Source of the DNA: Acidimicrobiaceae bacterium
GTDB lineage: Bacteria > Actinomycetota > Acidimicrobiia > Acidimicrobiales > RAAP-2
NCBI GenBank assembly: GCA_003162475.1
Contig: PMOI01000017.1
Span: 62,001 to 126,000 of the forward strand
Direction of reading: 5' to 3'
Length of the DNA: 64,000 nt
Part shown: positions 1 to 64,000 of the stretch, one piece after another
Position numbering within the stretch: the stretch's first letter is position 1
Layout of the letters: every line of letters starts with the position of its first letter
Translations under genes and position numbers: made by a program
The notes under the pieces: model-generated
The model's database searches: none
What the model was told of the DNA's origin: nothing
Seen by the model: the letters and a program-made list of their open reading frames with translations, nothing else

Positions 1-1
1 A

Positions 2-193
2 GGACGCACCAATCAACTCCAGAACATAATGTTCACCAACACGTCGGAGGGTATGCAAACCTTGGAGAACAGCCTCGCGAAGCTCATCATCGAGGGTGTC
101 ATCACTTACGAGGACGCCATGGCGAACACGGCCCACCCGAAAGAACTCGTTCGTACCATCGAAGCGATGGACAAGTCATTCATTAAGGTATAA
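2..193 (+). CDS. pilT: PilT-like type IV pilus retraction ATPase, C-terminal fragment
   Basis: Only the last 63 codons are in the window; the gene enters from the left edge and stops at TAA 191-193. The fragment reads NQLQNIMFTNTSEGMQTLEN, then an S-L-A-K-L-I-I-E-G-V-I-T-Y-E-D-A-M stretch and a HPKEL segment. This is the typical end of PilT/PilB-type secretion ATPases, where a short Ser-Leu-Ala-x-Leu helix and 'GxITYEDA' precede the C-terminus. PilT hydrolyses ATP at the inner face of the membrane to pull pilin subunits out of the fibre. The nearby prepilin peptidase and a distal pilin gene support a type IV pilus system. PilT rather than PilB is inferred from the tail alone. Confidence 0.7.
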   Translation, partial: GRTNQLQNIMFTNTSEGMQTLENSLAKLIIEGVITYEDAMANTAHPKELVRTIEAMDKSFIKV

Positions 194-201
194 CTGACTG
201 A

Positions 202-912
202 GTGAGTCTTCATCGCGGTCCAACTCTTCCCTATCGGGTCGTCGCCGGCGTGACGCCGTGTTCTTCAGGCTGGCTCGTGCAAGGGGCGAAAATGGCGGGT
301 TCTACCTTTGCCCCCGAGCCCCCGCGCGTGTACGAGACGTTCCTCGAAATCCTCAGTGAACACCCCGCGTACGAAATTATTGTCATCAACGCACCAATTG
401 GCTATCTCGACACGCCAGCGATGGGCGCGAGAACGTGCGATCGAGAAGCTCGAGCCCTTGCGGGTCGGCGCGGCTCGACAATCCATAACGCACCTTCTCG
501 AGCCGTCTTAGACAATCTCATCGAAGTGAAGGGATCCGGCGTCGACGCCGTGACCGCGACCATGCTTCCGCACTACCGCGAAGTCGCCCTGGAGATGTCG
601 CCCTTTCGTCAACGACTGGTCTATGAGGGCCACCCCGAGTTGAGCTTCTTTCAGTTAAATGCTGACTCGTCAATGCAACGCTCGAAGAAGATCGAAGCCG
701 GACGTGACGAGCGCTTGGATGTTCTCGAGTCACATTTTCCCGCGTTTGACAAAGTCCTCGCCGACGAGATCAGCGAAGTGTCAGAGAAGCACCAATTCGA
801 CGCGTTGGCACTTCTTTGGACGGCTCGACGCGTCTTTGGGCACGCGGCCAAGCGCATACCGGTCGAACCAGAGTGGGACAGCGAAGGTCTGCGCATGGAG
901 ATCGTGTACTGA
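202..912 (+). CDS. DUF429 family protein (predicted RNase H-like fold)
   Basis: A 236-residue protein starting with GTG, 8 nt after the pilT stop, so probably co-transcribed. It has the DUF429 signature: an N-terminal 'VVAGVTPCSSGWLV' segment (family: GVDGxxxGWV), 'IIVINAPIGYLDT' near residue 60 (family: IAIDxPIGLP), then CDREARALAGRRGST and a HNAPSR motif. DUF429 proteins are predicted nuclease-like enzymes of unknown substrate. The usual acidic residue of 'GVDG' is Thr here and the second Asp is Asn (INAPIG), so catalytic competence is doubtful. Function unknown. Confidence 0.6.
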   Translation: MSLHRGPTLPYRVVAGVTPCSSGWLVQGAKMAGSTFAPEPPRVYETFLEILSEHPAYEIIVINAPIGYLDTPAMGARTCDREARALAGRRGSTIHNAPSRAVLDNLIEVKGSGVDAVTATMLPHYREVALEMSPFRQRLVYEGHPELSFFQLNADSSMQRSKKIEAGRDERLDVLESHFPAFDKVLADEISEVSEKHQFDALALLWTARRVFGHAAKRIPVEPEWDSEGLRMEIVY

Positions 913-988
913 CAGTCCCTAACGACTTGGTTCATCCGTTCATTCGCGTGGGGACACGACACGCACCACGCTGGGAGGCGAATGACAA

Positions 989-2542
989 TCAAGTCAGTAG
1001 CCGCCTTGGCTCCGCCTCATTGATCGAAATAGGCTCAGCGTCGGTAAGCAAGGTGGGCACTTTGAGCAGTGGTGTCACTGCGAGCACTAGCGCAGTGGGG
1101 ACGAGAACTACTTGCCACAGCCAATTCGGAACGTGAACGATGCTGTGGCTCAGTCCCCAGAGTGTCGATTCACACGTCAAGGCAACGACGATGATCCACA
1201 TCACTTTGTACAGGTGAACCCTGCGAACTGCGGCATCAAAGGCAGCGGATATGACCATTGCGCCAAGAAGAACGATCGGAATTGCGTGATAGAGGGGAAC
1301 CGTCCACGACGTCAGATTTGAGCTGAACCCGAGGTGAACGGGATTGAACGTCGCGGTCACCAGTGCGATCCAAGCTAGTAGAGGACCTCTGATTCGACCC
1401 ACCGCAACGTCGAGCACGAGAAGAGCAACGGCAACGGCCATGAAGTAGTAGCCAAAGAGGTTCTCCTCGAATATCAGACGGAGGGTAAGTGAGGTCGCAA
1501 TGAGAGAAATCAATGGGATCGAACTCAGCACGCGCGTGCCGAGTCGTCGCGACACCCACCAGGCAAACGCCATCGATGCCGCGACGGGAACGACACGTGA
1601 GATCTCGAAGAGAAGTGTGCCGTGCAGATTGGCCTCCCAGAGTACGGTCCCTCCCTTCGATTTAATATCGAGTCCCACGCGGCTGGAGCCGAGGAGTATC
1701 GTCTTCACCGCCCGTCCTGACGTGGCGACGATCAGAGGGACGTCAATCAGCGCAACGGCAAGTATCGCCCCGATGCCGAGCCTGATCCGACCCTGCGTCG
1801 GTGCGATGACGATCAAGGGAGCGATGACCAGAAGTGCGAACTGTTGCGAACAGAAGGCGAGTCCCAATAAGACACCAACCCAGAGCCATCGTTTCTTAAC
1901 GGAACACGCGACACCTCCCAAAATCAATCCCATCGCCAACAGGTCTTGAGGGTGGAAGTAAAGGGTAAGACAGTTCAGCACCGGTGGCGTGCCAGCAACC
2001 AAAAAGAGCGTCAATGACTCCCAACCCCGACGCCCGCGACCCGATACTCGAAGCAACGCAATTATTCCCGCCACGAGTACGGGCCACACCAAGTAACCAA
2101 GACGAACCGTCGGAAGAATGGCGCTGGATGTAGCCGACCAATCAAGCATGCCGTCGAACGCGTTGACGCACTGCGGACCAAGTTCATGTTGCGAGGGGAA
2201 GGCGACATCATGTCCAATCCGCAACAACGCCGCGGCGCCACCACTGATCAGAGGGTAGAGAGGCGCCACCAACGCGAAGGGATTCGTGATACTGCTGAAG
2301 TGGTGGTTTCCCGTCGGTGGGTACACGCACGTCAGATTCCCGTGTGCAATCGACCACGTCGAGTAGACGGACTCGGCCGCGTCACTCTCCGTTGGGCCTC
2401 CAAGTAAACCGGATAGTCCAACGAAAACCGCCGTAGCGCCGAACCAACTCATCACGCACCAGAAACTTGAGAGCGGACGATTGAGTGACTGGCGCAACCA
2501 AGCCGCAAGACCTGTGGAGCGATTGAGTTCGGTCCTCGTCAT
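989..2542 (-). CDS. polytopic membrane protein, GT87/DUF2029-like mannosyltransferase
   Basis: About 517 residues from the ATG at 2542; the frame stays open to 2746 but the added N-terminus is polar and unlike a membrane protein. Around ten hydrophobic segments follow a first membrane helix (residues ~22-50). Landmarks are the 'SVYSTWSIAHGNLTCVYPP' loop and 'YFHPQD' before another membrane segment, which resemble the periplasmic acidic loop and FHPQD-type motif of GT87 (polyprenyl-phosphate-mannose-dependent) enzymes. Such enzymes move mannose from a lipid carrier to glycans outside the membrane. It lies between pilus genes on the opposite strand and may serve pilin or surface glycosylation (inference). 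The start is not supported by a clear ribosome site. Confidence 0.55.
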   Translation of the reverse strand: MTRTELNRSTGLAAWLRQSLNRPLSSFWCVMSWFGATAVFVGLSGLLGGPTESDAAESVYSTWSIAHGNLTCVYPPTGNHHFSSITNPFALVAPLYPLISGGAAALLRIGHDVAFPSQHELGPQCVNAFDGMLDWSATSSAILPTVRLGYLVWPVLVAGIIALLRVSGRGRRGWESLTLFLVAGTPPVLNCLTLYFHPQDLLAMGLILGGVACSVKKRWLWVGVLLGLAFCSQQFALLVIAPLIVIAPTQGRIRLGIGAILAVALIDVPLIVATSGRAVKTILLGSSRVGLDIKSKGGTVLWEANLHGTLLFEISRVVPVAASMAFAWWVSRRLGTRVLSSIPLISLIATSLTLRLIFEENLFGYYFMAVAVALLVLDVAVGRIRGPLLAWIALVTATFNPVHLGFSSNLTSWTVPLYHAIPIVLLGAMVISAAFDAAVRRVHLYKVMWIIVVALTCESTLWGLSHSIVHVPNWLWQVVLVPTALVLAVTPLLKVPTLLTDAEPISINEAEPRRLLT

Positions 2543-2826
2543 CGATCTGAACTGGTACGCGTTGGTTTTGCTAGTCACTGACAAACCGCGGGCACGACAT
2601 TCATTGACTCCTCCGAAGGGTAACAATAGAGAATTCTCATCTTGGCCATCGTTGATATCGGCATGAGAATTGTCGTAACCGCTCAAATCTTGATTCAATG
2701 CACCTTGCCTTCGCGTTTCAAGATAGCCCTTCATCAAACTGCGCATCCAAGACGTCTCGTCGTGTTATCACAATGGCAATCCTCTGGATGACAGGCGTTC
2801 CTTCGCCTTTTCCTCGAGGACGCGTC

Positions 2827-3603
2827 CTAGTGGATCTGGGCAAACCAAGAAGTGACTTCGGGTCCGCTAAAGACAGCAAGCGCGGTGCCGAGCGCGAGGA
2901 AGACGCCATAAGGAATGGGTTGGTCGCGGGTCATCTTCTTCATCACGATGAGCGTCACCCCGACGACCGCGCCGATCAAATTGGCGGCGAAGAAGCCAAG
3001 GACGACGTAGCGCCAGCCGAGCCAACCGAGGCCGAGACCGAGCACCAGAGCGAGTCGTACGTCACCAAAACCAAGAACGCGCGGGCTGGCGAAGTTCATG
3101 ATGAAAAAGACGACGAACCAAGCGACGGAACAGATCACCGCCACGAGCAGGTCGTGCCATCCGTTGGTCTTGGCGGCAGCGAGGACCAGGAGTCCAGCCA
3201 CCGTGGCGAGCGTCGGATAGACGATTTTCTTCGGAAGTGTCAGATGTTCGAGATCGATCACGGCTAGTGCGAGCAGACCGGCGAACAGGATCAGAAACGC
3301 GGGGAGATCCCAGCGAAAGCCCATTCGGGCGGCAGCGCCGGCGAACAGGGCCGCTCCCGCGAGCTCCACGTAGAGGTACCGGGGCGAAATCGGAGAGTGG
3401 CAGCTCCGACAGCGGCCCCTGAGGAGCAACCACGACAAAACCGGAATATTGTCACGGTCCTTGATCGCAGCACCACACGTAGGGCATTTCGATCTCGGCG
3501 AGACGATGGACTCGTTTCTCGGCACACGGTAGATGACCACGTTCAAGAACGATCCAATGGCGAGTCCGAAGAGGGCGCACGCGCCAATAAGTACACCTAA
3601 CAT
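2827..3603 (-). CDS. pilD: prepilin peptidase / N-methyltransferase (A24A family)
   Basis: 258 residues with the full family layout. After a first membrane helix with 'GSFLNVVIYRVP' come two CxxC pairs (Cys40/43 and Cys65/68) of the cytoplasmic zinc-type loop, and the two catalytic aspartates Asp117 (VIDLEH) and Asp181 (GFGD). It is a polytopic inner-membrane enzyme that cuts the leader of type IV prepilins before Phe/Met+1 and, in the long form with the CxxC loop, N-methylates the new end. Likely substrates include the GFSLIELL pilin encoded at 53366-54067. It is transcribed on the minus strand, ahead of the GT87-like gene with about 285 nt between them. Confidence 0.93.
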   Translation of the reverse strand: MLGVLIGACALFGLAIGSFLNVVIYRVPRNESIVSPRSKCPTCGAAIKDRDNIPVLSWLLLRGRCRSCHSPISPRYLYVELAGAALFAGAAARMGFRWDLPAFLILFAGLLALAVIDLEHLTLPKKIVYPTLATVAGLLVLAAAKTNGWHDLLVAVICSVAWFVVFFIMNFASPRVLGFGDVRLALVLGLGLGWLGWRYVVLGFFAANLIGAVVGVTLIVMKKMTRDQPIPYGVFLALGTALAVFSGPEVTSWFAQIH

Positions 3604-3866
3604 TCCGGACGTCTCTTTCGGCTCACGCGGCTTTTGAACTCCAGCCGAGGTTGGCTTCCCATCAGATAAGCACGCCCATGAGGCTCACGATCTCGGTCAC
3701 GTCAGTTCTCGAATCTGTTGTCACGGATCGGTCGCCCGTCATCCCTGTCGTCCACCAGGACGGGATACTCCCTTAATTATGCACCGTATCCAATTATAGT
3801 TTGGGGAGGATCGGTGTAGCTCCGAATTGGTTACAGTACAAGTTCGTAGAGTCGAAAGGACCTTCA

Positions 3867-6770
3867 GTGGGAAACGTCGTTGGTCACCGGTACAGGTACG
3901 GCGCGAGTTTCGTCGACCAGGAATCGGGCGTGCGCTTTGAGGGCCATCACCCGATGGAACGACCAGATCTCTGGCAGGTCTATTTAGACGGCGCCGAGGG
4001 CATCTACCGCAGCCGAGGTTTCGAAGAGACCCTCCGCCGGCGCGACTTCGAGGATGGAAGCGGCGTTCCGCTTTTCTTCCTCGGTTTTGCACCCAATGGC
4101 GAGGCCGTCGCCGGCGTACGGTTCCACGGACCACTTGAGGGAAGTCACCAGGCGTTTCTGATCGAAGAGATGTCGGAGTCGCCAGAGATCGACGAGATCG
4201 CCGCCGTCATCGACAAAGAAGTGCGCCTCGGTGCTATCGAAAGTAAGGGCGCCTGGTCGAAGGGCGAAGCCGTTATCGGCGTGCACCTGGCGATGACCAT
4301 GTCGAGGTGTTTCATCCACGCGATGAATTGGCTCAGTGCGGAGTTCGCCATCGCGGCTGTGTCCGACCGTTTACTTCCCTTGGCAGAGTTCATCGGCGCC
4401 AAGATGGTGGGAACGCAATCGGTGCCGTTCCCCGACGAGCGCTACCGTACGGTCGCCGTGTGTTTTCGCCGTACGTTGAGTTACGAACTGAGTTCGCCAG
4501 CCAATCAGCAGGCTCTTCGCTTGGAAGGCGAACAGCTCTCACGTGGTCCTATTTCAATCGGCGTGGGTGTACTCGAGGCCGAGTCCACGAGCACGCAGTC
4601 TCGACGCCCACTAGTGCTTGACGTCACCGAGCGTGCCCAGCGTGAAGTCCTGCGAGTACTGCGAGCCGATCCGTCGCTCCAGATCATCGACCGCTTCGAA
4701 GAACAGCGCGAGCAACTCGCCGAGGTGAAGCCCACGCCCTCGCGCAAACTCTTTGACGAGGGGCAGCGATGGGTCTACTATCCCTGGCGCCGAGCGGTAG
4801 TTCGACTCCTTGGACCACGCGCCTTTTCGGCGGTGCGACTCGACCGCAACCACAACAAGGTGACCCGAGACGAACAAGCACGTCTGCGCACGCTGTCCGT
4901 TGGCGTCGTTGGGGTGAGTGCGGGCCACTCAATCGCCCACATTCTCGCGATGGAGGGGCTAGCTGGCGAGATTCGTCTGGCCGACTTCGACACCATCGAG
5001 TTGTCAAATTTGAATCGCATCCCCGCGAGCGTGCTCGACCTTGGCGTCAACAAGGCCATTGTGGCGGCGCGACGAATCGCCGAGATCGACCCGTACCTGC
5101 GCGTGATCGTCATGCCCGAGGGCATTCACGCCGACAACCTCGACACCTTCCTCGACGGCCTCGACTTGGTCATCGAGGAGTGCGACTCACTCGACGTGAA
5201 ATTCCTGGTCCGAGAGGCCGCGCGAGCGCGCGGTATCCCGGTGATCATGGAGACCAGTGACCGTGGAGTCCTCGACGTCGAACGCTACGACCTCGAACCC
5301 CATCGCCCAATATTCCACGGACTCTTGGGCGACATGGACTCGTCCAAGTTGGCGGGCCTCTCGCTCGCCGACAAGGGACCTTTCGTGTTACGCATGCTCG
5401 GGGCCAACGAAATCTCATCACGCGGGGCCGCGACGGTCTTCGAACTCGGTCAAACCGTCACCGGTTGGCCACAGCTCGCGAGCGAAGTCACTCTCGGCGC
5501 GGTCACCACCGCGGCGGCGGTTCGTCGCTTCGGCCTCGAGGGCGATCTACCTTCGGGTCGCATCCGCTTCGACGTCGAGGAGATCCTTTCAGGCCTCTCG
5601 CCCGTTGAGGTGTCCACGTCGGGCGAGGCGGCCCTGCTCACGCCGCCACCAGAAGACCCGCCTCTCGAGAGCACCGATCCCATCGAACTCATCGTCGACG
5701 CGGCCCGTCGAGCGCCTTCGGGCGGCAACGTTCAACCGTGGCGCTTCGAAGCCAACGACGACGAGGTCCGCTTCTACGTCGTTCCCGAGCGCAGCACGAA
5801 CGCCATGGACGTTCGCCTTCGCGGGAGTTACGTGGCGCTCGGTGCTTCGCTCTTCAACGCTCTCGCGACGGCGGCGTCGCTCAAGCGTCTGGGCTTGGTG
5901 AAGCTCTTCCCCGAAGGTACGAACTCGCACCACGTCGCCACCATGAAGCTTGGAACGCAGATCGACGCGGGGATGGCCCGCCTGGCGCCCTTCGTGCACA
6001 CGCGCACGGTCAACCGTCGCATGGGCAGCCCCACGCCGATCGACGAGGCCACCGTGTCAATGTTGAGTCGCGGTGTCGAACGTGAAGGGGCTCGCCTGCG
6101 CTTCGTGACCGGTCGCGACCAGATCGAGGAGTGCGCTGCCCTCCTCGCCGAGTCCGATCGACTTCGATTCCTCATCCCAACCGTCCACCAAGACATGCTC
6201 GACGAGCTGCGCTGGCCCGGACGTGACACGCTCGAAGAGGGTATGGACGTACGGACGCTCGAGATGGACCCCGCGAGCCTTGGTGCGCTGCAACTGGTCG
6301 GACGTTCGGACGTGATGGAGCACCTCGTCGACTGGCGCGGTGGCGCGGCGCTCGGCCTGCGTACCCGAGCCATGGTGAGCTCGAGTTCCGGAATAGCCGT
6401 CATCACGATTCCGCGTGCCGATCCGACGTGGTACGTGCGCGGCGGCGCGGCGATCGAACGCTTCTGGCTGGGCGCCGAGCTGCGCGGTCTCGCGGTGCAG
6501 CCGGTGTCGCCCCTCTTCCTCTACGCCACGGACGAGAAGGACCTCTTGAACCTGGGCGGCGAGCGCCACCTCGACGAACTCTACGAACTCTCTCAGCGCT
6601 TCAACAAAGTCTGGGACCTCGACGACGGCGAGACAATCGCGATGGTAATGCGGGTTATTCACGCGGCCCCACCCTCGGTGCGAAGTGTTCGTCGACCCCT
6701 GAGTCACGTCCTTATTCGTGACCTTGAACCCATCGCCCTGAGCGCACCCATAAATACCTACAATCTGTAA
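3867..6770 (+). CDS. Rv1355c-type fusion: GNAT/FeeM-like N-domain, ThiF/E1 domain, nitroreductase domain
   Basis: A 967-residue protein. GTG 3867 is preferred because AAAGGA lies 6 nt upstream; an in-frame TTG at 3801 has no such site. Residues ~1-230 look like an N-acyltransferase/autoinducer-synthase-type GNAT fold (inference). Residues ~330-530 are a ThiF/MoeB/E1 Rossmann domain with 'GVSAGHSIA' and 'ADFDTIELSNLNRIP'; no zinc CxxC pairs are seen, so it is not a standard MoeB. From ~600 to the end lies a nitroreductase-like domain beginning 'AARRAPSGGNVQPWRF', the FMN-binding signature. Mycobacterium tuberculosis Rv1355c (annotated MoeY) combines the E1 and nitroreductase parts. Substrate unknown. 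The gene stands directly upstream of the c-di-GMP block. Confidence 0.7.
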   Translation: MGNVVGHRYRYGASFVDQESGVRFEGHHPMERPDLWQVYLDGAEGIYRSRGFEETLRRRDFEDGSGVPLFFLGFAPNGEAVAGVRFHGPLEGSHQAFLIEEMSESPEIDEIAAVIDKEVRLGAIESKGAWSKGEAVIGVHLAMTMSRCFIHAMNWLSAEFAIAAVSDRLLPLAEFIGAKMVGTQSVPFPDERYRTVAVCFRRTLSYELSSPANQQALRLEGEQLSRGPISIGVGVLEAESTSTQSRRPLVLDVTERAQREVLRVLRADPSLQIIDRFEEQREQLAEVKPTPSRKLFDEGQRWVYYPWRRAVVRLLGPRAFSAVRLDRNHNKVTRDEQARLRTLSVGVVGVSAGHSIAHILAMEGLAGEIRLADFDTIELSNLNRIPASVLDLGVNKAIVAARRIAEIDPYLRVIVMPEGIHADNLDTFLDGLDLVIEECDSLDVKFLVREAARARGIPVIMETSDRGVLDVERYDLEPHRPIFHGLLGDMDSSKLAGLSLADKGPFVLRMLGANEISSRGAATVFELGQTVTGWPQLASEVTLGAVTTAAAVRRFGLEGDLPSGRIRFDVEEILSGLSPVEVSTSGEAALLTPPPEDPPLESTDPIELIVDAARRAPSGGNVQPWRFEANDDEVRFYVVPERSTNAMDVRLRGSYVALGASLFNALATAASLKRLGLVKLFPEGTNSHHVATMKLGTQIDAGMARLAPFVHTRTVNRRMGSPTPIDEATVSMLSRGVEREGARLRFVTGRDQIEECAALLAESDRLRFLIPTVHQDMLDELRWPGRDTLEEGMDVRTLEMDPASLGALQLVGRSDVMEHLVDWRGGAALGLRTRAMVSSSSGIAVITIPRADPTWYVRGGAAIERFWLGAELRGLAVQPVSPLFLYATDEKDLLNLGGERHLDELYELSQRFNKVWDLDDGETIAMVMRVIHAAPPSVRSVRRPLSHVLIRDLEPIALSAPINTYNL

Positions 6771-6900
6771 GGTTTCTTCGCGACTGGGACGTAGGATGCC
6801 CTAAAGGTCGCTATTTCGTTGCAAAATATCTTCCTTCGATGTCAAGGGGGTACTGCTATTCTCGTACTTCAGGCCATTTAGAGGTTAAGGCGGTTCGTCC

Positions 6901-9207
6901 GTGGGTGATCTCACGCATTCAGACGCGTGGAAAGTAGGCGACGAGGCTCGACTCGTCGTCGAGACACTCCGTCACGTCACGCCCCGGGCTGAAATCGTCG
7001 CGGTGATCACCAATTCTGACCACCCAATTCCCGGCTTTGACATCGAGCCACTCGTCGGCCCCAAGGCTAAAGAGGCCTTCGATCTGATCCGTGAACGCGT
7101 CCAGGGACAACTCAGCGGCAAGGAGCAGTTAGGTTCCTTTTCTTGGACGATTTTGGGTACTGAATGGGGTGTACTCGTTGACGCGATCGAGTTGCTCAAC
7201 GGCAACATCGTCGGCGCCCTCATCGTCGCTCGACACGGTCGGGTGTGGTCCCAAAGAGAGGTCTCCATCGCTCGAGCGTTCGGGGGACTGTTCGGTAAGG
7301 TCGCCTCCCAGACGACGCGCGAGGGCACCCTCTTGCACCAGCGACGACTGGACGAACTGGTTAGTCAGGTCGCCGAACGACTGATGTCGGCCACTCTCGA
7401 CAACCGCAAAGAGGTCCTCGGCTGGACGACGCGCGTGCTGGCGGAGTTCCTCGACTCCGACGTGGCCTTCCTGCGGCGCCACGACCACGTACGAGGTCTG
7501 TCCATTCTCGAAGCCGAGTGGCCGATTCGCGACGACTTCACCGGGCCCGATCCCCTGGGCGAAGTGCGCTTCGATGCCGACCCCATCTTCATGGCCACGA
7601 AGGACCTGCGCGAACCATACTTACCGGGTATAAAGGACGACTCCGGCGAGTTCATGGAGCGCGTCGAAAAGGGTACGGGCGAGACGCTCGTGGCGGGCGC
7701 CGCGGTCCCGCTGCTCCTCGGCGACTCGACGTGGGGAATCCTTGGTTTCATCCACTTCGGCCTGCGAGCGTGGGTCCCCGCGGAGATCAACGCCCTCCAG
7801 GCCGTGGCGTCCATGTTGGTGCAGCTGCAGGCACGTATCGACGCGGAAGAGCGCACGGCCCACATCGCGCACCACGACGACCTCACCGACCTACCGAATC
7901 GACGCGCACTGCTTCGAGAGTTGAAGCTTCGTCGAGAGGCGCGCCGCGACACCGCCGTGATGATTATCGACCTCGACCGATTCAAGGTCCTGAACGACTT
8001 TCTAGGTCACGCCAACGGTGACCGGTTGCTCATCACGATCGCCGACCGCATTCGCACCAGTATTCGCGTCAACGACTACTGCGCCCGACTCGGCGGCGAC
8101 GAGTTCGTGGTCCTGCTCGACGAAGCGCACAGCGCCATGGAGGTGCTCGCCAGCGCCTATCGACTCCTCGAACTAGTGGCGGCGCCGGTCGACCTCGGTG
8201 GTCAACAGTTCAGTCACACCGCGAGTATCGGTATCGCCATCGCCACCGCGGGCTCCGACCAGACCGATTCGGACATTCTGGCCTGCGCCGACGGCGCCAT
8301 GTACGTCGCCAAGGCCCGGGGCCGCAACAAGGCCGTTCTGCACGACGAGGAGATGCGCGCCACGCTCGACGAACGCTCTCGCATGGAGATCATGCTCCGC
8401 GACGCGCTCGAGCAGGGCGAACTGCGATTGCACTACCAGCCCGAGGTCGACATCCGAACCGGAGAACTGCTCTCGGTCGAGGCGCTCGTGCGCTGGCAGC
8501 ACCCGACGCGCGGAATGTTGAACGCAGCGGAGTTCATCACCGTCGCCGAAGAGACCGGACTCGTACTCACCATCGGTCGCTGGGTCTTCGCCGAAGCGTG
8601 TCGCCAACTCGCCACCTGGCGCAAGGAGTACCCCGACCTCGCGCTCATCGTGCGCGTCAACATGTCGCCCGCCGAGTTCGCCGCGACGGACCTCGTGGAG
8701 TTCGTGGAGAACTGCCTGCAGGTGAACAACATCCCTGGCGAACGTCTCTGCATCGAGATCACCGAGTACGCCGTGGTGGAAGAGCCCGAGAAGACGGCGA
8801 ACATCCTGCGCGGCTTTCGCAAGATGGGCGTCGAAATCGCTATCGACGACTTCGGTACGGGCTTCGCGTCGATGACCGAACTGAAGCACCTTCCGGTTGA
8901 CCTCTTGAAGTTGGACATGAGTTTCGTCGAAGGCATCACCACTGACGCCTACGACCGCGCCATCGTCGAGTCGATCATCCGCCTCGGCCACGCGCTCGAC
9001 CTGGGCGTCACCGCTGAGGGCATCGAACACAGCGAGATTATCGACGAGCTCCTCGTCCTCGGTTGCCATCGGGGCCAGGGCTACCTCATCTCGCGACCAG
9101 TTGAGCCGTCGGAACTCCAACCCATGCTCAGCGCGGGCCGTGTTCCCCTCTCGCTTCTTCACCCCCTTGACGAAACGACGCGCGGTCTTACGAGCGCCAA
9201 GTCGTGA
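6901..9207 (+). CDS. GAF-GGDEF-EAL bifunctional-type c-di-GMP enzyme
   Basis: 768 residues from GTG. Two GAF-like regions (~10-140 and ~150-310) precede a diguanylate cyclase domain with intact GGDEF (~residue 398) and an I-site RVND five residues before it. A phosphodiesterase domain follows with EALVRW (~525), NMSPAEF, EITEY, IDDFGTG, KLD and AEGIE, that is, all metal and substrate residues expected of an active EAL. The protein can therefore both make and break cyclic di-GMP; which activity dominates cannot be read from the sequence. It is soluble, with no membrane segment seen. Its TGA overlaps the GTG of the next gene, so the two are translationally coupled. Confidence 0.92.
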   Translation: MGDLTHSDAWKVGDEARLVVETLRHVTPRAEIVAVITNSDHPIPGFDIEPLVGPKAKEAFDLIRERVQGQLSGKEQLGSFSWTILGTEWGVLVDAIELLNGNIVGALIVARHGRVWSQREVSIARAFGGLFGKVASQTTREGTLLHQRRLDELVSQVAERLMSATLDNRKEVLGWTTRVLAEFLDSDVAFLRRHDHVRGLSILEAEWPIRDDFTGPDPLGEVRFDADPIFMATKDLREPYLPGIKDDSGEFMERVEKGTGETLVAGAAVPLLLGDSTWGILGFIHFGLRAWVPAEINALQAVASMLVQLQARIDAEERTAHIAHHDDLTDLPNRRALLRELKLRREARRDTAVMIIDLDRFKVLNDFLGHANGDRLLITIADRIRTSIRVNDYCARLGGDEFVVLLDEAHSAMEVLASAYRLLELVAAPVDLGGQQFSHTASIGIAIATAGSDQTDSDILACADGAMYVAKARGRNKAVLHDEEMRATLDERSRMEIMLRDALEQGELRLHYQPEVDIRTGELLSVEALVRWQHPTRGMLNAAEFITVAEETGLVLTIGRWVFAEACRQLATWRKEYPDLALIVRVNMSPAEFAATDLVEFVENCLQVNNIPGERLCIEITEYAVVEEPEKTANILRGFRKMGVEIAIDDFGTGFASMTELKHLPVDLLKLDMSFVEGITTDAYDRAIVESIIRLGHALDLGVTAEGIEHSEIIDELLVLGCHRGQGYLISRPVEPSELQPMLSAGRVPLSLLHPLDETTRGLTSAKS

Positions 9208-10025
9208 GCCCTTTCATGGAAGGAGCGTCCGACGGCGCGGAGAGTGCGAGCCAACCCTACGAACCGTGGCTCTTTCAGACGATGCTCGACGAGCTCTCGG
9301 TCAGCGAGTTGGGCATCGGCTTCATCTACTCGGTACTCGACCTCCTCGTAGAGCGCTACGCGCTGCGTGACGCCGTCGTCGTTCTCGTCCACGAGTCCTT
9401 TGGCGCGCAGCTCTTTCGCGCCGGCGGCGGTGCCATCAGCGTCGACATGGCGGCGCGCCTCGGGACCGTGCCGGGCGTGTACTGCGAACCCGACATCGTG
9501 CCCCTCGTCGAACGCGACGCCATGCGCACCGCGTGTCAACTCGCGCTCTCGCTGCACCTGGCGCGCTTTAGCGCTGCCCACGACCCGCTCACCAACATCG
9601 CCAATCGGCGCACCTTCGACAGCGCGTTACAAGCCGCGACCGTGCGCAGCGCGCGTTACGGCTGGGCCTTCACGCTGGTGCTCGCGGACCTCGACGGCTT
9701 CAAGATCGTGAACGACACCATGGGCCACGCCTTCGGTGACGACCTCTTGCGCCAGTTCGGACTCGCGATGCGACGCTCGGTGCGAAGCGGCGACCTCGCC
9801 GCGCGCATCGGTGGTGACGAGTTCGCCGTCATTCTTTCCAATGCCGACGGGCACGATTCCTCAGGTTTCACCGACCGTCTGCGGAGCCATTTAGGCTCCG
9901 CGCGCGACCATGTAGGATTCACCATCGGCACCGCGTCATCGCCCCGCGACTCAACGGAACCCGCCGAGTTGTTCCGTATCGCCGATGCCCGACTCTACGA
10001 GAAGAAGGGATTGAATCACCGATGA
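9204..10025 (+). CDS. diguanylate cyclase with unusual N-terminal sensor domain
   Basis: 273 residues; GTG 9204 overlaps the previous stop (GTGA). The C-terminal half is a GGDEF domain: 'HDPLTNIANRRTF', 'ADLDGFKIVNDTMGHAFGD', an RSGD I-site and 'ARIGGDEFAVIL', all consistent with an active cyclase subject to product inhibition. The N-terminal ~115 residues hold an uncommon domain with the pattern LGIGFIYSxLxLLVERxxL and GTVPGVYCEP. A clear copy of this domain is fused to a membrane segment in the protein encoded at 21482-22432. The domain is probably GAF-like (inference). It is the middle gene of a three-gene overlapping operon. Confidence 0.9.
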   Translation: MSPFMEGASDGAESASQPYEPWLFQTMLDELSVSELGIGFIYSVLDLLVERYALRDAVVVLVHESFGAQLFRAGGGAISVDMAARLGTVPGVYCEPDIVPLVERDAMRTACQLALSLHLARFSAAHDPLTNIANRRTFDSALQAATVRSARYGWAFTLVLADLDGFKIVNDTMGHAFGDDLLRQFGLAMRRSVRSGDLAARIGGDEFAVILSNADGHDSSGFTDRLRSHLGSARDHVGFTIGTASSPRDSTEPAELFRIADARLYEKKGLNHR

Positions 10026-10618
10026 TGTCTCCAACTGAAGAAGATTTCGAACTCGAACTCCGATCCCTCTCGGGCGTGTTGAACGTCGAAATCCGCCACC
10101 GCGACAACGGTGACGTGGACGCGGTGACCTTGATCGTGACGGGCCAGGACCCGAGCGCCATCCGCGTGATGGCGACCCAGATCGTCAACCTGTACTACAC
10201 CGAGGCGAGCGTCATCGTCGAAGACGCGAGCAAAGCCATCTCGCCTCGAGAGATCCAGGCCGTTCGCGTGGCCCTTATTCGCACCGACTTCAACCCCGAG
10301 AACGGCACCTGTGAGGTCGAGCTCTCGTACTCCGGCCGCATGGGCGTGGGCCGGGCCGGCAGCGGTCAGCTCTTCGGGGGCGCCGAAGCCACCCTCGCCG
10401 CCCTGCGTGAACTCGGGTACAACATTCCCTTCTATCTCTTGACGGTGATGAGCGTCGCCACGGTCAGAGGATGGCCGGTCATCGTCACGTTGCGGCCATT
10501 TTCCGAGGGCGCGGACATGTTCGGTATCGCCCAGTCCGACGACGACGTCGCCGCCGCGGCCATGGCCACCCTCGACGCGCTCAACCGTTTCCTCACCAAA
10601 GCTCCTAGTTACCAGTAG
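10022..10618 (+). CDS. conserved hypothetical protein coupled to diguanylate cyclase
   Basis: 198 residues; ATG overlaps the GGDEF stop by 4 nt (ATGA), so it is translated with it. No family recognised. The composition is that of a soluble alpha/beta protein with regularly spaced beta strands (NVEIRHRDN, DAVTLIVTG, CEVELSYSGRMGVGRAGSGQ, PVIVTLRPF) and acidic termini. No membrane segments or catalytic motif are obvious. Co-translation with c-di-GMP enzymes suggests a partner or effector role, which is inference only. Confidence 0.75.
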   Translation: MMSPTEEDFELELRSLSGVLNVEIRHRDNGDVDAVTLIVTGQDPSAIRVMATQIVNLYYTEASVIVEDASKAISPREIQAVRVALIRTDFNPENGTCEVELSYSGRMGVGRAGSGQLFGGAEATLAALRELGYNIPFYLLTVMSVATVRGWPVIVTLRPFSEGADMFGIAQSDDDVAAAAMATLDALNRFLTKAPSYQ

Positions 10619-10937
10619 CCAGTTCCGCGATGTCGGCACGTACTCGGCCCCGGCTCGAAGCGCGTATCCGACGTCGCCCTGACTCTCCGGCTCACGCGAT
10701 CACGTCCACGCGGACAGGATCCCTCCGCGAAACAAGTAACCGAGATCAACGGCACGGGAATCGGAGATTCCCAATTCTTTACCTGGTTCGTACCAATTAC
10801 TCGAGTGAACTTCGTAGTATGGACGCTATGCAGACTCTCACTCGTCGTGCAGCGATACCTCGTTGGCACCCCTTCGACTCGTCGTGCGCTCTCGAAGGCG
10901 TGGCCCACTGGCCCCTTCGCCCTCGTGGAGGCCTGCG
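10619..10937 (+). other. intergenic region before response regulator
   Basis: 319 nt without a supported gene. It contains a perfect 7 bp hairpin with 3 nt loop at 10756-10772 (listed separately) and a possible -10-like TAGTAT near 10825-10830. It ends in a CGTGGAGG-type ribosome site before ATG 10938. Confidence 0.5.
10756..10772 (+). terminator. candidate intrinsic terminator (GGGAATC-GGA-GATTCCC)
   Basis: A perfect 7 bp stem with a 3 nt loop is followed by AATTCTTT. It lies 138 nt after the 10022-10618 gene and upstream of the regulator, so it could end the GGDEF operon. The T tract is weak, and an operator role is possible. Confidence 0.4.
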
Positions 10938-11654
10938 ATGACCAAGATTCTCGTCGTGGACGACGACACTGAAATCACAAAACTCCTCGACACGTTTCTC
11001 ACTGGTGAAGGCTACGTAGTAGCCGTCTCGTCGAACGGGGCCAGCGCGCTGAGCGCGGCTTCGTCCCTCGAGCCCGACCTCGTCATCTTGGACATCGTCC
11101 TCGGTAGTGAAGACGGACGCGAAGTACTGCGCGAGCTTCGCTTGATCAGTGACGTACCCACCATCTTCTTGACCGGTCGCGGTCTCGAAACGGAGCGGAT
11201 CGCCGGGCTGAAGATGGGCGCGGACGACTACATCGTCAAGCCCTTCTCCTTGGGCGAGGTGTCGGCACGAATCGAGTCGGTCCTACGTCGCTCGGGTGCC
11301 AACTCCACGCAACACCAGATCGATGCGCCCAACATCAGTTTCGGTGACCTGCAGATCAACGAGAACACGCACGAAGCGAGACTTGCGGGCCAACTACTCG
11401 ATCTCACCTCGAAGGAGTTCTCCCTCCTCACGTTCATCGCCGCCTCGCCTCGCCAGGTGTACTCACGCGCGCAGCTGCTCGAACACGTGTGGTCGTCATC
11501 GAGCGAGTGGCAGAACGAGGCCACGGTCACCGAGCACATCCGGCGCCTTCGCGCCAAGATTGAACTCGACCCCGATCACCCGCTGTGGATCAAGACGGTG
11601 CGAGGCGTCGGGTACCGCTTCGAACCTCAGGTCAGTAGCGAAGCACCAGCCTAA
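10938..11654 (+). CDS. OmpR/PhoB-family response regulator
   Basis: 238 residues from ATG 10938, preceded by GGAGG-like sequence; the open frame reaches back to 10863 but that part is not receiver-like. The receiver domain (1-~115) has acidic pocket DDD near residues 8-10, phospho-acceptor Asp in 'VILDIVLG', Thr in 'IFLTG' and Lys in 'IVKPFS'. A C-terminal winged helix (~145-235) has 'LTSKEFSLLTFIAASPRQVYSR' split around its first helices and ends in 'RLRAKIE..KTVRGVGYRF'. It binds DNA when phosphorylated. It faces a convergent hybrid kinase gene; whether that kinase is its partner is unproven. Confidence 0.93.
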   Translation: MTKILVVDDDTEITKLLDTFLTGEGYVVAVSSNGASALSAASSLEPDLVILDIVLGSEDGREVLRELRLISDVPTIFLTGRGLETERIAGLKMGADDYIVKPFSLGEVSARIESVLRRSGANSTQHQIDAPNISFGDLQINENTHEARLAGQLLDLTSKEFSLLTFIAASPRQVYSRAQLLEHVWSSSSEWQNEATVTEHIRRLRAKIELDPDHPLWIKTVRGVGYRFEPQVSSEAPA

Positions 11655-11738
11655 GTCGTCGGTCCACGAGTTTCCGCGGACCTCTCTTTACCACCACGAT
11701 CTCGAGCGACGCGTCGCCGTCGTGACGCTCGCGGGGGC

Positions 11739-13793
11739 TCAACGACGAGAGAGCAAGTCGTGCACTTGGTCGATGAGCGCACTCGGGCGAAATGGTTTGG
11801 GGAGAAACGCACTCGTTCCCGGTATTAAGTCCCGCAACACCGTCGCCTCAGCGGTGCCCGACGTGAGCAAGATCCTCAGTGCGGGATTCTCGCGCTGCAA
11901 AGAGGCGGCTAGTTCGGGTCCAGTGAGTTCGGACATCTCCACGTCACTCACGAGAAGGTCAATGGCGCCGTCGAAGTCTCGGGCGACGTCCAGAGCACGT
12001 TCACCCGACTCAGCGACGAGCACCTGGTAACCGTTGCGACTGAGTACTTGGACCATGAGTCGGCGCAAATCGTCATCGTCATCCGCGACCAAGACCGTGG
12101 CCGACCCGCGTGGTCGTTCGTGAAGAGGCGCCGCGGGTTCCTCGACGACTGCTTCACGGCTCGCCGGAAAGAAGATCTTGAAGGTCGTCCCGACACCTAG
12201 TTCACTCTCGCACGTAATGGCACCCCCACTACCCTCCACCAAGCGTCGCGCCGCCGCGAGGCCGAGACCAGTTCCCTTGAAGGGACCCTTCGTCGTGAAG
12301 AACGTGTCGAAACAGTGCTGGCGGGTCTCCTCGTCCATGCCCACGCCGGAGTCAGCGACACCGATGGCGACGTAGTCACCTTGCGCGAGGTTCAACTCTC
12401 GAGCGCGCGCGGCGTCGAACGATACGGCGTCGACGCTCACGCGTAGTTCACCACCGGTTGGCATGGCGTCTCGTGCGTTGATCGCGAGGTTGAGCATCAT
12501 CTGCTCAAACTGTCCCGCATCAACGCGTATGGTTTGCGCGTTCGCGTCGAGGGACCAGCGTGACTCTATGTCCGCCCCCACGATACGGTCGAAGACTTCA
12601 GCGTTCGATTGCAACGCGGCGACGGGGTCGAGCACCACGGGTTCGAGCGAGTGCGTTCGACCAATACTTTGCAGCTGTGCCGTGAGCATCGACGCCCGCG
12701 ACGCCGTCGACTGGATATCTTTGACCATTTCGAGCAAGCGATCATCGCTACTCAGGTCCTTCGAGAGGATCTCGGCGTAACCCGAGATCAAGGTCAAGAG
12801 ATTATTGAAGTCGTGGGCCACGCTACTCGCGACGCGTCCACGAATCTCCATCTGTTGGGCGTGGCGGACCTCCGCCTTGAGCTGGCGATGGTCGGTCACG
12901 TCGTCGACCAACATCAAGATGCTGGTGGCCTTTCCCTCGGGTGAGGGCAGCAGCGCCGCCGAGGTCGTGAGGTCCCGGCGCCGCCCGTTGATCTCGACGT
13001 CGATGATGTCGCGCCCACTCGCCACGACGCCATCGAGTACTTCCGCCCACAAGACCCCGAGCTCATCTCTCGCCGCGTCAGGAAAGAGTGGTTCGCTCTG
13101 CGAGCCCGCGTCGAACGCGGGCCAGGCGAGGATCTTGCTCGCGGCGCGGTTCCACCACCGCACGCGACCTTTGAGATCGACCTCCACAATGCCCGCGGGC
13201 GCCGTGTCCACCAGTATTCGCAGTCGCGTCTCGCTGCTCTCAATCTCGCGACTGAGCTCGGTGGCGCCAAGCGCCGTGGCGGCCATTTGGGCCATCAGCG
13301 TGAGCACTTCTCTATCTTCAGCCAGGAACTCACCCTCGGTCCTTCGAACCGCCAACACGCCGCGGGCCTGGTCCCGGCGCTCGAGTACTGGCGCCACGAG
13401 CCAGTCTCGGTCGTTCCACGGCACGAAAGTGCTTCTCGAGACTGGGACGTCGTCAGTGTCGGCGAAGTCGTCGGGGCCAACGCACGTCGCCGGTCGGCCA
13501 CGATGTGCCACGCCCCGTAGGGGTGCCTCGGGGCCCGACTCGAGGGAGAGAACGGCCACGTCGGCGTCGAAGACTCTTCGGGTACTGCTCGCCAAGCTCT
13601 TCAGGATCTCGCGTTCGCTACGCAGTCCCGCCACGGTGATCGACGCCGCGATGAGTTGGTGGAGCTGACTGGCGATCCGCTGGGAACTACGAACGGCGTC
13701 ACGAGCGTCATGGGCGTCGGCGGCGGTGAGGTCGAGATCCGAACTCTCTTCTCGACTCTTGACCTTTCCACGACTCCGGGCCACGTCCGTCAC
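11739..13793 (-). CDS. hybrid sensor histidine kinase (GAF-PAS-HisKA-HATPase-REC)
   Basis: 684 residues. A GAF region (~60-190) with 'GVAHRG' and a PAS region (~205-310, 'VDTAPAGIVEVDLKGRVRWW') precede the H-box 'VASSVAHDFNNLLTLISGY' with the phospho-histidine. The ATPase part has N-box 'NLAINARDAMP', G1 'GVADSGVGM' and G2 'GTGLGLA'. A C-terminal receiver (~565-684) carries Asp in 'LLVSDVEMSE' and Lys in 'LPKPF'. The HDFNN form is typical of hybrid kinases. No membrane helix, so it is cytoplasmic. AAGGAG sits directly before GTG 13793; a GTG three codons in (13784) has better spacing. It follows the EAL gene by 26 nt in the same direction, so they form an operon. Confidence 0.92.
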   Translation of the reverse strand: MTDVARSRGKVKSREESSDLDLTAADAHDARDAVRSSQRIASQLHQLIAASITVAGLRSEREILKSLASSTRRVFDADVAVLSLESGPEAPLRGVAHRGRPATCVGPDDFADTDDVPVSRSTFVPWNDRDWLVAPVLERRDQARGVLAVRRTEGEFLAEDREVLTLMAQMAATALGATELSREIESSETRLRILVDTAPAGIVEVDLKGRVRWWNRAASKILAWPAFDAGSQSEPLFPDAARDELGVLWAEVLDGVVASGRDIIDVEINGRRRDLTTSAALLPSPEGKATSILMLVDDVTDHRQLKAEVRHAQQMEIRGRVASSVAHDFNNLLTLISGYAEILSKDLSSDDRLLEMVKDIQSTASRASMLTAQLQSIGRTHSLEPVVLDPVAALQSNAEVFDRIVGADIESRWSLDANAQTIRVDAGQFEQMMLNLAINARDAMPTGGELRVSVDAVSFDAARARELNLAQGDYVAIGVADSGVGMDEETRQHCFDTFFTTKGPFKGTGLGLAAARRLVEGSGGAITCESELGVGTTFKIFFPASREAVVEEPAAPLHERPRGSATVLVADDDDDLRRLMVQVLSRNGYQVLVAESGERALDVARDFDGAIDLLVSDVEMSELTGPELAASLQRENPALRILLTSGTAEATVLRDLIPGTSAFLPKPFRPSALIDQVHDLLSRR

Positions 13794-13819
13794 TCTCCTT
13801 GGTTGCGCTTCACGCGGGC

Positions 13820-14644
13820 TTAGAGTGGCTTTCCAGAGAAGATCGCGAAGTCCTCGAGGAATCGATCGATCTCCTCAGCCTCGTGGGGTCTCGAGAAGAG
13901 GTAGCCCTGACCAACGTGCACCTTTTCGTTCTGGAGTTGCTCTCGTTGCCCGGAGTCTTCGATCCCCGCGGCAATGACCTGCAGGTGGCGCGTCTCACTG
14001 CTCTCGACCAGTCGGTGGACCAGGGATGAAGCCTCGGACGAGGCCGAGAGTCCCGCGATGAACTCTCTGTCAAGTTTCACGATGTCGATGGGAAGCTGAC
14101 CGAGTTCTTCAAGCGCCGTCTCGCCGGGCTCGAAGTCGTCAATGGAAAAACGTACGCCGAGCGTCCTCAGTAGCTCAAGTCGAGGCGCCGTGGTCTCTCG
14201 GTCGCCCCGCAGCGTCGCCTGGGCGAACTCCAAGACCAAGAGCGAGGAGTCGAACCGGCTTGACCAGAGTGCGTCGGCCACGTCTTGGAAAAATGCTGAC
14301 GACTCGAACTGACGCTCGGACACGTTCACCGAAACGCTGAACCGATAGCCCCTGTCGTGCCAGGCGGCCCCTTGTGCGCAGGCGGTGTTGAGGGCCCATC
14401 GACCGACGGGCATGATCTGACCACTCTCTTCGAGCTCGTCAATGAAGTTGTCGGGGCCAAGGACGCCTCGACGTGGGTGGTGCCAACGAATGAGAGCTTC
14501 GACGCCCGCGAACGCGTTGGTCTGTAAGTCAATGGTCGGTTGGTACACCAGGAAGAACTGCTCGAGTTCTATCGCCTGCGCCAATTCTCGCGCGAGGTCG
14601 CCAGAAACGTCCTCCGCGTCCGAATCAGCCGGTCCTCGTGTCAT
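13820..14644 (-). CDS. stand-alone EAL-domain protein, probably catalytically degenerate
   Basis: 274 residues from ATG 14644, with AAGGAAG about 8 nt upstream. The fold is clearly EAL: 'YQPTIDLQTNAFAGVEALIRWHH', 'NVSERQF', 'IDDFEPGE', 'DIVKLDREF', 'GYLFSRP'. Several active-site positions differ from active phosphodiesterases. The usual E-I/L-T-E is EFAQ, DDFGTG is DDFEPG, and the loop-6 glutamate of AEGVE is Ala (AAGIED). It is therefore more likely a c-di-GMP binding or signalling protein than an enzyme (inference from family knowledge). It is co-transcribed with the hybrid kinase. Confidence 0.88.
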   Translation of the reverse strand: MTRGPADSDAEDVSGDLARELAQAIELEQFFLVYQPTIDLQTNAFAGVEALIRWHHPRRGVLGPDNFIDELEESGQIMPVGRWALNTACAQGAAWHDRGYRFSVSVNVSERQFESSAFFQDVADALWSSRFDSSLLVLEFAQATLRGDRETTAPRLELLRTLGVRFSIDDFEPGETALEELGQLPIDIVKLDREFIAGLSASSEASSLVHRLVESSETRHLQVIAAGIEDSGQREQLQNEKVHVGQGYLFSRPHEAEEIDRFLEDFAIFSGKPL

Positions 14645-15086
14645 GGCGTTCCGCTTCCTTGAAGTCCTCAACCGTCAAGAGAGAACCGCATTCGTTCACT
14701 ACTCCTCGGAGGTGACGCTACCAGTTTGATGTCGATTCTAGATTTCTGAGTTCCCCCGTTTGGCGTTCAGCTGTCTGCGCTCCCCTCGGTCTCATTCGAA
14801 GCGCCGCCGCCTCGCTTACGTTGCTCGAACGCACCTCGATCCGTCCCAAATCGACTATCTCGACACTGGACTCACAACACATTCACCGTTGCTTCACACA
14901 AGAGTTTGCGCTCCGGCTCGTAGACGGGATATCCCACGTCCCGTCAACAAACTCGCGGGCCGCCGGGCTAGGGGCTTCGTTATGGGAAATACCGTGTTAC
15001 ATTCCTCGGGTGATCGAACTAACGGTGATTATTGACGCGCCAGTCCGCATCGCGGACGAAGTCGCGCGAAGCGTGAGGGCGTCCTC
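14645..15086. other. divergent intergenic region, EAL operon / galE
   Basis: 442 nt between the minus-strand EAL gene and plus-strand galE; it must hold both promoters. The only structure seen is the palindrome GGGATATCCC at 14926-14935, nested in an inverted repeat (GACGGGA 14923-14929 / TCCCGTC 14939-14945) that could be an operator. No convincing gene. Confidence 0.45.
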
Positions 15087-16043
15087 GTGAGAGTGCTCGT
15101 CACCGGCGCCGCTGGATTCATTGGATCAACAACCGCCGAACTGTTGGTCTCGAAGGGTCACGAGATCGTCGCGCTCGATAGCCTCATCTCTGGTCGCAAG
15201 GAGAACGTACCCGTCAACGCCACGTTCGTTGAGGGCGACTGCGGTGACGTCGAACTCGTTCGCTCCCTCGGATCCTTTGACGCCTGCGTCCATTTCGCCG
15301 CGCGTATCGAACCCGGGGAGTCCATGAAGTACCCCGAGGTATTCTTCGCCAACAACGTGGCCTCGAGTTTTCGCTTGCTTAACGCGTTGATCCAGTCGGG
15401 CGTTGAGCGGTTCGTTTTCTCGTCGTCGTGCGCGGTGTACGGCGATCAAGTCGAGATGCCCATTGACGAGACCAGGTCCATCCAGCCCCACAGTCCCTAC
15501 GGACAGTCCAAGCGAATGGTGGAAGAGGGGCTCCACTGGCTCGTGGCGTGTGGTCGCCTGCGAGCCGCGTCGCTGCGCTACTTCAACGCCGCCGGCGCGA
15601 CGCTCGCGCACCCCGAGCGCCATTCTCCCGAGATTCACCTCATACCTATTGCTTTGGACGTGGCCGCCGGTCGGCGCCCCTACCTCGAAATCTTCGGCGA
15701 TGACTATCCAACGCCCGACGGCACGTGCATTAGGGACTACATCCACGTGACGGACCTGGCTGACGCCCACGTTCGCGCCATCACAGCCCTGGACGATCAT
15801 CCAGAGTTGATTCTCAACATGGGTTCGGGCGTGGGCTACTCCAATCGACAGATCGCCGAGACCGTGCAGCGGATCACCAACACCGACTTCGAGATTCGCT
15901 ACACCAATCGCCGGCCGGGCGATCCCGCCGCGGCGATCGCGAGCAACGAGCGCACGCGCGAATTACTGGGTTGGCGTCCCGAACACTCCGACCTTGATGT
16001 CATCGTGGGAGACGCTTGGGCGGCCCACCAGACCATCTTGTAG
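15087..16043 (+). CDS. galE: UDP-glucose 4-epimerase
   Basis: 318 residues from GTG with GAGGG upstream. An extended short-chain dehydrogenase: NAD motif 'GAAGFIGS' at the N-terminus, 'VHFAA', 'FSSSCAVYG', catalytic 'YGQSK' (Tyr and Lys), 'RYFNAAGA', and the C-terminal GalE features 'IRDYIHVTDLADAHV' and 'NMGSG'. It interconverts UDP-glucose and UDP-galactose in the cytoplasm, supplying precursor for polysaccharide synthesis. Slightly short compared with the ~330-340 residues of E. coli GalE. It opens the large polysaccharide locus, and a hairpin follows 62 nt after the stop. Confidence 0.9.
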   Translation: MRVLVTGAAGFIGSTTAELLVSKGHEIVALDSLISGRKENVPVNATFVEGDCGDVELVRSLGSFDACVHFAARIEPGESMKYPEVFFANNVASSFRLLNALIQSGVERFVFSSSCAVYGDQVEMPIDETRSIQPHSPYGQSKRMVEEGLHWLVACGRLRAASLRYFNAAGATLAHPERHSPEIHLIPIALDVAAGRRPYLEIFGDDYPTPDGTCIRDYIHVTDLADAHVRAITALDDHPELILNMGSGVGYSNRQIAETVQRITNTDFEIRYTNRRPGDPAAAIASNERTRELLGWRPEHSDLDVIVGDAWAAHQTIL

Positions 16044-16105
16044 GCGATACCTTTCGAATCACGGTCTCGTTGCTCTACCCCGGATGCCCTGACCTGGACT
16101 TATCG

Positions 16106-16127
16106 AAACGAGGGCGAAGCCTCGTTT
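16106..16127 (+). terminator. hairpin after galE
   Basis: A perfect 8 bp stem (AAACGAGG / CCTCGTTT) with a 6 nt loop lies 62 nt after the galE stop and before a promoter-like region. The descending arm ends in TTT. A likely intrinsic terminator with a short T tract. Confidence 0.5.
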
Positions 16128-16431
16128 GCGTCGTCGAGATCATAGATCCCGGTAAGTCCGTCGTCGGATCGAACGCACGCAACTCGTTAGAGGGACTCTC
16201 TTCGCGGAAATCCACGGTGTCCACTCACGCGTCGAACGACCTCAAAACCGTGTGACTCGTCAAAACCACACGGCCCGGGAGGTCATTAATATCCGGCCTT
16301 CGTAGTCAAATAATTGGCCTTTTTGGCATTATTCGAGCTCAGTGATGGCTGAATAATTCCTGGTCACAAACGGTATAGAACAGAATTGGCTGTTTGTTGG
16401 GACTACGTAGGTTGAAGTGTGATTTGAGGCT
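16128..16431 (+). promoter_or_regulatory. AT-rich leader with hairpin upstream of GH16 gene 1
   Basis: 304 nt without a gene. At 16309-16333 there is a near-perfect dyad: AATAAT, 2 nt bulge, GCC, TTTTT loop, GGC, ATTATT. This AT-rich stretch with a later TATAGA (near 16371) is the probable promoter/operator of the following secreted protein. No known riboswitch consensus was recognised. Confidence 0.4.
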
Positions 16432-17712
16432 GTGAATTTGTATGCCATGGACAAGGGCTTATTCAAAAAATTCATTAGTGGCAACACCGCGCACCGTTTT
16501 CCAAAGGTGGTAACGCTCGCCGTTACATCCTGCGTACTCGTTGGCATGATCGGCATCGACGCGTCGGCGTCCGGCGACGGACAGGGAAGTGCGTCTTCGA
16601 ACGTCGTGTACGTGACGTCAACGCACACCGTGCGGTGGAACCACGCGCAATTGGTGGAGTTCGCGAGTCGCTGGCGTCCTCAGAACTCGGCGAGCAAGAT
16701 CAGGCCCGTGAGGTTGCGGACCGTCACCACCACCACGGCAACCACTGTGGCAACGACGGCGACACCCACCACCCTCGCGCCGACCTCGACAGCACAGGCA
16801 CCGACGTCGACCACACAGGCGCCGACTTCTGCGTCGAGTTCGGGAACGACGACGACGTCCTCCCAGCCGCCATCGACCACGACGACGCACCCTACTTCGA
16901 CGACCACGACCCAGCCGCCGACGACAACGACGACTAATCCGCCTTCGACGACCACGACCCAGCCGCCGACGACAACGACGACGGTCCCGGCTCCGACGCC
17001 CAACACCGCGTTCCCAACGGGCACACCTGACAGCTCCGAACCGTCCGGCATGGCCCCTCCGTCCGCCAGCGCGATGTCGGGTTACTCACAGAATTACGTG
17101 ACCGACTTCAGTGGCAACACCCTCCCCGCTGGCTGGTACACCTACTCCGGTACGCCGGGTGGCGACCCGGGTGGTCAATGGGCCAGTGGACACGTCACTG
17201 TGGGCGGTGGTCTCTTGAATCTCAGCACCTACCAAGACCCCGCGTACAACAACGAATGGGTCGCTGGCGGACTCTGCCAATGCGGGCACACGCAGACCTA
17301 CGGCGCCTACTTCGTACGCTCGCGAGTCACCGGCGGCGGTCCCACTGGCGTCGAGTTGCTCTGGCCCACCGTCGGTTGGCCGCCCGAGATTGACTTCAAC
17401 GAGACCGGTGGTGGCGCAGGGAGCACCACGGCGACCGACATTTGGGGACCGGCGTCCGGTAAGAGTCAGAATCAGATCAAGCTCAACATCGACATGACGC
17501 AATGGCACACGTGGGGCGTCATCTGGACTCCATCCTCCATCACCTACACCGTCGATGGACGGGCGTGGGGAACGATGCCGGCATCGTCCGTCCAGATACC
17601 TAGCGTGCCTATGACGCTCGACCTTCAACAGCAGACGTGGTGCTCGTCGGGCTTCGCTTGCCCCTCCTCCCAGCAGTCCATGCAGGTCGACTGGGTCGCT
17701 GAATACAGCTAA
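16432..17712 (+). CDS. secreted GH16-type protein 1 with Thr/Pro-rich linker
   Basis: 426 residues from GTG; an internal ATG at 16447 is an alternative. A positively charged start and hydrophobic stretch (~22-45, 'VVTLAVTSCVLVGMIGI') act as signal peptide or anchor. Then come a ~70-residue region, a mucin-like Thr/Pro/Ser linker (~100-185), and a C-terminal concanavalin-like domain. The domain has 'CQCG', 'YGAYFVRSRVTG', 'WPPEIDFNETGG' (family catalytic pattern E-x-D-x-x-E, ~residue 320) and 'QWHTWGVIWTP'. GH16 enzymes cut or transfer beta-glucans and galactans. Position after galE suggests processing of the glycan made here. One of four paralogues in the window. Confidence 0.85.
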   Translation: MNLYAMDKGLFKKFISGNTAHRFPKVVTLAVTSCVLVGMIGIDASASGDGQGSASSNVVYVTSTHTVRWNHAQLVEFASRWRPQNSASKIRPVRLRTVTTTTATTVATTATPTTLAPTSTAQAPTSTTQAPTSASSSGTTTTSSQPPSTTTTHPTSTTTTQPPTTTTTNPPSTTTTQPPTTTTTVPAPTPNTAFPTGTPDSSEPSGMAPPSASAMSGYSQNYVTDFSGNTLPAGWYTYSGTPGGDPGGQWASGHVTVGGGLLNLSTYQDPAYNNEWVAGGLCQCGHTQTYGAYFVRSRVTGGGPTGVELLWPTVGWPPEIDFNETGGGAGSTTATDIWGPASGKSQNQIKLNIDMTQWHTWGVIWTPSSITYTVDGRAWGTMPASSVQIPSVPMTLDLQQQTWCSSGFACPSSQQSMQVDWVAEYS

Positions 17713-17920
17713 ATCGAACAATTAGAGGATGGGCAACCGGGAGGGTTCCTCAACTCGGTCAAATTTAGTAGCGGCTTAGAAAATCGTTGGTTGCCAAAAG
17801 ATTCATGGAGCCGTAACCACGCGAGGGCAACACAGTGGTAAATCTCAAGGGTCGGAGTAAGTGCTCAGTAGTCGGTTCCTCGGGTACGTCGAGGAATCAG
17901 TTGAAAGCAAGGGAGATTTG

Positions 17921-18133
17921 ATGAGTACCGACTATTTATCAAAATTTGCCCGAGGGCGACGTATAGTCCCCCTCCGTGGCGTGATACAACATCACCATGG
18001 ATCCGCACCAGGGGGCAAAATACCATCTGGTACTGGTAATTCGCTTGTGACAGGCAGATTTCAAAATCTTTCGAAATCACTCGAAGTTGACAAATTTGAA
18101 CAATTCTGCCATTCTTTAGGACGCAAGGGCTGA
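17921..18133 (+). CDS. possible small protein coupled to glycosyltransferase
   Basis: 70 codons from ATG 17921 with a good AAGGGAG ribosome site 5 nt upstream; its TGA overlaps the next ATG (TGATG). The translation is basic and polar with no family recognised, and codon use is more AT-rich than its neighbours. It may be a real small gene or a leader peptide for the glycosyltransferase. Confidence 0.4.
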   Translation: MSTDYLSKFARGRRIVPLRGVIQHHHGSAPGGKIPSGTGNSLVTGRFQNLSKSLEVDKFEQFCHSLGRKG

Positions 18134-18909
18134 TGAGGAGCAAAGGCTTGTGGACGGTGGACCCAGCGGCCCTGTCGGTTCAAATGGATAACGCTCTCGG
18201 ACGTGGCCTCACCCGCGACGAGGTAAGTGTTTCCATAATCATTCCCACGCTTAATGAGGCGGGGAACCTTCCTTACGTGCTGAACACCGTCCCGACTTGG
18301 GTGCACGAGATCATCGTCGTGGACGGCCGTTCCAACGACGACACCGAGCGCATCGCCAAAGTGCTCCGCCCCGACGTACGAATCGTTCATGAGCCAAAGT
18401 CCGGCAAAGGAGCCGCACTCAAGGCCGGCCTCTACGCGGCCAAGGGTGACATCCTTATCGCTTTGGACGCGGATGGATCCATGGACGGCGCTGAGATTGG
18501 CGCGTTCACGGACGCTCTGCTTTCTGGTTCGGACTACGTAAAGGGAAGCCGATTTTGCCAGGGCGCGGGTTCGAGCGACATTACAAAGTTCCGACGCTTC
18601 GGTGACGGCGGCATCTGCTTCCTTCTCAAGATCTTCTTCGGCGCCCACTACACGGACGCGACCTATGGCTACATCGGCGTTTGGGCGGACCGCTTGGACT
18701 GGCTGGGAATCGATACCGATGGCTTCGAGGTAGAAACCTTGATTGGTATCCGTGCACAACGAGCAGGACTGCGCACCAGCGAAGTACCGTGTTACGAAGC
18801 GAGCCGCATTCACGGCGTCAGCAACCTCAATGCTCTTCGTGACGGATTCAGAATCTTGCGGGTGATCGTAAGTGAAAGGCTAAGGAGATACCGTGTTTTG
18901 GCGCCCTGA
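18133..18909 (+). CDS. GT2-family glycosyltransferase (polyprenyl-phosphate glycosyltransferase type)
   Basis: 258 residues. A GT-A fold begins at ~residue 35: 'SIIIPTLNEAGNLPYVLNTVP', 'IIVVDGRSNDDTERIA', then 'LIALDADGSMDG' with the metal-binding DxD equivalent, and 'DYVKGSR'. No C-terminal membrane helices are seen, as in dolichol-phosphate-mannose-synthase-like soluble enzymes. It probably makes a lipid-linked sugar or adds a sugar to the growing unit. Its end overlaps the next gene by 17 nt. Confidence 0.85.
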   Translation: MRSKGLWTVDPAALSVQMDNALGRGLTRDEVSVSIIIPTLNEAGNLPYVLNTVPTWVHEIIVVDGRSNDDTERIAKVLRPDVRIVHEPKSGKGAALKAGLYAAKGDILIALDADGSMDGAEIGAFTDALLSGSDYVKGSRFCQGAGSSDITKFRRFGDGGICFLLKIFFGAHYTDATYGYIGVWADRLDWLGIDTDGFEVETLIGIRAQRAGLRTSEVPCYEASRIHGVSNLNALRDGFRILRVIVSERLRRYRVLAP

Positions 18910-20041
18910 GGACTCCCTCAGCAATAGTGTCCAGGAGTATCGGACAGGCGTTGTCGTCGCGGGTCCAGGTTCGTCACTCACTATTCCGGGCATCATCGTT
19001 TCTGAGATCGTTCGAGCACTCGCGAAGACATCGCGAGTCACTCGCATCGAAGTTGACGTCGCGTCGGACTTCATGGCGGGACTCCATCGCGCTGCTTCGT
19101 TAGCGACCGCGCATGACGTGCACACTGGTACCAACATCGATCGACACCGCGCACCGAATAATCCTCGACTGCGCGCTCGCGCCTTCAGGGATCTGATCGC
19201 CCCCGACGTTGGTACGGCGATCGCGTACGCGTGGCCGGGCATCGACAACAGTTGGATTCGACAGTTTCTCCAGGTGGCTAAGGCGTCCGGTGCGTCAACG
19301 ACAGTTATCTGCGCCAGCTTGCCCGCGTCAAATCCAGTGAGGCCCATTTCCTTAGCGGAGATTTTGTACCAAGCTGATCGGGTCTACGTCGGCGACATCG
19401 CGGACGCCGCCGAACTAGCGCAAGTCTTTGGATCGAGAGGTCCCCACGTCGAAGCGCGTAAGGCCCTCTCGCTTCGCGGAAGAAGTAGTCGTTCGACCGA
19501 TCGTCAGATCACAGCGTTTCTCCCGAGGAACAATGGTGGCTCGCTGGCCACCGTGCTCTCGGCGTTCGACGCGATTCCCGAAGCGTGGATCTCTGACTAC
19601 CAACTCCACGTAGTCATGCGCTACACGGGCGACGCAATGCCGGACATGGTGGCGGGAAGCTACCACTCGGATAACGTTCACCTCATTGGTGATGACATTT
19701 CGGCCAGCGGCCTCGAAGAGCTGGTTTCGACATCGTCAGCACTCAGTGTCGCCGACCCGGCGATTGACTCGCGGGCCTTCTCTTCCGCGGTCGATAGCGG
19801 CATCGCGACGGTAGTTCTCACCGACTCCACGTTGCCAATGGTGGGACACGGCTACGTCGGTGGGCTTCTCGCCGATCTGCGAAGTCCGTCGTCGGTGCAC
19901 GTGGCCTTTAACCACGCGCTCAGACTTGAGGAGTTGCAGTTCCCGAGTCCCGACGCGTGGGACCGTCTCGCTCGACGTCTTACGCCGGCCGCACGTGAAA
20001 GTTCACCTCTCAACGTTCTCGAGCCAGTCGCGAACGACTAA
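18893..20041 (+). CDS. hypothetical protein, possible GT-B-type glycosyltransferase
   Basis: 382 residues from GTG 18893, overlapping the upstream GT2 gene by 17 nt. No clear family signature. An early 'VVVAGPGSSLTIPG' and alternating alpha/beta pattern, with a later 'YTGDAMPDMVAGSYHSDNVHLIGDDISASGLEELVSTSSALSVAD' region, loosely recall the second Rossmann domain of GT-B enzymes. This is weak evidence. Context in a glycosyltransferase operon supports a sugar-related role. A stem-loop follows 9 nt after its stop. Confidence 0.6.
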   Translation: MFWRPEDSLSNSVQEYRTGVVVAGPGSSLTIPGIIVSEIVRALAKTSRVTRIEVDVASDFMAGLHRAASLATAHDVHTGTNIDRHRAPNNPRLRARAFRDLIAPDVGTAIAYAWPGIDNSWIRQFLQVAKASGASTTVICASLPASNPVRPISLAEILYQADRVYVGDIADAAELAQVFGSRGPHVEARKALSLRGRSSRSTDRQITAFLPRNNGGSLATVLSAFDAIPEAWISDYQLHVVMRYTGDAMPDMVAGSYHSDNVHLIGDDISASGLEELVSTSSALSVADPAIDSRAFSSAVDSGIATVVLTDSTLPMVGHGYVGGLLADLRSPSSVHVAFNHALRLEELQFPSPDAWDRLARRLTPAARESSPLNVLEPVAND

Positions 20042-20049
20042 TGAAGGAT

Positions 20050-20082
20050 CCGGTCTTCGTCGGTACGTCTTCGACGGACCGG
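20050..20082 (+). terminator. stem-loop after 18893-20041 gene
   Basis: CCGGTC, 2 nt bulge, CGTCG, 9 nt loop, then CGACG GACCGG: an 11 bp interrupted stem starting 9 nt after the stop codon. No T tract, but placement fits a terminator or mRNA-end stabiliser. Confidence 0.45.
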
Positions 20083-20157
20083 TGGGAAGCTGTTCTAAAG
20101 AACACAGAACCTGATATCGGATTGAAACCATCCGCCCAACGACGAGCGCGTTAATCA

Positions 20158-21417
20158 ATGACAGAACGGCGTACTGCTTCCGGCATTGCCTCAGGACGTA
20201 ACCTCGCCTCACGCAACTTCGTGAACTGGGCGCCAATTCCGATTGTCCGAGTCGACCTTGATTCGTTGAGCGACGTCGACATCAGCGACGCCAAGTCTGG
20301 TCAACGCGTTTGGGTCGAAGTGGTGAAGCACGATCAAGTTGTTGGGATTCTCGAAACCGTCTCAGAAGACGGTGGACTCTCGCTTCTGAAACTTAAAGAG
20401 TTGACATGTGTCTTCGAGAAGATGGTTCTACCGTCACACGTTGCGATCCCTGATGATCTTCTACCGAAGGCCTCTGTCGTAGTGCCGACCATCTGTCAGG
20501 ACCCTTCTCGATTAGTGCTTACAGTGGAGACGCTGCTCGCGCTCGACTATCCAGACTTCGACATCATCGTCGTTGACAATCGACGAGATTCCCGGGGCGT
20601 TCCACTGCCGTCGTTTCCAGGCGGCAGCAAAGTCCGAGTGTTCGAAGAGTCAAAACCCGGCGTGTCGGCAGCACGAAATCGTGGGATCGCCAACGCAACG
20701 GGTGACTTCATCGCCTTTACCGATGACGACGTCGTGATCGACGTGAATTGGCTGCGAGAGTTGGGCACGAGGTTCGTCAACAGCCCCGAAGTCGATGGCA
20801 TTGGTGGCCTCGTACTGCCGACGGAACTCCGGACTCAGCCGCAGCTTTGGTTTGAAGAGTTCTTCGGTGGATTCAATCACACGTTCTCGGCCGAAATTCT
20901 GAGTATGGAACTTCTGGCAAAGACTGACGAAATGTTCCCCTACGCCCCTGGTCGATTTGGAGCCGGTTGTAACATGGCCTTTCGTCGATCAGCCCTCGAG
21001 ACAAAGGGAGGTTTCGACGTCACGCTCGGTACTGGAACTCCCGCGCGCGGTGGCGAGGATCTATCACTGTTTATGAAACAGGTCCTCACCGGCGGGTCTC
21101 TCGCGTACGAACCCCGAGCTGTCGTACATCATCAGCATCGTCAAAGTGAGCAAGCGTTCCTCACCCAAGTGTTCGGTTACGGCGTTGGATTGACGGCAAT
21201 GTTCACCGCGATGGTCGTCCGCGATCCTCGACACCTCGCCAGGATGTTTCGTCGAATTCCCGCCGGCTACCGACTTCTTACGAAGCCACGTGACGAGCGA
21301 TCGCCGAGTTCGTCGGCGAGCTATCCCCGTCGTGCGTACCTACAACACGTACTGGGCATGGCGTACGGGCCTCTCGCCTACGCGCGAAGCGTCGCACGCA
21401 ACTACTTTTGGCACTAA
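20158..21417 (+). CDS. GT2-family glycosyltransferase with N-terminal extension (paralogue A)
   Basis: 419 residues. An N-terminal ~100-residue beta-rich module ('IVRVDLDSLSD', 'RVWVEVVKHDQVVGILE') precedes a GT-A domain. The GT-A domain has 'ASVVVPTICQDPSRL', 'IIVVDNR', 'SAARNRGIANATG', 'FIAFTDDDVVID' (DDD metal site) and 'GRFGAGCNMAFRRSALE', with acceptor-side 'GGEDLSLFMK'. A close paralogue with the same architecture is encoded at 37854-39065. It lies alone between polysaccharide genes; the sugar transferred is unknown. Confidence 0.85.
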   Translation: MTERRTASGIASGRNLASRNFVNWAPIPIVRVDLDSLSDVDISDAKSGQRVWVEVVKHDQVVGILETVSEDGGLSLLKLKELTCVFEKMVLPSHVAIPDDLLPKASVVVPTICQDPSRLVLTVETLLALDYPDFDIIVVDNRRDSRGVPLPSFPGGSKVRVFEESKPGVSAARNRGIANATGDFIAFTDDDVVIDVNWLRELGTRFVNSPEVDGIGGLVLPTELRTQPQLWFEEFFGGFNHTFSAEILSMELLAKTDEMFPYAPGRFGAGCNMAFRRSALETKGGFDVTLGTGTPARGGEDLSLFMKQVLTGGSLAYEPRAVVHHQHRQSEQAFLTQVFGYGVGLTAMFTAMVVRDPRHLARMFRRIPAGYRLLTKPRDERSPSSSASYPRRAYLQHVLGMAYGPLAYARSVARNYFWH

Positions 21418-21481
21418 CGAGAAGTCCGATTTTCCCAGACTTTGACGGTCACGACCTAGAATCGACCATGCACGGTCACCC

Positions 21482-22432
21482 ATGCAGTTACACAAACGTT
21501 CTGTCCCATATCGCTCGTGCGACGCGAAAGGAGCCAGCTGTGGGACGTGGAATTGCGTTTCAATGAGTCCAGACCACGACGCACAAGGGAATCAACTTGA
21601 TCCTTCGGATCCAAGTCCCCAAGGCGACTCCCTGCGAGCGGCGCTCGAAACACTGTCGATCTCAGAATCGGGGTTGGGGTTTATATATTCGGCGCTGGCA
21701 CTTCTCGTTGAACGCTTCGATCTGCTCGACGTGGTAATTGTTCTCGAAGACGAGAACGGCGGCACGCAGGTCTTTCGGAACGGCGGCAAGGCGGTGAGCA
21801 AGAACTTCGCCGCTCAACTTGGCGTCGTCCCTGGGGTGTACTGCGAACCTCGCGTCGTCGTTGCTGACGATCTTGAGATTGTTCGGTACTCGTGCCAGCG
21901 TGAACTCTCACGACACCAAGCTCGCTTGGGCGGATCTCAAGAACGAGGCGCTCACTTCTACGATCGTCGCGCCGAGGTTGCGACGCCGCGCGCTGCTGTC
22001 ACTCGAAACGTTGCGGACACGAATCGCGTGAACGTCGCCGCACAAGGCGTGCCTCGTACATTCGCAACTCTCCCGCGTACGCGAAACACTCGAGAGACAA
22101 TTTCTACTCTCCTGGCGATCATCGACGTCATGACACTGGCGCTGACGGTGACGAATATTGACGGACCGGTGAGGTTCCTCTTTGGACTCATCCTCGGCAT
22201 TGTCATCCCTGGATGGTCCGTTGTTGGGCTGATCAAACTCAAAAACGCCGCCCTCGAAGTTGGCCTCACGATGGCGTCGAGCCTGGCATTCGTGATGATC
22301 GCCGCTCAACTACTGATCACCTGGAAATTTTGGCATCCGATCGTCCTCGAAGAGTTCACGTGCGTCGTGTGTCTCCCGTCGTTACTTTGGCAGTCTGGAT
22401 CACGTCCGCGGCGACTGGGTAGCGCGAAATGA
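21482..22432 (+). CDS. membrane protein with the same sensor domain as the GGDEF protein
   Basis: Up to 316 residues; the start is uncertain (ATG 21482 or ATG 21563, neither with a well-spaced ribosome site). The first part repeats the N-terminal domain of the 9204-10025 diguanylate cyclase: 'LGFIYSALALLVERFDLLDVV', 'QVFRNGGKAVSKNFAAQLG', 'VPGVYCEP'. Instead of GGDEF, a basic linker leads into three or four hydrophobic segments (from ~residue 210) ending near 'LPSLLWQSGS'. It overlaps the next gene by ATGA. A sensor or adaptor connecting c-di-GMP signalling to membrane glycan assembly is an inference. Confidence 0.75.
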   Translation: MQLHKRSVPYRSCDAKGASCGTWNCVSMSPDHDAQGNQLDPSDPSPQGDSLRAALETLSISESGLGFIYSALALLVERFDLLDVVIVLEDENGGTQVFRNGGKAVSKNFAAQLGVVPGVYCEPRVVVADDLEIVRYSCQRELSRHQARLGGSQERGAHFYDRRAEVATPRAAVTRNVADTNRVNVAAQGVPRTFATLPRTRNTRETISTLLAIIDVMTLALTVTNIDGPVRFLFGLILGIVIPGWSVVGLIKLKNAALEVGLTMASSLAFVMIAAQLLITWKFWHPIVLEEFTCVVCLPSLLWQSGSRPRRLGSAK

Positions 22433-22650
22433 ATGGCATAGTTTTCGCCAACGCGGGGGCTCTCGGCGCGCCACAAGTTATCTTCGTGTCGCTGGCGGCG
22501 GTTGTGACGCTCTTGTGTCTTCGCGCACTGACTCGAGTGATGCGCCTAGCGCTGTCGCGTTCAGTATCGCAAGTGCTCGACGGGTCCATCGTGGTGTTGT
22601 TTCTCCTCTTCATCGTTCTCATCATCGTCCGATTCACGACAATTGGATGA
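22429..22650 (+). CDS. small two-helix membrane protein
   Basis: 73 residues; ATG overlaps the previous stop (ATGA). Two hydrophobic helices, ~10-30 ('ALGAPQVIFVSLAAVVTLL') and ~50-70 ('VVLFLLFIVLIIVRF'), are separated by a short basic loop. No family recognised. Its position between a membrane sensor and a polytopic GT-C-like protein suggests a subunit of the same membrane machinery. Confidence 0.7.
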   Translation: MNGIVFANAGALGAPQVIFVSLAAVVTLLCLRALTRVMRLALSRSVSQVLDGSIVVLFLLFIVLIIVRFTTIG

Positions 22651-22663
22651 GTGATTGCGTGTC

Positions 22664-24484
22664 ATGACCATCGTGCGACGAGACCTCAACGGCGAGCCCC
22701 AACCAATTCGAAACTTTCTCGGACTCTTTTTGGGTTTCGCCGGACTTGTCCTTTGGCTCGTCGCCGTTCACAACGCGGACTACCTCAAAATGGGCGCGTA
22801 CGGCTTGGTGTCCGTCCTCGGATGGCCCTACTTTGTAGGTCTCGCGTTCGTCGTCATGGGCTTCGCCATCGAACTGTTACGGACGCCGTTACGCTCAGGC
22901 CGGCTCTTCGCCCTCGTGGTGCTTTTGGCGATCTTCCTGTACGGCACTGCGTCAGCCATCGAGCCCGTCGCCCAGCTCACTGACTCGTGGGTTCACGCTG
23001 GCTTCATTCAGTACATCATTCAAAATGGACACCCATTAAATGGTTACGACGCACGATTCTCATGGCCCGGGGGGTTCTCGCTGTCCGCGATCCTCGTGGC
23101 CTTCACGGGACAAGCGAACGCCATTGCATTCCTTCGCTGGTTTCCGATTTTCATTGAGTTGTCATACTTGGCACCACTGTTGGTCATTGCTCGATTTAGC
23201 GGCGTGAGCCGCCGAGCGGGATGGCTCGGCATCGCGCTTTATTACGCAACGAACTGGATATTCCAAGACTATTTCTCCCCCCAAGCGCTGAACTATCTGT
23301 TCTACCTCGTGGTGATCGCCGCAGTTCTCGCGTGTTGGCAACCAAGGCGCTTGGATCGCGCCGCACCCGAGCGAGGGTATTGGAAGGAGCGTGTCGCGCA
23401 GAGCCGAGCCCTCATGACACACTCGCGCCTCGTAGGTAACGACGCGACAACCACTTGGGGAAGCGTCGAGACGATAAGCGTCCTCGGGTTGCTTGGACTC
23501 ATTGGTTTGGCGTCCGCAATGAGCCACCAGTTGACGCCGTATGCCATGGTCCTGGCGCTCGCCGCCTGTCTCCTCACTCGTCGCCTCGGTCGCCCCGAGT
23601 TAGTGCTCCTTATCGCCGCGTTAGCACTCGGGTGGTTGAGCCTTGGTGCCAGCAACTACTGGGTCGGTCACCTCAATGTCATTTTCGGGTCGGTTGGTCA
23701 AGTGAGTAGCACTCTCACTTCCAACGTGACCAGCAGGGTATCGGGCGCTCCGACTCACTTGTTGGTCGTTGAGATCAGGATTCTTCTGACGGGCGCACTG
23801 TTCTTCCTCGCCGGAGTTGGATTCCTGCGAAGGTACACGGACTCACGTGCGTTGGAGGCTCTCGCCGGTGCGCCCTTTCTGTTGGTCGCCGCTCAGAGTT
23901 ACGGTGGCGAAGGATTGTTGCGAGTGGTGCTCTTCGCGTTACCCTTTGCCTCCTTACTCGCGGCATCGGCGATACTTCCGAGCCAGTCGGGCACCATCCG
24001 TGGTCTTCTCCCCAAGGTTTCGATCGGGCGCTTCGCAGGGATTGGCCGAATGACGTTACGGCTCATCATCATCGGCGTGGTTCTGGCTTTCGCACTGGCC
24101 ACGACTATCGTGCGCGGAGGCAATGACGCGTACGCTTCATTCTCAAGAGGAGAGCTCGCGGCGGTCAACTACGCGTACGCCCACGTTCACTCCGGAGACA
24201 CGATTGGTCTCGTGAACTACTACCTACCCATCGGACAACGCGATATCACCACCGTAGCTGTGTACGATCCCGGGTCAGCTGGGTCGTACCAAAATATCGG
24301 TCAACTTCTTCTCCAAGCGAAGCCCACGATAATAATTCTCTCGCAGTCAGAAGAGGCCTACGGCGAGGAAGTGGTTGGCTTTCCGGTGGGTTGGGAAGCA
24401 ACGCTGGAGACTACGTTCGTGAACCACGGTTATCGGATTGCCGCTCATTGGAATACCGCGACGGTTCTCAAAGTATCCGTGTAA
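22664..24484 (+). CDS. polytopic GT-C-like membrane protein
   Basis: 606 residues from ATG 22664 (a TTG at 22655 is in frame). About 12-13 hydrophobic segments. After the third helix comes a periplasmic loop 'DSWVHAGFIQYIIQNGHPLNGYDARFSWPGG'. It resembles the first loop of GT-C glycosyltransferases, where an Asp acts as base. A C-terminal ~100-residue soluble part follows the last helix. Likely transfers lipid-linked sugars, or polymerises repeat units, on the outer face of the membrane. It closes a four-gene string with the sensor protein and small membrane protein. Confidence 0.65.
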   Translation: MTIVRRDLNGEPQPIRNFLGLFLGFAGLVLWLVAVHNADYLKMGAYGLVSVLGWPYFVGLAFVVMGFAIELLRTPLRSGRLFALVVLLAIFLYGTASAIEPVAQLTDSWVHAGFIQYIIQNGHPLNGYDARFSWPGGFSLSAILVAFTGQANAIAFLRWFPIFIELSYLAPLLVIARFSGVSRRAGWLGIALYYATNWIFQDYFSPQALNYLFYLVVIAAVLACWQPRRLDRAAPERGYWKERVAQSRALMTHSRLVGNDATTTWGSVETISVLGLLGLIGLASAMSHQLTPYAMVLALAACLLTRRLGRPELVLLIAALALGWLSLGASNYWVGHLNVIFGSVGQVSSTLTSNVTSRVSGAPTHLLVVEIRILLTGALFFLAGVGFLRRYTDSRALEALAGAPFLLVAAQSYGGEGLLRVVLFALPFASLLAASAILPSQSGTIRGLLPKVSIGRFAGIGRMTLRLIIIGVVLAFALATTIVRGGNDAYASFSRGELAAVNYAYAHVHSGDTIGLVNYYLPIGQRDITTVAVYDPGSAGSYQNIGQLLLQAKPTIIILSQSEEAYGEEVVGFPVGWEATLETTFVNHGYRIAAHWNTATVLKVSV

Positions 24485-24630
24485 ACCGAAGGACGGGGCG
24501 TCGGCGCCACGGCACGTTTCGCGACGGTTAGCTCAAATTTTCCAGGAGTTCTAAAGAGGGCGTGGCGAGTGTGGAGTCAGACCACAGTGTGTCGCGAGCG
24601 GCGACTTGTCCGCTTCGATGACGAATGGCA

Positions 24631-25977
24631 CTAGCCCACGTCGTTGCGAGGTTCTGGCTTCGTATGACGCGCCACGCTTAACGCAAGTTCGCGAACCTGT
24701 GCAGCGACAATTTCGGTGCTGTAGTGGTCCTGATACAAACTTCTTCCATTGCTGCGCAAGCTTTCACAAAGTGCGTCGCTCGCGAGAATTTGCGCGCAGG
24801 CCGCAGCGAATTCCAATGGGGCATTTCGAATCATCGCGTGGTGGTCCGTTATGATGCCAAGACCTTCGCATCCAACGCCGGTCGACACGACAGGTACGCC
24901 GTAGGCGAGCGCCTCTAGTATCTTGACCCTCGTCCCACCCCCACTGAGGATCGGAACCACAACGCCTCGAGATTTTCGTAGTTCTACGCTGATCGTGTCA
25001 ACTTCACCGACAATTTCGACTCCCGGTACCGTGGCGACGGCAGGTAGCCGCTCGTCATAGCGGCCCACGAGTCGCACAGTAACGTTGGGCACCAGGCGGC
25101 GAAGCTCTGGTAACACCTCTTGCGCAAGCCAGCGGGCACCATCGAGATTGGGCTGGTAAGTGAAGAGCGCCACCATTAACAGAATTGGTGCAATCACTAG
25201 AGGGCCAGGCGGCGGTCCGGGATCGTCATAGGAATTCGGAATTATCGTGACACGTTTTGTCGAAAGGCGCTTCCGGTCGACTTCGCTGCAGACCACCGTC
25301 GACGCCACTTCCTTCGAAATTGCACGTTGTAGACGGGACCACAAGAGACGGTCACGCCAGATGATGACCCAAGTTGCGAGCGCGCCAATATTCAAACGAA
25401 GCACGCGGGCGAGGCCTTCGTTGCGAGTCGACATCTTAATGAACGCAATACGAGGAGCCCGGATCACGCGACTCTCGAGGTTGTCGAGATCAACGACGGC
25501 TGGACCGAACGACGGATCGCCGAGGGCCGCGAACGCGTCCCCGTGGCAGTACCAGACGAGATCGTAGGGCTTTCGCACAAACTGGCGGATTTCTCTTTGA
25601 GAATTGACCCAAGAACGCCAAAGAATTCGCGAGGGTAACCGACTCGAGCCGGTGCGAATATAACGTCCCAATGAAGAATGTGTCAAGGGAGCGACCACGA
25701 CTTCGCACCGACCAATGATGTTCGGGGGCTGTCCTACGTCATCTTCGCCTTCCCAGGCGGCCACAAACAGATCAATATCACCTACGCCGCTCAACGCATT
25801 GACGACCGAGGAAAATCGTAGGCGGTAGCCGTCGCGGGCGGGCCACGGGAAGACGTCACCGACCACGAGAATTCGAAGTCGGCGAACCTCGTCGCTCCCG
25901 TTGGGGTCTGACCCCGTCGATGAGCCGAATTGTGGTGCTCCAAGATCAGACACAACGGTCAGCCTCGCATACGACAT
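24631..25977 (-). CDS. GT4-family glycosyltransferase
   Basis: 448 residues from ATG 25977. GT-B fold: N-terminal 'LRILVVGDVFPWPARDGYRLRFSSVVNAL' (acceptor-side Rossmann domain with glycine loop), a central 'STVVCSEVDRKRL' segment, and the donor-binding part 'VEIVGEVDTISVELRKSRGVVVPILSGGGTRVKILEALAYGVPVVSTGVGCEGL'. The last segment carries the E-x7-E type motif of GT4 enzymes. It resembles sugar transferases found in exopolysaccharide clusters. Followed in the opposite direction by non-related genes; it sits just downstream of the flippase gene on the same strand. Confidence 0.85.
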   Translation of the reverse strand: MSYARLTVVSDLGAPQFGSSTGSDPNGSDEVRRLRILVVGDVFPWPARDGYRLRFSSVVNALSGVGDIDLFVAAWEGEDDVGQPPNIIGRCEVVVAPLTHSSLGRYIRTGSSRLPSRILWRSWVNSQREIRQFVRKPYDLVWYCHGDAFAALGDPSFGPAVVDLDNLESRVIRAPRIAFIKMSTRNEGLARVLRLNIGALATWVIIWRDRLLWSRLQRAISKEVASTVVCSEVDRKRLSTKRVTIIPNSYDDPGPPPGPLVIAPILLMVALFTYQPNLDGARWLAQEVLPELRRLVPNVTVRLVGRYDERLPAVATVPGVEIVGEVDTISVELRKSRGVVVPILSGGGTRVKILEALAYGVPVVSTGVGCEGLGIITDHHAMIRNAPLEFAAACAQILASDALCESLRSNGRSLYQDHYSTEIVAAQVRELALSVARHTKPEPRNDVG

Positions 25978-26084
25978 CGTGAGAATGCCAACGCAGAAAA
26001 GTGGTTTGCCCCGAAAGGCACCTTCTCGACGAAATAATACGAGGCGGCGAGGTGACGTTCAACGGAGAAATTGGAAATGGGAGA

Positions 26085-27350
26085 TCAATTTGTCGGAACC
26101 GGTCCATCAACCGCCAGCCGGTATCGCTTGATCAAAATCGGAAGAAAGAAGAATCCCTGAACTCCTGACTCAATCAGAGAACCAATACCAATTGCCAGAA
26201 TGCCAAAGTGACCGAGAAGCGCCAGAAAGACGCTGAAGAAGATAATCGCGCTCGCCACTTCACGAATCGCGAACCACCATACGTTGCGGTCGATCCACGC
26301 GAAGGAAGCGTAGAACGACGTAACGGCGATGGCGGGCAACGACAACAACAGCATTCGAAGGAGGGTCGTTCCCTGGTCCGAGTAGCTTCGGCCAAAAATG
26401 TCCAAAATCTGCGGAGCAAACACGAGGCCGAATATCATCGCCGGAAGTAACAGCACGACCGTTGCTCGAAGCGTGATGCGCACGAAGTGTCGCATGGCGC
26501 TGGGCTCAGACGCGGCCTCTACGAGGAAAGACCTCATGATGGCACCGAGAGCGAGTATCGCACCCCCGGAGATCTGCGCAGGTATGTAGTAATGCGCGTT
26601 CGCGACAGGACCCAGTCGATCGATGACGATGAGGGTGGTGATGGACGACGTGAGGACTGCGACGAGCAGACTGGCGTACTGTGCACCAGAAAGTGCAATC
26701 AACTGACGCGTTGAAGGCAGATCCTCACTGGCACTGCTGCGCGCCTGATGTTCAGGAATACGCTTCTTGAACAAGTACCAATTGACGGCAATTATCAACC
26801 AAACGACCGGGAACATCCAGGCGACGAAAATTCCTTGCTTCGACGTCCACAAGATGAACAGTGGCAGTAGGGCCAGCTTCGCCAAAGAATACGAGATGTT
26901 CTCAACGGGTACCCACCGAGCCGAACGAAGTCCGACGAGCGCCGAATCCTGAAGCCCAAACACTGTCCAAAGGATGACGGAGACGACGAAGAAGGCTCGC
27001 CATAGTAGCGACGAGGGCAAGAAGCTGTGGCCAATGCCCAATGACACGTAGGCGATCGAAAGAATAAGGGCGAGTGCTCCACACAAGACGTACGCGCGCG
27101 CCACGAAGTTACGCGTCCGAGAGCCCGCGACCGGAATGAAGCGCTCAAAAGTCGAGCCAAAACTCAACTGCGAAAGAAGACCTAGAAGAGATAACGCCGC
27201 AATCTCCGCGGAATTGCGGCCAACGGTCGCAGCCGACGTCAAATGCGCGGACGCCCCCCAAAACACGAGTCCGATTACTGCTGACACCGCACTGGAAATC
27301 ATCAGAGCCGCGGCGTTCTTTATGAGACCTCCGAATTGAGGGCGTCTCAT
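26085..27350 (-). CDS. Wzx-type polysaccharide flippase (paralogue 1)
   Basis: 421 residues from ATG 27350, with roughly 12 membrane helices across the whole length, as in MOP-superfamily lipid-linked oligosaccharide flippases. Conserved-looking stretches are 'LMISSAVSAVIGLVFWG', 'GSTFERFIPVAG' and 'LLRMLLLSLPAIAVTSFYASFAWIDR'. It would move undecaprenyl-linked repeat units across the membrane. A paralogue with about the same length and many identical blocks (FERF.PVAG, GIFVAW, KKRIPEH-type, LPSTR) is encoded at 40039-41367. It precedes the GT4 gene by ~107 nt on the minus strand. Confidence 0.85.
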   Translation of the reverse strand: MRRPQFGGLIKNAAALMISSAVSAVIGLVFWGASAHLTSAATVGRNSAEIAALSLLGLLSQLSFGSTFERFIPVAGSRTRNFVARAYVLCGALALILSIAYVSLGIGHSFLPSSLLWRAFFVVSVILWTVFGLQDSALVGLRSARWVPVENISYSLAKLALLPLFILWTSKQGIFVAWMFPVVWLIIAVNWYLFKKRIPEHQARSSASEDLPSTRQLIALSGAQYASLLVAVLTSSITTLIVIDRLGPVANAHYYIPAQISGGAILALGAIMRSFLVEAASEPSAMRHFVRITLRATVVLLLPAMIFGLVFAPQILDIFGRSYSDQGTTLLRMLLLSLPAIAVTSFYASFAWIDRNVWWFAIREVASAIIFFSVFLALLGHFGILAIGIGSLIESGVQGFFFLPILIKRYRLAVDGPVPTN

Positions 27351-27381
27351 CCACGACCCTCGTGTGCTCGAGTGCGCACGA

Positions 27382-27555
27382 TTAGTGCCACGTCAAAGAA
27401 TTGACGAGTCCGAGAACTCTGAAGATGGACGTGTTGAACTTCGATGTTGCTGAAGGTTGACCAGCTACCCGAGCTACCGCGGTGAAACTTCGAAACTCTG
27501 GATCAACACTGCAGACCTCGTTGCTCAAAGAAGCGACAGAACTCTTCTCGGTCAT
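27382..27555 (-). other. possible small ORF or gene remnant ahead of flippase
   Basis: In this 340 nt gap (27351-27691) the minus strand stays open to the stop at 27382. The part from ATG 27555 reads like protein: 57 residues ending 'SKFNTSIFRVLGLVNSLTWH'. There is no ribosome site or family match. Upstream the frame runs antisense through the glycosyltransferase gene. It could be the remains of a transferase C-terminus or chance. Confidence 0.25.
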
Positions 27556-27691
27556 ATCGTCGAGGCTACATCGCAACAAATATTTGGCGACCTTATAGGA
27601 GCTGGCGGTGACTGGCAAATATAATCTCCACTGAGAACGAGCGCTCGAACGACTCCTCCCTTGATTGTCGATTCGAATAGTATTACGTTGC

Positions 27692-28666
27692 GTGACGAGA
27701 CAAGAGAACGTAAAGCCACCCGGCGGACTCCTCAGTGTGGTGATTCCAACGTTCAACAGAAGACCATTACTGGTCAGGGTCATAAGCCCTCTTTTGGAAG
27801 ATCCAAGTACAGGAGAAGTCGTCATTGTCGTCGACGGCGGCAGTGACGGTTCTCTCGAACTTCTTAGGGATTGGGCCAAAAGAGAGCCGCGACTTCGCGT
27901 CCTTTATCAAGAGAACGCTGGCGAGAGTGCGGCGAGGCGAAGGGGAATTGAGGCGTCACGTTACGACGTCGTGGTCATCCTAGATGACGACGTCGAAGCT
28001 GATTCGGGACTCATCAGTGCCCACGCTCGATGGCACGTGAAAAACGAAGATCTCGTAGTCCTCGGCTATATGCCCACCGTGGTGCCAAGCCCACGCCGAC
28101 ATGGACAGGCAACCACAATTCTGTACGCCGCGGACTACGGGAGCACCTGCGGTTTATATGAAGAAGACGCTCGTTCGATCTTCACCCACCTGTGGGCCGG
28201 CAACATGTCAATGAAGCGAGCCAGCTTCTTAGACCTGGTCAGTGATACAGAGAGTCGGATCGATTTCCACGAAGACCTGAGGTTCGGTCTGCAATGTCAA
28301 GACGCCGGCCTAGTGGCCGTATTTGATCGGTCGCTCTCAGCGCGACATTGGCACAGTCGGAGTCTTAGAAGATTTGCCGCCGATTGTCGTCGAAGCGGTA
28401 GGGGGTTGGCGCGTATAAGCCGGGACTACCCCAGAATCGCTGATCAACTCAACCCACTTACTTCGCACTCAGCGCAAGAAAACCTTATTGCTCGATACCT
28501 TGGTTCAAGATTTGTCCGAACATTTTCAGCGCCTATCGCGATGGCTCTTTCGTACGTATCTGGACGAATACGGGTTTGGCGTTTGGAAATGATCTCTACT
28601 CGAGTGCTCCGTCTCATCGAAACGGCATACGAGTTCAGACGCTACGGAGAGGTGCTCCCCGAATGA
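27692..28666 (+). CDS. GT2-family glycosyltransferase
   Basis: 324 residues from GTG 27692; a TTG at 27665 is also in frame and neither has a strong ribosome site. GT-A domain: 'LSVVIPTFNRRPLLVRVI', 'VVIVVDGGSDGS', 'AARRRGIEASRYDVVVILDDDVEADS' (DDD), 'LWAGNMSMKRA' and 'FHEDLRFGLQCQDAG'. The C-terminal part is basic, 'SRSLRRFAADCRRSGRG', as in enzymes that dock on membrane lipids. It faces a convergent GT2 gene and lies in the AT-richer part of the locus. Confidence 0.85.
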   Translation: MTRQENVKPPGGLLSVVIPTFNRRPLLVRVISPLLEDPSTGEVVIVVDGGSDGSLELLRDWAKREPRLRVLYQENAGESAARRRGIEASRYDVVVILDDDVEADSGLISAHARWHVKNEDLVVLGYMPTVVPSPRRHGQATTILYAADYGSTCGLYEEDARSIFTHLWAGNMSMKRASFLDLVSDTESRIDFHEDLRFGLQCQDAGLVAVFDRSLSARHWHSRSLRRFAADCRRSGRGLARISRDYPRIADQLNPLTSHSAQENLIARYLGSRFVRTFSAPIAMALSYVSGRIRVWRLEMISTRVLRLIETAYEFRRYGEVLPE

Positions 28667-28749
28667 ATTCAATTGAGCGGTAACAGACCACGACGAGTGG
28701 CATCAACACCCTCTTAAGCCGTCACTCATTCCCTGATGTGTTCTCCCAC

Positions 28750-29703
28750 TTACCTCTCACGACCAGCTTTCACGCGCGTACGAACCACCGACGGCAGAGA
28801 ACGAACCGTGGGCAACTCGCTCCGGGCTTGTTTCAGACTCAGGTAAAGGGTGACTCGTGGCGCCAGGACGAGGGAAAGTCCAAGAGCGCCAAACATTCCA
28901 ACGTAGTTCTTGCGGGCCCGCGCATCGCGAGCGTAGCGGATCGCCCGCGCCGCACGCCCAGCGGGTACGCGAGGCAAGCCGTGTCGAATTGCTCGAACGT
29001 TGTCTACCTCCCCACGCGCCTCGGCAAAGAACAGATGTTGCCTAAGGATCAATTTCAACTGATCCCCTCCTGACACTGGCAACGACAAGTTTGACCCATG
29101 TCGGCGATACTCCGTCAAGACCTCTGGCAGAAAGAAAAAGGAACTCTCTCGGGCTACGCGATAGAGGAGATCAAGATCTCCGCTGAGCAGAAACAGAGGG
29201 CTGAACCCACCTACATCCTGAATGAGTTCTCGTCTGATCATCGCGGTGGAGATCAAGATGTGTCCATCGGCCCGAAGAAAATCGCGGTACTGAGACTCCT
29301 TCGACTCCCCTTCGCCAATGATCTCCCCATGCTCATCAATGACGCGATACTGCGTGTGACACACACCAACGCTCTCGTCATTCATTACATCAACCTGAGT
29401 CTGGAGTCGATTGGGCAACATTCGATCGTCATCGTCGAGAAGCGCGATAAGACCTGTACGAGCATGTCCGATCCCAACATTTCGTGACACACATTCGCCG
29501 CGGTTCCTCTGTCGGAAGACCCTTACTCGATCATCGTTTCGCTCGATCTCAGATAGATCATCCTCGCACCCATCCAAAACAACGATAAGTTCCCAGTCCT
29601 GAAACGTTTGCGACTGGACGGAAGCAATGGCGTCTCTTAGGAACGCTCCGCCACGAAAGCTGGGAATCACTACGCTCACAACCGGCATGCTGCCTCTCGT
29701 CAT
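28750..29703 (-). CDS. GT2-family glycosyltransferase
   Basis: 317 residues from ATG 29703. Features: 'VSVVIPSFRGGAFLRDAIASVQSQTFQDWELIVVLDG', 'NVGIGHARTGLIALLDDDDRMLPNRL' with the DDDD metal site, 'ISTAMIRRELIQDVGGFSPLFLLSGDLDLLYRVA' and 'TEYRRHGSN'. These are all typical of short inverting GT2 enzymes that add one sugar. The ATG overlaps the stop of a short upstream open frame (29700-29933), hinting that another coding segment once or still precedes it. Confidence 0.87.
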   Translation of the reverse strand: MTRGSMPVVSVVIPSFRGGAFLRDAIASVQSQTFQDWELIVVLDGCEDDLSEIERNDDRVRVFRQRNRGECVSRNVGIGHARTGLIALLDDDDRMLPNRLQTQVDVMNDESVGVCHTQYRVIDEHGEIIGEGESKESQYRDFLRADGHILISTAMIRRELIQDVGGFSPLFLLSGDLDLLYRVARESSFFFLPEVLTEYRRHGSNLSLPVSGGDQLKLILRQHLFFAEARGEVDNVRAIRHGLPRVPAGRAARAIRYARDARARKNYVGMFGALGLSLVLAPRVTLYLSLKQARSELPTVRSLPSVVRTRVKAGRER

Positions 29704-29933
29704 GGTCTGCTAGCGGAACCGACGTCGTCGGGCCGTAATTCATTGGGAATCTTACAGGAGCTGTGTTCACCAAAATCCGACTGGTGGACTACTACAACGC
29801 CCGCAGAGTCATCTGAACGTACTTCGCGGATTCCAAGAACGGCGGCAAGCACGATTCTCACTCGCAGAGTCAATGAACGCTCATCGTGACGTTCTTGGGC
29901 GTTGAGCCAGTCGCGTCCAACCAGATCCGGGAT
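29700..29933 (-). pseudogene. short open frame coupled to GT2 gene, possible gene fragment
   Basis: The minus strand is open for 77 codons in this 304 nt gap. It reads 'IPDLVGRDWLNAQERHDERS', then a leucine-rich stretch, then 'VVVVHQSDFGEHSSCKIPNE', and its TGA overlaps the ATG of the GT2 gene. There is no ATG; a GTG at 29861 would give 53 residues without a ribosome site. The peptide looks like the C-terminus of a larger protein that lost its front. Real small gene versus decayed gene cannot be settled from sequence. Confidence 0.35.
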
Positions 29934-30007
29934 TCACTTACGGCGCACCACGTACGGATTGCGAGCTGACAATGAATCGAGCGGGTAATTCCGGCGTCCA
30001 ACGGCAG

Positions 30008-30850
30008 TCAGTTTTTTTTCCACGAAGGAGACTGCTGCCACTTCCACCAATGACCGTTAACAGTTTGCAACTGCCACACGCTGTCGGCTCCGACCGCCGC
30101 GAGACGTTTCTGCATGCTGATCATTTCCGGTCCCACTGGATACGAGGTTGCGTTCCGGTTCCAGTGTGCGACGCGGCACGCGTCAATGACGCCAAAACGA
30201 AAGCGCCCTTGCTTTGCTTTGTACCATTCCGCCTCGATTCCCCAGCCCATGTCTTTGTCTTCCGGAAGAGGAAGGATTTCCTTAGCGAATGAAGACTCGA
30301 TGATGACAATCGGTCCCTGCTCGACGTAATTAGTATCCCTAGCGAACGAGAAGGGTCTCGAGACATTGAATAAACTCGTCCACCAGCCCATCACACTTTG
30401 GCTTGGCTGAGCGAGAGAAAACCCCGCACGAATCATGATCCTGATGGTTTCCGTAAGACTTCCCTTGACGAAGAGAGCGTCGTCGTCGGCAAGCACTACC
30501 CAGGCCCCTTCTTCAACGCTCGAACTGCGATAAAGAAAATTGAAGTTTTCGAATCGAGTGCCGGGTCCGCAACCAACCGTCTGACCACGTAGTTCTGGAG
30601 CAATTTCATCGAATGCCCATAGACGAACGTCAGCTTCGGAACTGACCTCACGAAGGAGCGATTGAACCAGACGAACATTCCTCAGGCGGTACACCATGAG
30701 GATCAATAGTTTCGGGAATTCACCTCCCATAGAATCGGTGACCTGCGAATTTGCCACGTGCCGTTCGAGTGCGTTACTCCTAATCCGAGAGCGAAGTGGC
30801 TCCATCAAAATTGAAGCGATGATGAGTATTTTGCGAAAAGCAAGTCGCAT
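30008..30850 (-). CDS. probable GT-A-fold glycosyltransferase
   Basis: 280 residues from ATG 30850; the frame is open to a TTG at 31015 but that extension is not family-like. Key features: 'FPKLLILMVYRLRNVRLVQSLLREVSSEADVRLWAFDEI' (start of a nucleotide-sugar fold), then 'SSSVEEGAWVVLADDDALFVKGSLTETI' with the DDD metal site. Later come 'DKDMGWGIEAEWYKAKQGRFRFGVIDACRVAHWNR' and a conserved-looking HWN. Resembles the fold of small glycosyltransferases outside classic GT2. Transcribed on the minus strand, 70-300 nt from its neighbours. Confidence 0.65.
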   Translation of the reverse strand: MRLAFRKILIIASILMEPLRSRIRSNALERHVANSQVTDSMGGEFPKLLILMVYRLRNVRLVQSLLREVSSEADVRLWAFDEIAPELRGQTVGCGPGTRFENFNFLYRSSSVEEGAWVVLADDDALFVKGSLTETIRIMIRAGFSLAQPSQSVMGWWTSLFNVSRPFSFARDTNYVEQGPIVIIESSFAKEILPLPEDKDMGWGIEAEWYKAKQGRFRFGVIDACRVAHWNRNATSYPVGPEMISMQKRLAAVGADSVWQLQTVNGHWWKWQQSPSWKKN

Positions 30851-31129
30851 GAACACGCTGAACGGCGAGCGATTCGGAAGAGTCACAGGAGCGCATCTTA
30901 CCAACAGAGTGATTTTTATCTGCACTGTTACCTTCCTGATGAAGCAACATATTTGTCGTAGGGTCCAACCAGTTCTCGTTTCGACGCCGCTCGCCCAATT
31001 GCTAACATTGACCAAGTCGCTTTGAGATTGTGCTCAGGATTTGTGGTCTTGAAGTTTATTGTCGGCGGCGGTGTCGCTTGTCCCATCGGGGCTTGTCAGT
31101 GAAGTGTAAGTAGGAGAGCGATAAGTGAT

Positions 31130-32452
31130 GTGGAGTTCTCGGGTATGAACTGGCGACGACACGAGTTTGGACACGGTACGCGAGGCAATCGCTGGTCGTT
31201 GATCGTCTGGGTTAGTGCACTGGCGATCGTGGTGTCCATTGCACTGAGCGTGGTACCTGGGAGCGAAAGTGTCACGGGCGCCTCAACGACGTTGGCTTCA
31301 GTTGTTCACCACGCGACGAGTCCAAGCGTCGCGGTCCCCGACGGTACCCCTTTACTATCGGAACCATCAGGCGAAGCGCCTCCTGGCCCGACGGCCATGA
31401 CGGGGTATAAGCGGACCTACGTCAACGACTTCACCGGCACGAAGGTTCCCTCCGATTGGAATGTCTATGCGGGAGCTCCGGGAAGCGGTGATCCCGGATC
31501 GCAGTGGGCCGCGAACCACGTGGTCGTGAGCGGCGGACTCTTGCAACTCAACACCTGGCAGGACCCGGCTTTTGGGGGCAAATGGGTGACCGGCGGCGTG
31601 TGTCAATGCGGGCTTACTAGTACGTACGGCGCCTACTTCGTTCGATCGAGAGTGACGGGCGCCGGACCCACGCAGGTTGAACTGTTATGGCCGACGACGG
31701 GGTGGCCGCCAGAGATTGACTTTAACGAAACGGACGGCTCGACTGGCTTCTCAATGGCTACCCTGCACTTCGATTCAAACAATGACCAAGTCCACAGCAC
31801 GATTAACGCCGATATGTCACAGTGGCACACGTGGGGCGTGATCTGGACGGCAACTTCAGTCTCGTACACGTTGGACGGTAAAGTCTGGGCAGAAGTCGAC
31901 GTACCGGCCGAGGTTCCCCACCAGCCGATGACTCTCGACATTCAACAGCAGACTTGGTGTGACGTCGCGCCGAATCCGAACAGTCCGAGTTCTTGTCCCA
32001 CCACACCCCAGTCAACGCTGGTCGATTGGGTCGCAGAGTACAGTGCTGTCGACACAAGCACCACCACCACCACGACGACGACAGCTGCTCCTACGACGCT
32101 CGCGCCGACGAGTGCGTTCACCGTGAGGCCGTTCGCTGCGAATTCGGCGTCACTGTCTCCGAAACTTAAGAGTCAGATTGCGGACTTGGCGAATCAAATT
32201 GTCTCCAGCAGCGATTCGAAAGTTGTGCTCACTGGCTACAGCGACAGTGCGTCGTCGGAGGCCACGTCCCTCGCAGTCAGTAGGGCGCGAGCCTTAACCG
32301 TTGCGAAATACCTGAAACGGTTGCTGACCGACCGTCACGTGAACGGCGTCAAAATCGCTACAGCGGGCAAGGGAAGCGCGAAGCCAGTCGCTTCAAACGC
32401 GACGCCCTTGGGACGAGCGAAGAACCGAAGAGTCGTCGTCACTCTCAATTGA
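31130..32452 (+). CDS. secreted GH16-type protein 2 with C-terminal OmpA-like domain
   Basis: 440 residues from GTG 31130, with AGGAGA 12 nt upstream; ATG 31145 is an alternative. A signal/anchor helix (~22-48, 'SLIVWVSALAIVVSIALSVV') and a short linker lead to the GH16 domain (~80-300). That domain has 'CQCG', 'YGAYFVRSRVTGAG', 'WPPEIDFNET' (~residue 195) and 'QWHTWGVIWT'. A Thr-rich linker is followed by an OmpA C-like domain (~325-440): 'VVLTGYSDSASS', 'VSRARALTVAKYL', 'AGKGSAKPV', 'GRAKNRRVVVTL'. OmpA-like domains bind peptidoglycan, so the enzyme may be held at the cell wall. Confidence 0.87.
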   Translation: MEFSGMNWRRHEFGHGTRGNRWSLIVWVSALAIVVSIALSVVPGSESVTGASTTLASVVHHATSPSVAVPDGTPLLSEPSGEAPPGPTAMTGYKRTYVNDFTGTKVPSDWNVYAGAPGSGDPGSQWAANHVVVSGGLLQLNTWQDPAFGGKWVTGGVCQCGLTSTYGAYFVRSRVTGAGPTQVELLWPTTGWPPEIDFNETDGSTGFSMATLHFDSNNDQVHSTINADMSQWHTWGVIWTATSVSYTLDGKVWAEVDVPAEVPHQPMTLDIQQQTWCDVAPNPNSPSSCPTTPQSTLVDWVAEYSAVDTSTTTTTTTTAAPTTLAPTSAFTVRPFAANSASLSPKLKSQIADLANQIVSSSDSKVVLTGYSDSASSEATSLAVSRARALTVAKYLKRLLTDRHVNGVKIATAGKGSAKPVASNATPLGRAKNRRVVVTLN

Positions 32453-32524
32453 ATTGACGCCACATCAATAAATTGTCGTACGCACTGTGAGCTCGTACGC
32501 GACGTCACTCGCCAACTGGGAACC

Positions 32525-33406
32525 TCATCTCCAGCTAACCTGTCGCTGCCGTATCCTCAGAAACACTAGAGATACCCGCGTCATCCCCGTCACAAACAGA
32601 TAGGTGATGAGCGGCAGAATGTCAGAGGGACGGACATCCTTCGTCCATTGCGTCAGCGTTTCGAGCTTCGTTGACTGACTGCCACTGGTGTGCGCCCCTT
32701 CGGTAGAGTCCACACCGTCTATAACTTGCTCGTGCACGAAGTACGTGGCAGCTTGTCGGTTTCCCTTGGCTACTCTGGTTTCGTTTCGTATCAGTTGGCG
32801 AAGAGATGCCGGCGTCCAAATCGTCACGAGTGCCCCCGGTACGATTGCTTTCTCGATCTCGTTGTATTGAGAGTCGAAGAATTTGTCATCGGCGAAAAGT
32901 GGTGGGAATCTGTCGAATCGTTTGCGAGCTTCACGACTCGCGCCGTAGACACCGCGTCCCACCAAATGGACGTCGAGCCACTTGCTCATCACCAGGCTCT
33001 CCAGGGACCGATAGTACTTTTTCACCCCCCAGGATCCGCGTTCAACGTCGTATTTGACTATTGGGCCTGCCACAACGAGCTTGTCAGTGGTGAGTTGTCG
33101 GACAAGGTGCTCTATCGAAGAGGAGTCGATGCGGATATCGGCGTCGCAGTACAGCCGAGGGAATATGTCATCCGCGAGTCGGTCACCCTCGTTCAGCGCG
33201 AAGTGCTTGCCGACGTCCTCGATCTCGACAACGTGAACTCCTTGGAACTCCTCGGCGACCTCCCGCGTCCGATCGGTGCATCCATTGCAGATGACGAAGA
33301 CTGCGTATTGGCCCTGCTGTGAAGCCTCCGAAAGCGATTGCAGAAGACCCCGGATGCGGTGCTCCTCATTGTGGGCTGGAATCACAATGGAGGCAAGCGG
33401 TTCCAT
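32525..33406 (-). CDS. GT2-family glycosyltransferase in phosphoramidate operon
   Basis: 293 residues from ATG 33406. 'ASIVIPAHNEEHRIRGLLQSL', 'VFVICNGCTDRTREVAEEF', 'YCDADIRIDSSSIEHLV' (DxD) and a C-terminal hydrophobic helix (~265-285, 'ILPLITYLFVTGMTRVSLVFL') suggest membrane contact. It is the fourth gene of a minus-strand set after the kinase, hydrolase and nucleotidyltransferase genes, separated by 136 nt. In C. jejuni the corresponding place is held by the Cj1415 kinase. A role in adding the sugar that is modified, or in transferring the modification, is inference. Confidence 0.8.
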   Translation of the reverse strand: MEPLASIVIPAHNEEHRIRGLLQSLSEASQQGQYAVFVICNGCTDRTREVAEEFQGVHVVEIEDVGKHFALNEGDRLADDIFPRLYCDADIRIDSSSIEHLVRQLTTDKLVVAGPIVKYDVERGSWGVKKYYRSLESLVMSKWLDVHLVGRGVYGASREARKRFDRFPPLFADDKFFDSQYNEIEKAIVPGALVTIWTPASLRQLIRNETRVAKGNRQAATYFVHEQVIDGVDSTEGAHTSGSQSTKLETLTQWTKDVRPSDILPLITYLFVTGMTRVSLVFLRIRQRQVSWR

Positions 33407-33542
33407 TCCGGTGACTGTAGTTCAATTCGACTGAGATTGGTCTTACTACGTTGATGTGGACGTCGTCTGGCTCCGCGGCGTCAGTCGACGACATCGCGCG
33501 AATCTCCCGCAACTTCTACGACGGCCTCACAGATTGCGTCGA

Positions 33543-34310
33543 TCAGTTTTTGGAGATTGGATGCTCTGATTCAACGATCTTTCGTTCCAGTTCGTCGAGT
33601 TCGCGGACAAACTGAGTGCCCGATTCGATGTCACCAATGGTGTCGAACTCAAACCAGGGGTCTGGTGTTGCGACACACTTGACAGGGCAGACGTTGTTCT
33701 TAACTAAACGCTCCAACAGATGCGTCATGCTCGATATCTGGGTTGACTCAACAACGGCTCGGATCTTGTTCACGGCAGACGGACGAATCAAGAGCAGTCC
33801 CATGTACTGGCCCTCAATTTCTGCAAGGTCAGTCGCGCGTCGACCGATGTCCGTCAGATACTCGTCCGACGTTAACGTGAAGGTCTCAGCATCCGAGAGT
33901 GGATCCTCAAATCGCAAACTCCACTTCTCCAACCACTGCTGGTCGTAGGCGATGACGAGGTCGTCATCGCAGGCCATCATCCTTTGAACGACGTCACGCC
34001 CGAAAATGATGTCGGCGTAGGAGACGAAAACGGGTTCTCCCTCGAACCAAGATTCTGCCGATAAAAGGCTATCGACCATGGTCGTTGTCTCCCAGTTGGG
34101 GTTGGAGTACAAGGGCAATCCCAGCGGGCGCAGTCCGTCGATCTGCCATCCACCAACAATGGCGACGTCCGTGATGCCCGCGAGCGCCAACGCGCTCAGT
34201 TGACGATCCAGAAGTGTCCGCCCATCGATCTCGACGAGACCTTTTGGTCGGTCCGAGGTAAGCGACGCCATTCGCGAGCCTCGTCCCGCGGCAAGAATCA
34301 ATCCCTTCAT
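33543..34310 (-). CDS. sugar-type nucleotidyltransferase, Cj1416-like (CTP:phosphoglutamine cytidylyltransferase candidate)
   Basis: 255 residues from ATG 34310, whose A is shared with the TAA of the upstream gene. N-terminal signature 'MKGLILAAGRGSRMASLTSD' and 'RPKGLVEIDGRTLLDRQL', then 'YADIIFGRDVV' with the metal-binding Asp, and 'PWFEFDTIGDIESG'. The LicC/RmlA-like family normally uses CTP or dTTP. Length and neighbours match C. jejuni Cj1416 (~250 residues), which joins CTP and L-glutamine phosphate to give CDP-L-glutamine. LicC-type phosphocholine cytidylyltransferase is the alternative, but the kinase and amidohydrolase next door favour the phosphoramidate route. Confidence 0.75.
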   Translation of the reverse strand: MKGLILAAGRGSRMASLTSDRPKGLVEIDGRTLLDRQLSALALAGITDVAIVGGWQIDGLRPLGLPLYSNPNWETTTMVDSLLSAESWFEGEPVFVSYADIIFGRDVVQRMMACDDDLVIAYDQQWLEKWSLRFEDPLSDAETFTLTSDEYLTDIGRRATDLAEIEGQYMGLLLIRPSAVNKIRAVVESTQISSMTHLLERLVKNNVCPVKCVATPDPWFEFDTIGDIESGTQFVRELDELERKIVESEHPISKN

Positions 34311-34909
34311 TACGCTGCGCCGAAATGGTGTCGGACCAACTCGGTCGCGGACGGATTGTTTGGCCATTCCCTCTCGGGGTGCCACATGACGCCAAGCACC
34401 CTTCCGTCGGGCGTTGCGAGTGCTTCCAACACGGTGCCCGCCCACGCCAAGCCAACGAGTGACGCCGACAAATCATTGACGGCCCAGTCGTGATAACACG
34501 TCACCGAACCGGTCATCAGGGGGCCTTCAATACTGTTCACGGCTCCGACGTGCCCCTCAGTTCGAACCAGTGAACAGCCCATTGTGTCGGCAATGAGTTC
34601 CATACCGCGACAGACTCCGAGGAGAGGCATTTTTGCTTCGATCGCCCACGACAAGAGCAGCCGCTCCGTTTCGTCTCGGTTTGGGCAGTCTCCCCCGTAG
34701 TTGGCAAGGTCGCCCCCTCCGGACAAAATAATGCCGTCGAGATGTAGTTCTTTCGCCGTCGAGAGCGCCAGACTCGGAACGTTCGGGAGTGGTACGGCCA
34801 GGATTCCGTAGGCCCAAAGTACGTGAGACCAGCGTTCGTCAAGTGCAAAACGAACCTCTCCCGTCGAGGTCACGGGCAGCTGACGTTGAGTAATTCCGAC
34901 TTTCTTCAT
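34310..34909 (-). CDS. class I glutamine-amidotransferase-like hydrolase, Cj1417-like (gamma-glutamyl-CDP-amidate hydrolase candidate)
   Basis: 199 residues, ATG 34909 overlapping the kinase stop. A GATase-1/peptidase C26 fold: 'DGIILSGGGDL', nucleophile elbow 'LLGVCRGMELIAD' with Cys, and 'GVMWHPEREW' with the His-Pro-Glu of the triad. PuuD-like enzymes split gamma-glutamyl bonds. In C. jejuni Cj1417 (~200 residues) removes glutamate from CDP-L-glutamine, leaving cytidine diphosphoramidate. It is placed between the kinase and the nucleotidyltransferase with overlaps on both sides, as expected for consecutive pathway steps. Confidence 0.8.
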   Translation of the reverse strand: MKKVGITQRQLPVTSTGEVRFALDERWSHVLWAYGILAVPLPNVPSLALSTAKELHLDGIILSGGGDLANYGGDCPNRDETERLLLSWAIEAKMPLLGVCRGMELIADTMGCSLVRTEGHVGAVNSIEGPLMTGSVTCYHDWAVNDLSASLVGLAWAGTVLEALATPDGRVLGVMWHPEREWPNNPSATELVRHHFGAA

Positions 34910-37200
34910 CGAGTGACTCGCACGAAACCAGCGGCACAGTCGAGTTCAATCGAATGAGCGTTTCGGTACGAGGCAAATCGATTCGGGCCAACACCCGTCA
35001 CGGTCGGAATTCCCAACTCTTGCGCCCGTATCGCCATATGTGAGTTGACGCCTCCGTACGCGGTTATCAACCCCACGATTCCCGTGGTGAACAGCCAGTC
35101 GAACCCGGGATCCGCGCTACTGATAAGGGCGATCGCACCCTTGACGTCATCACCGCGGTCGACGTCGGCGACCCTACCGATAACACGCTTTTTTGTGACG
35201 TAGTTCGGGTCGATATTTGGCACCAAGAAATCGAAAAAGTTGTTGGGCGACGTGACAAAAGATGGGAGAAGAATTGAACTCGTGAGCTCGTAATCGTCAC
35301 GCTTTTCTGCGATAAGGCGAGAGAAGAACTCGTCGGAGTTGCCGTTCATTTCTTGACCGGCAAGAATCGATTGAATTGGAAGAAAGGAAACGTCCTCTCT
35401 CGAAAGTCCATGGTGCTCAGCGAAATTGTTGACCAGGTTAAGTAGGTGGCTTACCTGCTTCGAGTACTCGAACTTTCCCCACTCGCGATTTCGAATGGAA
35501 GATTGTATGAACTCAATGAGAACGTCCGGCGTCCCTGCAATGTGATCTTGCGCCATGAGTAGCGCTATTGCGTCGCGTTGGGGATCAGTGAGGCTGAAGG
35601 CTCCCTTTGTCGAGCTCGGGAGATCGCCGCCGGCGTCTTGACCGAAGTATCGCTCGGGGTCCTCTGCGTACGAAGGCGCGCAAATGTCGTAGGTACCCGG
35701 GCGAAGGTGTCCGTAGAGGGAAAGAAACTCCTCTCGCCCCAACCGGTGAAAATCAAGCAACATGTCCTGGGTGACCGATTTGAGACTTCCCATGAGCCTC
35801 TCGAGATCATCAGAAGAGAGAATTTGCCTTTCCACTAGGCCCTTCAGGAGTTTGCTTCCGATGAATCCGGCCCTCGCAAGTCCCGCGAACGGGAACCCGC
35901 CAGAGTCCCGGCAACTTACAAGGGCACTTTGAATATCCGTCGCTTCAAGGGTCCGCGACTCTTCTAGCAATTTCCGGTCACGGCGCCAGGTCGTCTCACC
36001 AGAAAGCACGTCGTTTGTCAGTTCAACTAAAGAAAGGTGAAGTTCGTTAACGTCGTCTTCACTAAAACCTTCTGAACGCAGCTTTGCCATTTGATCTGAA
36101 AGTCCAAACGCGTTACACGTTGTGACGATCTCAAACTCAACCTTGTCATGCAACTCAGGTGACGCAAGAAGTTTCCGCGAGTAATACTCGCTGAGTCGCG
36201 CCACCAGCCCCTCGTTCACGGCGCTCGGTGTAAACGAGTAGAAATCGGCTCGAACGTCTATGTAGTGAAGTCCGCCGAAATTCACCATAAGAGGGGTGCC
36301 GCGCATATCGCGGTATCCGTACGACGTCCTCGAGGCCGCCCACGCTTCATCCGTGATGAGAGCCTCGTACAGTGACGCCGCGAGTTGACGGGGCTTCTCC
36401 CCAATCATTTCCGCTGGATTCCAATCACACATGGACGAGTAGATCGGCGCACCGGCCAATGACGTGCCGTCACTTCGTTGCTTCAGACCCTTCGAAAGAC
36501 TCCGTAGAGCCTTCGCGTGCCTGCTGGGAGACACCGTCGAGGGCGATACGACGAGCGGACGGGCCTGAAGAAGAATCGTGTCGCGCTTACTATTGATCGC
36601 GAATTCCACCTCGAATCGCCCCTCTCCCGTCAGCGCCTCGATTTCATCAAGAAGAGCCAACAAGGGTTTGAGAGGATCTGGAAGAGCCACGGGCTTTCGA
36701 AATGGTACGCCGACCCAATTCTCAACGTCGTCAGCGTTCCCCATCGTGACTTTGGTGGTGTCGGTGCCTTCGTGCCACGAAATCACGCGATACGGTGCGG
36801 CGGTACTCGGGTCGCAACTACAAGCAACGCCGCTGTAAAGGGCGTCCACGACCTCAGGTTGAATGAGGACTTCATCGTCGTCATGAAGTCGTCCGTACGA
36901 CTCGACGACCTCAGCGACGGACTGAATAATGTGGGCTCGTCCATTCACGTTCAATACAGAGCTGAACTGACCCGCAAGAGATTGGGTGTGAGAATCCTCA
37001 CCCATTGCCGAACTTCGTACGACCAGAGGACCCGCACTTGACCAAGACAACTTCTCGATCAGCTGCAGAACGGCGTCCCTGTCTCGTTGCCACTCACCTA
37101 CCGAGAAGACAAAAACGGGGAGAACTTGGGCAGAAGTCAGCACCGCGGCCAGCGCCCGCAGGGTCCCTGCCTTCGAACCGAATTGAACTTTCAGCGTCAT
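34906..37200 (-). CDS. PEP-synthase-like kinase, Cj1418-like (L-glutamine kinase candidate)
   Basis: 764 residues from ATG 37200. An N-terminal ATP-grasp part has 'PLVVRSSAMGEDSHTQSLAG' and 'FEVEFAINSKRDTILLQARPL'. There is a long middle region without the PEP/pyruvate TIM barrel, and a C-terminal phospho-histidine domain 'GGVNSHMAIRAQELGIPTVTGVG' with the swivelling His. Normal PEP synthase or PPDK adds a PEP-binding barrel, which is absent. The ~767-residue Cj1418 of C. jejuni has the same build and phosphorylates L-glutamine. The stop overlaps the hydrolase ATG. First gene of the operon; upstream lies a 653 nt divergent region. Confidence 0.82.
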   Translation of the reverse strand: MTLKVQFGSKAGTLRALAAVLTSAQVLPVFVFSVGEWQRDRDAVLQLIEKLSWSSAGPLVVRSSAMGEDSHTQSLAGQFSSVLNVNGRAHIIQSVAEVVESYGRLHDDDEVLIQPEVVDALYSGVACSCDPSTAAPYRVISWHEGTDTTKVTMGNADDVENWVGVPFRKPVALPDPLKPLLALLDEIEALTGEGRFEVEFAINSKRDTILLQARPLVVSPSTVSPSRHAKALRSLSKGLKQRSDGTSLAGAPIYSSMCDWNPAEMIGEKPRQLAASLYEALITDEAWAASRTSYGYRDMRGTPLMVNFGGLHYIDVRADFYSFTPSAVNEGLVARLSEYYSRKLLASPELHDKVEFEIVTTCNAFGLSDQMAKLRSEGFSEDDVNELHLSLVELTNDVLSGETTWRRDRKLLEESRTLEATDIQSALVSCRDSGGFPFAGLARAGFIGSKLLKGLVERQILSSDDLERLMGSLKSVTQDMLLDFHRLGREEFLSLYGHLRPGTYDICAPSYAEDPERYFGQDAGGDLPSSTKGAFSLTDPQRDAIALLMAQDHIAGTPDVLIEFIQSSIRNREWGKFEYSKQVSHLLNLVNNFAEHHGLSREDVSFLPIQSILAGQEMNGNSDEFFSRLIAEKRDDYELTSSILLPSFVTSPNNFFDFLVPNIDPNYVTKKRVIGRVADVDRGDDVKGAIALISSADPGFDWLFTTGIVGLITAYGGVNSHMAIRAQELGIPTVTGVGPNRFASYRNAHSIELDCAAGFVRVTR

Positions 37201-37853
37201 TTCAGCATCAATTTTCAAGGGAGTAGTCCGCCAGCGAGTTGAGCACGCCAACCTGTCGAAATACGCGCCAATCGTCGAGCCTTAGCCAGAAAAGTCATTT
37301 GCTCAACCATGATCAATGCTACCCTTCGCCAAATCCCAGGTAAATAGGGTGAAACTGCCCGACTCATCAGGGCGCCGCGAGAGAATCCGTCACGGCGAAT
37401 CCTCATTTTTGAGAATATGGCAAAAAAGTAGGATCGGCGACGAATTAATCAGAGTTTGGATGTCTTCTTGAGCGCGTACTCTCTAACAAAAATGTGTCCG
37501 CGGGGGCCTTGCGTGTCGCACCCTCGTCGCAGTGCCAACACCAAGAGTTCGCACCGTTTAGGGATTCGCGCTCGTCGCGTTGTCATCGTCTAGACAGCTT
37601 CGCGATGCTCGGGTCCCGTCACCGCCGTCAATTGCTGAGATTGTTAGTCGACATTGCGGGTTGTTGACGCGCGAGACGAACCGGCGCGAGTACCAGAATC
37701 CACCGATGAATGGTAAATTCAATCGAACATCCCAAGCTTGGGAGTACCACGACATATCTTGATTTTCACAGATTGCACAAACTGGGCAGTAAGGCGACTG
37801 GGCCGTTGGGCCATACGAGCCAAGAGAAAGTTGAAAATGAAAGGTCTCGTGCG
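37201..37853. promoter_or_regulatory. divergent intergenic region, phosphoramidate operon / GT2 paralogue B
   Basis: 653 nt. The 12 bp perfect palindrome CCCAAGCTTGGG at 37731-37742 lies 112 nt before the GT2 start and could be an operator. On the minus strand 37215-37406 is an open 63-codon frame (ATG 37406) ending 14 nt before the kinase start, basic and leucine-rich, without a ribosome site; a leader peptide or remnant is possible. AT-rich stretches around 37400-37490 may hold promoters. Confidence 0.4.
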
Positions 37854-39065
37854 ATGAACGATCCCAGCCCAGTGAGATTGGTTCGAGTCGAGATTGATGG
37901 TGATCGAGGTGCTGTCAAACTCAACTCATTCCCGGGTGACAGAATCTGGGTGGAAGTGGCGAAGGGCGGTCAAGTTGTTGGGATGGTCGAGAGGTCCGCG
38001 GACGACGTCGGCCTAGCTGCCTCAGTTCTTGAAGAGTTGGCCGAAGAGTACGCAAACTTCGAACCGTCATCGTACGCGTCGTTTCCAGACAATCTTCTAC
38101 CGAAGGCCTCGATAGTCGTTCCCACCATCTACCGGCGCACCGACCACCTGAATCGGACGGTTGAGTCGCTGCTCGCACTCGATTATCCGGACTTTGAGAT
38201 CGTCGTTGTGGACAATCGTCCGGGCGTCAACCATGATCCAATACCGGAGTTCACGGGTGACGGTCGCGTCCGCGTGGTGTTGGAAACCTCGATCGGAGGT
38301 TCAGCCGCTCGCAATCGAGGAATCGCCGTCACGACCGGGGAGTTCATCGCGTTCACAGACGACGACGTCATCGTTGACCGGAACTGGCTACGTGCGCTTG
38401 GTGTGAGATTCGCACTTGATGAGGACGTGGACGCAATAGGTGGAATGGTTCGCCCAACGGATCTCGAAACGAGACCTCAGTTGTGGTTTGAGGAGTTCTA
38501 CGGCGGCTTCACGAAGTCATTTCTGGCGAGAAAGTGGAGCACCAAGATCGTCGCTGACTCGGACCCATTATTCCCCTACTCTGCCGGACACTTCGGAGCG
38601 GGATGCAACATGGCGGTTCGTCGCTCGGCCTTTCAGCGATACGGCGGCTTTGATGTTCGTGTCGGTATTGGTACGAAGGCGAAAAGTGCCGAAGACTTGA
38701 AGGTATTCATCAACATTTTGCTCGGCGGAGGAACGGTTGCGTACGAACCGACGGCGCTTGTTCGCCATTCGCACCGCAGGTCTAGTCACGAATTCATGAT
38801 CCAGGTCTTCGGCTACGGAACAGGGTTGACGGCTATGTACACGTCGCTCGTTCTCGATGACCCCCGCAGACTCGTGACCATCCTTCGAAAAGTTCCCTTG
38901 GGTCTCAAAATGCTGCTGCGCCCCGAGGAACGACTGTCGCCCAGCAAATTAACGAGTTTTCCTCGTAGAACCAAGGTCTACCAACTTCTAGGAATGGCCT
39001 ATGGCCCCTTCGCGTACCTGCGAAGCGTCGTCTCCATGCGTAAGTCAAGGTCGCAGCTGCCGTAA
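37854..39065 (+). CDS. GT2-family glycosyltransferase with N-terminal extension (paralogue B)
   Basis: 403 residues from ATG 37854, with AAAGG about 10 nt upstream. Same architecture as the 20158-21417 product. It has a beta-rich N-terminal module ('VRVEIDGDRG', 'RIWVEVAKGGQVVGMVE') and then 'ASIVVPTIYRRTDHL', 'IVVVDNRPG', 'SAARNRGIAVTTGEFIAFTD' running into DDDVIVD, and 'GHFGAGCNMAVRRSAF'. The long stretches of identity mean a duplication within the locus. Probably adds a different but related sugar. Followed by the PIG-L gene on the same strand. Confidence 0.86.
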   Translation: MNDPSPVRLVRVEIDGDRGAVKLNSFPGDRIWVEVAKGGQVVGMVERSADDVGLAASVLEELAEEYANFEPSSYASFPDNLLPKASIVVPTIYRRTDHLNRTVESLLALDYPDFEIVVVDNRPGVNHDPIPEFTGDGRVRVVLETSIGGSAARNRGIAVTTGEFIAFTDDDVIVDRNWLRALGVRFALDEDVDAIGGMVRPTDLETRPQLWFEEFYGGFTKSFLARKWSTKIVADSDPLFPYSAGHFGAGCNMAVRRSAFQRYGGFDVRVGIGTKAKSAEDLKVFINILLGGGTVAYEPTALVRHSHRRSSHEFMIQVFGYGTGLTAMYTSLVLDDPRRLVTILRKVPLGLKMLLRPEERLSPSKLTSFPRRTKVYQLLGMAYGPFAYLRSVVSMRKSRSQLP

Positions 39066-39165
39066 GGTCGGCTGAAATCGAATCGCCCGAGACCTGGTAT
39101 CAACTGCAGAAAGCGCGTTGGAGAATGGATAGATATTGGCAGGCCGAGGGAGACGGAGCGGGTCG

Positions 39166-39882
39166 ATGACAAAATTTTCACCACTGCAGCCAATAGTCGT
39201 GATTTCGACCCATCTCGACGACGCCGTACTTTCGTGTGCACAGTTCATCCACGCGCACTCTGACGTGACAGTGATAACCGTATTGGCTGGTGCTCCGGAT
39301 GCGTTCCATGAGGGGTACAACAGCCGGACCACCGGTGAGCCATTCGCTCCCAACGCAATCAAGAAACGGCGAGATGAGGACGCGGAGGCCATGTCGATGC
39401 TCTCGGCTCACTACGTGTGGTTGGAATTTCATGACAACGACTACTTACAAGTGCTTACCCGGTCCGACGACAAACAAGAGATTCGAGACGCACTGAGCCA
39501 AGTTCTCGAAGAGAGACGCCCCAAATCAGTTCTGTCACCGCTGGGACTGTTTCACCCCGATCATCTTGCCGTGAGCGACGCCTGTCTCGAGCTCGCCAAA
39601 AAGTCAGCGTACGAGTGGTATCTCTATTTGGATATGCCGTACGGCTTGGCGATGCCAAAAGCGGTGCCCGAGCGACTCGCAACGGTCGAGAAGACTGTCA
39701 ACCTGGCGACTCCTGAGTTATTCTCCGGCGACCCCGACATCAAGCGCAACGTCATGAAGCTGTACGCGACACAGTTCGCCCCAACGAAAAGCAACCACCG
39801 GAGGGGATTTAGAGCGACGATGAAAGCGCCCGAACAGTTCTGGAAGATCACTGGTCCAGCTTCTGGCTCTAATCGTTCATAA
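39166..39882 (+). CDS. PIG-L/LmbE-family deacetylase
   Basis: 238 residues from ATG 39166. The family metal motif appears as 'VVISTHLDDAVLSCAQFI' (usually HPDDxxL; here H-L-D-D), with 'SPLGLFHPDHLAVSDA' providing the second HPDH site. Such zinc enzymes remove N-acetyl groups from GlcNAc-type sugars in glycolipids, mycothiol or polysaccharide. In this cluster it would deacetylate an amino sugar of the surface glycan (inference). 100 nt after the GT2 gene. Confidence 0.85.
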   Translation: MTKFSPLQPIVVISTHLDDAVLSCAQFIHAHSDVTVITVLAGAPDAFHEGYNSRTTGEPFAPNAIKKRRDEDAEAMSMLSAHYVWLEFHDNDYLQVLTRSDDKQEIRDALSQVLEERRPKSVLSPLGLFHPDHLAVSDACLELAKKSAYEWYLYLDMPYGLAMPKAVPERLATVEKTVNLATPELFSGDPDIKRNVMKLYATQFAPTKSNHRRGFRATMKAPEQFWKITGPASGSNRS

Positions 39883-40038
39883 TCCGAGTGAAGCAGTTGT
39901 CGTCCGTGCCGGACTGCGCTTTGTGCGCATTGAAACCTAGAGTTGCACGGAACCGTTGCGGTGTCAGAACCGGCACTTCGGTTTCGGTGAAGTTCACTAG
40001 AGATGGTAAACAGTTTCTATATTTGGTTCTCTTGAAAT

Positions 40039-41367
40039 GTGCGAAATATGACGTGGCGATCGATCGTGGTTGATTTGAGGGCCCGCTTACGTCCTGGACG
40101 TCTCGTACAGAACGCGATCGCCTTGATGATTTCGGCTGGAGGCACCGCGGTCATCGGAGTGGTCTTTTGGGGAGTAGCCGCACACTTGGCTTCGACCGCA
40201 ACAGTCGGCCGCACCACGGCTGAGATCGCGGCGATGTTGCTTCTGGCAAACCTCGCGCAGCTGAGTTATGGATCAATCTTTGAACGATTCCTTCCCGTAG
40301 CCGGAAAGTTAACGCGCGATTTCGTCATGCGGGCTTACGTCACGTGCGTCGGCTTTGGATTCATTTTGGCAGTCTCGTACCTGGTGTTGGGATTCGGTCA
40401 TCGTTTCTTGCCAACGTCTTTGGGCTGGAGGACCCTCTTTGTCGCGGCCGTCGTACTCTGGACAATCTTCGCCTTGCAGGACTCCGTACTGATTGGCCTG
40501 AGAGCTTCTCGGTGGGTCGCGGTAGAGAACATTGCCTATGCGCTGGCGAAGCTTGGCCTGTTACCCGCGTGCATCTTCATCACTTCGAGCCAAGGAATCT
40601 TTGTGGCGTGGACCGTGCCGGTCGTGGTGACGGTCATAGCGGTGAGCTGGTACCTGTTTCGTAAACGTATCCCGGAACACATGTCATTGACTGGAATAAC
40701 TGAGACTCTTCCTTCGACGCGCGATCTGGTCTTGCTCGCTGGCGCGCAGTACACCGCATTACTCTCGGCCGTTTTCATGCCATCGCTCCTCTCGCTCATC
40801 GTGATTCAACGGCTGGGAGCGGTCGCCAATGCTCATTTCTTTCTCCCGACCATGATCTCGAGTGGCGTCGGCCTCTTCTGTTGGAGCATCGTCCGGTCTT
40901 TTCTCGTTGAGGCCTCGCATGAGCCAGGGGAACTCCGCGGTCACGCAAACTCCGCCATTCGCGCGCTCGTCGTGGTGCTCGTGCCGAGCGTGGTGCTTGG
41001 CTACATCTTTGCTCCCGAGTACCTTCGGATATTTGGGGCTTCGTACTCGACCCATGGAACGACACTCATGAGGATGTTGCTGTTGTCGCTTCTGGGTAGC
41101 GCCGTGATGGTTTTCTACAGCACTTTTGCGTGGCTGGATAAACGTGTGTGGTGGATGACGGCGCGCAATCTCGCCAGTAGTCTGATCCAGCTCGGAGTGG
41201 TTCTTGTTCTTATCGGACATCTCGGCATCGAGGCAATTGGTATCGCAGCATTAGTAAACGCGGCCATTACGTTGATTGTCTTTGTCCCAATATCGGTCCG
41301 TCGATATCGAATGACGGGCGTGGGCACAACTCCAGGTGCCGACGAGCCATCATCGGTCGTCGAATGA
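40039..41367 (+). CDS. Wzx-type polysaccharide flippase (paralogue 2)
   Basis: 442 residues from GTG 40039; ATG 40048 is the alternative. About 12 membrane helices. It shares extended blocks with the flippase encoded at 26085-27350, for example 'GVVFWG.AAHLASTATVGR', 'GSIFERFLPVAGKLTRDFV', 'WTIFALQDSVLIGLRASRWV' and 'LMRMLLLSLLGSAVMVFY'. Having two flippases fits two export routes or two different repeat units. It is convergent with the LicD-like gene, 51 nt apart. Confidence 0.86.
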   Translation: MRNMTWRSIVVDLRARLRPGRLVQNAIALMISAGGTAVIGVVFWGVAAHLASTATVGRTTAEIAAMLLLANLAQLSYGSIFERFLPVAGKLTRDFVMRAYVTCVGFGFILAVSYLVLGFGHRFLPTSLGWRTLFVAAVVLWTIFALQDSVLIGLRASRWVAVENIAYALAKLGLLPACIFITSSQGIFVAWTVPVVVTVIAVSWYLFRKRIPEHMSLTGITETLPSTRDLVLLAGAQYTALLSAVFMPSLLSLIVIQRLGAVANAHFFLPTMISSGVGLFCWSIVRSFLVEASHEPGELRGHANSAIRALVVVLVPSVVLGYIFAPEYLRIFGASYSTHGTTLMRMLLLSLLGSAVMVFYSTFAWLDKRVWWMTARNLASSLIQLGVVLVLIGHLGIEAIGIAALVNAAITLIVFVPISVRRYRMTGVGTTPGADEPSSVVE

Positions 41368-41418
41368 AGAAACTTTCGTCGGTCGATCACTTTGGCTATG
41401 TTCGCAGTGACCTCTAAT

Positions 41419-42099
41419 TCAGTCGAGCCACGATGTATCGGTATTGACCCACGGTTGCGTACTCACCATGTTTGGTCCATCACTCAAGTAATTCCAACCA
41501 CTGTGCGGAGTACGCCAATCCCCGTAATTTAACTCGAGTTCGCGTTCGTAGTCTTCGTGACGAAGCCACGAACGACCGAGGAACTCGAAGTGCACAAGCT
41601 TTTGCACTGGCAAGCGCTTTTCGACCTCGACGAGCTGGTCGGGTGGCCAACCGAACATGAAATACTGAAGTTCATCTTCACGGGGGAAGAAGACAGAAAA
41701 ATCGTAGATGGCTCGGCGTCGAAGAAACATAAGTTCGACAAGCACGCCGTCGTTCGTTCGGAACTGCCTGTAAGGACGGAATCCCGCCTTCGAGAGCTTT
41801 GGCACCGCACGCATTAAGCGCGGAACGTCGTCCGGAAGTATGCCAAAGTCGGCGTCGCGATCACGAGGCAGCAGTTTTCCCTCGCGAGCCCATCCGAGAA
41901 GCATGCCCGAAAATACCCAATATCGTCCCTCAAGTTCAGTTTCCTCGAGTACGTCGTGAAATCGGGCGAGGCCTCTCTCGAATTGGTACGCAAAAAATCG
42001 TCTGTTCAATGTTGGGAGAAACCGATCGAAGCCCGGCACGCGCATAAGCAGTTCGTACAACGATGCGATTACCCCTCTTCCTTCTTTGTTTTCGCTCAT
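41419..42099 (-). CDS. LicD/fukutin-like phosphotransferase
   Basis: 226 residues from ATG 42099. The core reads 'YWVFSGMLLGWAREGKLLPR' followed by D-R-D-A-D-F-G-I, that is, aspartates 80, 82 and 84. This matches the LicD/fukutin-related pattern (G-x-LLG-x-R-x-G-x-L-x-P-x-D-x-D-x-D) of nucleotidyltransferase-fold enzymes. LicD moves phosphocholine from CDP-choline to sugars. Since a CDP-phosphoramidate-type operon lies 4 kb away, this protein is a candidate for transfer of a CDP-linked group to the glycan (inference). No ribosome site is obvious. Confidence 0.72.
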   Translation of the reverse strand: MSENKEGRGVIASLYELLMRVPGFDRFLPTLNRRFFAYQFERGLARFHDVLEETELEGRYWVFSGMLLGWAREGKLLPRDRDADFGILPDDVPRLMRAVPKLSKAGFRPYRQFRTNDGVLVELMFLRRRAIYDFSVFFPREDELQYFMFGWPPDQLVEVEKRLPVQKLVHFEFLGRSWLRHEDYERELELNYGDWRTPHSGWNYLSDGPNMVSTQPWVNTDTSWLD

Positions 42100-42860
42100 G
42101 AACGTCGGCCTCGTACTTCAGTAGTCAGATCTGCTTCGTATCCTAGATAGAGCGCGAAGCGAAACTCCAAATGATTATCCGAACGGCCAAGCGTTTCGCC
42201 GAGGGAAACGATTTTCCGGCTGATCCGCCGCGTTGCGAGCGTCGACGTAGCCGAACACTAGACGTCGTGGACTTCGTCGACGGGCTTGTACGAATGCGCG
42301 AAAAGGACAAAAGACGAATGGTCGTTTCATCGAACTTCTTTCGACACAAGTGAAGTGGCTCGAGATTCACGCTGAGCGCCAGCGACCGCAGTAACCGGTC
42401 CAGTCGCCGTCGCACGCACACGTCTTGCTACGGTCCTCGGCAACGTTAAATAACGATGCCGTTCGATCTGTCGACCGCGACACGCGCTCGAACTCGACTC
42501 GTGCCTACCGGTGAACACGAATATGTTGTCCGCCAGGTGTAAAGTCTGGCCGGCACGATCGGGGACGATGAGCCTCTGGCCGTGGCGGGTGAAAATGGAC
42601 AATCCCAAACTTGCTCACGACGGAGCTTCACGATCGCCGCGTACTGTCAGCCTCCACCGGCGTTCTATCCAGGTAATCGGTCTCATGCGTGAAAACGTGA
42701 TTACCGGTGTAAAGACTGCTCCAGCGTCGGACGCAAGGCGGACCGAGGTCTGTTGCGCAGGAGCACTTCGAGATCGCATCGCGGATCCAAGCAAGTACCT
42801 ATTTCAAGGACCTTGGGCGGCGCTGAAGGGTTACTGCCCTTCAATCGATGGCTCACTAAC
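42100..42860. promoter_or_regulatory. 761 nt intergenic region upstream of GH16 gene 3
   Basis: No certain gene. A plus-strand 60-codon frame (42171-42353) has protein-like text ('LDVVDFVDGLVRMREKDKRR') but no ribosome site. Regulatory-looking items are a direct repeat GGTGTAAAG(T/A)CTG at 42536-42548 and 42706-42718, an inverted repeat GGTAATC/GATTACC at 42672-42678 and 42699-42705, and a hairpin TGAAGGG-6 nt-CCCTTCA at 42824-42843 just before the GH16 start. Long for a simple promoter. Confidence 0.4.
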
Positions 42861-43760
42861 ATGAAAACCGACATGATCAATCAATCAGAGGCTGCTCCGG
42901 TTCGTCCGTCGCACAATCGACAAAGCCCCTGGAACGCTCGCATCGTTGTGATCACCGTTATAACGGCAAGTATTGCGATTCTGGTGACGGTTCTCTTCGC
43001 GATAAATTCCGCCGGTAACTCTACGTTTAAGCCCACCCCCCCCTCCGCACACGGTGGGTACCCAGTGGGCATCAAGGCCACTGATGCGCCCTCGGGGGAC
43101 AATCCTCCTAGCTCGAACGCACTCGCTGGCTACAGCCTCACGTACGTGGCCAACTTCGATGGCGCGTCACTTCCTCCAGGCTGGAACATTTTCACGGGTA
43201 TTCCCGCGGGCTCTCCCGGGGGGCAGTTCGCTAGCTCCCACGTGGTGGTCAGCGGAGGATTGCTGCGGCTCAATACGTGGAAGGATCCAAATTTCCAAAA
43301 TCGATGGGTCACGGGCGGACTTTGTCAGTGTGGCCTACGCAAGGTGTACGGGGCATACTTTGTCCGCTCTCGAGTCACTGGAACTGGCCCCAATGAAGTC
43401 GAACTACTCTGGCCCGCGTCAAACATTTGGCCACCGGAGATCGACTTCAATGAGACGGGTGGAACGGTGGACGCTACGTCGTCGACTCTGCACTACGGCC
43501 CAATAAATCTCATCGAGCAGCGATTCGTCACCATTGACATGGAGCAGTGGCACACCTGGGGAGTGATCTGGACGCCCAAAGCAATCACGTACATCGTCGA
43601 CGGTTCGGTCTGGGGAACCATCGCCGCCGCCGACGAAATTTCCGCCAAGCCAATGACCCTCGACTTTGAGCAGCGCCAGTTGTGTGAAATAGGCCAGCAG
43701 TGCCCGACCCGTCCCGTGTCCATGTTGATTGACTGGGTGGCGGAGTACACCGCAAAGTAA
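42861..43760 (+). CDS. GH16-type protein 3, membrane anchored
   Basis: 299 residues from ATG 42861. A cytoplasmic ~25-residue tail precedes a single membrane helix (~28-52, 'IVVITVITASIAILVTVLFAI'), so it is anchored with the enzyme outside. The domain carries 'CQCG', 'YGAYFVRSRVTGTGPNEVEL', 'WPPEIDFNETGG' (~residue 193), 'QWHTWGVIWTP' and ends 'DWVAEY'. Without linker or OmpA part it is the most compact of the four paralogues. Convergent with the epimerase gene. Confidence 0.84.
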   Translation: MKTDMINQSEAAPVRPSHNRQSPWNARIVVITVITASIAILVTVLFAINSAGNSTFKPTPPSAHGGYPVGIKATDAPSGDNPPSSNALAGYSLTYVANFDGASLPPGWNIFTGIPAGSPGGQFASSHVVVSGGLLRLNTWKDPNFQNRWVTGGLCQCGLRKVYGAYFVRSRVTGTGPNEVELLWPASNIWPPEIDFNETGGTVDATSSTLHYGPINLIEQRFVTIDMEQWHTWGVIWTPKAITYIVDGSVWGTIAAADEISAKPMTLDFEQRQLCEIGQQCPTRPVSMLIDWVAEYTAK

Positions 43761-43886
43761 TCATCACCGTGTGATCGAATGTTGACCTTCTCTGCGCACC
43801 GCTGTGCCAAGCAGCGACGTGGATCCGTCAACGAAGAGAGTCCAACGCTTCGTTCATCATCCTCGCGACCTCCTAGCTGGGTGCAC

Positions 43887-44756
43887 CTATTCTGCTGCGA
43901 CGCTGAAAGGACGAAACGAGAGTCCGAGGTGATGGGCGACGTCTCGGCCCGGGACACCGGACGCGGGTCTCACCAGACCCAGCAGGGAGTCCGAACGCAC
44001 GGGCAGCGGAAACCTGAGTCGCTCCGCAACTCGCAAGAGTCCGAGGAGCGGGTGCCACGGTACCGCAATGGTCTTGGCCCCGCCGCCATCACCAGGCGCC
44101 AACGCGAGCATGATCTCCTTGAACGAAGTCGCTGGCTCGTGGGCCAAGCCGATCACCGACGAAGGCACTTCATCCGATTGCACCAGCGTCATCATTGCGG
44201 CAAGAAAATCGTCGACGTGCAGAGTGAATTGGTGTGCGCCGCTGAACACTGGTATCACGGGAAGTCGCGCCAGTTTCGCGAGCGTCGAGGCCATACCTCC
44301 TGACTGCGCGCCGTAGACGAGGCCGGGGCGAACCACCACTTGATTCGACTCCAAGACGGCGCGCTCCACCGAAAGCTTCATGAGCCCGTAGTCCTGCTTG
44401 GTCCCGAAGTACGCCGACATCGAAGAGACGAAGATGACACGTTCAACCCCGGCGTCGAGCGCAGACTCGAGCAGCCGCTTCGAACCCTCGACGTTTCGCT
44501 CCCAGGCTCGACGAGGATCGGTCTCGCGGAGATCCCACGCCGCGTGGACGAGGCACGAGACTCCCTCGAATGCTCGAGCGTCCATTGGCCCACCGAGATC
44601 GAGTTGGCGAACCTCCGCGTTCCCGATGACGTCGGGCGCCACGCGCCGATACTCCACGACGTCGAGGTCCTCTGCCCTCAGGGCAGCGACGAGCGCACTG
44701 CCGAGGTACCCGTTCGAACCAGTGACCCCTACCAGGGGTTCGCGATCCTTAGCCAC
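43887..44756 (-). CDS. NAD-dependent sugar epimerase/dehydratase
   Basis: 289 residues from GTG 44756, with TGAGGAG about 5 nt upstream, overlapping the GMC gene by 8 nt. Extended SDR: 'GVTGSNGYLGSALVAAL' (NAD loop), 'VHAAWDL', 'VSSMSAYFG', catalytic Y-G-L-M-K (YxxxK) and 'VVRPGLVYG'. Likely changes a nucleotide sugar or a lipid-linked product. It is co-transcribed with the GMC oxidoreductase, suggesting sequential redox/epimerisation steps. Confidence 0.82.
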   Translation of the reverse strand: MAKDREPLVGVTGSNGYLGSALVAALRAEDLDVVEYRRVAPDVIGNAEVRQLDLGGPMDARAFEGVSCLVHAAWDLRETDPRRAWERNVEGSKRLLESALDAGVERVIFVSSMSAYFGTKQDYGLMKLSVERAVLESNQVVVRPGLVYGAQSGGMASTLAKLARLPVIPVFSGAHQFTLHVDDFLAAMMTLVQSDEVPSSVIGLAHEPATSFKEIMLALAPGDGGGAKTIAVPWHPLLGLLRVAERLRFPLPVRSDSLLGLVRPASGVPGRDVAHHLGLSFRPFSVAAE

Positions 44757-46350
44757 GTGACTCCTCAATGACGCAACGTGCGATCCGATGCGCGTTCGCC
44801 ATGATGGAAAGGGTGAACGTCGTCGCGGGCACCGTTGGAAACACCGACGCGTCCACCAAGTGAATGTCTCGCCACGGACGCACACGACCTAAGATGTCCG
44901 ACTCGAGATCTTCCTTCGGCTCTCGCGCGTGAGGAAAACTCCCCCCGAAGTGATAGCTCTTCGTCGGGGCTGACAGGGTGACCTGTGGCACAGCCGGCAC
45001 GACGCCGAGGTACGGAGCCGACATCACGAGTCGCTTCACCACCGCTCGAAGCATCGGAACCGTGAGCTCTTCGCCAGCGGCCGAGGGCGTCAACGTCATG
45101 CCCGCCAACGCGCCCTCTGACTCGGGTCGCGTCAGCAAGACGTCAAATCCGGGAGACCACCACGACGGCAGATAGCCAAGGCCGACCGTCAGTCGTTTCA
45201 GTAGGGCCGACGCCACACCTTTGAGTGCCTGGTGTTGCAAGAGACTCGGCAGCGCGTCATCCATTGCCTTGCTGTAGGGATAACCGTGGATCTGGACCAG
45301 ATCGTGACCGGCTTCATCGAAGGGAAGAACAATATTGAACTGATTGAGCGTGAACGATCCGTCCTGGGTTAAGTCTTTCATTCCACGAAGCGACAGCAGA
45401 GGGACGAGGAACTGCTGCGACTCGCTCATGTGAATCCGCCGTGACCACATTCCTAGTGACTGAGCGACGAGTCGTGTGGTTCCTAGCGCGCCGCAGGCGA
45501 CGAACACCTTGTCAGCGTGGAACGTTTCGACACGGCCTGAGTTCAACGAGCGAGCGGCCACGAAGGGTCGGCCCTCTTGCTCGCCCAGTGTCTGCGCGAC
45601 GTAGCCGCCGACGTAGTCGACCCGGCCGCTGCGCACGAGGTCGTCGAAGGTATGTGACGCCGAGTACACCAAAGAGTACGGACACCCCGTCATGCAAAGG
45701 CCACAGGACACGCACTCCGCGCCTCGCATCGCGAGACGCGCCTTGCCGACCAGGACACCGTTACGCCTGACCCTGACCCTGTTTCGCTCGTAGGCGCGCA
45801 GGATCCGATCCGGGCCCTCACCGAGCGGTGGCAGCGCGTCCGCTGGTCCCCACAGCGGGAAGTACTCCGCGAGATCGTCTTCTTCCGCCGAGTAAGGAAT
45901 CGTGTTGAGAATGGCGCGATAGTCCTGCTCGAGCGCGCTACGTGGAAACGGCCAGTCGTCGAACGTGGCCTCGCTGAACACCATTGTCTGAGCGCCCCAC
46001 GTGTTACTGAATCCTCCGTAGGCACCAGAGACAACGTGAGAGTTCAAGTCTCCTTCAACGCTTACGCCTTCGAGCTGACCAAAATCACGAAAGGGGAAGT
46101 CGGAACCGAAGACTCTCTTCTCCGGCAGACGGTGGCGCTTCGAAGCGACTGCGGTTTGACTAACGGTGCGCAGGTCCCCATTCGCCCAATCGCTCGGACC
46201 ACTTTTGGACATGCGAAGCCGAGCGGCGTCATTCTCATCTTCCAATCGTCCACCGACGTCGATGACTTGCACTTCGATATCCGAGGATTTCGACAGCGCA
46301 ATCGCGACTGCCGCCGCCGCAGGACCCGCGCCCACGATCAGAACACGCAC
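44749..46350 (-). CDS. GMC-type FAD oxidoreductase with ferredoxin-like Cys motif
   Basis: 533 residues from GTG 46350. N-terminal FAD-binding 'VLIVGAGPAAAAVAIAL', mid-region 'SGAYGGFSNTWGAQ', C-terminal 'IHLVDASVFPTVPATTFTLSIMANA', the GMC/FAD-end motif with a usual His/Asn replaced by Thr-rich sequence. Around residue 215 sits 'CVSCGLCMTGCPYS', a 4Fe-4S-like motif not found in classic GMC enzymes but seen in some membrane-sugar oxidoreductases. It may oxidise a sugar alcohol on a lipid-linked intermediate. Overlaps the epimerase start; GT2 gene 53 nt upstream. Confidence 0.75.
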   Translation of the reverse strand: MRVLIVGAGPAAAAVAIALSKSSDIEVQVIDVGGRLEDENDAARLRMSKSGPSDWANGDLRTVSQTAVASKRHRLPEKRVFGSDFPFRDFGQLEGVSVEGDLNSHVVSGAYGGFSNTWGAQTMVFSEATFDDWPFPRSALEQDYRAILNTIPYSAEEDDLAEYFPLWGPADALPPLGEGPDRILRAYERNRVRVRRNGVLVGKARLAMRGAECVSCGLCMTGCPYSLVYSASHTFDDLVRSGRVDYVGGYVAQTLGEQEGRPFVAARSLNSGRVETFHADKVFVACGALGTTRLVAQSLGMWSRRIHMSESQQFLVPLLSLRGMKDLTQDGSFTLNQFNIVLPFDEAGHDLVQIHGYPYSKAMDDALPSLLQHQALKGVASALLKRLTVGLGYLPSWWSPGFDVLLTRPESEGALAGMTLTPSAAGEELTVPMLRAVVKRLVMSAPYLGVVPAVPQVTLSAPTKSYHFGGSFPHAREPKEDLESDILGRVRPWRDIHLVDASVFPTVPATTFTLSIMANAHRIARCVIEESRG

Positions 46351-46402
46351 GACCGTTACCTACGCCACGACGACGGTCGTGGCTTTCGTGGTCCCGAGGC
46401 GA

Positions 46403-47356
46403 TCATCGTAAACGCCCGGCTATGGCGCCCGCACCGCCCAAGGCAAGAGCGGAGACGAGTGCCAGGTACCTGACCGGCGCGTACGGATCCCCTCGAAGCA
46501 GCTCTCTCCCCTCCGTCAACAGGGCACGTGAAAGCGACCGGCTCGCGAAGCGCAACTCCGCGCGAAGATTCGAAGCCTCGTTCATATCTCGAAATGCTTG
46601 CACCTTCCCCCGGTTCACGAAGAAGCAGCGACGCCAGAAATAGCCCCAGGTCAGACGGGCCTTAGGGACAAAGTGATGGACGACGGCGTCGGGCTCGTAT
46701 AACAGGGCGGTCGCGCCGTACGCGTGAATCGTCCGGTGACTGAGATCCATGTCGTCGTGGTTGTCCGATTGAAATCCGCCCCACGACATCAGCGCTTCGC
46801 GGCGAATCGACATGTTGGCGCCGATCAAGTGATCGATGGGTCCCAAGTGTTCCGGTAGTCCACGATAGGCACAACCAAAGATCCAGTGACATTCGTACGG
46901 GAACCAACGGGGCCGTGTTGTTTCATACTTCGCGACGGGAGCTCCACCGACCGCGACAACCTTGGGATTTTCGTACGGCTTGATCAGGAAGCGCAACCAC
47001 GACGAGGAGGCCGTCGCGTCGTCATCGAGAAAGGCCAACACGTCACCGGTGGCGATCTCCGCCGCGGACGTGCGAGCGCCGCCCAAGCGCGTCTCGAACT
47101 TATTCTGAATCACCCGAAACTCCCACGGGGCCTCCGCGAGCTTGGGTGCCAACTCAGCGACACATCGCTCGTACAGTTCAACGTTGTGATCGATGCACAA
47201 GATGACTTCATGAGGTTGCAGTTCCTGACGAACAACCGACTGTAGTGACTCATTGAGGAGTTCCCAGCGGTCGAGGGTGTACGCACACACGATGACGCTC
47301 ACGCGTGGCGTCATCGGACTTTTGTCCAAGTCGTCGTCGCGCGCACTATCGCTCAT
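46403..47356 (-). CDS. GT2-family glycosyltransferase
   Basis: 317 residues from ATG 47356, with AAGGA 7 nt upstream. 'VSVIVCAYTLDRWELLNESL', 'TRLGGARTSAAEIATGDVLA', 'FLDDDATASSSW' (DDD), 'LIGANMSIRREALMSWGGF' and 'DMDLSHRTIHAYG', with a conserved 'VHHFVPKARLTWGYFWRRCFF' near the end. First gene of the minus-strand GT2-GMC-epimerase operon. Likely supplies the sugar acted on by the oxidoreductase (inference). Confidence 0.86.
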   Translation of the reverse strand: MSDSARDDDLDKSPMTPRVSVIVCAYTLDRWELLNESLQSVVRQELQPHEVILCIDHNVELYERCVAELAPKLAEAPWEFRVIQNKFETRLGGARTSAAEIATGDVLAFLDDDATASSSWLRFLIKPYENPKVVAVGGAPVAKYETTRPRWFPYECHWIFGCAYRGLPEHLGPIDHLIGANMSIRREALMSWGGFQSDNHDDMDLSHRTIHAYGATALLYEPDAVVHHFVPKARLTWGYFWRRCFFVNRGKVQAFRDMNEASNLRAELRFASRSLSRALLTEGRELLRGDPYAPVRYLALVSALALGGAGAIAGRLR

Positions 47357-47618
47357 CAAGAAGTCCTTCGTGCCCGTGGCTGAGAACTCGAAGTGGTGAC
47401 GGTTCAACCAGACAAAACAGCCTCAACATCAATACGGTCGCATCCGTTTCCGCCATTTAACCGCTCCGTAGAAAAATATCTTAGTCGGCATAGGTAAATG
47501 CGGCCAAAGTTCAGTTAAGAGTTCGACGTGGCTACTTGGCATGAGCGCCGTCGTGTCAACGAACCCGGTCGCCAGTTATTTGCACCATGTCGCAGTGAAT
47601 CCCCGGTGTTCGAGATGA

Positions 47619-48506
47619 TCAACGCGGGGTGTACTCGGCCACCCAGTCAATCTGCATGGACTCTGGCGCAGTGGGACATTGACGGTGTTCTTGACATTCC
47701 TGTCGCTGCTCGAAGTCGAGCGTCATCGGCACGCTCGAAATATCGGAAGCAACTCTCAACTGTCCCCACAGTCGTCCGTCCACTGTGTAGAGAATGTAGT
47801 GAGGCGTCCAGATGACACCCCACGTATGCCACAGCGTCATGTTGATATCCACTTTGGAACGAACGACGTTATTGGTCGCACCGTAGTGAACCGAACTTGT
47901 GCTCGACGCGGCTGTCCCACCCGTCTCGTTGAAGTCGATCTCTGGCGGCCAGGTGTTGTTCGATGGCCAGAGCAGTTCCACCGCGGTCGGACCGGGGCCG
48001 GTTATTCGAGAGCGAACGAAGTACGCACCGTAACGTCGGGCGACACCGCACTGGCATATCCCTCCGGTGACCCAACCGTTGTGCCACGCCGGGTTCCGAT
48101 AAGTGTTGAGTTGGAGCACACCATTGGCCACCACCACATGGGAGATGCCGAAGTGCCCACCGGGATCACCGCCGGGAATTCCAGTAAAGACGTACCATCC
48201 CGGAGGAACCCTTCTCCCCGTGAAGTCGTTTTCGTACCTGAGGGCGTAGCCCACCAGAGCTTGCGCCCCGGGAGGAGACTCTCCCGACGGCTCCGCACTG
48301 TCAGGCGTACCGGTTGGGTACGAGCCATTGACGTTCAGCGGCGAGACGCGCGCTGGTGAACTTTGGGCGTTCGCAGCCACGGGCCACTGAACGGAGAGAG
48401 ACGCGACGATGACGCCGATCATCGCGACGACGGTGACCTGACATCCCACTCGACTGGTTTTCGCCACTCTTAGCCCCAAACGGGCGTACGCACGGGGTGA
48501 ATTCAT
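47619..48506 (-). CDS. secreted GH16-type protein 4
   Basis: 295 residues from ATG 48506. A signal peptide (~18-47, 'GCQVTVVAMIGVIVASLSVQWPVAANA') is probably cut after ANA. The GH16 domain has 'CQCG', 'YGAYFVRSRITGPGPTAVEL', 'WPPEIDFNETGG' (~residue 188) and 'LWHTWGVIWTP', ending in 'DWVAEY'. Secreted without anchor. It is divergent from the HTH gene at 48872. Confidence 0.85.
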   Translation of the reverse strand: MNSPRAYARLGLRVAKTSRVGCQVTVVAMIGVIVASLSVQWPVAANAQSSPARVSPLNVNGSYPTGTPDSAEPSGESPPGAQALVGYALRYENDFTGRRVPPGWYVFTGIPGGDPGGHFGISHVVVANGVLQLNTYRNPAWHNGWVTGGICQCGVARRYGAYFVRSRITGPGPTAVELLWPSNNTWPPEIDFNETGGTAASSTSSVHYGATNNVVRSKVDINMTLWHTWGVIWTPHYILYTVDGRLWGQLRVASDISSVPMTLDFEQRQECQEHRQCPTAPESMQIDWVAEYTPR

Positions 48507-48871
48507 ACCGACCCAGAGGTTAGTGAAGTTTCGTACGCGCCAGTTTGGACGAGTCGTATCCCACGCGTCAACGGATCTCGTCCTGCGGAGCTTGCCCCAA
48601 CCCGAGAGCGCGGACCACGATGTGGATCAACTCACGACATCGCGTGGCTCCGCTCACCACGTTGATGTCCTAGTATCACTCTTGAAATGCCAGGGAGACT
48701 CGAACCTCAGAAACCCACATTGGGTTCACTATCGATTTCTTCAACACGGCGAAAATCACACCGTCGCCGCGACATCGTTTCGTCGTCGCCGCGATATTGG
48801 TCTCACGATTGCCAGGTCACTCGATCAACCTTTGATCCGATGACGCGCTTCACGCTCGAAGGGGCGCCCCT
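48507..48871. promoter_or_regulatory. divergent region, GH16 gene 4 / HTH gene
   Basis: 365 nt holding the promoters of both divergent genes. GAAGGGG lies 8 nt before GTG 48872. No gene or clear dyad operator was recognised. Confidence 0.4.
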
Positions 48872-49531
48872 GTGAGTGAGGCGACGATCGGAAGTGCTCT
48901 CACAAAGCGGCGCGAAGGGCTCAGAATGTCCCGCGTGCAAGCCGCCGAGAAAGTCGGTATGAGCCGTACGACCTATAGCTCGTACGAACGCGACGAACAG
49001 CGACCGTCAGTCGACGTTTTTCCCGCCCTCGCCGCGTTCTTGGACGTTACCGTCGAGGAGTTCCTCATTCTTTATGGGGCCACCGTCGTCGCTGCGTTGC
49101 GGCCATCATTGGAACGGGTGCTCACCCAGCAGGTGACCCCCTTGAGTGAGTTGGTTGAATCAGAGGAAGAGCCGGTTGTCATGGAAGAGGAGTACTGGCT
49201 CGGATCGGCTGCCGCCATCCCTACCCTCCCTGAAACGCCACACATTCCCGACGTCACAGAGATTCCCGACGTCATCGAGATTCCCGAAGTTCCTGAGGTG
49301 CCCGAGGTGCCTGATATTCCAGACGTTCCTGAGGTTCCCGAGGTGCCTGATATTCCAGACGTTCCTGAAGTGCCAGAAGTTCCAGAAGTACCTCTGGTAC
49401 CTGACGAACTCGATACAACGATCGAACTGAACGATCTTGAACATCATGAAGTTCCGAACTTTCAGACAAAGTTTGAAAAGTCAAAGCAGAAGAAAAAGAA
49501 AAAAGGAAAAAAGAAAAAGGGTAAGAGTTAA
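48872..49531 (+). CDS. XRE-family HTH protein with acidic Pro-Glu/Asp-Val repeat and lysine tail
   Basis: 219 residues from GTG, with a GAAGGGG ribosome site. Residues ~5-65 form a Cro/C1-type helix-turn-helix ('SALTKRREGLRMSRVQAAEK', 'VGMSRTTYSSYERDEQRPSV'). Then come a leucine-rich linker and an unusual run (~125-180) built of IPDVPEVPEV-like units. The tail (~200-219) is almost pure lysine: 'KSKQKKKKKGKKKKGKS'. Acidic rod plus basic tail suggests a DNA-binding scaffold or nucleoid-type protein (inference). The gene precedes the surface protein and may regulate it. Confidence 0.8.
   Translation: MSEATIGSALTKRREGLRMSRVQAAEKVGMSRTTYSSYERDEQRPSVDVFPALAAFLDVTVEEFLILYGATVVAALRPSLERVLTQQVTPLSELVESEEEPVVMEEEYWLGSAAAIPTLPETPHIPDVTEIPDVIEIPEVPEVPEVPDIPDVPEVPEVPDIPDVPEVPEVPEVPLVPDELDTTIELNDLEHHEVPNFQTKFEKSKQKKKKKGKKKKGKS
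49247..49405 (+). repeat. Pro-Glu/Asp-Val coding repeat
   Basis: Tandem coding repeats of about 30 nt (GAGGTGCCTGATATTCCAGA type), near-identical at the DNA level, encode IPDVPEV-like units in the HTH protein. Repeat number is likely to vary between strains. Confidence 0.75.
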
Positions 49532-49832
49532 CTGGCTTCGGCGGTAGCGCACGAAGTGACGCCCTTTGTCGCCGCTCAGTCATTCGCGTAGACGAATTTC
49601 AACTCCCGTCCTAACGTCGTCGGGAATGTCAAAAACTCACTCGACAAATCGGACCAGCGTTCGATCCGCGCGGAAGAGTCGTCCACTCCATATTCGCCTT
49701 TCGAAGGAAGAATCGCCAACTCTTAAGGGATCTCAAACGTCGAAAAGAGTGGCGACAACTGCGAAAATAGGGGGCATTCGGTACCCTTCGCCTGCGGGTA
49801 CTAGTTCTCCCACTTAGTACTAGGTTGCGCTC
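49532..49832 (+). promoter_or_regulatory. promoter region of repetitive surface protein
   Basis: 301 nt without a gene. Near its end an inverted repeat GTACCC-9 nt-GGGTAC (49781-49801) overlaps direct repeats GTACTAG (49798-49804 and 49817-49823), directly ahead of ATG 49833. It could be a regulator-binding site or RNA hairpin covering the start. Confidence 0.45.
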
Positions 49833-52800
49833 ATGACGACGAGGGCGTATTTAGCCAGGGGCGCCGCATTTCTATGCGTTATTTCCCTTTCATTTGCCGC
49901 CACCATCGCTTTGGCGCCCTTGGCGTCGGCCGCTCCGACCGCCGCGATCACCCAGCCCGGTACGGGCAACACCTACAACGTGAACCAGGTCGTGGGCACG
50001 ACCTTCTCCTGCACCGAGGACCCCTCGGATCCGGGCATCTCCTCGTGCTCCGACGGCACCAGCTCGTCGGGCAGCGGCGTGCTCGACACTTCAATACCGG
50101 GCAACTTCACCTACACCGTCACCGCCACGAGCGGTGACGGTCTGACGTCCGGTACTGCGAGCATCTCCTACACCGTCGCGGCCGCTCCGACCGCCGCGAT
50201 CACCCAGCCCGGTACGGGCAACACCTACAACGTGAACCAGGTCGTGGGCACGACCTTCTCCTGCACCGACAGCACCTTCGGCCCGGGAATCAACTCGTGC
50301 TCCGACAACAACGGTGGCTCTGGCACCAGCGGCGTGCTCTACACGTCGACGCCGGGCAACTTCACGTACACCGTCACCGCCGCGAGCGGTGACACCCAGA
50401 CCGGCACGGCGAGCATCTCTTACACCGTCGCGGACCCTCCGACCGCTCCGACTGCCACGATCGCCTCGCCCAACTCGGGCAACACCTACGGCGTGGGCCA
50501 GTTCGTGGGCACGACCTTCTCCTGCACCGAGGGCGCCTTCGGCCCGGGAATCAACTCGTGCTCCGACAACAACGGTGGCTCTGGCACCAGCGGCGTGCTC
50601 TACACGTCGACGCCGGGCAACTTCACGTACACCGTCACCGCCGCGAGCGGTGACACCCTGACCGGCACGGCGAGCATCTCCTACACCGTCGCGGCCCAGA
50701 GCACCGTCTCGATCACCAACTCGGTGCTCTCAAGGAGCGCTACTGGGACCTTCGCCCTCACCGCCGCCGGCGGCTCGGGCACCATTGCCTACGTCTTCCA
50801 GACGATCTCGGCTGGCTGTTCGATCAGCGGCACCACGCTCTCGTTCACGGGTAGTTCGCTGCCGACCAACTGCGTCGTGACCGTCTACAACCCGGCCAAT
50901 GGCGTCTACCCTCAGTCGAACACTGCCTCGAAGACCTTTACCTTCACGACAGCAGCGCCGACCTCGGTCTCGATCACCAACACGGTGCTCTCGGCGAGCG
51001 CTACTGGGACCTTCGCCCTCACCGCCGCCGGCGGCTCGGGCACCATTGCCTACGTCTTCCAGACGATCTCGGCTGGCTGTTCGATCAGCGGCACCACGCT
51101 CTCGTTCACGGGTAGTTCGCTGCCGACCAACTGCGTCGTGACCGTCTACAACCCGGCCAATGGCGTCTACGCACAGTCGAACACTGCCTCGAAGACCTTT
51201 ACCTTCACGACAGCAACGCCGACCTCGGTCTCGATCACCAACACGGTGCTCTCGACGAGCGCTGCTGGAACCTTCACCCTCACCGCCGCCGGCGGCTCGG
51301 GCACCATTGCCTACGTCTTCCAGACGATCTCGGCTGGCTGTTCGATCAGCGGCACCACGCTCTCGTTCACGGGTAGTTCGCTGCCGACCAACTGCGTCGT
51401 GACCGTCTACAACCCGGCCAACGGCGTCTACGCACAGTCGAACACTGCCTCGAAGACCTTTACCTTCGCCGCGAACGGCGGCGGAGGCCCGGGCGCTTCT
51501 ACAACCATCACTCAAACATCGCCGACAAAAGGCGTAACCACGGCGAAGGCATCGAGCACCTTCAACCCCGGTTCCATCGCCGTCACGAACAATACCGGCG
51601 CCGTGACCTTCGTCACGACCGTGTCGAGTACAGGTCTTACGCTCATCGGCAACCAAATCTCTACGACTGGCGCTCTGAGCGACGGCCAGTACACGATCTC
51701 GGGTACCGACAGCGACACGAGCGGCGACATCGGCACGTGGACGTACACTCTCACGGTCACGAACGCCATCGTTCAAACGTCGCCGACGACGGGTGTCACG
51801 ACGGCGTCGGCATCGAGAACTTTCAACCCCGGTTCCATCATCGTCACGAACAACACCGGTGCGGTGACCTTCGTCACGACCTTTCCAAGTACAGGCCTTG
51901 GCGTTACCGGTGGGGGTGTCGTCACGACAAAGGGCACGTTGGTCGCCGGTTCATACACGGTCTCGGGTACCGACAGCGACACGAGCGGCGACATCGGCAC
52001 GTGGACGTACACTCTCACGGTCAGCAACCCCGCGGTCACGGTGACCTTCGACGCCAACGGTGGGAAGGGCACGATGACGGCGGAGCGTCACAACACGTCA
52101 ACGGCGTTAACGAGCAATCGATTCACGCGCACCGGATACACCTTCGTCGACTGGAACACCGCGGCGAACGGTTCTGGCGCGACCTACGCGAACGGCGCTA
52201 TGTATCCCTTCACGAAGAGCACGACCCTCTTTGCGCAGTGGCGCATTGGTAAGGCGGTCGCTCACCGCGTCACGTTCAACGCCAACGGCGGTGCTGGTGC
52301 GATGGCCGTAGAACGTGAGAACACGCCAACAGGTTTGACCGGCAATCGATTCACCCGCACGGGGTACACGTTCGTCGACTGGACTACGGCGGCCAACGGA
52401 TCGGGCACGACCTACGCGAACGGCGCCACCTATCCCTTTAGAAAGTCCACCACGCTCTACGCCCAGTGGAAAGTCGTCAAGACCACTACCGTCACGTTCC
52501 TCGCTCACGGCGGTAGAGGCGCGATGCCCGTGGAACACAACGCCTCGCCAGCGGCGTTGACGATCAATCGATTCACCCGCACGGGGTACACGTTTGTCGA
52601 CTGGACTACGGCGCCCAACGGTTCCGGCGCTAGATACGCGAACGGCGCTACGTATGCCTTCACTTCTTCGACAGCGTTGTACGCCCAATGGCGGCGCCAC
52701 AAGGTCGTCGTGATACCGGCCATTCCCGCAACAGCCAGCGTTGGACCTTTCGCTCTTAAGTCATCGACGCTGTCGCCGGCCTTGGAAGCGCAGATTGGAG

Positions 52801-53081
52801 CTATCGCGAGCAAGGTCAAGACCAATCACGACACGAAGATACTTCTCGTGGGTTACGGCGACCTACTATCGGCGGCCGACGCACGCAACGAGTCGCTCTG
52901 GGCTGCGAACATCACGCTGAGTCAGCACCGAGCAAGTGCGGTCGAGGCGTACTTGAAACAGCGTCTCGCGGCTCTGGGTGTCAGGGGCTACACGATCACG
53001 GCGCAGGGAAACGGCGCCGTGAATCCGGGCGTGTCGACGAATCAACACAACACTGGCCTCGTGGTCGCGGCGCTCACGTAG
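49833..53081 (+). CDS. large repetitive secreted surface protein with OmpA-like C-terminus
   Basis: 1082 residues. Signal peptide (1-~34, 'FLCVISLSFAATIALAPLAS' then AAP). Three Ig-like/beta units of ~80 residues ('AITQPGTGNTYNVNQVVGTT'). Three units of 87 residues ('VSITNTVLSASATGTFALTA'). Two units with 'TFNPGSIAVTNNTGAVTFVT'. Then three Listeria-Bacteroides-type repeats ('FDANGGKGTM', 'RFTRTGYTFVDWNTAANGSG', 'LFAQW'). Residues ~965-1082 form an OmpA C-like domain ('ILLVGYGDLLSAADARNESL', 'QHRASAVEAYLKQRLAALGV', 'AQGNGAVNPG') lacking the final NRR. A likely cell-wall-bound adhesin or matrix protein. Confidence 0.85.
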   Translation: MTTRAYLARGAAFLCVISLSFAATIALAPLASAAPTAAITQPGTGNTYNVNQVVGTTFSCTEDPSDPGISSCSDGTSSSGSGVLDTSIPGNFTYTVTATSGDGLTSGTASISYTVAAAPTAAITQPGTGNTYNVNQVVGTTFSCTDSTFGPGINSCSDNNGGSGTSGVLYTSTPGNFTYTVTAASGDTQTGTASISYTVADPPTAPTATIASPNSGNTYGVGQFVGTTFSCTEGAFGPGINSCSDNNGGSGTSGVLYTSTPGNFTYTVTAASGDTLTGTASISYTVAAQSTVSITNSVLSRSATGTFALTAAGGSGTIAYVFQTISAGCSISGTTLSFTGSSLPTNCVVTVYNPANGVYPQSNTASKTFTFTTAAPTSVSITNTVLSASATGTFALTAAGGSGTIAYVFQTISAGCSISGTTLSFTGSSLPTNCVVTVYNPANGVYAQSNTASKTFTFTTATPTSVSITNTVLSTSAAGTFTLTAAGGSGTIAYVFQTISAGCSISGTTLSFTGSSLPTNCVVTVYNPANGVYAQSNTASKTFTFAANGGGGPGASTTITQTSPTKGVTTAKASSTFNPGSIAVTNNTGAVTFVTTVSSTGLTLIGNQISTTGALSDGQYTISGTDSDTSGDIGTWTYTLTVTNAIVQTSPTTGVTTASASRTFNPGSIIVTNNTGAVTFVTTFPSTGLGVTGGGVVTTKGTLVAGSYTVSGTDSDTSGDIGTWTYTLTVSNPAVTVTFDANGGKGTMTAERHNTSTALTSNRFTRTGYTFVDWNTAANGSGATYANGAMYPFTKSTTLFAQWRIGKAVAHRVTFNANGGAGAMAVERENTPTGLTGNRFTRTGYTFVDWTTAANGSGTTYANGATYPFRKSTTLYAQWKVVKTTTVTFLAHGGRGAMPVEHNASPAALTINRFTRTGYTFVDWTTAPNGSGARYANGATYAFTSSTALYAQWRRHKVVVIPAIPATASVGPFALKSSTLSPALEAQIGAIASKVKTNHDTKILLVGYGDLLSAADARNESLWAANITLSQHRASAVEAYLKQRLAALGVRGYTITAQGNGAVNPGVSTNQHNTGLVVAALT
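49930..50700 (+). repeat. Ig-like tandem repeats, set A (3 copies)
   Basis: Three copies of ~250 nt encode the AITQPGTGNTYNV units of the surface protein. Copies 2 and 3 share near-identical DNA around 'GGCTCTGGCACCAGCGGCGT', pointing to recent duplication. Confidence 0.75.
50706..51468 (+). repeat. Ig-like tandem repeats, set B (3 copies, 261 nt period)
   Basis: The phrase GTCTCGATCACC recurs at 50706, 50967 and 51228, exactly 261 nt apart (87 codons). The copies are almost identical in DNA, so they arose recently or are kept alike by gene conversion. Confidence 0.88.
52035..52690 (+). repeat. Listeria-Bacteroides-type repeats (3 copies)
   Basis: Three ~70-residue units with NGG(K/A/R)GAM, NRFTRTGYTFVDW and TxLYAQW-type ends in the surface protein. 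Family known from secreted or surface proteins as small beta-grasp-like modules. Confidence 0.8.
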
Positions 53082-53358
53082 ACCCAGTGTTTTGAATTCC
53101 AGCACCGCGATTCTTCGTGTCGAGTGGTGCGAAGTGCGGACCTGACGACACACCTTCAAGCCGACGTCGCGACGGCTGTTGAGGTACCCAACTGATGATG
53201 TTCATGGTTTTGCCGTAGCTCGACGTGTTGACGGATGAGCAGTTCGGCACGGCCGGATTGGTCACGGAGTCAATGATCGACTCGCCGTTGATGTCCGTGT
53301 TGATGTTGTCCGAGGAGCAGCGGCGACCGAATGACAGAAGGCGACGCCCGCGGAACAC
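53074..53358 (-). pseudogene. possible continuation of pilin gene in another frame
   Basis: 94 codons open from GTG 53358, starting 8 nt after the pilin stop. It reads 'RRCSSDNINTDINGESIIDS' followed by 'VTNPAVPNCSSVNTSSYGKT' and 'MNIISWVPQQPSRRRLEGVS', which is protein-like. Removing a single base at the pilin stop would join the frames. Either a 1 nt frameshift has cut the pilin short or this is an unrelated small ORF overlapping the end of the surface-protein gene. Confidence 0.35.
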
Positions 53359-53365
53359 GTATGGT

Positions 53366-54067
53366 CTACTTCGTCGCGCCGGTCGACGCTTCGTTCACCA
53401 CCACGCTGATGTTCGTGAGTCCTATTGCTGACGCCCATCCCAATTTTCCAACCGTGGATGGAGGAGCAGGAGCCACGAGAGAGCACGTCATCGTCGTGCA
53501 GGACTCACCGGCGGGCAAGGCGACCAGTCCGGCGGGTACGTTGTACGAAAGCACCGAGGTGTCCGTCACTATTGGTGCTGCGCCGTTCACCGAGGTGCAC
53601 TCGTAGCGCATGAGGTTGTACTCCGGAGTCGAAGGCTTCGACGAACTCATTGAGCCGTTGGGGGTCACCGCGTAAGAAACGATCTTGTTTGTGGTGGTTG
53701 ATGGGCTCCACGTCAGACCAAGCAACTCAGACGAGGTTCCACACGCCGCGGGACCCGATGGTGTCGCCATCGTGGTGAACTGCGTCGCGCTCTGGACGTC
53801 GCCGAAGAAACTCGCCGCGACGATCTGAGCGTCGGCCGAAGCACCGAGGCGGTCCGCCACGCTGTTTTTCAGATTCACGACCGAAACCAGTGAGAGCGAG
53901 ATGGCGCCAATGATGAGCGAAAGGATCACCGTCACGACGAGCAACTCGATCAAAGAGAAACCCTGGTCTGAGCGTTGCTTGCGGCGCGCCAGGTTGAACG
54001 TGTGCTGATGAACTCCGCCGTGACCGAGACGCGTCACACTTCTTCGACGAAACGGAGTCATCCTCAT
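53366..54067 (-). CDS. type IV pilin-like protein
   Basis: 233 residues from ATG 54067. A long leader (35 residues, basic) ends in Gln-Gly; the prepilin peptidase site is G36 before F37, followed by 'FSLIELLVVTVILSLIIGAI' with Glu at position 5 of the mature protein. The rest is a Ser/Thr-rich globular part with two cysteine pairs candidate ('GPAACG', 'RYECTS', 'ESCTTMTCSLV'). It probably is a minor pilin or pseudopilin processed by the PilD-like enzyme at 2827-3603. It stops at TAG 53366; a coherent reading continues in another frame (53074-53358). Confidence 0.85.
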   Translation of the reverse strand: MRMTPFRRRSVTRLGHGGVHQHTFNLARRKQRSDQGFSLIELLVVTVILSLIIGAISLSLVSVVNLKNSVADRLGASADAQIVAASFFGDVQSATQFTTMATPSGPAACGTSSELLGLTWSPSTTTNKIVSYAVTPNGSMSSSKPSTPEYNLMRYECTSVNGAAPIVTDTSVLSYNVPAGLVALPAGESCTTMTCSLVAPAPPSTVGKLGWASAIGLTNISVVVNEASTGATK

Positions 54068-54231
54068 CTCTTGGCCATTCGAACGATGACCCTATGTTCT
54101 AGTGAACGATGTTCGCACTGGGTGAAGCCACCACTGCGCCGACTTCCAGTGATGAATGGCGCCGACCCCTCCTCGCGTAGGCCGCCTTCTGCACCAACAC
54201 CGCGGGTCACTCGGTGTACCCGAGAAAATTG

Positions 54232-54358
54232 GACGAAGGGAGAGAAGCGTCTTCGTTGAGGACATCTCGTCGTGTCCCTCACGAGCATCCCTCCCTTCGT
54301 CTTGGTAATGCTGTTCCGAACGAGTCGCTGGTAAGGGGCGAAGTCCCCTTACCAGCGA
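54232..54358. other. structured intergenic segment with two long stems
   Basis: An 11 bp inverted repeat (54232-54242 with 54291-54301) encloses a GAAGCGTCTTC-type small stem and a CTCGT/ACGAG pair. 24 nt later a perfect 14 bp hairpin (54325-54338 / 54345-54358) with a 6 nt loop follows. The hairpin may terminate the minus-strand ORF ending at 54364; the whole could be a structured RNA. Confidence 0.45.
54325..54358 (-). terminator. 14 bp perfect hairpin
   Basis: A 14 bp uninterrupted stem with a 6 nt loop, beginning 6 nt after the minus-strand stop at 54364. Strong stem, no T tract on either side; terminator by position. Confidence 0.55.
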
Positions 54359-54363
54359 GAGAA

Positions 54364-54867
54364 CTAGCGCGAAGAGACATCCGACGTGAACCTCTGTGTG
54401 ACGAAGCCGTTCGGGCTCACTGGCGGCATGAACGTGGCCGTGGTCGTGATTGCAGCGTTATGTTCGACGTCAAGAATAGAGTCGAAGGAAAACGCCTCCA
54501 CGCGCGAAGCAGTCGAATTCCCATCGAGCGGTCGACCTTGCTCGATGGATAGCTCAAGAACGCCTCGCTGTTCGGCCCTCGACGAATACGACCTTTCGGA
54601 CGTAACGAGAAGTCCCTTGAATGCTTCTCGGATCATCGCAAGCGAGAACGTACTTTGAGCGACGCAGGAGCGAGGAACCGCAAAATCGCGTTGACTACGT
54701 GCGATACCTGACGACTGAGGTGGTGTCACGCCGTCGTCCAGCATCCCCGCAAAGGCAAACATGTTCACTGCTCTCTCCAGCATCTGCCCTTGCGGAAAGT
54801 GACTATTACACTTTGACGTGGATTTGTCAAATGGTAGAGATTCCGTAGTGATTCTGTAGTGATTCAT
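54364..54867 (-). CDS. hypothetical protein, doubtful
   Basis: 167 residues from ATG 54867, no family recognised. The last ~35 residues ('HNAAITTTATFMPPVSPNGF' followed by VTQRFTSDVSSR) look like the end of a secreted or pilus-related protein; the first part is less protein-like and codon use is unlike neighbours. A strong hairpin follows the stop, supporting transcription. The direct repeat GTAGTGATTC twice at 11 nt period (54845-54865) overlaps the start. Could be a decayed gene. Confidence 0.35.
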   Translation of the reverse strand: MNHYRITTESLPFDKSTSKCNSHFPQGQMLERAVNMFAFAGMLDDGVTPPQSSGIARSQRDFAVPRSCVAQSTFSLAMIREAFKGLLVTSERSYSSRAEQRGVLELSIEQGRPLDGNSTASRVEAFSFDSILDVEHNAAITTTATFMPPVSPNGFVTQRFTSDVSSR

Positions 54868-55586
54868 TGGAGCGCGTATCTACCCCCTACCTGAGGATGT
54901 TGGGGCCAGAGCGCCGGCAACTGTCCGGAAGTTGAAGCTCTTCCGACGTAGGGGAGAGTTCTGAAATCGCCGGGTCGTGACGTGGTCGATATCACCCTGA
55001 ACCCTTGTCAAATGGGGGGCTAACTCACTGAGGTTCCGCTCGATCACGCAATACCTGGCGGGTAATTAGGTGTGCGCGTGGCTCATCGCGCCCACCAAGA
55101 CTGGCGCGTGCGTCGACGGTCCAGATCGCCTCACGGACGTGCTTCGCCGTTCCCTACTGACGTGTTCAGCGTTAACTCGGCTTACTTCAACGGCGTACTG
55201 ATCAGTTTGGCAGTCGTTTCGTCAAAATTCGACTCGCCCGGAAGGTTCAAAGGCAGCCCCTCATCAGTGGAGAGAAACTCCTTGTTCAATTCGAGTCGAA
55301 TTTCGAAGGGTGCTCGTGACGCTCAAAGCGACCGTTGCGCGATGACCCTTTCTCCACGACGCCCTTTTGCCGCAACCCCGGACGAAGCACTTCGAGTGGC
55401 GAACGTTCCACGGCGAACGCAGTGCGAAACGCGAACTTTCGTCAAGGGATCCAGCATCGATCGTCAACGACGGGACGTGGTCATGGTCACACACATTCTC
55501 ACCCTTAATGCCAGCGCCAGCGATCGCCGAGCGTTAACATCGACACGACGTTGACACCGAGGCAAACGATCAAAAGGCAATGAACG

Positions 55587-56099
55587 CGTGGCCCTCCCCC
55601 GCAAGGTTTTTGGGAAGAACCACCTCAGCTGAGCACTGAGTACCGACTCCGAGAACTCCGAAGTATTCCTACATCATCTACTAAAAGTTCGCCCAGTGCA
55701 TGGCGCTCCCTGTGATTTTCTTAGTAATCCCGACCCGTCTGAAAATCGATCTGGGGCGCGACGTCTGAGGTCCGACGAAGTGCGACGTCGTCAGTGCAAC
55801 GACATCAAACGCGACACGACGGGTGCTCTGGTGCACGGCGTGAAAACGGTTTTTTCGTCATGATCTTCGACTTGTCCCGCGAGGATATCTCTCAACCTCA
55901 CTTCGAATGGTCATCGTCAACGACGATTTGTGATCCCAGTCACACGAGGCCATCAAACCCCCGACAAATGAACGACAACACGGCCGTTTCTCGAATTCTG
56001 TCGTGAATGATGTCTGCACCCTTCGATTTATTCGGAGGCGTTTCTCAGTGCTCAGCTGAGGTGGTCTTCCCCAACATGCCCTTGCGGGGGTGGGCCACG
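55587..56099. mobile_element. MITE-like non-autonomous element with ~55 bp inverted repeats
   Basis: The arms 55587-55640 and 56044-56099 are inverted copies. The inner 22 bp (55619-55640 / 56044-56065) are perfect, containing the CTCAGCTGAG palindrome. Outer blocks CGTGGCCC-CCCCCGCAAGG also match with small gaps. The 403 nt between holds no gene. No clear target duplication was seen. A decayed insertion sequence or MITE is the best reading; a paired regulatory repeat is the alternative. Confidence 0.6.
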
Positions 56100-56294
56100 T
56101 CCCGGTGACATTTCACGATTTGATCAACGCAGTGTCGCTAGCACCGCTTTCGCTCCTGCTTCGTCTGGATTCAACGGGGACCGACGCGACCGTTTCACGA
56201 AGATCTCCGTCGATCAGACCGATACGCGGCTGATGAACTGGCGCGTGCAACGAATCGGTCCACTCCACGACTGTTCGAACTTCCCCTTGCATAG

Positions 56295-56307
56295 TACGTG
56301 CGACGTA
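56295..56307 (+). promoter_or_regulatory. candidate PadR operator (TACGT-GCG-ACGTA)
   Basis: A perfect 5 bp dyad with 3 nt centre, 15 nt before the padR-type ATG. PadR proteins usually repress their own operon through such short dyads. Confidence 0.45.
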
Positions 56308-56321
56308 GTAGTCTTGGTCTC

Positions 56322-56702
56322 ATGGCCAAACGAACTACCGCAACCAAGAGCGAATTAGGGCGCCAGAGCGAGCCGGCGTTGCTGATTCTGACCAGCCTCG
56401 CGTCGGGCGAGAAGCACGGGTACGCACTTGCGAAGGACGTCGAAGCGTTTTCCGGCGTCACTCTCGGCCCGGGGACCCTCTACGGGGCCATTTCGAGGCT
56501 CGAAGAACGCGGCCTCATCGCACCCGTTCCGAGCGATGATCGTCGCCAGCCCTACAAGATCACGTCGAGTGGACGAACGGCTCTCGCGTCGGCCGTTCGC
56601 GATATGCGCGCTTTAGCTGACGAAGGCGCGGCGCGATTGCGCCTGCGCGTTTTGGCCCTACGGCTTCAGTCTCGCCACCTCGTCACTGGCCTGACACGAT
56701 GA
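56322..56702 (+). CDS. PadR-family transcriptional regulator
   Basis: 126 residues from ATG 56322. Winged-helix signature: 'EPALLILTSLASGEKHGYAL', 'AKDVEAFSGVTLGPGTLYGA', 'ISRLEERGLI' and 'RRQPYKITSSGRTAL'. It binds dyads and is released by ligands, often antibiotics or phenolics. The TGA overlaps the ATG of the membrane protein, and an ABC-type exporter follows, the usual PadR-controlled efflux arrangement. Confidence 0.9.
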   Translation: MAKRTTATKSELGRQSEPALLILTSLASGEKHGYALAKDVEAFSGVTLGPGTLYGAISRLEERGLIAPVPSDDRRQPYKITSSGRTALASAVRDMRALADEGAARLRLRVLALRLQSRHLVTGLTR

Positions 56703-57637
56703 GTGCGTCTAACCACTTCGAGCGGATCCTTCGTTGGTACCCACCGAACTGGCGCGCTCACTACGGCCCGGGATTGGTCGCCCTGTTGGAAGATACCTAC
56801 GGCGAGAATCCGGTACCTCTTCGAATTCGAGCCTCACTCGCGCGAGCCGGCACCGTGGAGCGTGCTCGAGAGGTCGGCGTGCTCGGTGAGACCACGAGCT
56901 CGAACGACCGCCTTCGTGTTGGATCGCAGCTCGTTCTGTGCGGCTGGTCACTTTTTGTGATCGCCGGTGCGATATTCGCGAAGTTCACCGAGCATTGGAA
57001 CGTAGCGACACCCGCGGCGCACCGAACGTTGGCCAGCATTGGCGACTCCGCCGTTCAGTGGGCAGGCGTCGTCAGCGCGATTACCGTCCTCGTCGCAGCG
57101 CTCTTCGTTTTCCCTGTCGTGGTGCGCCTCGTGCGAGCACAGGGTTGGACGTCGATTCGCCGACCGGTACTGCGAAACGCCCTCGCCGTTGGCTCTGTCG
57201 CGGCCTTCATCGCCGGACTGACACTCTGGGCCCATCGCATGAGTTTCCATCAACGTAACGGTGGCACGATCGGGTACACCATTGGATTCCTCGTCACCGG
57301 CGTCGTGGCCCTCGTGGCGATTGCCACCGCGACGTCGACAGCGGTAACCGTCACCCGCGAACTGGACTTCTCTCGTCGGATGCTGCGACTTTTGTCATCA
57401 CTGGCCCTCGGCCTGACCGTGTTAATGGGCGTGATCGTTGCCGGTGTGGCACTGTGGTGGGCGAGCGAGGCGATCTACGCCCCTCATTTTCTGGCTAACA
57501 ACATTGGCAACGGTTTCATCAGCACCTCGAACACACTGCCGCCGGCGCTCGTCGTGGCCGGCGCCTTGATGCTCCTCGGACTCTCGAGTGCCTTCGCGGG
57601 ATCTCTTCGCGTTCTCGGAGGGTTGAAAAAAACCTAA
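56699..57637 (+). CDS. membrane protein of PadR-ABC operon
   Basis: 312 residues; ATG overlaps padR stop. A cytoplasmic N-terminal part (~1-75) with 'RILRWYPPNWRAHYGPGLVALLEDTYGE', a motif common in PadR-linked membrane proteins that may contact the regulator or lipids, is followed by about six membrane helices. Function unknown; probable accessory to the exporter downstream. Confidence 0.75.
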   Translation: MSASNHFERILRWYPPNWRAHYGPGLVALLEDTYGENPVPLRIRASLARAGTVERAREVGVLGETTSSNDRLRVGSQLVLCGWSLFVIAGAIFAKFTEHWNVATPAAHRTLASIGDSAVQWAGVVSAITVLVAALFVFPVVVRLVRAQGWTSIRRPVLRNALAVGSVAAFIAGLTLWAHRMSFHQRNGGTIGYTIGFLVTGVVALVAIATATSTAVTVTRELDFSRRMLRLLSSLALGLTVLMGVIVAGVALWWASEAIYAPHFLANNIGNGFISTSNTLPPALVVAGALMLLGLSSAFAGSLRVLGGLKKT

Positions 57638-57699
57638 GTTGGAACGACGCCGTCCGTCGCAATTTATCTTGGAGTTCGCCGAAACTCTAAGGTAAGCAA

Positions 57700-58641
57700 A
57701 TGGTCACGAGCGAAAGTCGCACCGGCGGCGTTGTCCTCAGCGACCTCACCAAGTCCTACGGGGAGGTCCAAGCCGTCCGGGGAGTGACGATCTCTATCCA
57801 CCCCGGGGAGACCCTCGCCCTCCTCGGACCCAACGGGGCTGGAAAATCGACGACCATCGACATGATGCTCGGGCTGACCCGCCCGGACTCGGGCACGGTG
57901 TCACTCTTTGGCTCATCGCCGGCCGCCGCGGTCCAGGCTGGCGTCGTGGGCGGAATGCTGCAGACCGGCTCACTCCTCGGTTACTTGAGTGTGCGCGAAC
58001 TCGTCACCATGGTCGCCTCGCTCTACCCTCATCCTCTGAACGTGGACGAGGTCCTTCGCCTCACCGGCACCACGGAGATCGCTGAACGCCCCACCACCAA
58101 ACTCTCCGGCGGTCAGACCCAACGAGTTCGAATGGCCATGGCCCTCGTCGCCGACCCGGAGCTTCTCGTCCTCGACGAACCCACGGCGGCTCTCGACGTC
58201 GAAGGTCGGCGCGACTTTTGGACGGCGATGCGCGCCGTCGCCGCTCGCGGAAAGACGGTCGTCTTCGCCACGCACTACCTCGAAGAGGCCGACGCGTTCG
58301 CGGACCGCATCATCTTGATGGCCCGCGGACGCATCGTCGCCGACGGCCCACCAACCGAAATCAAGGCGCGCGTCGGTGCGCGAACCATTCGAGCGACGCT
58401 GCCCGGTGTTGACGACACCGCTCTCAGCTCCTTGCCGGGCGTCATGAAGGCCGACCAGCGCGGAGACGCCTTCGTACTCACCTGTTCCGACTCCGCGTCG
58501 TCGGACACGGCGCTTCGAGCATTACTGCTGCACTACCCCCAGGCCAGCGACATTGAAGTGCGAGGCGCGGGCCTCGAAGAGGCGTTCTTGGACCTCACCG
58601 GTGACGACGGCGTCGAGAGCGACGAGGCACCGCGACCATGA
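57700..58641 (+). CDS. ABC transporter ATP-binding protein (DrrA/CcmA type)
   Basis: 313 residues from ATG, with AAGGTAA-like site upstream. Walker A 'LGPNGAGKSTTID', Q-loop 'GGMLQTGSLLG', signature 'KLSGGQTQRVRMA', Walker B 'LLVLDEPTAALD' and switch His 'VFATHYLEEAD'. A C-terminal ~80-residue extension is typical of drug exporters of the DrrA group. Its stop overlaps the permease start (ATGA), so the two form the pump. Confidence 0.93.
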   Translation: MVTSESRTGGVVLSDLTKSYGEVQAVRGVTISIHPGETLALLGPNGAGKSTTIDMMLGLTRPDSGTVSLFGSSPAAAVQAGVVGGMLQTGSLLGYLSVRELVTMVASLYPHPLNVDEVLRLTGTTEIAERPTTKLSGGQTQRVRMAMALVADPELLVLDEPTAALDVEGRRDFWTAMRAVAARGKTVVFATHYLEEADAFADRIILMARGRIVADGPPTEIKARVGARTIRATLPGVDDTALSSLPGVMKADQRGDAFVLTCSDSASSDTALRALLLHYPQASDIEVRGAGLEEAFLDLTGDDGVESDEAPRP

Positions 58642-59372
58642 AGCACCTGACCTACCTGCGCTACGAACTACTGCGCACGATACGCAACCGCCGCTTTTTG
58701 ATCTTCTCGCTCACCTTTCCGCTCATCTTGTACCTGACCGTGGCGGGCGCCCACAAGAACCTGTCCCTCGACGGGATCAGCTTCCCGCTCTACTACCTGA
58801 GTGGCATGGCGGCGTGGGGATCGATGACGGCCGTCGTCTCCAGCGGCGCGCGCATCGCCCAGGAACGCTCCGTTGGCTGGACCCGACAACTACGTATCAC
58901 CCCACTACGAACGAGCGACTACTTCATTGCGAAGATTCTCTCGGGTTACCTGATGGCGCTGTTCAGTATCGTCGTGCTCGCGCTCGCCGGCTCGATCATC
59001 GGCGTGCGGCTGAGTGCGGTGCAGTGGTTGACCATGCTCGGGCTGTTACTGGTTGGACTGATCCCTTTCGCGATCCTCGGCATCCTCGTCGGCCACCTCG
59101 TCTCGGTCGACACGCTCGGTCCGGTCATCGGGGGCGGGACGTCGTTGATGGCCCTACTCGGCGGTGCCTACGGACCGTTGGCGACCGGAGGTGTCTTCCT
59201 CGCCGTCGTGAAGTACCTCCCCTCGTACTGGCTCGTCCAAGCGGGAAAGTCGGCCCTTGGTGGGGGTAACGCGTGGCCGGCGCAGGCGTGGATCGTGCTC
59301 GCCGTGTGGTCGATCGTGTCGGCCAGAGTCGCGGCGCGTGTGTACCGACGCGATACCGCGCGGGTGCAGTGA
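58638..59372 (+). CDS. ABC-2 type permease
   Basis: 244 residues, six membrane helices: 'FLIFSLTFPLILYLTVAGAH', 'LSGMAAWGSMTAVVSSG', 'GYLMALFSIVVLALAGSIIG', 'WLTMLGLLLVGLIPFAILGI', 'SLMALLGGAYGP', 'AWIVLAVWSIVSARV', with the ERSVGWTRQLRITP coupling helix typical of ABC-2 permeases. Partner of the upstream ATPase; exports a lipid or drug-like compound. Convergent with the next gene, 5 nt apart. Confidence 0.92.
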   Translation: MKHLTYLRYELLRTIRNRRFLIFSLTFPLILYLTVAGAHKNLSLDGISFPLYYLSGMAAWGSMTAVVSSGARIAQERSVGWTRQLRITPLRTSDYFIAKILSGYLMALFSIVVLALAGSIIGVRLSAVQWLTMLGLLLVGLIPFAILGILVGHLVSVDTLGPVIGGGTSLMALLGGAYGPLATGGVFLAVVKYLPSYWLVQAGKSALGGGNAWPAQAWIVLAVWSIVSARVAARVYRRDTARVQ

Positions 59373-59377
59373 CCGAG

Positions 59378-60286
59378 CTAGAGCCCCGAGAGTTTTCGAA
59401 TGGGCCGGGCCAGGGCGGAGTTGTCGTCGTCGCCGTAGCCCTGAGCGATCAGCCCGTCTTCGAACGTAGCGGCGAGGGCGGCGACCGGTAGGACGGCCCC
59501 GACGCTTTGGGCCAGGTCGAGACCAATGCCCAAATCCTTTCGGTGGAGCGAAATCTTGAAGCCGAGGGGATAGTCGTCTCGAATCATTCGCTCGCTGCGG
59601 TTCTCGAGGATCCACGATCCAGCGGCACCGCCCTTCAACGCCGACAACACGCGCTCGACGTCGAGACCAGCCTTGAGCCCGAGGGTGACGCCTTCCGCGA
59701 CTCCCAAGTAGACCCCCGACAGGATCACTTGGTTGATGGCCTTGGCCCACTGTCCAGCGCCGACCGGGCCCAAGTGCGTGACCGTCCGGCCCAGCGCGCC
59801 CAGCACGTCCTGGGCGCGCTCGACGTCCGCTGCCTCTCCACCAACCATGATCGAGAGGGTCGCGTTCTTCGCCCCCTCGGATCCTCCCGACACCGGTGCG
59901 TCAAGCATCGCGACGTTCTGCTTTAAGAGGCGCTCGGCGAACTCGCTGGCCTTAAGAGGACTGAGCGTCGAGCAGTCGATGAAGAGGGTTCCCGGAGCCA
60001 GACCTTGCGCCAGTCCGTCGGGGCCGAAGAGAACTTCCTCGACTTGGGGTGAGTCGGTCAAACACGCGAGAACCACGTCACACGAGCGGGCCAGCTCCGC
60101 GGGACTTAGTGCCTCAGTCGCGCCGAGCGCCACGAGCTCGACCGCTTTTCCGGGCGTGCGATTCCACACCGTAAGGGGATAGCCCGCACGGGCCAAGTTG
60201 GCCGCCATGAACGCCCCCATGGTCCCAAGTCCGGCGAAACCAACGCGCTCTTTTGGGGCCACACTGCTCTCAGTGGTTGTGCTCAC
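59378..60286 (-). CDS. beta-hydroxyacid dehydrogenase (tartronate-semialdehyde reductase / 3-hydroxyisobutyrate dehydrogenase type)
   Basis: 302 residues from GTG 60286, with GGAAAGGA 6 nt upstream. Rossmann start 'VGFAGLGTMGAFMAANLARA', 'FIDCSTLSP', 'DAPVSGGSEGAKNATLSIMV', and catalytic Lys in 'GAGQWAKAINQVI'. These enzymes reduce tartronate semialdehyde to glycerate or oxidise 3-hydroxyisobutyrate. The glycerate kinase gene further upstream on the same strand favours GarR/GlxR. The TnpB element separates the two genes. Confidence 0.87.
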   Translation of the reverse strand: MSTTTESSVAPKERVGFAGLGTMGAFMAANLARAGYPLTVWNRTPGKAVELVALGATEALSPAELARSCDVVLACLTDSPQVEEVLFGPDGLAQGLAPGTLFIDCSTLSPLKASEFAERLLKQNVAMLDAPVSGGSEGAKNATLSIMVGGEAADVERAQDVLGALGRTVTHLGPVGAGQWAKAINQVILSGVYLGVAEGVTLGLKAGLDVERVLSALKGGAAGSWILENRSERMIRDDYPLGFKISLHRKDLGIGLDLAQSVGAVLPVAALAATFEDGLIAQGYGDDDNSALARPIRKLSGL

Positions 60287-60355
60287 GACAGTCCTTTCCG
60301 ACGCCACGACGTTCAATTTCGGGTCGACATTTCACCCGAGCGTACCAACGTCAAT

Positions 60356-61648
60356 GGGTAGTGGCCTAGTTTCGACCTACGCAGGCAATGCCTGCCGGGC
60401 TCTACCGGCCCGAAGGATGTTGCGCGCGGCATTGACGTCGGCGTGAGCAACGTGCGCACATGAGAGACATCGAAACACCGCTTGGCTTACCCGGTTACCG
60501 GCTTCGACGTGGCCACACTCGGCACAGGTCTGACTGGTGTAGCGGGGATTAACCGTCACCATGATCCGACCGGCGCTTTCAGCCTTGTAGGACAGCAGTG
60601 ACGCCAGAGTTCCCCAACCCGCGTCGTGGATGGAACGATTAAGCCCGGCCTTAGCCTTCGCGCCGTTGGGCAAGAACGCACCCGGCCGATCGGGATCGGG
60701 CTTCGCCCGTGGCGCGCGCGCCATTTTGGTAATGGCGAGGTCTTCGAGCACGATGAGGTCGTAGTCGTTCACGAGCTGGCGACTCAACTCGTGGGCGGCG
60801 TTCATTCGCTGGTTGGCGACTCGATGATGAAGTCGAGCGACTTCTTCCACCTGGCGCCGACGTCGACGCGATCCGCGTTGCTTAGTCGCGAGTTTTCGCT
60901 GGGCATCGGCCAATTGGTCCCGAGCCCGCGAGCCGAAGTGCTCGCCCTCGACGCGCTTGCCATCGCTCGTGGCGACGAGGTTCGTGACGCCCAGATCGAT
61001 ACCCACTTCGCGACCCGTTGGGGTCAACAGCATCGCCGGAACGTCCACGCATCGCACGCTGAGCCACCATTTGGTGCCCTCGCGCTGCACGGTGATGGCC
61101 TTGGGTGTGCCTTGGAGAGGACGGTGGTAGTTGACCTTCACCTCACCAACGCCGAGCAGGTAGAGCCGCCGGTCCGCAGCCTTCACCTTCCAGCCACTGG
61201 TGTCTTCCCACTGGAGTGAGTTAAAACGTTGTGCCGGCTTGAACCGAGGAAAGCCGGGGGTCTCTCCGCGCTTTACTCGGCGATAGAACGCAATGACGGC
61301 TCGATCGAGACGTTTCAGCGTGCCGCGGCACAGGGTCACGCCGGACGCTGTCACTTCGGGCCTTAGGTCACTGAGACCAGTCAAGGTGCGACATTGGTCG
61401 ACATAAGAGACGGAACGCCGTTCCCACTTCCAGGCGCCGATTCGCTCTTCGAGCGCGGCGTTGTAGAGTTCGCGCTGCAAATCGAGCTGGCGAAGCAGAG
61501 TCTGAGTCTGGCGCGACGTCGGGTGCAAGCGAAAGCGAAACGTGCGACAGCGCTTGGTTGTCTCGCGGGCCATGCTCGGAATATAAGTTCGGCCTGTGAC
61601 AGGCGGAGAAATCGACAGGTCAGGAGGGTCGAAACAAGGCCACTACCC
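60356..61648 (-). mobile_element. TnpB-carrying element with terminal inverted repeats and target duplication
   Basis: 22 bp ends at 60356-60377 and 61627-61648 are inverted copies with one mismatch, both starting GGGTAGTGGCC from the outside. Direct GTCAAT repeats flank them at 60350-60355 and 61649-61654. The 1293 bp body holds only tnpB; no tnpA or DDE transposase. IS200/IS605 elements normally lack such ends, so another transposase may have moved it. Confidence 0.75.
60377..61573 (-). CDS. tnpB: TnpB-family RNA-guided nuclease
   Basis: 398 residues from ATG 61573. N-terminal 'TFRFRLHPTSRQTQTLLRQL' (WED start), RuvC-I 'GIDLGVTNLV' with Asp193, RuvC-II 'IVLEDLAI' with Glu277, zinc finger Cys350/353/369/372 ('CAECGHV..CLSC'), and RuvC-III 'HADVNAARNILRAG' with Asp379. 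All catalytic residues are intact. TnpB uses an omega RNA from the 3' end of the gene and right end; here only 21 nt follow the stop before the element end. The ATTGAC flanking the start side (tnpB strand) resembles known TAM sequences such as TTGAT. Confidence 0.93.
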   Translation of the reverse strand: MARETTKRCRTFRFRLHPTSRQTQTLLRQLDLQRELYNAALEERIGAWKWERRSVSYVDQCRTLTGLSDLRPEVTASGVTLCRGTLKRLDRAVIAFYRRVKRGETPGFPRFKPAQRFNSLQWEDTSGWKVKAADRRLYLLGVGEVKVNYHRPLQGTPKAITVQREGTKWWLSVRCVDVPAMLLTPTGREVGIDLGVTNLVATSDGKRVEGEHFGSRARDQLADAQRKLATKQRGSRRRRRQVEEVARLHHRVANQRMNAAHELSRQLVNDYDLIVLEDLAITKMARAPRAKPDPDRPGAFLPNGAKAKAGLNRSIHDAGWGTLASLLSYKAESAGRIMVTVNPRYTSQTCAECGHVEAGNRVSQAVFRCLSCAHVAHADVNAARNILRAGRARQALPA

Positions 61649-61746
61649 GTCAATGCTTCTCTCTTGCCGACGTGTCAGATCGATGCGCGCAGGCACTCGC
61701 ACTCTCGCCTCACGGTTTTCGAAGGTTGGTCAGAGCAACCGGGTCG

Positions 61747-63009
61747 TCACGTCAGCGCGACGTAAAGGTCGCAGAGATTCCAGCCCGTGTGTCCACCGTC
61801 GAGCAACTGCCCGAGGGCACCAAGCGCCGAATGGCTGTCGTTCGCTTGGGCTACTGCGCTCCAGTCAATGCCGCGACCAGATGCGCGCTCCTTGGTTGAG
61901 CGATCCACCCACGCGCCACCCACACCTTCGACGAAGTCCCGACCGTCTGACGCTCGCGCAAGGAAGACCGCATCACGCCCGAGTTCGGACACTTCCTTTG
62001 CCATGAACCACGCAAACTCTTGGCACCGTCCGCCCGACCCCGCGCCGCGAACTCTCACGGTCACTTCGCCGACTCCGAGTATCGCCACCGCGTCGTTCGA
62101 CGAGGCCTCCGCTCGAAGTACCTCGGCCCAGCGAGCACTCACGTCCGAGACCTCACCGTGCACCTGGCTGCCCATGTCGACGACCCGGTAGCCGCGGAGC
62201 CGAGTCTCGGCCACCGCGGCTTCGAGCATCATCGAGGGTTGCGCCACGACGGCGTTCTCGTGGTGTGCGGTGGGTGCCGTCTTCGCCGAGGCCCGGTTCA
62301 GCGATGCCTCCAAGACGAGTTGGCCCAGCGGCGTCGCGTCGAGACCAACGCGCTTGAGCAGTGCCATCACCTCGTCACGGGTGGGCTGATAGTCGTAGGT
62401 CATTCCTGACGCCACCCACGCAGGGCCCGAGATCACGTTGTCGACCATGATGAGGCTCTGCGACCGGGCGGTGCGAACGTGACGAAGGACTCCGCCGCCC
62501 GCGATCGCCGAAGTCGACGCGCGAAGTTTATTGAGGGTCGTGATGTCAACACCCGAGGTGATCGCCGCGTCCCAGACGCCGCGAAGGTCGCCTAGCGTCA
62601 TCGGCCTCTCGGGAACGACGCAGAGGCTCGACGCACCACCCGACAACAGGAAGAGGGTGGCGCCAGCGAGCGTCGGCCCGTCGAGGAAGGCCACCAGCGT
62701 CGCGCCGGCGTTCAGACTTCGCTCACCGGGAATCGGGTGCTCGCCCACGACGACGTCGGGCGTTCGAGGACGCGCTCTCGCGCTCGCCTCGTCGCAGATA
62801 GTGAGCCGGCGGCGAAGTCGCTCGCCCAGTACGGACGAAGCGGCGTCAGCCATCTCTCGCGATGCCTTTCCGATAGCGACGACGTCGACGGAGATGCTCG
62901 GATCCAGCAGTCCCGACGCCTCGAGTTGCTTCGTCGTGAGCGTCACCAGATCCAGCTCGTGCAACCACTGGGCGCTAATGGCGTGAGCGTCATTGGTCAG
63001 TCTCGACAT
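61747..63009 (-). CDS. glycerate 2-kinase (MOFRL/GckA family)
   Basis: 420 residues from ATG 63009 (TTG 63015 and GTG 63012 also in frame). 'VVAIGKASREMADAA', 'GEHPIPGERSLNAGATLVAFL', 'LFLLSGGASSLCVVP', 'LNKLRASTSAIAGGGVLRHV' and 'GAGSGGRCQEFAW', plus 'ASDGRDFVEGVGGAWVD': the complete DUF4147-MOFRL order. It phosphorylates glycerate to 2-phosphoglycerate. With the reductase downstream it forms a glyoxylate/tartronate-semialdehyde route into glycolysis. Confidence 0.9.
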   Translation of the reverse strand: MSRLTNDAHAISAQWLHELDLVTLTTKQLEASGLLDPSISVDVVAIGKASREMADAASSVLGERLRRRLTICDEASARARPRTPDVVVGEHPIPGERSLNAGATLVAFLDGPTLAGATLFLLSGGASSLCVVPERPMTLGDLRGVWDAAITSGVDITTLNKLRASTSAIAGGGVLRHVRTARSQSLIMVDNVISGPAWVASGMTYDYQPTRDEVMALLKRVGLDATPLGQLVLEASLNRASAKTAPTAHHENAVVAQPSMMLEAAVAETRLRGYRVVDMGSQVHGEVSDVSARWAEVLRAEASSNDAVAILGVGEVTVRVRGAGSGGRCQEFAWFMAKEVSELGRDAVFLARASDGRDFVEGVGGAWVDRSTKERASGRGIDWSAVAQANDSHSALGALGQLLDGGHTGWNLCDLYVALT

Positions 63010-63152
63010 CACCAACGTCGCCGCACTTTCTTCGCGCCAGTACTGGCGTATCTGCTCGATCGAAGGGAAACCCGCATCGCTCCATCTTGACCGAGATCAC
63101 TTGAGCAACGTCTCGCAACGGCGTTAGTCTGAGAACTCAGATTGGAGTTTCC

Positions 63153-63437
63153 ATGGCGCCTACTTCCGAGCCCGTGCACCTCAGCAATCATCACCGCACG
63201 ACCCTCGCCAAGATCTTTCAACATCCGGTGAGCCACAACCTCGAATGGAAGGACGTGCTCTCACTCATGGGAGCCGTGGGCACCGTCGAGGAGAAGCACG
63301 ACGGCAAGTTCACGATGGTCTTGGGTGACGAAACCGAGACACTCGAGCGGCCTCGCCACAAGGAAGTCAACGCTCAAGAGGTCCTCGACCTACGAAGGAT
63401 GTTCACGAGTGCCGGCTTCGGACCCAAGGCCAACTAG
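63153..63437 (+). CDS. HicA-like small conserved protein
   Basis: 94 residues from ATG, with TTGGAG upstream. 'LSNHHRTTLAKIFQHPVSHNLEWKDVLSLM' then 'VGTVEEKHDGKFTMVLGDET' and 'LRRMFTSAGFGP', a pattern common in actinobacteria. The alpha-beta-beta-beta-alpha build resembles HicA-type dsRNA-binding proteins, but the catalytic 'G-S-H' segment is altered and no HicB partner is adjacent. Toxin activity is unlikely or unproven. Confidence 0.75.
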   Translation: MAPTSEPVHLSNHHRTTLAKIFQHPVSHNLEWKDVLSLMGAVGTVEEKHDGKFTMVLGDETETLERPRHKEVNAQEVLDLRRMFTSAGFGPKAN

Positions 63438-63586
63438 TCGTCGGCTTCGATAGGCAGTGACGAAAGTACTTGACGATAAGCGACGTCGAAGAATGCGTTA
63501 AGAATCTCCCCCGCGACGCCTGGTGCGCTTGCAAAGGGTCGTGGGGTGGCGTAGTACTTAAGGAGGCAGCAAACGAGAGGTCACCA

Positions 63587-63862
63587 ATGCCCTATCACTT
63601 CCAGCAACACTCCGGCGTGGGTTGGGGGCGAGGACTGCTCGCGTTTTTGTTCGTGCTTCTCGTCCTGGCCGCCGTCGCGTGGTTCGCGGTAGCGTTTTCA
63701 CGCCAGTCGGGTCGGATGCATCACGGACTCGCGCACGCGAACGTCGCACCGTCGACCCCGCATTCGGAGGCCCTGAAGATTCTGAACGAGCGATTCGCGA
63801 GAGGCGAGATCGACGCTGACGAGTTCACGCAACGTCGCGACCTGTTACAGAGTTCGCCCTAA
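63587..63862 (+). CDS. membrane-anchored SHOCT-domain protein
   Basis: 91 residues from ATG 63587, with GAGAGG 6 nt upstream (an open frame reaches back to 63470 but is not conserved-looking). One membrane helix ('GLLAFLFVLLVLAAVAWFAV', ~17-37) and a C-terminal SHOCT segment 'ALKILNERFARGEIDADEFTQRRDLL'. SHOCT is a short oligomerisation module of unknown exact role. Confidence 0.85.
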   Translation: MPYHFQQHSGVGWGRGLLAFLFVLLVLAAVAWFAVAFSRQSGRMHHGLAHANVAPSTPHSEALKILNERFARGEIDADEFTQRRDLLQSSP

Positions 63863-63868
63863 AAGAGC

Positions 63869-63880
63869 CGCTGATCAGCG
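63869..63880. terminator. palindrome between convergent genes
   Basis: CGCTGATCAGCG, a 12 bp perfect palindrome, lies 6 nt after the SHOCT stop and is followed by TTTGAG on the plus strand and by a CTCTTTTA stretch on the minus. Position between converging genes suggests a bidirectional terminator; the stem is short. Confidence 0.4.
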
Positions 63881-63893
63881 TTTGAGACGTCGA

Positions 63894-64000
63894 CTACCAG
63901 GACTTGGGTAACACGGCGGCGATGGCCTGGGCGATAAGCGCGTAACCGGCGTCGTTGGGGTGGTCATCTGGTCCGAACGGCGGCCCGTAACACTCCCACG
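63894..64000 (-). CDS. SGNH/GDSL hydrolase, C-terminal fragment
   Basis: The last 34 codons plus TAG of a gene that enters from the right edge. It reads 'PDDHPNDAGYALIAQAIAAV' and ends LPKSW. The D-x-H-P-N-x-x-G-Y block is block V of SGNH hydrolases, containing the catalytic Asp and His. Such enzymes are esterases or lipases, often secreted. Confidence 0.8.
   Translation of the reverse strand, partial: WECYGPPFGPDDHPNDAGYALIAQAIAAVLPKSW

Follow-up and report, generated by a model that had tools for sequence, protein, structure and literature searches.

In the window, the whole stretch of 64,000 nucleotides that was analysed, three adjoining genes are predicted to encode a module that makes CDP-NH2 from glutamine, ATP and CTP, and a nearby LicD/FKRP-like protein is proposed to move the phosphoramidate from CDP-NH2 directly to a sugar of the polymer made by the locus. 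A probability of about 0.58 is assigned to this reading. It is built on the genes, their families and their order, on the absence of the fourth enzyme of the Campylobacter jejuni pathway in the assemblies searched and on the fold match of a predicted model, all of which were observed directly.

The trio is located on the minus strand and comprises a predicted L-glutamine kinase (34906..37200, 764 aa from ATG), a predicted gamma-glutamyl-CDP-amidate hydrolase of the class I glutamine amidotransferase (GATase) type (34310..34909, 199 aa) and a predicted CTP:phosphoglutamine cytidylyltransferase (33543..34310, 255 aa, PF12804). The kinase and GATase genes overlap by four bases (ATGA), and the GATase and nucleotidyltransferase (NTase) genes by one base (TAATG), which confirms the three overlapping minus-strand genes of 764, 199 and 255 residues described in an earlier note. 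An upstream TTG is an alternative start of the kinase and results in 781 aa. A recent foreign origin of the trio was considered and not retained, as its G + C content (0.55-0.59) is similar to that of the neighbouring glycan genes and the composition thus says nothing on foreign origin.

The kinase matches NF004508 (NCBIfam) over its full length (residues 4-761) with 757.1 bits, which is above the cut-off of 501. This model (PRK05849), presumably that of Cj1418, carries the label hypothetical in NCBIfam itself. Using Pfam at an E-value of 0.001, only a partial PPDK_N and the PEP-utilizers (swivel) domain were detected and no PEP/pyruvate barrel, in line with the earlier description of a PEP-synthase-like kinase that lacks it. 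In an alignment of 21 rows, H721 of the swivel domain and M257, D259-E264, H351-K353 and H498-P501 of the middle domain are invariant. Rifampin phosphotransferase and PEP synthase resemble the kinase in their ATP-binding and phosphohistidine swivel domains, whereas their middle domain is unlike that of the kinase. The enzyme is not closer to these families, as it reaches at most 59.7 bits against PEP synthases and 48.6 bits against RIF_Ptrans_rph (cut-off 999) in NCBIfam; with no score above 60 bits and cut-offs of at least 598, compared to 757 bits for NF004508, both assignments were rejected. The AlphaFold2 model of the kinase (pLDDT 84.6) was used for the domain order only, and its whole-chain fold matches are weak (best rifampin phosphotransferase, RPH, TM 0.40). 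Among the 120 kinase relatives listed, eight are named glutamine kinase and six are fused to an APS-kinase domain.

For the GATase, the best NCBIfam match is NF045546 (91.9 bits, E 5.4e-26), and the equivalog cut-off of 250 is not reached. The GATases of the trio loci L076 and L021 score 98.8 and 109.2 bits, respectively, and the model was matched by all 51 trio GATases scanned, with a best E-value of 6.1e-40. Since NF045546 is the best match but stays below its cut-off, the protein is described as probably working like members of this family, and the equivalog name was not transferred. The catalytic residues C100, H177 and E179 are invariant in 51 rows, with the motifs GVCRG and MWHPER, and the assignment as a Cys-His-Glu GATase-1 hydrolase therefore holds.

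The nucleotidyltransferase fits the consensus GXG(T/S)RX4-8PK, as given in the excerpt of PMC6697681 used here, which is also found in 74 of the 76 NTases scoring more than 200 bits; together with PF12804 this supports a LicC-like enzyme. Against a profile of trio NTases, it scores 286 bits, compared to 91 and 94 bits for two NTase-CobD-like fusions of the same genus, 184 bits for a second NTase of locus L048 and 86 bits for one in L079. Whether the enzyme is closer to the phosphocholine enzymes is answered in two ways: the profile score speaks for the phosphoglutamine type, but the names of the relatives conflict, as 21 of the 120 listed are named L-glutamine-phosphate cytidylyltransferase and 22 choline kinase. 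Choline-type names are also borne by the three nearest relatives listed, the window's own entry excluded.

For the distribution of the trio, 80 loci were fetched by the kinase alone, with stretches of at most about 10 kb on each side. Both partner genes are present within the fetched stretch in 74 of these loci, so that the association is more than chance. Kinase relatives were found in at least 560 stretches (contigs of one genome per species), and the 80 loci kept derive, by their record titles, from organisms of many phyla. The trio is thus widespread in bacteria and not peculiar to Campylobacter. The glutamine kinase is called specific for C. jejuni in the consulted part of a 2022 review (PMC9561416), and a wide distribution of the trio was not reported in the literature searched. 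The entry MT837632 was rejected as a Campylobacter source, because it represents a fused kinase and GATase, encoded on a contig whose genes look bacterial. Judged by family scores, partner genes and the names of relatives, the reading of the trio as a module for the phosphoramidate donor CDP-NH2, proposed in the earlier note, is supported.

The CDP-phosphoramidate pathway of C. jejuni, as outlined in an excerpt of PMC11800397, where Cj1419 and Cj1420 have no assigned function, served as the basis of comparison. The likeness to Cj1416-Cj1418 was drawn from families, domains, gene order and the names of relatives. With Cj1415-Cj1418, which are involved in the capsular O-methyl phosphoramidate, the window shares three of four predicted enzyme kinds, the order kinase-GATase-NTase and the location in a glycan locus. 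By analogy, ATP would phosphorylate the kinase at His721, and the phosphate would be passed on to the amide nitrogen of glutamine. The cytidylyltransferase would convert phosphoglutamine and CTP to gamma-glutamyl-CDP-amidate, from which the GATase would take off glutamate to yield CDP-NH2.

The LicD/FKRP-like protein (41419..42099, minus strand, 226 aa) is the predicted CDP-NH2:glycan phosphoramidate transferase. Its match to PF04991 is marginal (23.9 bits, threshold 22.6), and the homologues at the sister locus L003 and in the genus genomes G023 and G001 score 19.7, 14.5 and 15.4 bits, respectively; the predicted model has an FKRP-type NTase fold, and the metal-binding Asp residues are invariant. 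In the window, the gene is separated from the trio by 4.2 kb, which include plus-strand genes, and at L003 it adjoins the trio but is convergent. The surrounding glycan locus contains three GT2 glycosyltransferase genes with PF00535 (28750..29703 and 32525..33406 on the minus strand, 37710..39065 on the plus strand), a gene for a PIG-L family deacetylase-like protein (39136..39882, plus strand, PF02585) and one for a membrane protein that looks like a flippase (40039..41367, plus strand, PF01943 only at E 0.1). The last is convergent with the LicD-like gene, and its homologue adjoins the LicD-like gene in G027 (L110) and G534 (L127).

In the Lic pathway (LicC, LicD) and for FKTN/FKRP with CDP-ribitol, the CDP donor is the product of a PF12804 cytidylyltransferase, and a sugar receives the phospho-group from a transferase of NTase fold as CMP is released; the same is predicted here. 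The donors of the LicD-type relatives are CDP-choline or CDP-ribitol, whereas CDP-NH2 is proposed for the window candidate, as the donor module consists of a glutamine kinase and a GATase and the group moved would therefore be phosphoramidate. PntC, a PF12804 NTase fused to an AEP transaminase, is a further case of a LicC-like NTase feeding a CMP-linked decoration. The fusions in G023 and G001 are of like build, but their PLP half, for which the window has no counterpart, is CobD-like, which makes a CDP-amino-alcohol the likelier product.

In a survey of 99 genomes of the genus, the kinase was found in two (G000 and G027) and the NTase-CobD-like fusion in two (G023 and G001). All four genomes with such a CDP-X module have the LicD-like gene, which is located about 0.5 kb (G023) and about 2 kb (G001) from the fusion. 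It is also present in G524, G545 and G534 and, as a stop-bearing copy, in G004. The co-occurrence of gene and module gives Fisher p-values of 1.9e-5 (8 carriers) and 9.3e-6 (7 intact), with kinship ignored. The claim that an intact LicD-like gene is always accompanied by a CDP-X module was consistent with the first 81 genomes but was dropped in the set of 99, due to three of the seven intact carriers having neither module (G524, 71% complete; G545, 87%; G534, 88%); where the LicD contigs of these three were read, no trio-type NTase was present. A likely third carrier is represented by the kinase P0005, the NTase P0172 and the LicD-like protein P0127, for each of which the source is a JGI contig of 78,274 bases. 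That LicD generally accompanies trio loci lacking the 3′-kinase was rejected: the search for PF04991 covered 49 genomes, for 49 of the 80 loci, and five had a match, and of 81 loci only the window and L003 were clearly matched by a profile of the window LicD family, so that no general rule can be drawn. In the literature searched, there was no paper joining LicD with phosphoramidate and none on a phosphoramidate of Xanthomonas lipopolysaccharide; PMC11167607 has no more than a citation of a phage paper.

The three carriers without a module also favour a possible but less probable explanation, in which the trio makes CDP-NH2, another protein of the locus (GT2-like or unassigned) is the transferase, and the LicD-like protein adds phosphocholine, ribitol phosphate, glycerol phosphate or a similar group. 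Several window proteins without a Pfam match (starts 30008, 22655, 21482 and 18893) are in agreement with this, as are Cj1421 and Cj1422, transferases of C. jejuni that were first annotated as glycosyltransferases according to an excerpt of PMC9561416. However, the trio NTase is the only window ORF matched by the trio-NTase profile, and the LicD-like gene accompanies the module in all four genomes.

The C. jejuni pathway has a fourth enzyme, by which a 3′-phosphate is added, and other proteins as transferases, whereas the window locus has no Cj1415-like kinase, methyltransferase or sulfotransferase-like gene and the LicD/FKRP-like candidate in place of the C. jejuni transferases. As noted earlier, a GT2 gene (32525..33406) stands where Cj1415 would be, and the Cj1415-like profile had no match among the window ORFs. 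The 3′-kinase is also absent at L003, and neither locus has a match for a methyltransferase or a sulfotransferase-like gene. Within the genomes, PF13469 (sulfotransferase-like) had no match in G000 or G027 and PF01583 none in G027. For the two weak PF01583 matches in G000 (28.8 and 21.3 bits), the shikimate kinase scores are better (37.1 and 38.9 bits), and the Cj1415-like profile gives no more than 24.9 and 19.5 bits, so that an APS kinase in the window's own genome was rejected. With all three enzymes missing at both loci, the steps that follow CDP-NH2 cannot be those of C. jejuni, and the LicD-type enzyme would use CDP-NH2 itself as donor, resulting in an unmethylated phosphoramidate.

It is improbable that the Campylobacter route is complete, with the 3′-kinase and its transferase in unassembled parts of the genomes. 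The assemblies are 94.6% (G000) and about 85% (G027) complete, and 70 of the 80 trio loci have a 3′-kinase match above 100 bits nearby or fused, but a convincing copy is absent from both assemblies, which belong to different species, and the methyltransferase and sulfotransferase-like genes, which elsewhere, where present, mostly lie no more than a few kb away from the trio, are missing as well. Ten of the 80 loci have no such match. In L008, L053, L075 and L077, the kinase is flanked by less than 1 kb on one side or both, so that L003, L005, L022, L025, L071 and L079 remain as loci without the 3′-kinase (the kinase tree left out L025 and L053). L005, L022, L071 and L079 have neither a 3′-kinase nearby nor a LicD-like neighbour, which weighs against the main reading. 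L005 is a Streptomyces locus of the same actinobacterial kinase group, read for 10 kb on each side, and its genome has no PF04991 match; the genome of L071 has six, not necessarily close to the trio. Least probable is that the trio acts on another N-phosphorylated amide or supplies a small phosphoramidate metabolite instead of a glycan. The kinase family does have other settings (in Paenibacillus agilis, L022, a kinase-GATase pair without NTase beside apparent acyl-carrier genes; on a Cupriavidus plasmid, a homologue near nifK), but both trio loci of the genus lie among glycosyltransferases and a flippase-like gene.

The surface polymer is predicted to bear phosphoramidate. That this follows a short route, with CDP-NH2 as donor and a LicD/FKRP enzyme placing unmethylated phosphoramidate on an actinobacterial surface glycan, and with CDP-X modules that interchange between sister species around the same LicD-like gene (the trio in two, the NTase-CobD-like fusion in two), is given an even chance. 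To our knowledge, enzymes forming P-N bonds have seldom been described. P-N groups are termed rare in an excerpt of PMC6429109. If the proposal is true, the 3′-phosphate would not be essential for transfer and a LicD/FKRP-type enzyme would be able to move phosphoramidate; a testable set is at hand in one genus, where two genomes with the trio and two with the fusion share this transferase.

The three genes that the earlier note had read as a cytidine diphosphoramidate (CDP-NH2) operon were found on the minus strand at the positions claimed, namely a predicted L-glutamine kinase (34906-37200), a GATase (34310-34909) and a nucleotidyltransferase (NTase, 33543-34310), with overlaps of 4 bases and 1 base. 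In the kinase, Pfam detects two domains at E 0.001, a swivel domain and an incomplete ATP-binding domain, and none besides. A PEP synthase or rifamycin phosphotransferase could be rejected, as these reach at most 60 bits in NCBIfam versus 757 bits for NF004508. The best NCBIfam match of the GATase is the gamma-glutamyl-CDP-amidate hydrolase (92 bits; equivalog cut-off of 250 not reached). Since this family is matched by all 51 GATases scanned (P0002 and 50 of the 76 GATases found; best E 6.1e-40) and the window GATase scores under 250, the equivalog threshold appears tailored to a narrower group.

For the NTase, no specific NCBIfam family was found, and its three closest relatives listed, the window's own aside, have been annotated either as phosphocholine cytidylyltransferase family protein or as choline kinase. 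Among the matches listed, 22 of 120 NTase relatives are called choline kinase and 21 L-glutamine-phosphate cytidylyltransferase, and 8 of 120 kinase relatives are called glutamine kinase. Despite these conflicting names, the NTase was assigned by its gene neighbourhood and profile score. The trio is predicted to make CDP-NH2, with a probability of about 0.85.

An alignment-based scan (P0001 and 20 of 120 listed homologues) revealed at least 560 kinase relatives in named species genomes. For the best 80 of these, genes were counted anywhere within the fetched stretches, using partner-gene profiles built from members of the same 80 loci and Pfam labels taken from example members. GATase matches occur in 77 loci, NTase matches in 76 and both in 74. 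An APS-kinase-like match (>100 bits) lies near the kinase or is fused to it in 70 loci, a methyltransferase is present in 65 and a CysQ/inositol-phosphatase-like gene in six. Sulfotransferase_3-like genes (e.g., locus L021, 6660-7850), a family of candidate transferases for 3'-phospho-CDP-NH2, were found in 21 loci, 20 of them with an APS-kinase-like gene. The gene set fits this PAPS-like donor, which C. jejuni makes with Cj1415-Cj1418 according to passages of PMC11800397. Six of the 120 listed kinase relatives (P0053, P0070, P0084, P0094, P0096, P0119) are themselves fused to an APS-kinase domain.

Some kinase relatives occur in other settings. In L022 (Paenibacillus agilis, 8743-22319), kinase and GATase are found without NTase and 3'-kinase, among apparent acyl-carrier genes and adjoining a sulfotransferase-like gene; a phosphoramidate natural product is possible. 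In L121 (Cupriavidus plasmid, 7947-18301), a kinase homologue lies near a TPP enzyme, nifK and a gene annotated as histidinol-phosphate transaminase, and this stretch contains no GATase or NTase profile match. L119 (MT837632, deposited as phage, on a contig with bacterial-looking genes) encodes a kinase-GATase fusion of 1011 residues (652-3687), and in L079 (Treponema, 7101-9842) an additional NTase comes after the trio, in fusion with a 2-aminoethylphosphonate transaminase.

C. jejuni possesses the 3'-kinase Cj1415, whereas the fourth gene is absent here, as the earlier note had stated: by profile search, neither the window nor L003, the trio locus of the congeneric genome G027, contains an APS-kinase-like, methyltransferase, sulfotransferase-like or CysQ-like gene. 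PF01583 has no match in G027; two weak matches in the window's own genome (2.79 Mb, 94.6% complete) both score higher as shikimate kinase and were rejected. PF13469 has no match in five genus genomes, including these two. In a quick kinase tree (86 rows: 79 of 81 locus kinases and seven database proteins), the kinases of the window, P0005 and L003 cluster on a long stem (0.96) within an actinobacterial group, in which an APS-kinase-like gene is present in L002, L032 and L072 and absent from the fetched locus L005.

A candidate transferase is encoded by a LicD/FKRP-like gene (41419-42099, minus strand). One glycan region of the window encodes four GH16-domain proteins (16432-17712, 31130-32452, 42753-43760 and 47619-48506), one joined to an OmpA domain; a 1082-residue protein (49833-53081) combines three stretches of Listeria-Bacteroides repeats with an OmpA domain. 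Five of the first 81 relatives carry the LicD-like gene: the window's genome, G027, G023, G001 and, as a stop-bearing copy, G004. In G023 and G001 it lies ~0.5 kb and ~2 kb, respectively, from a fusion gene that encodes an NTase and a CobD-like PLP enzyme in one chain. The CobD-like enzyme could provide an amino-alcohol phosphate; formation of ethanolamine phosphate from serine phosphate is the activity given for C. jejuni Cj1436 in passages of PMC11800397.

In a phylum sample of 396 genomes, the kinase was detected in the window's genome only (E 1e-60). Across 99 genus genomes, it is present only there and in G027 (E 1e-30), and two further genomes have the fusion. Eight genomes have a LicD-like gene, intact in seven of them, and these eight include all four module carriers (Fisher p 1.9e-5 or 9.3e-6, kinship ignored). 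Three intact carriers (genomes 71, 87 and 88% complete) have neither kinase nor fusion, so the LicD-like gene is not bound to these two modules alone; in one of them, G524, AMP-ligase and acyl-carrier genes adjoin it.

Direct use of CDP-NH2 by the LicD-like protein is predicted with slight preference. The kind of pathway is already known; new is the combination of a LicD/FKRP-type candidate transferase with the absence of a 3'-kinase. Since passages of PMC3907429 cite reports of unmethylated phosphoramidate in Xanthomonas campestris and Shewanella lipopolysaccharide, the predicted unmethylated group on a bacterial glycan is chemically plausible.
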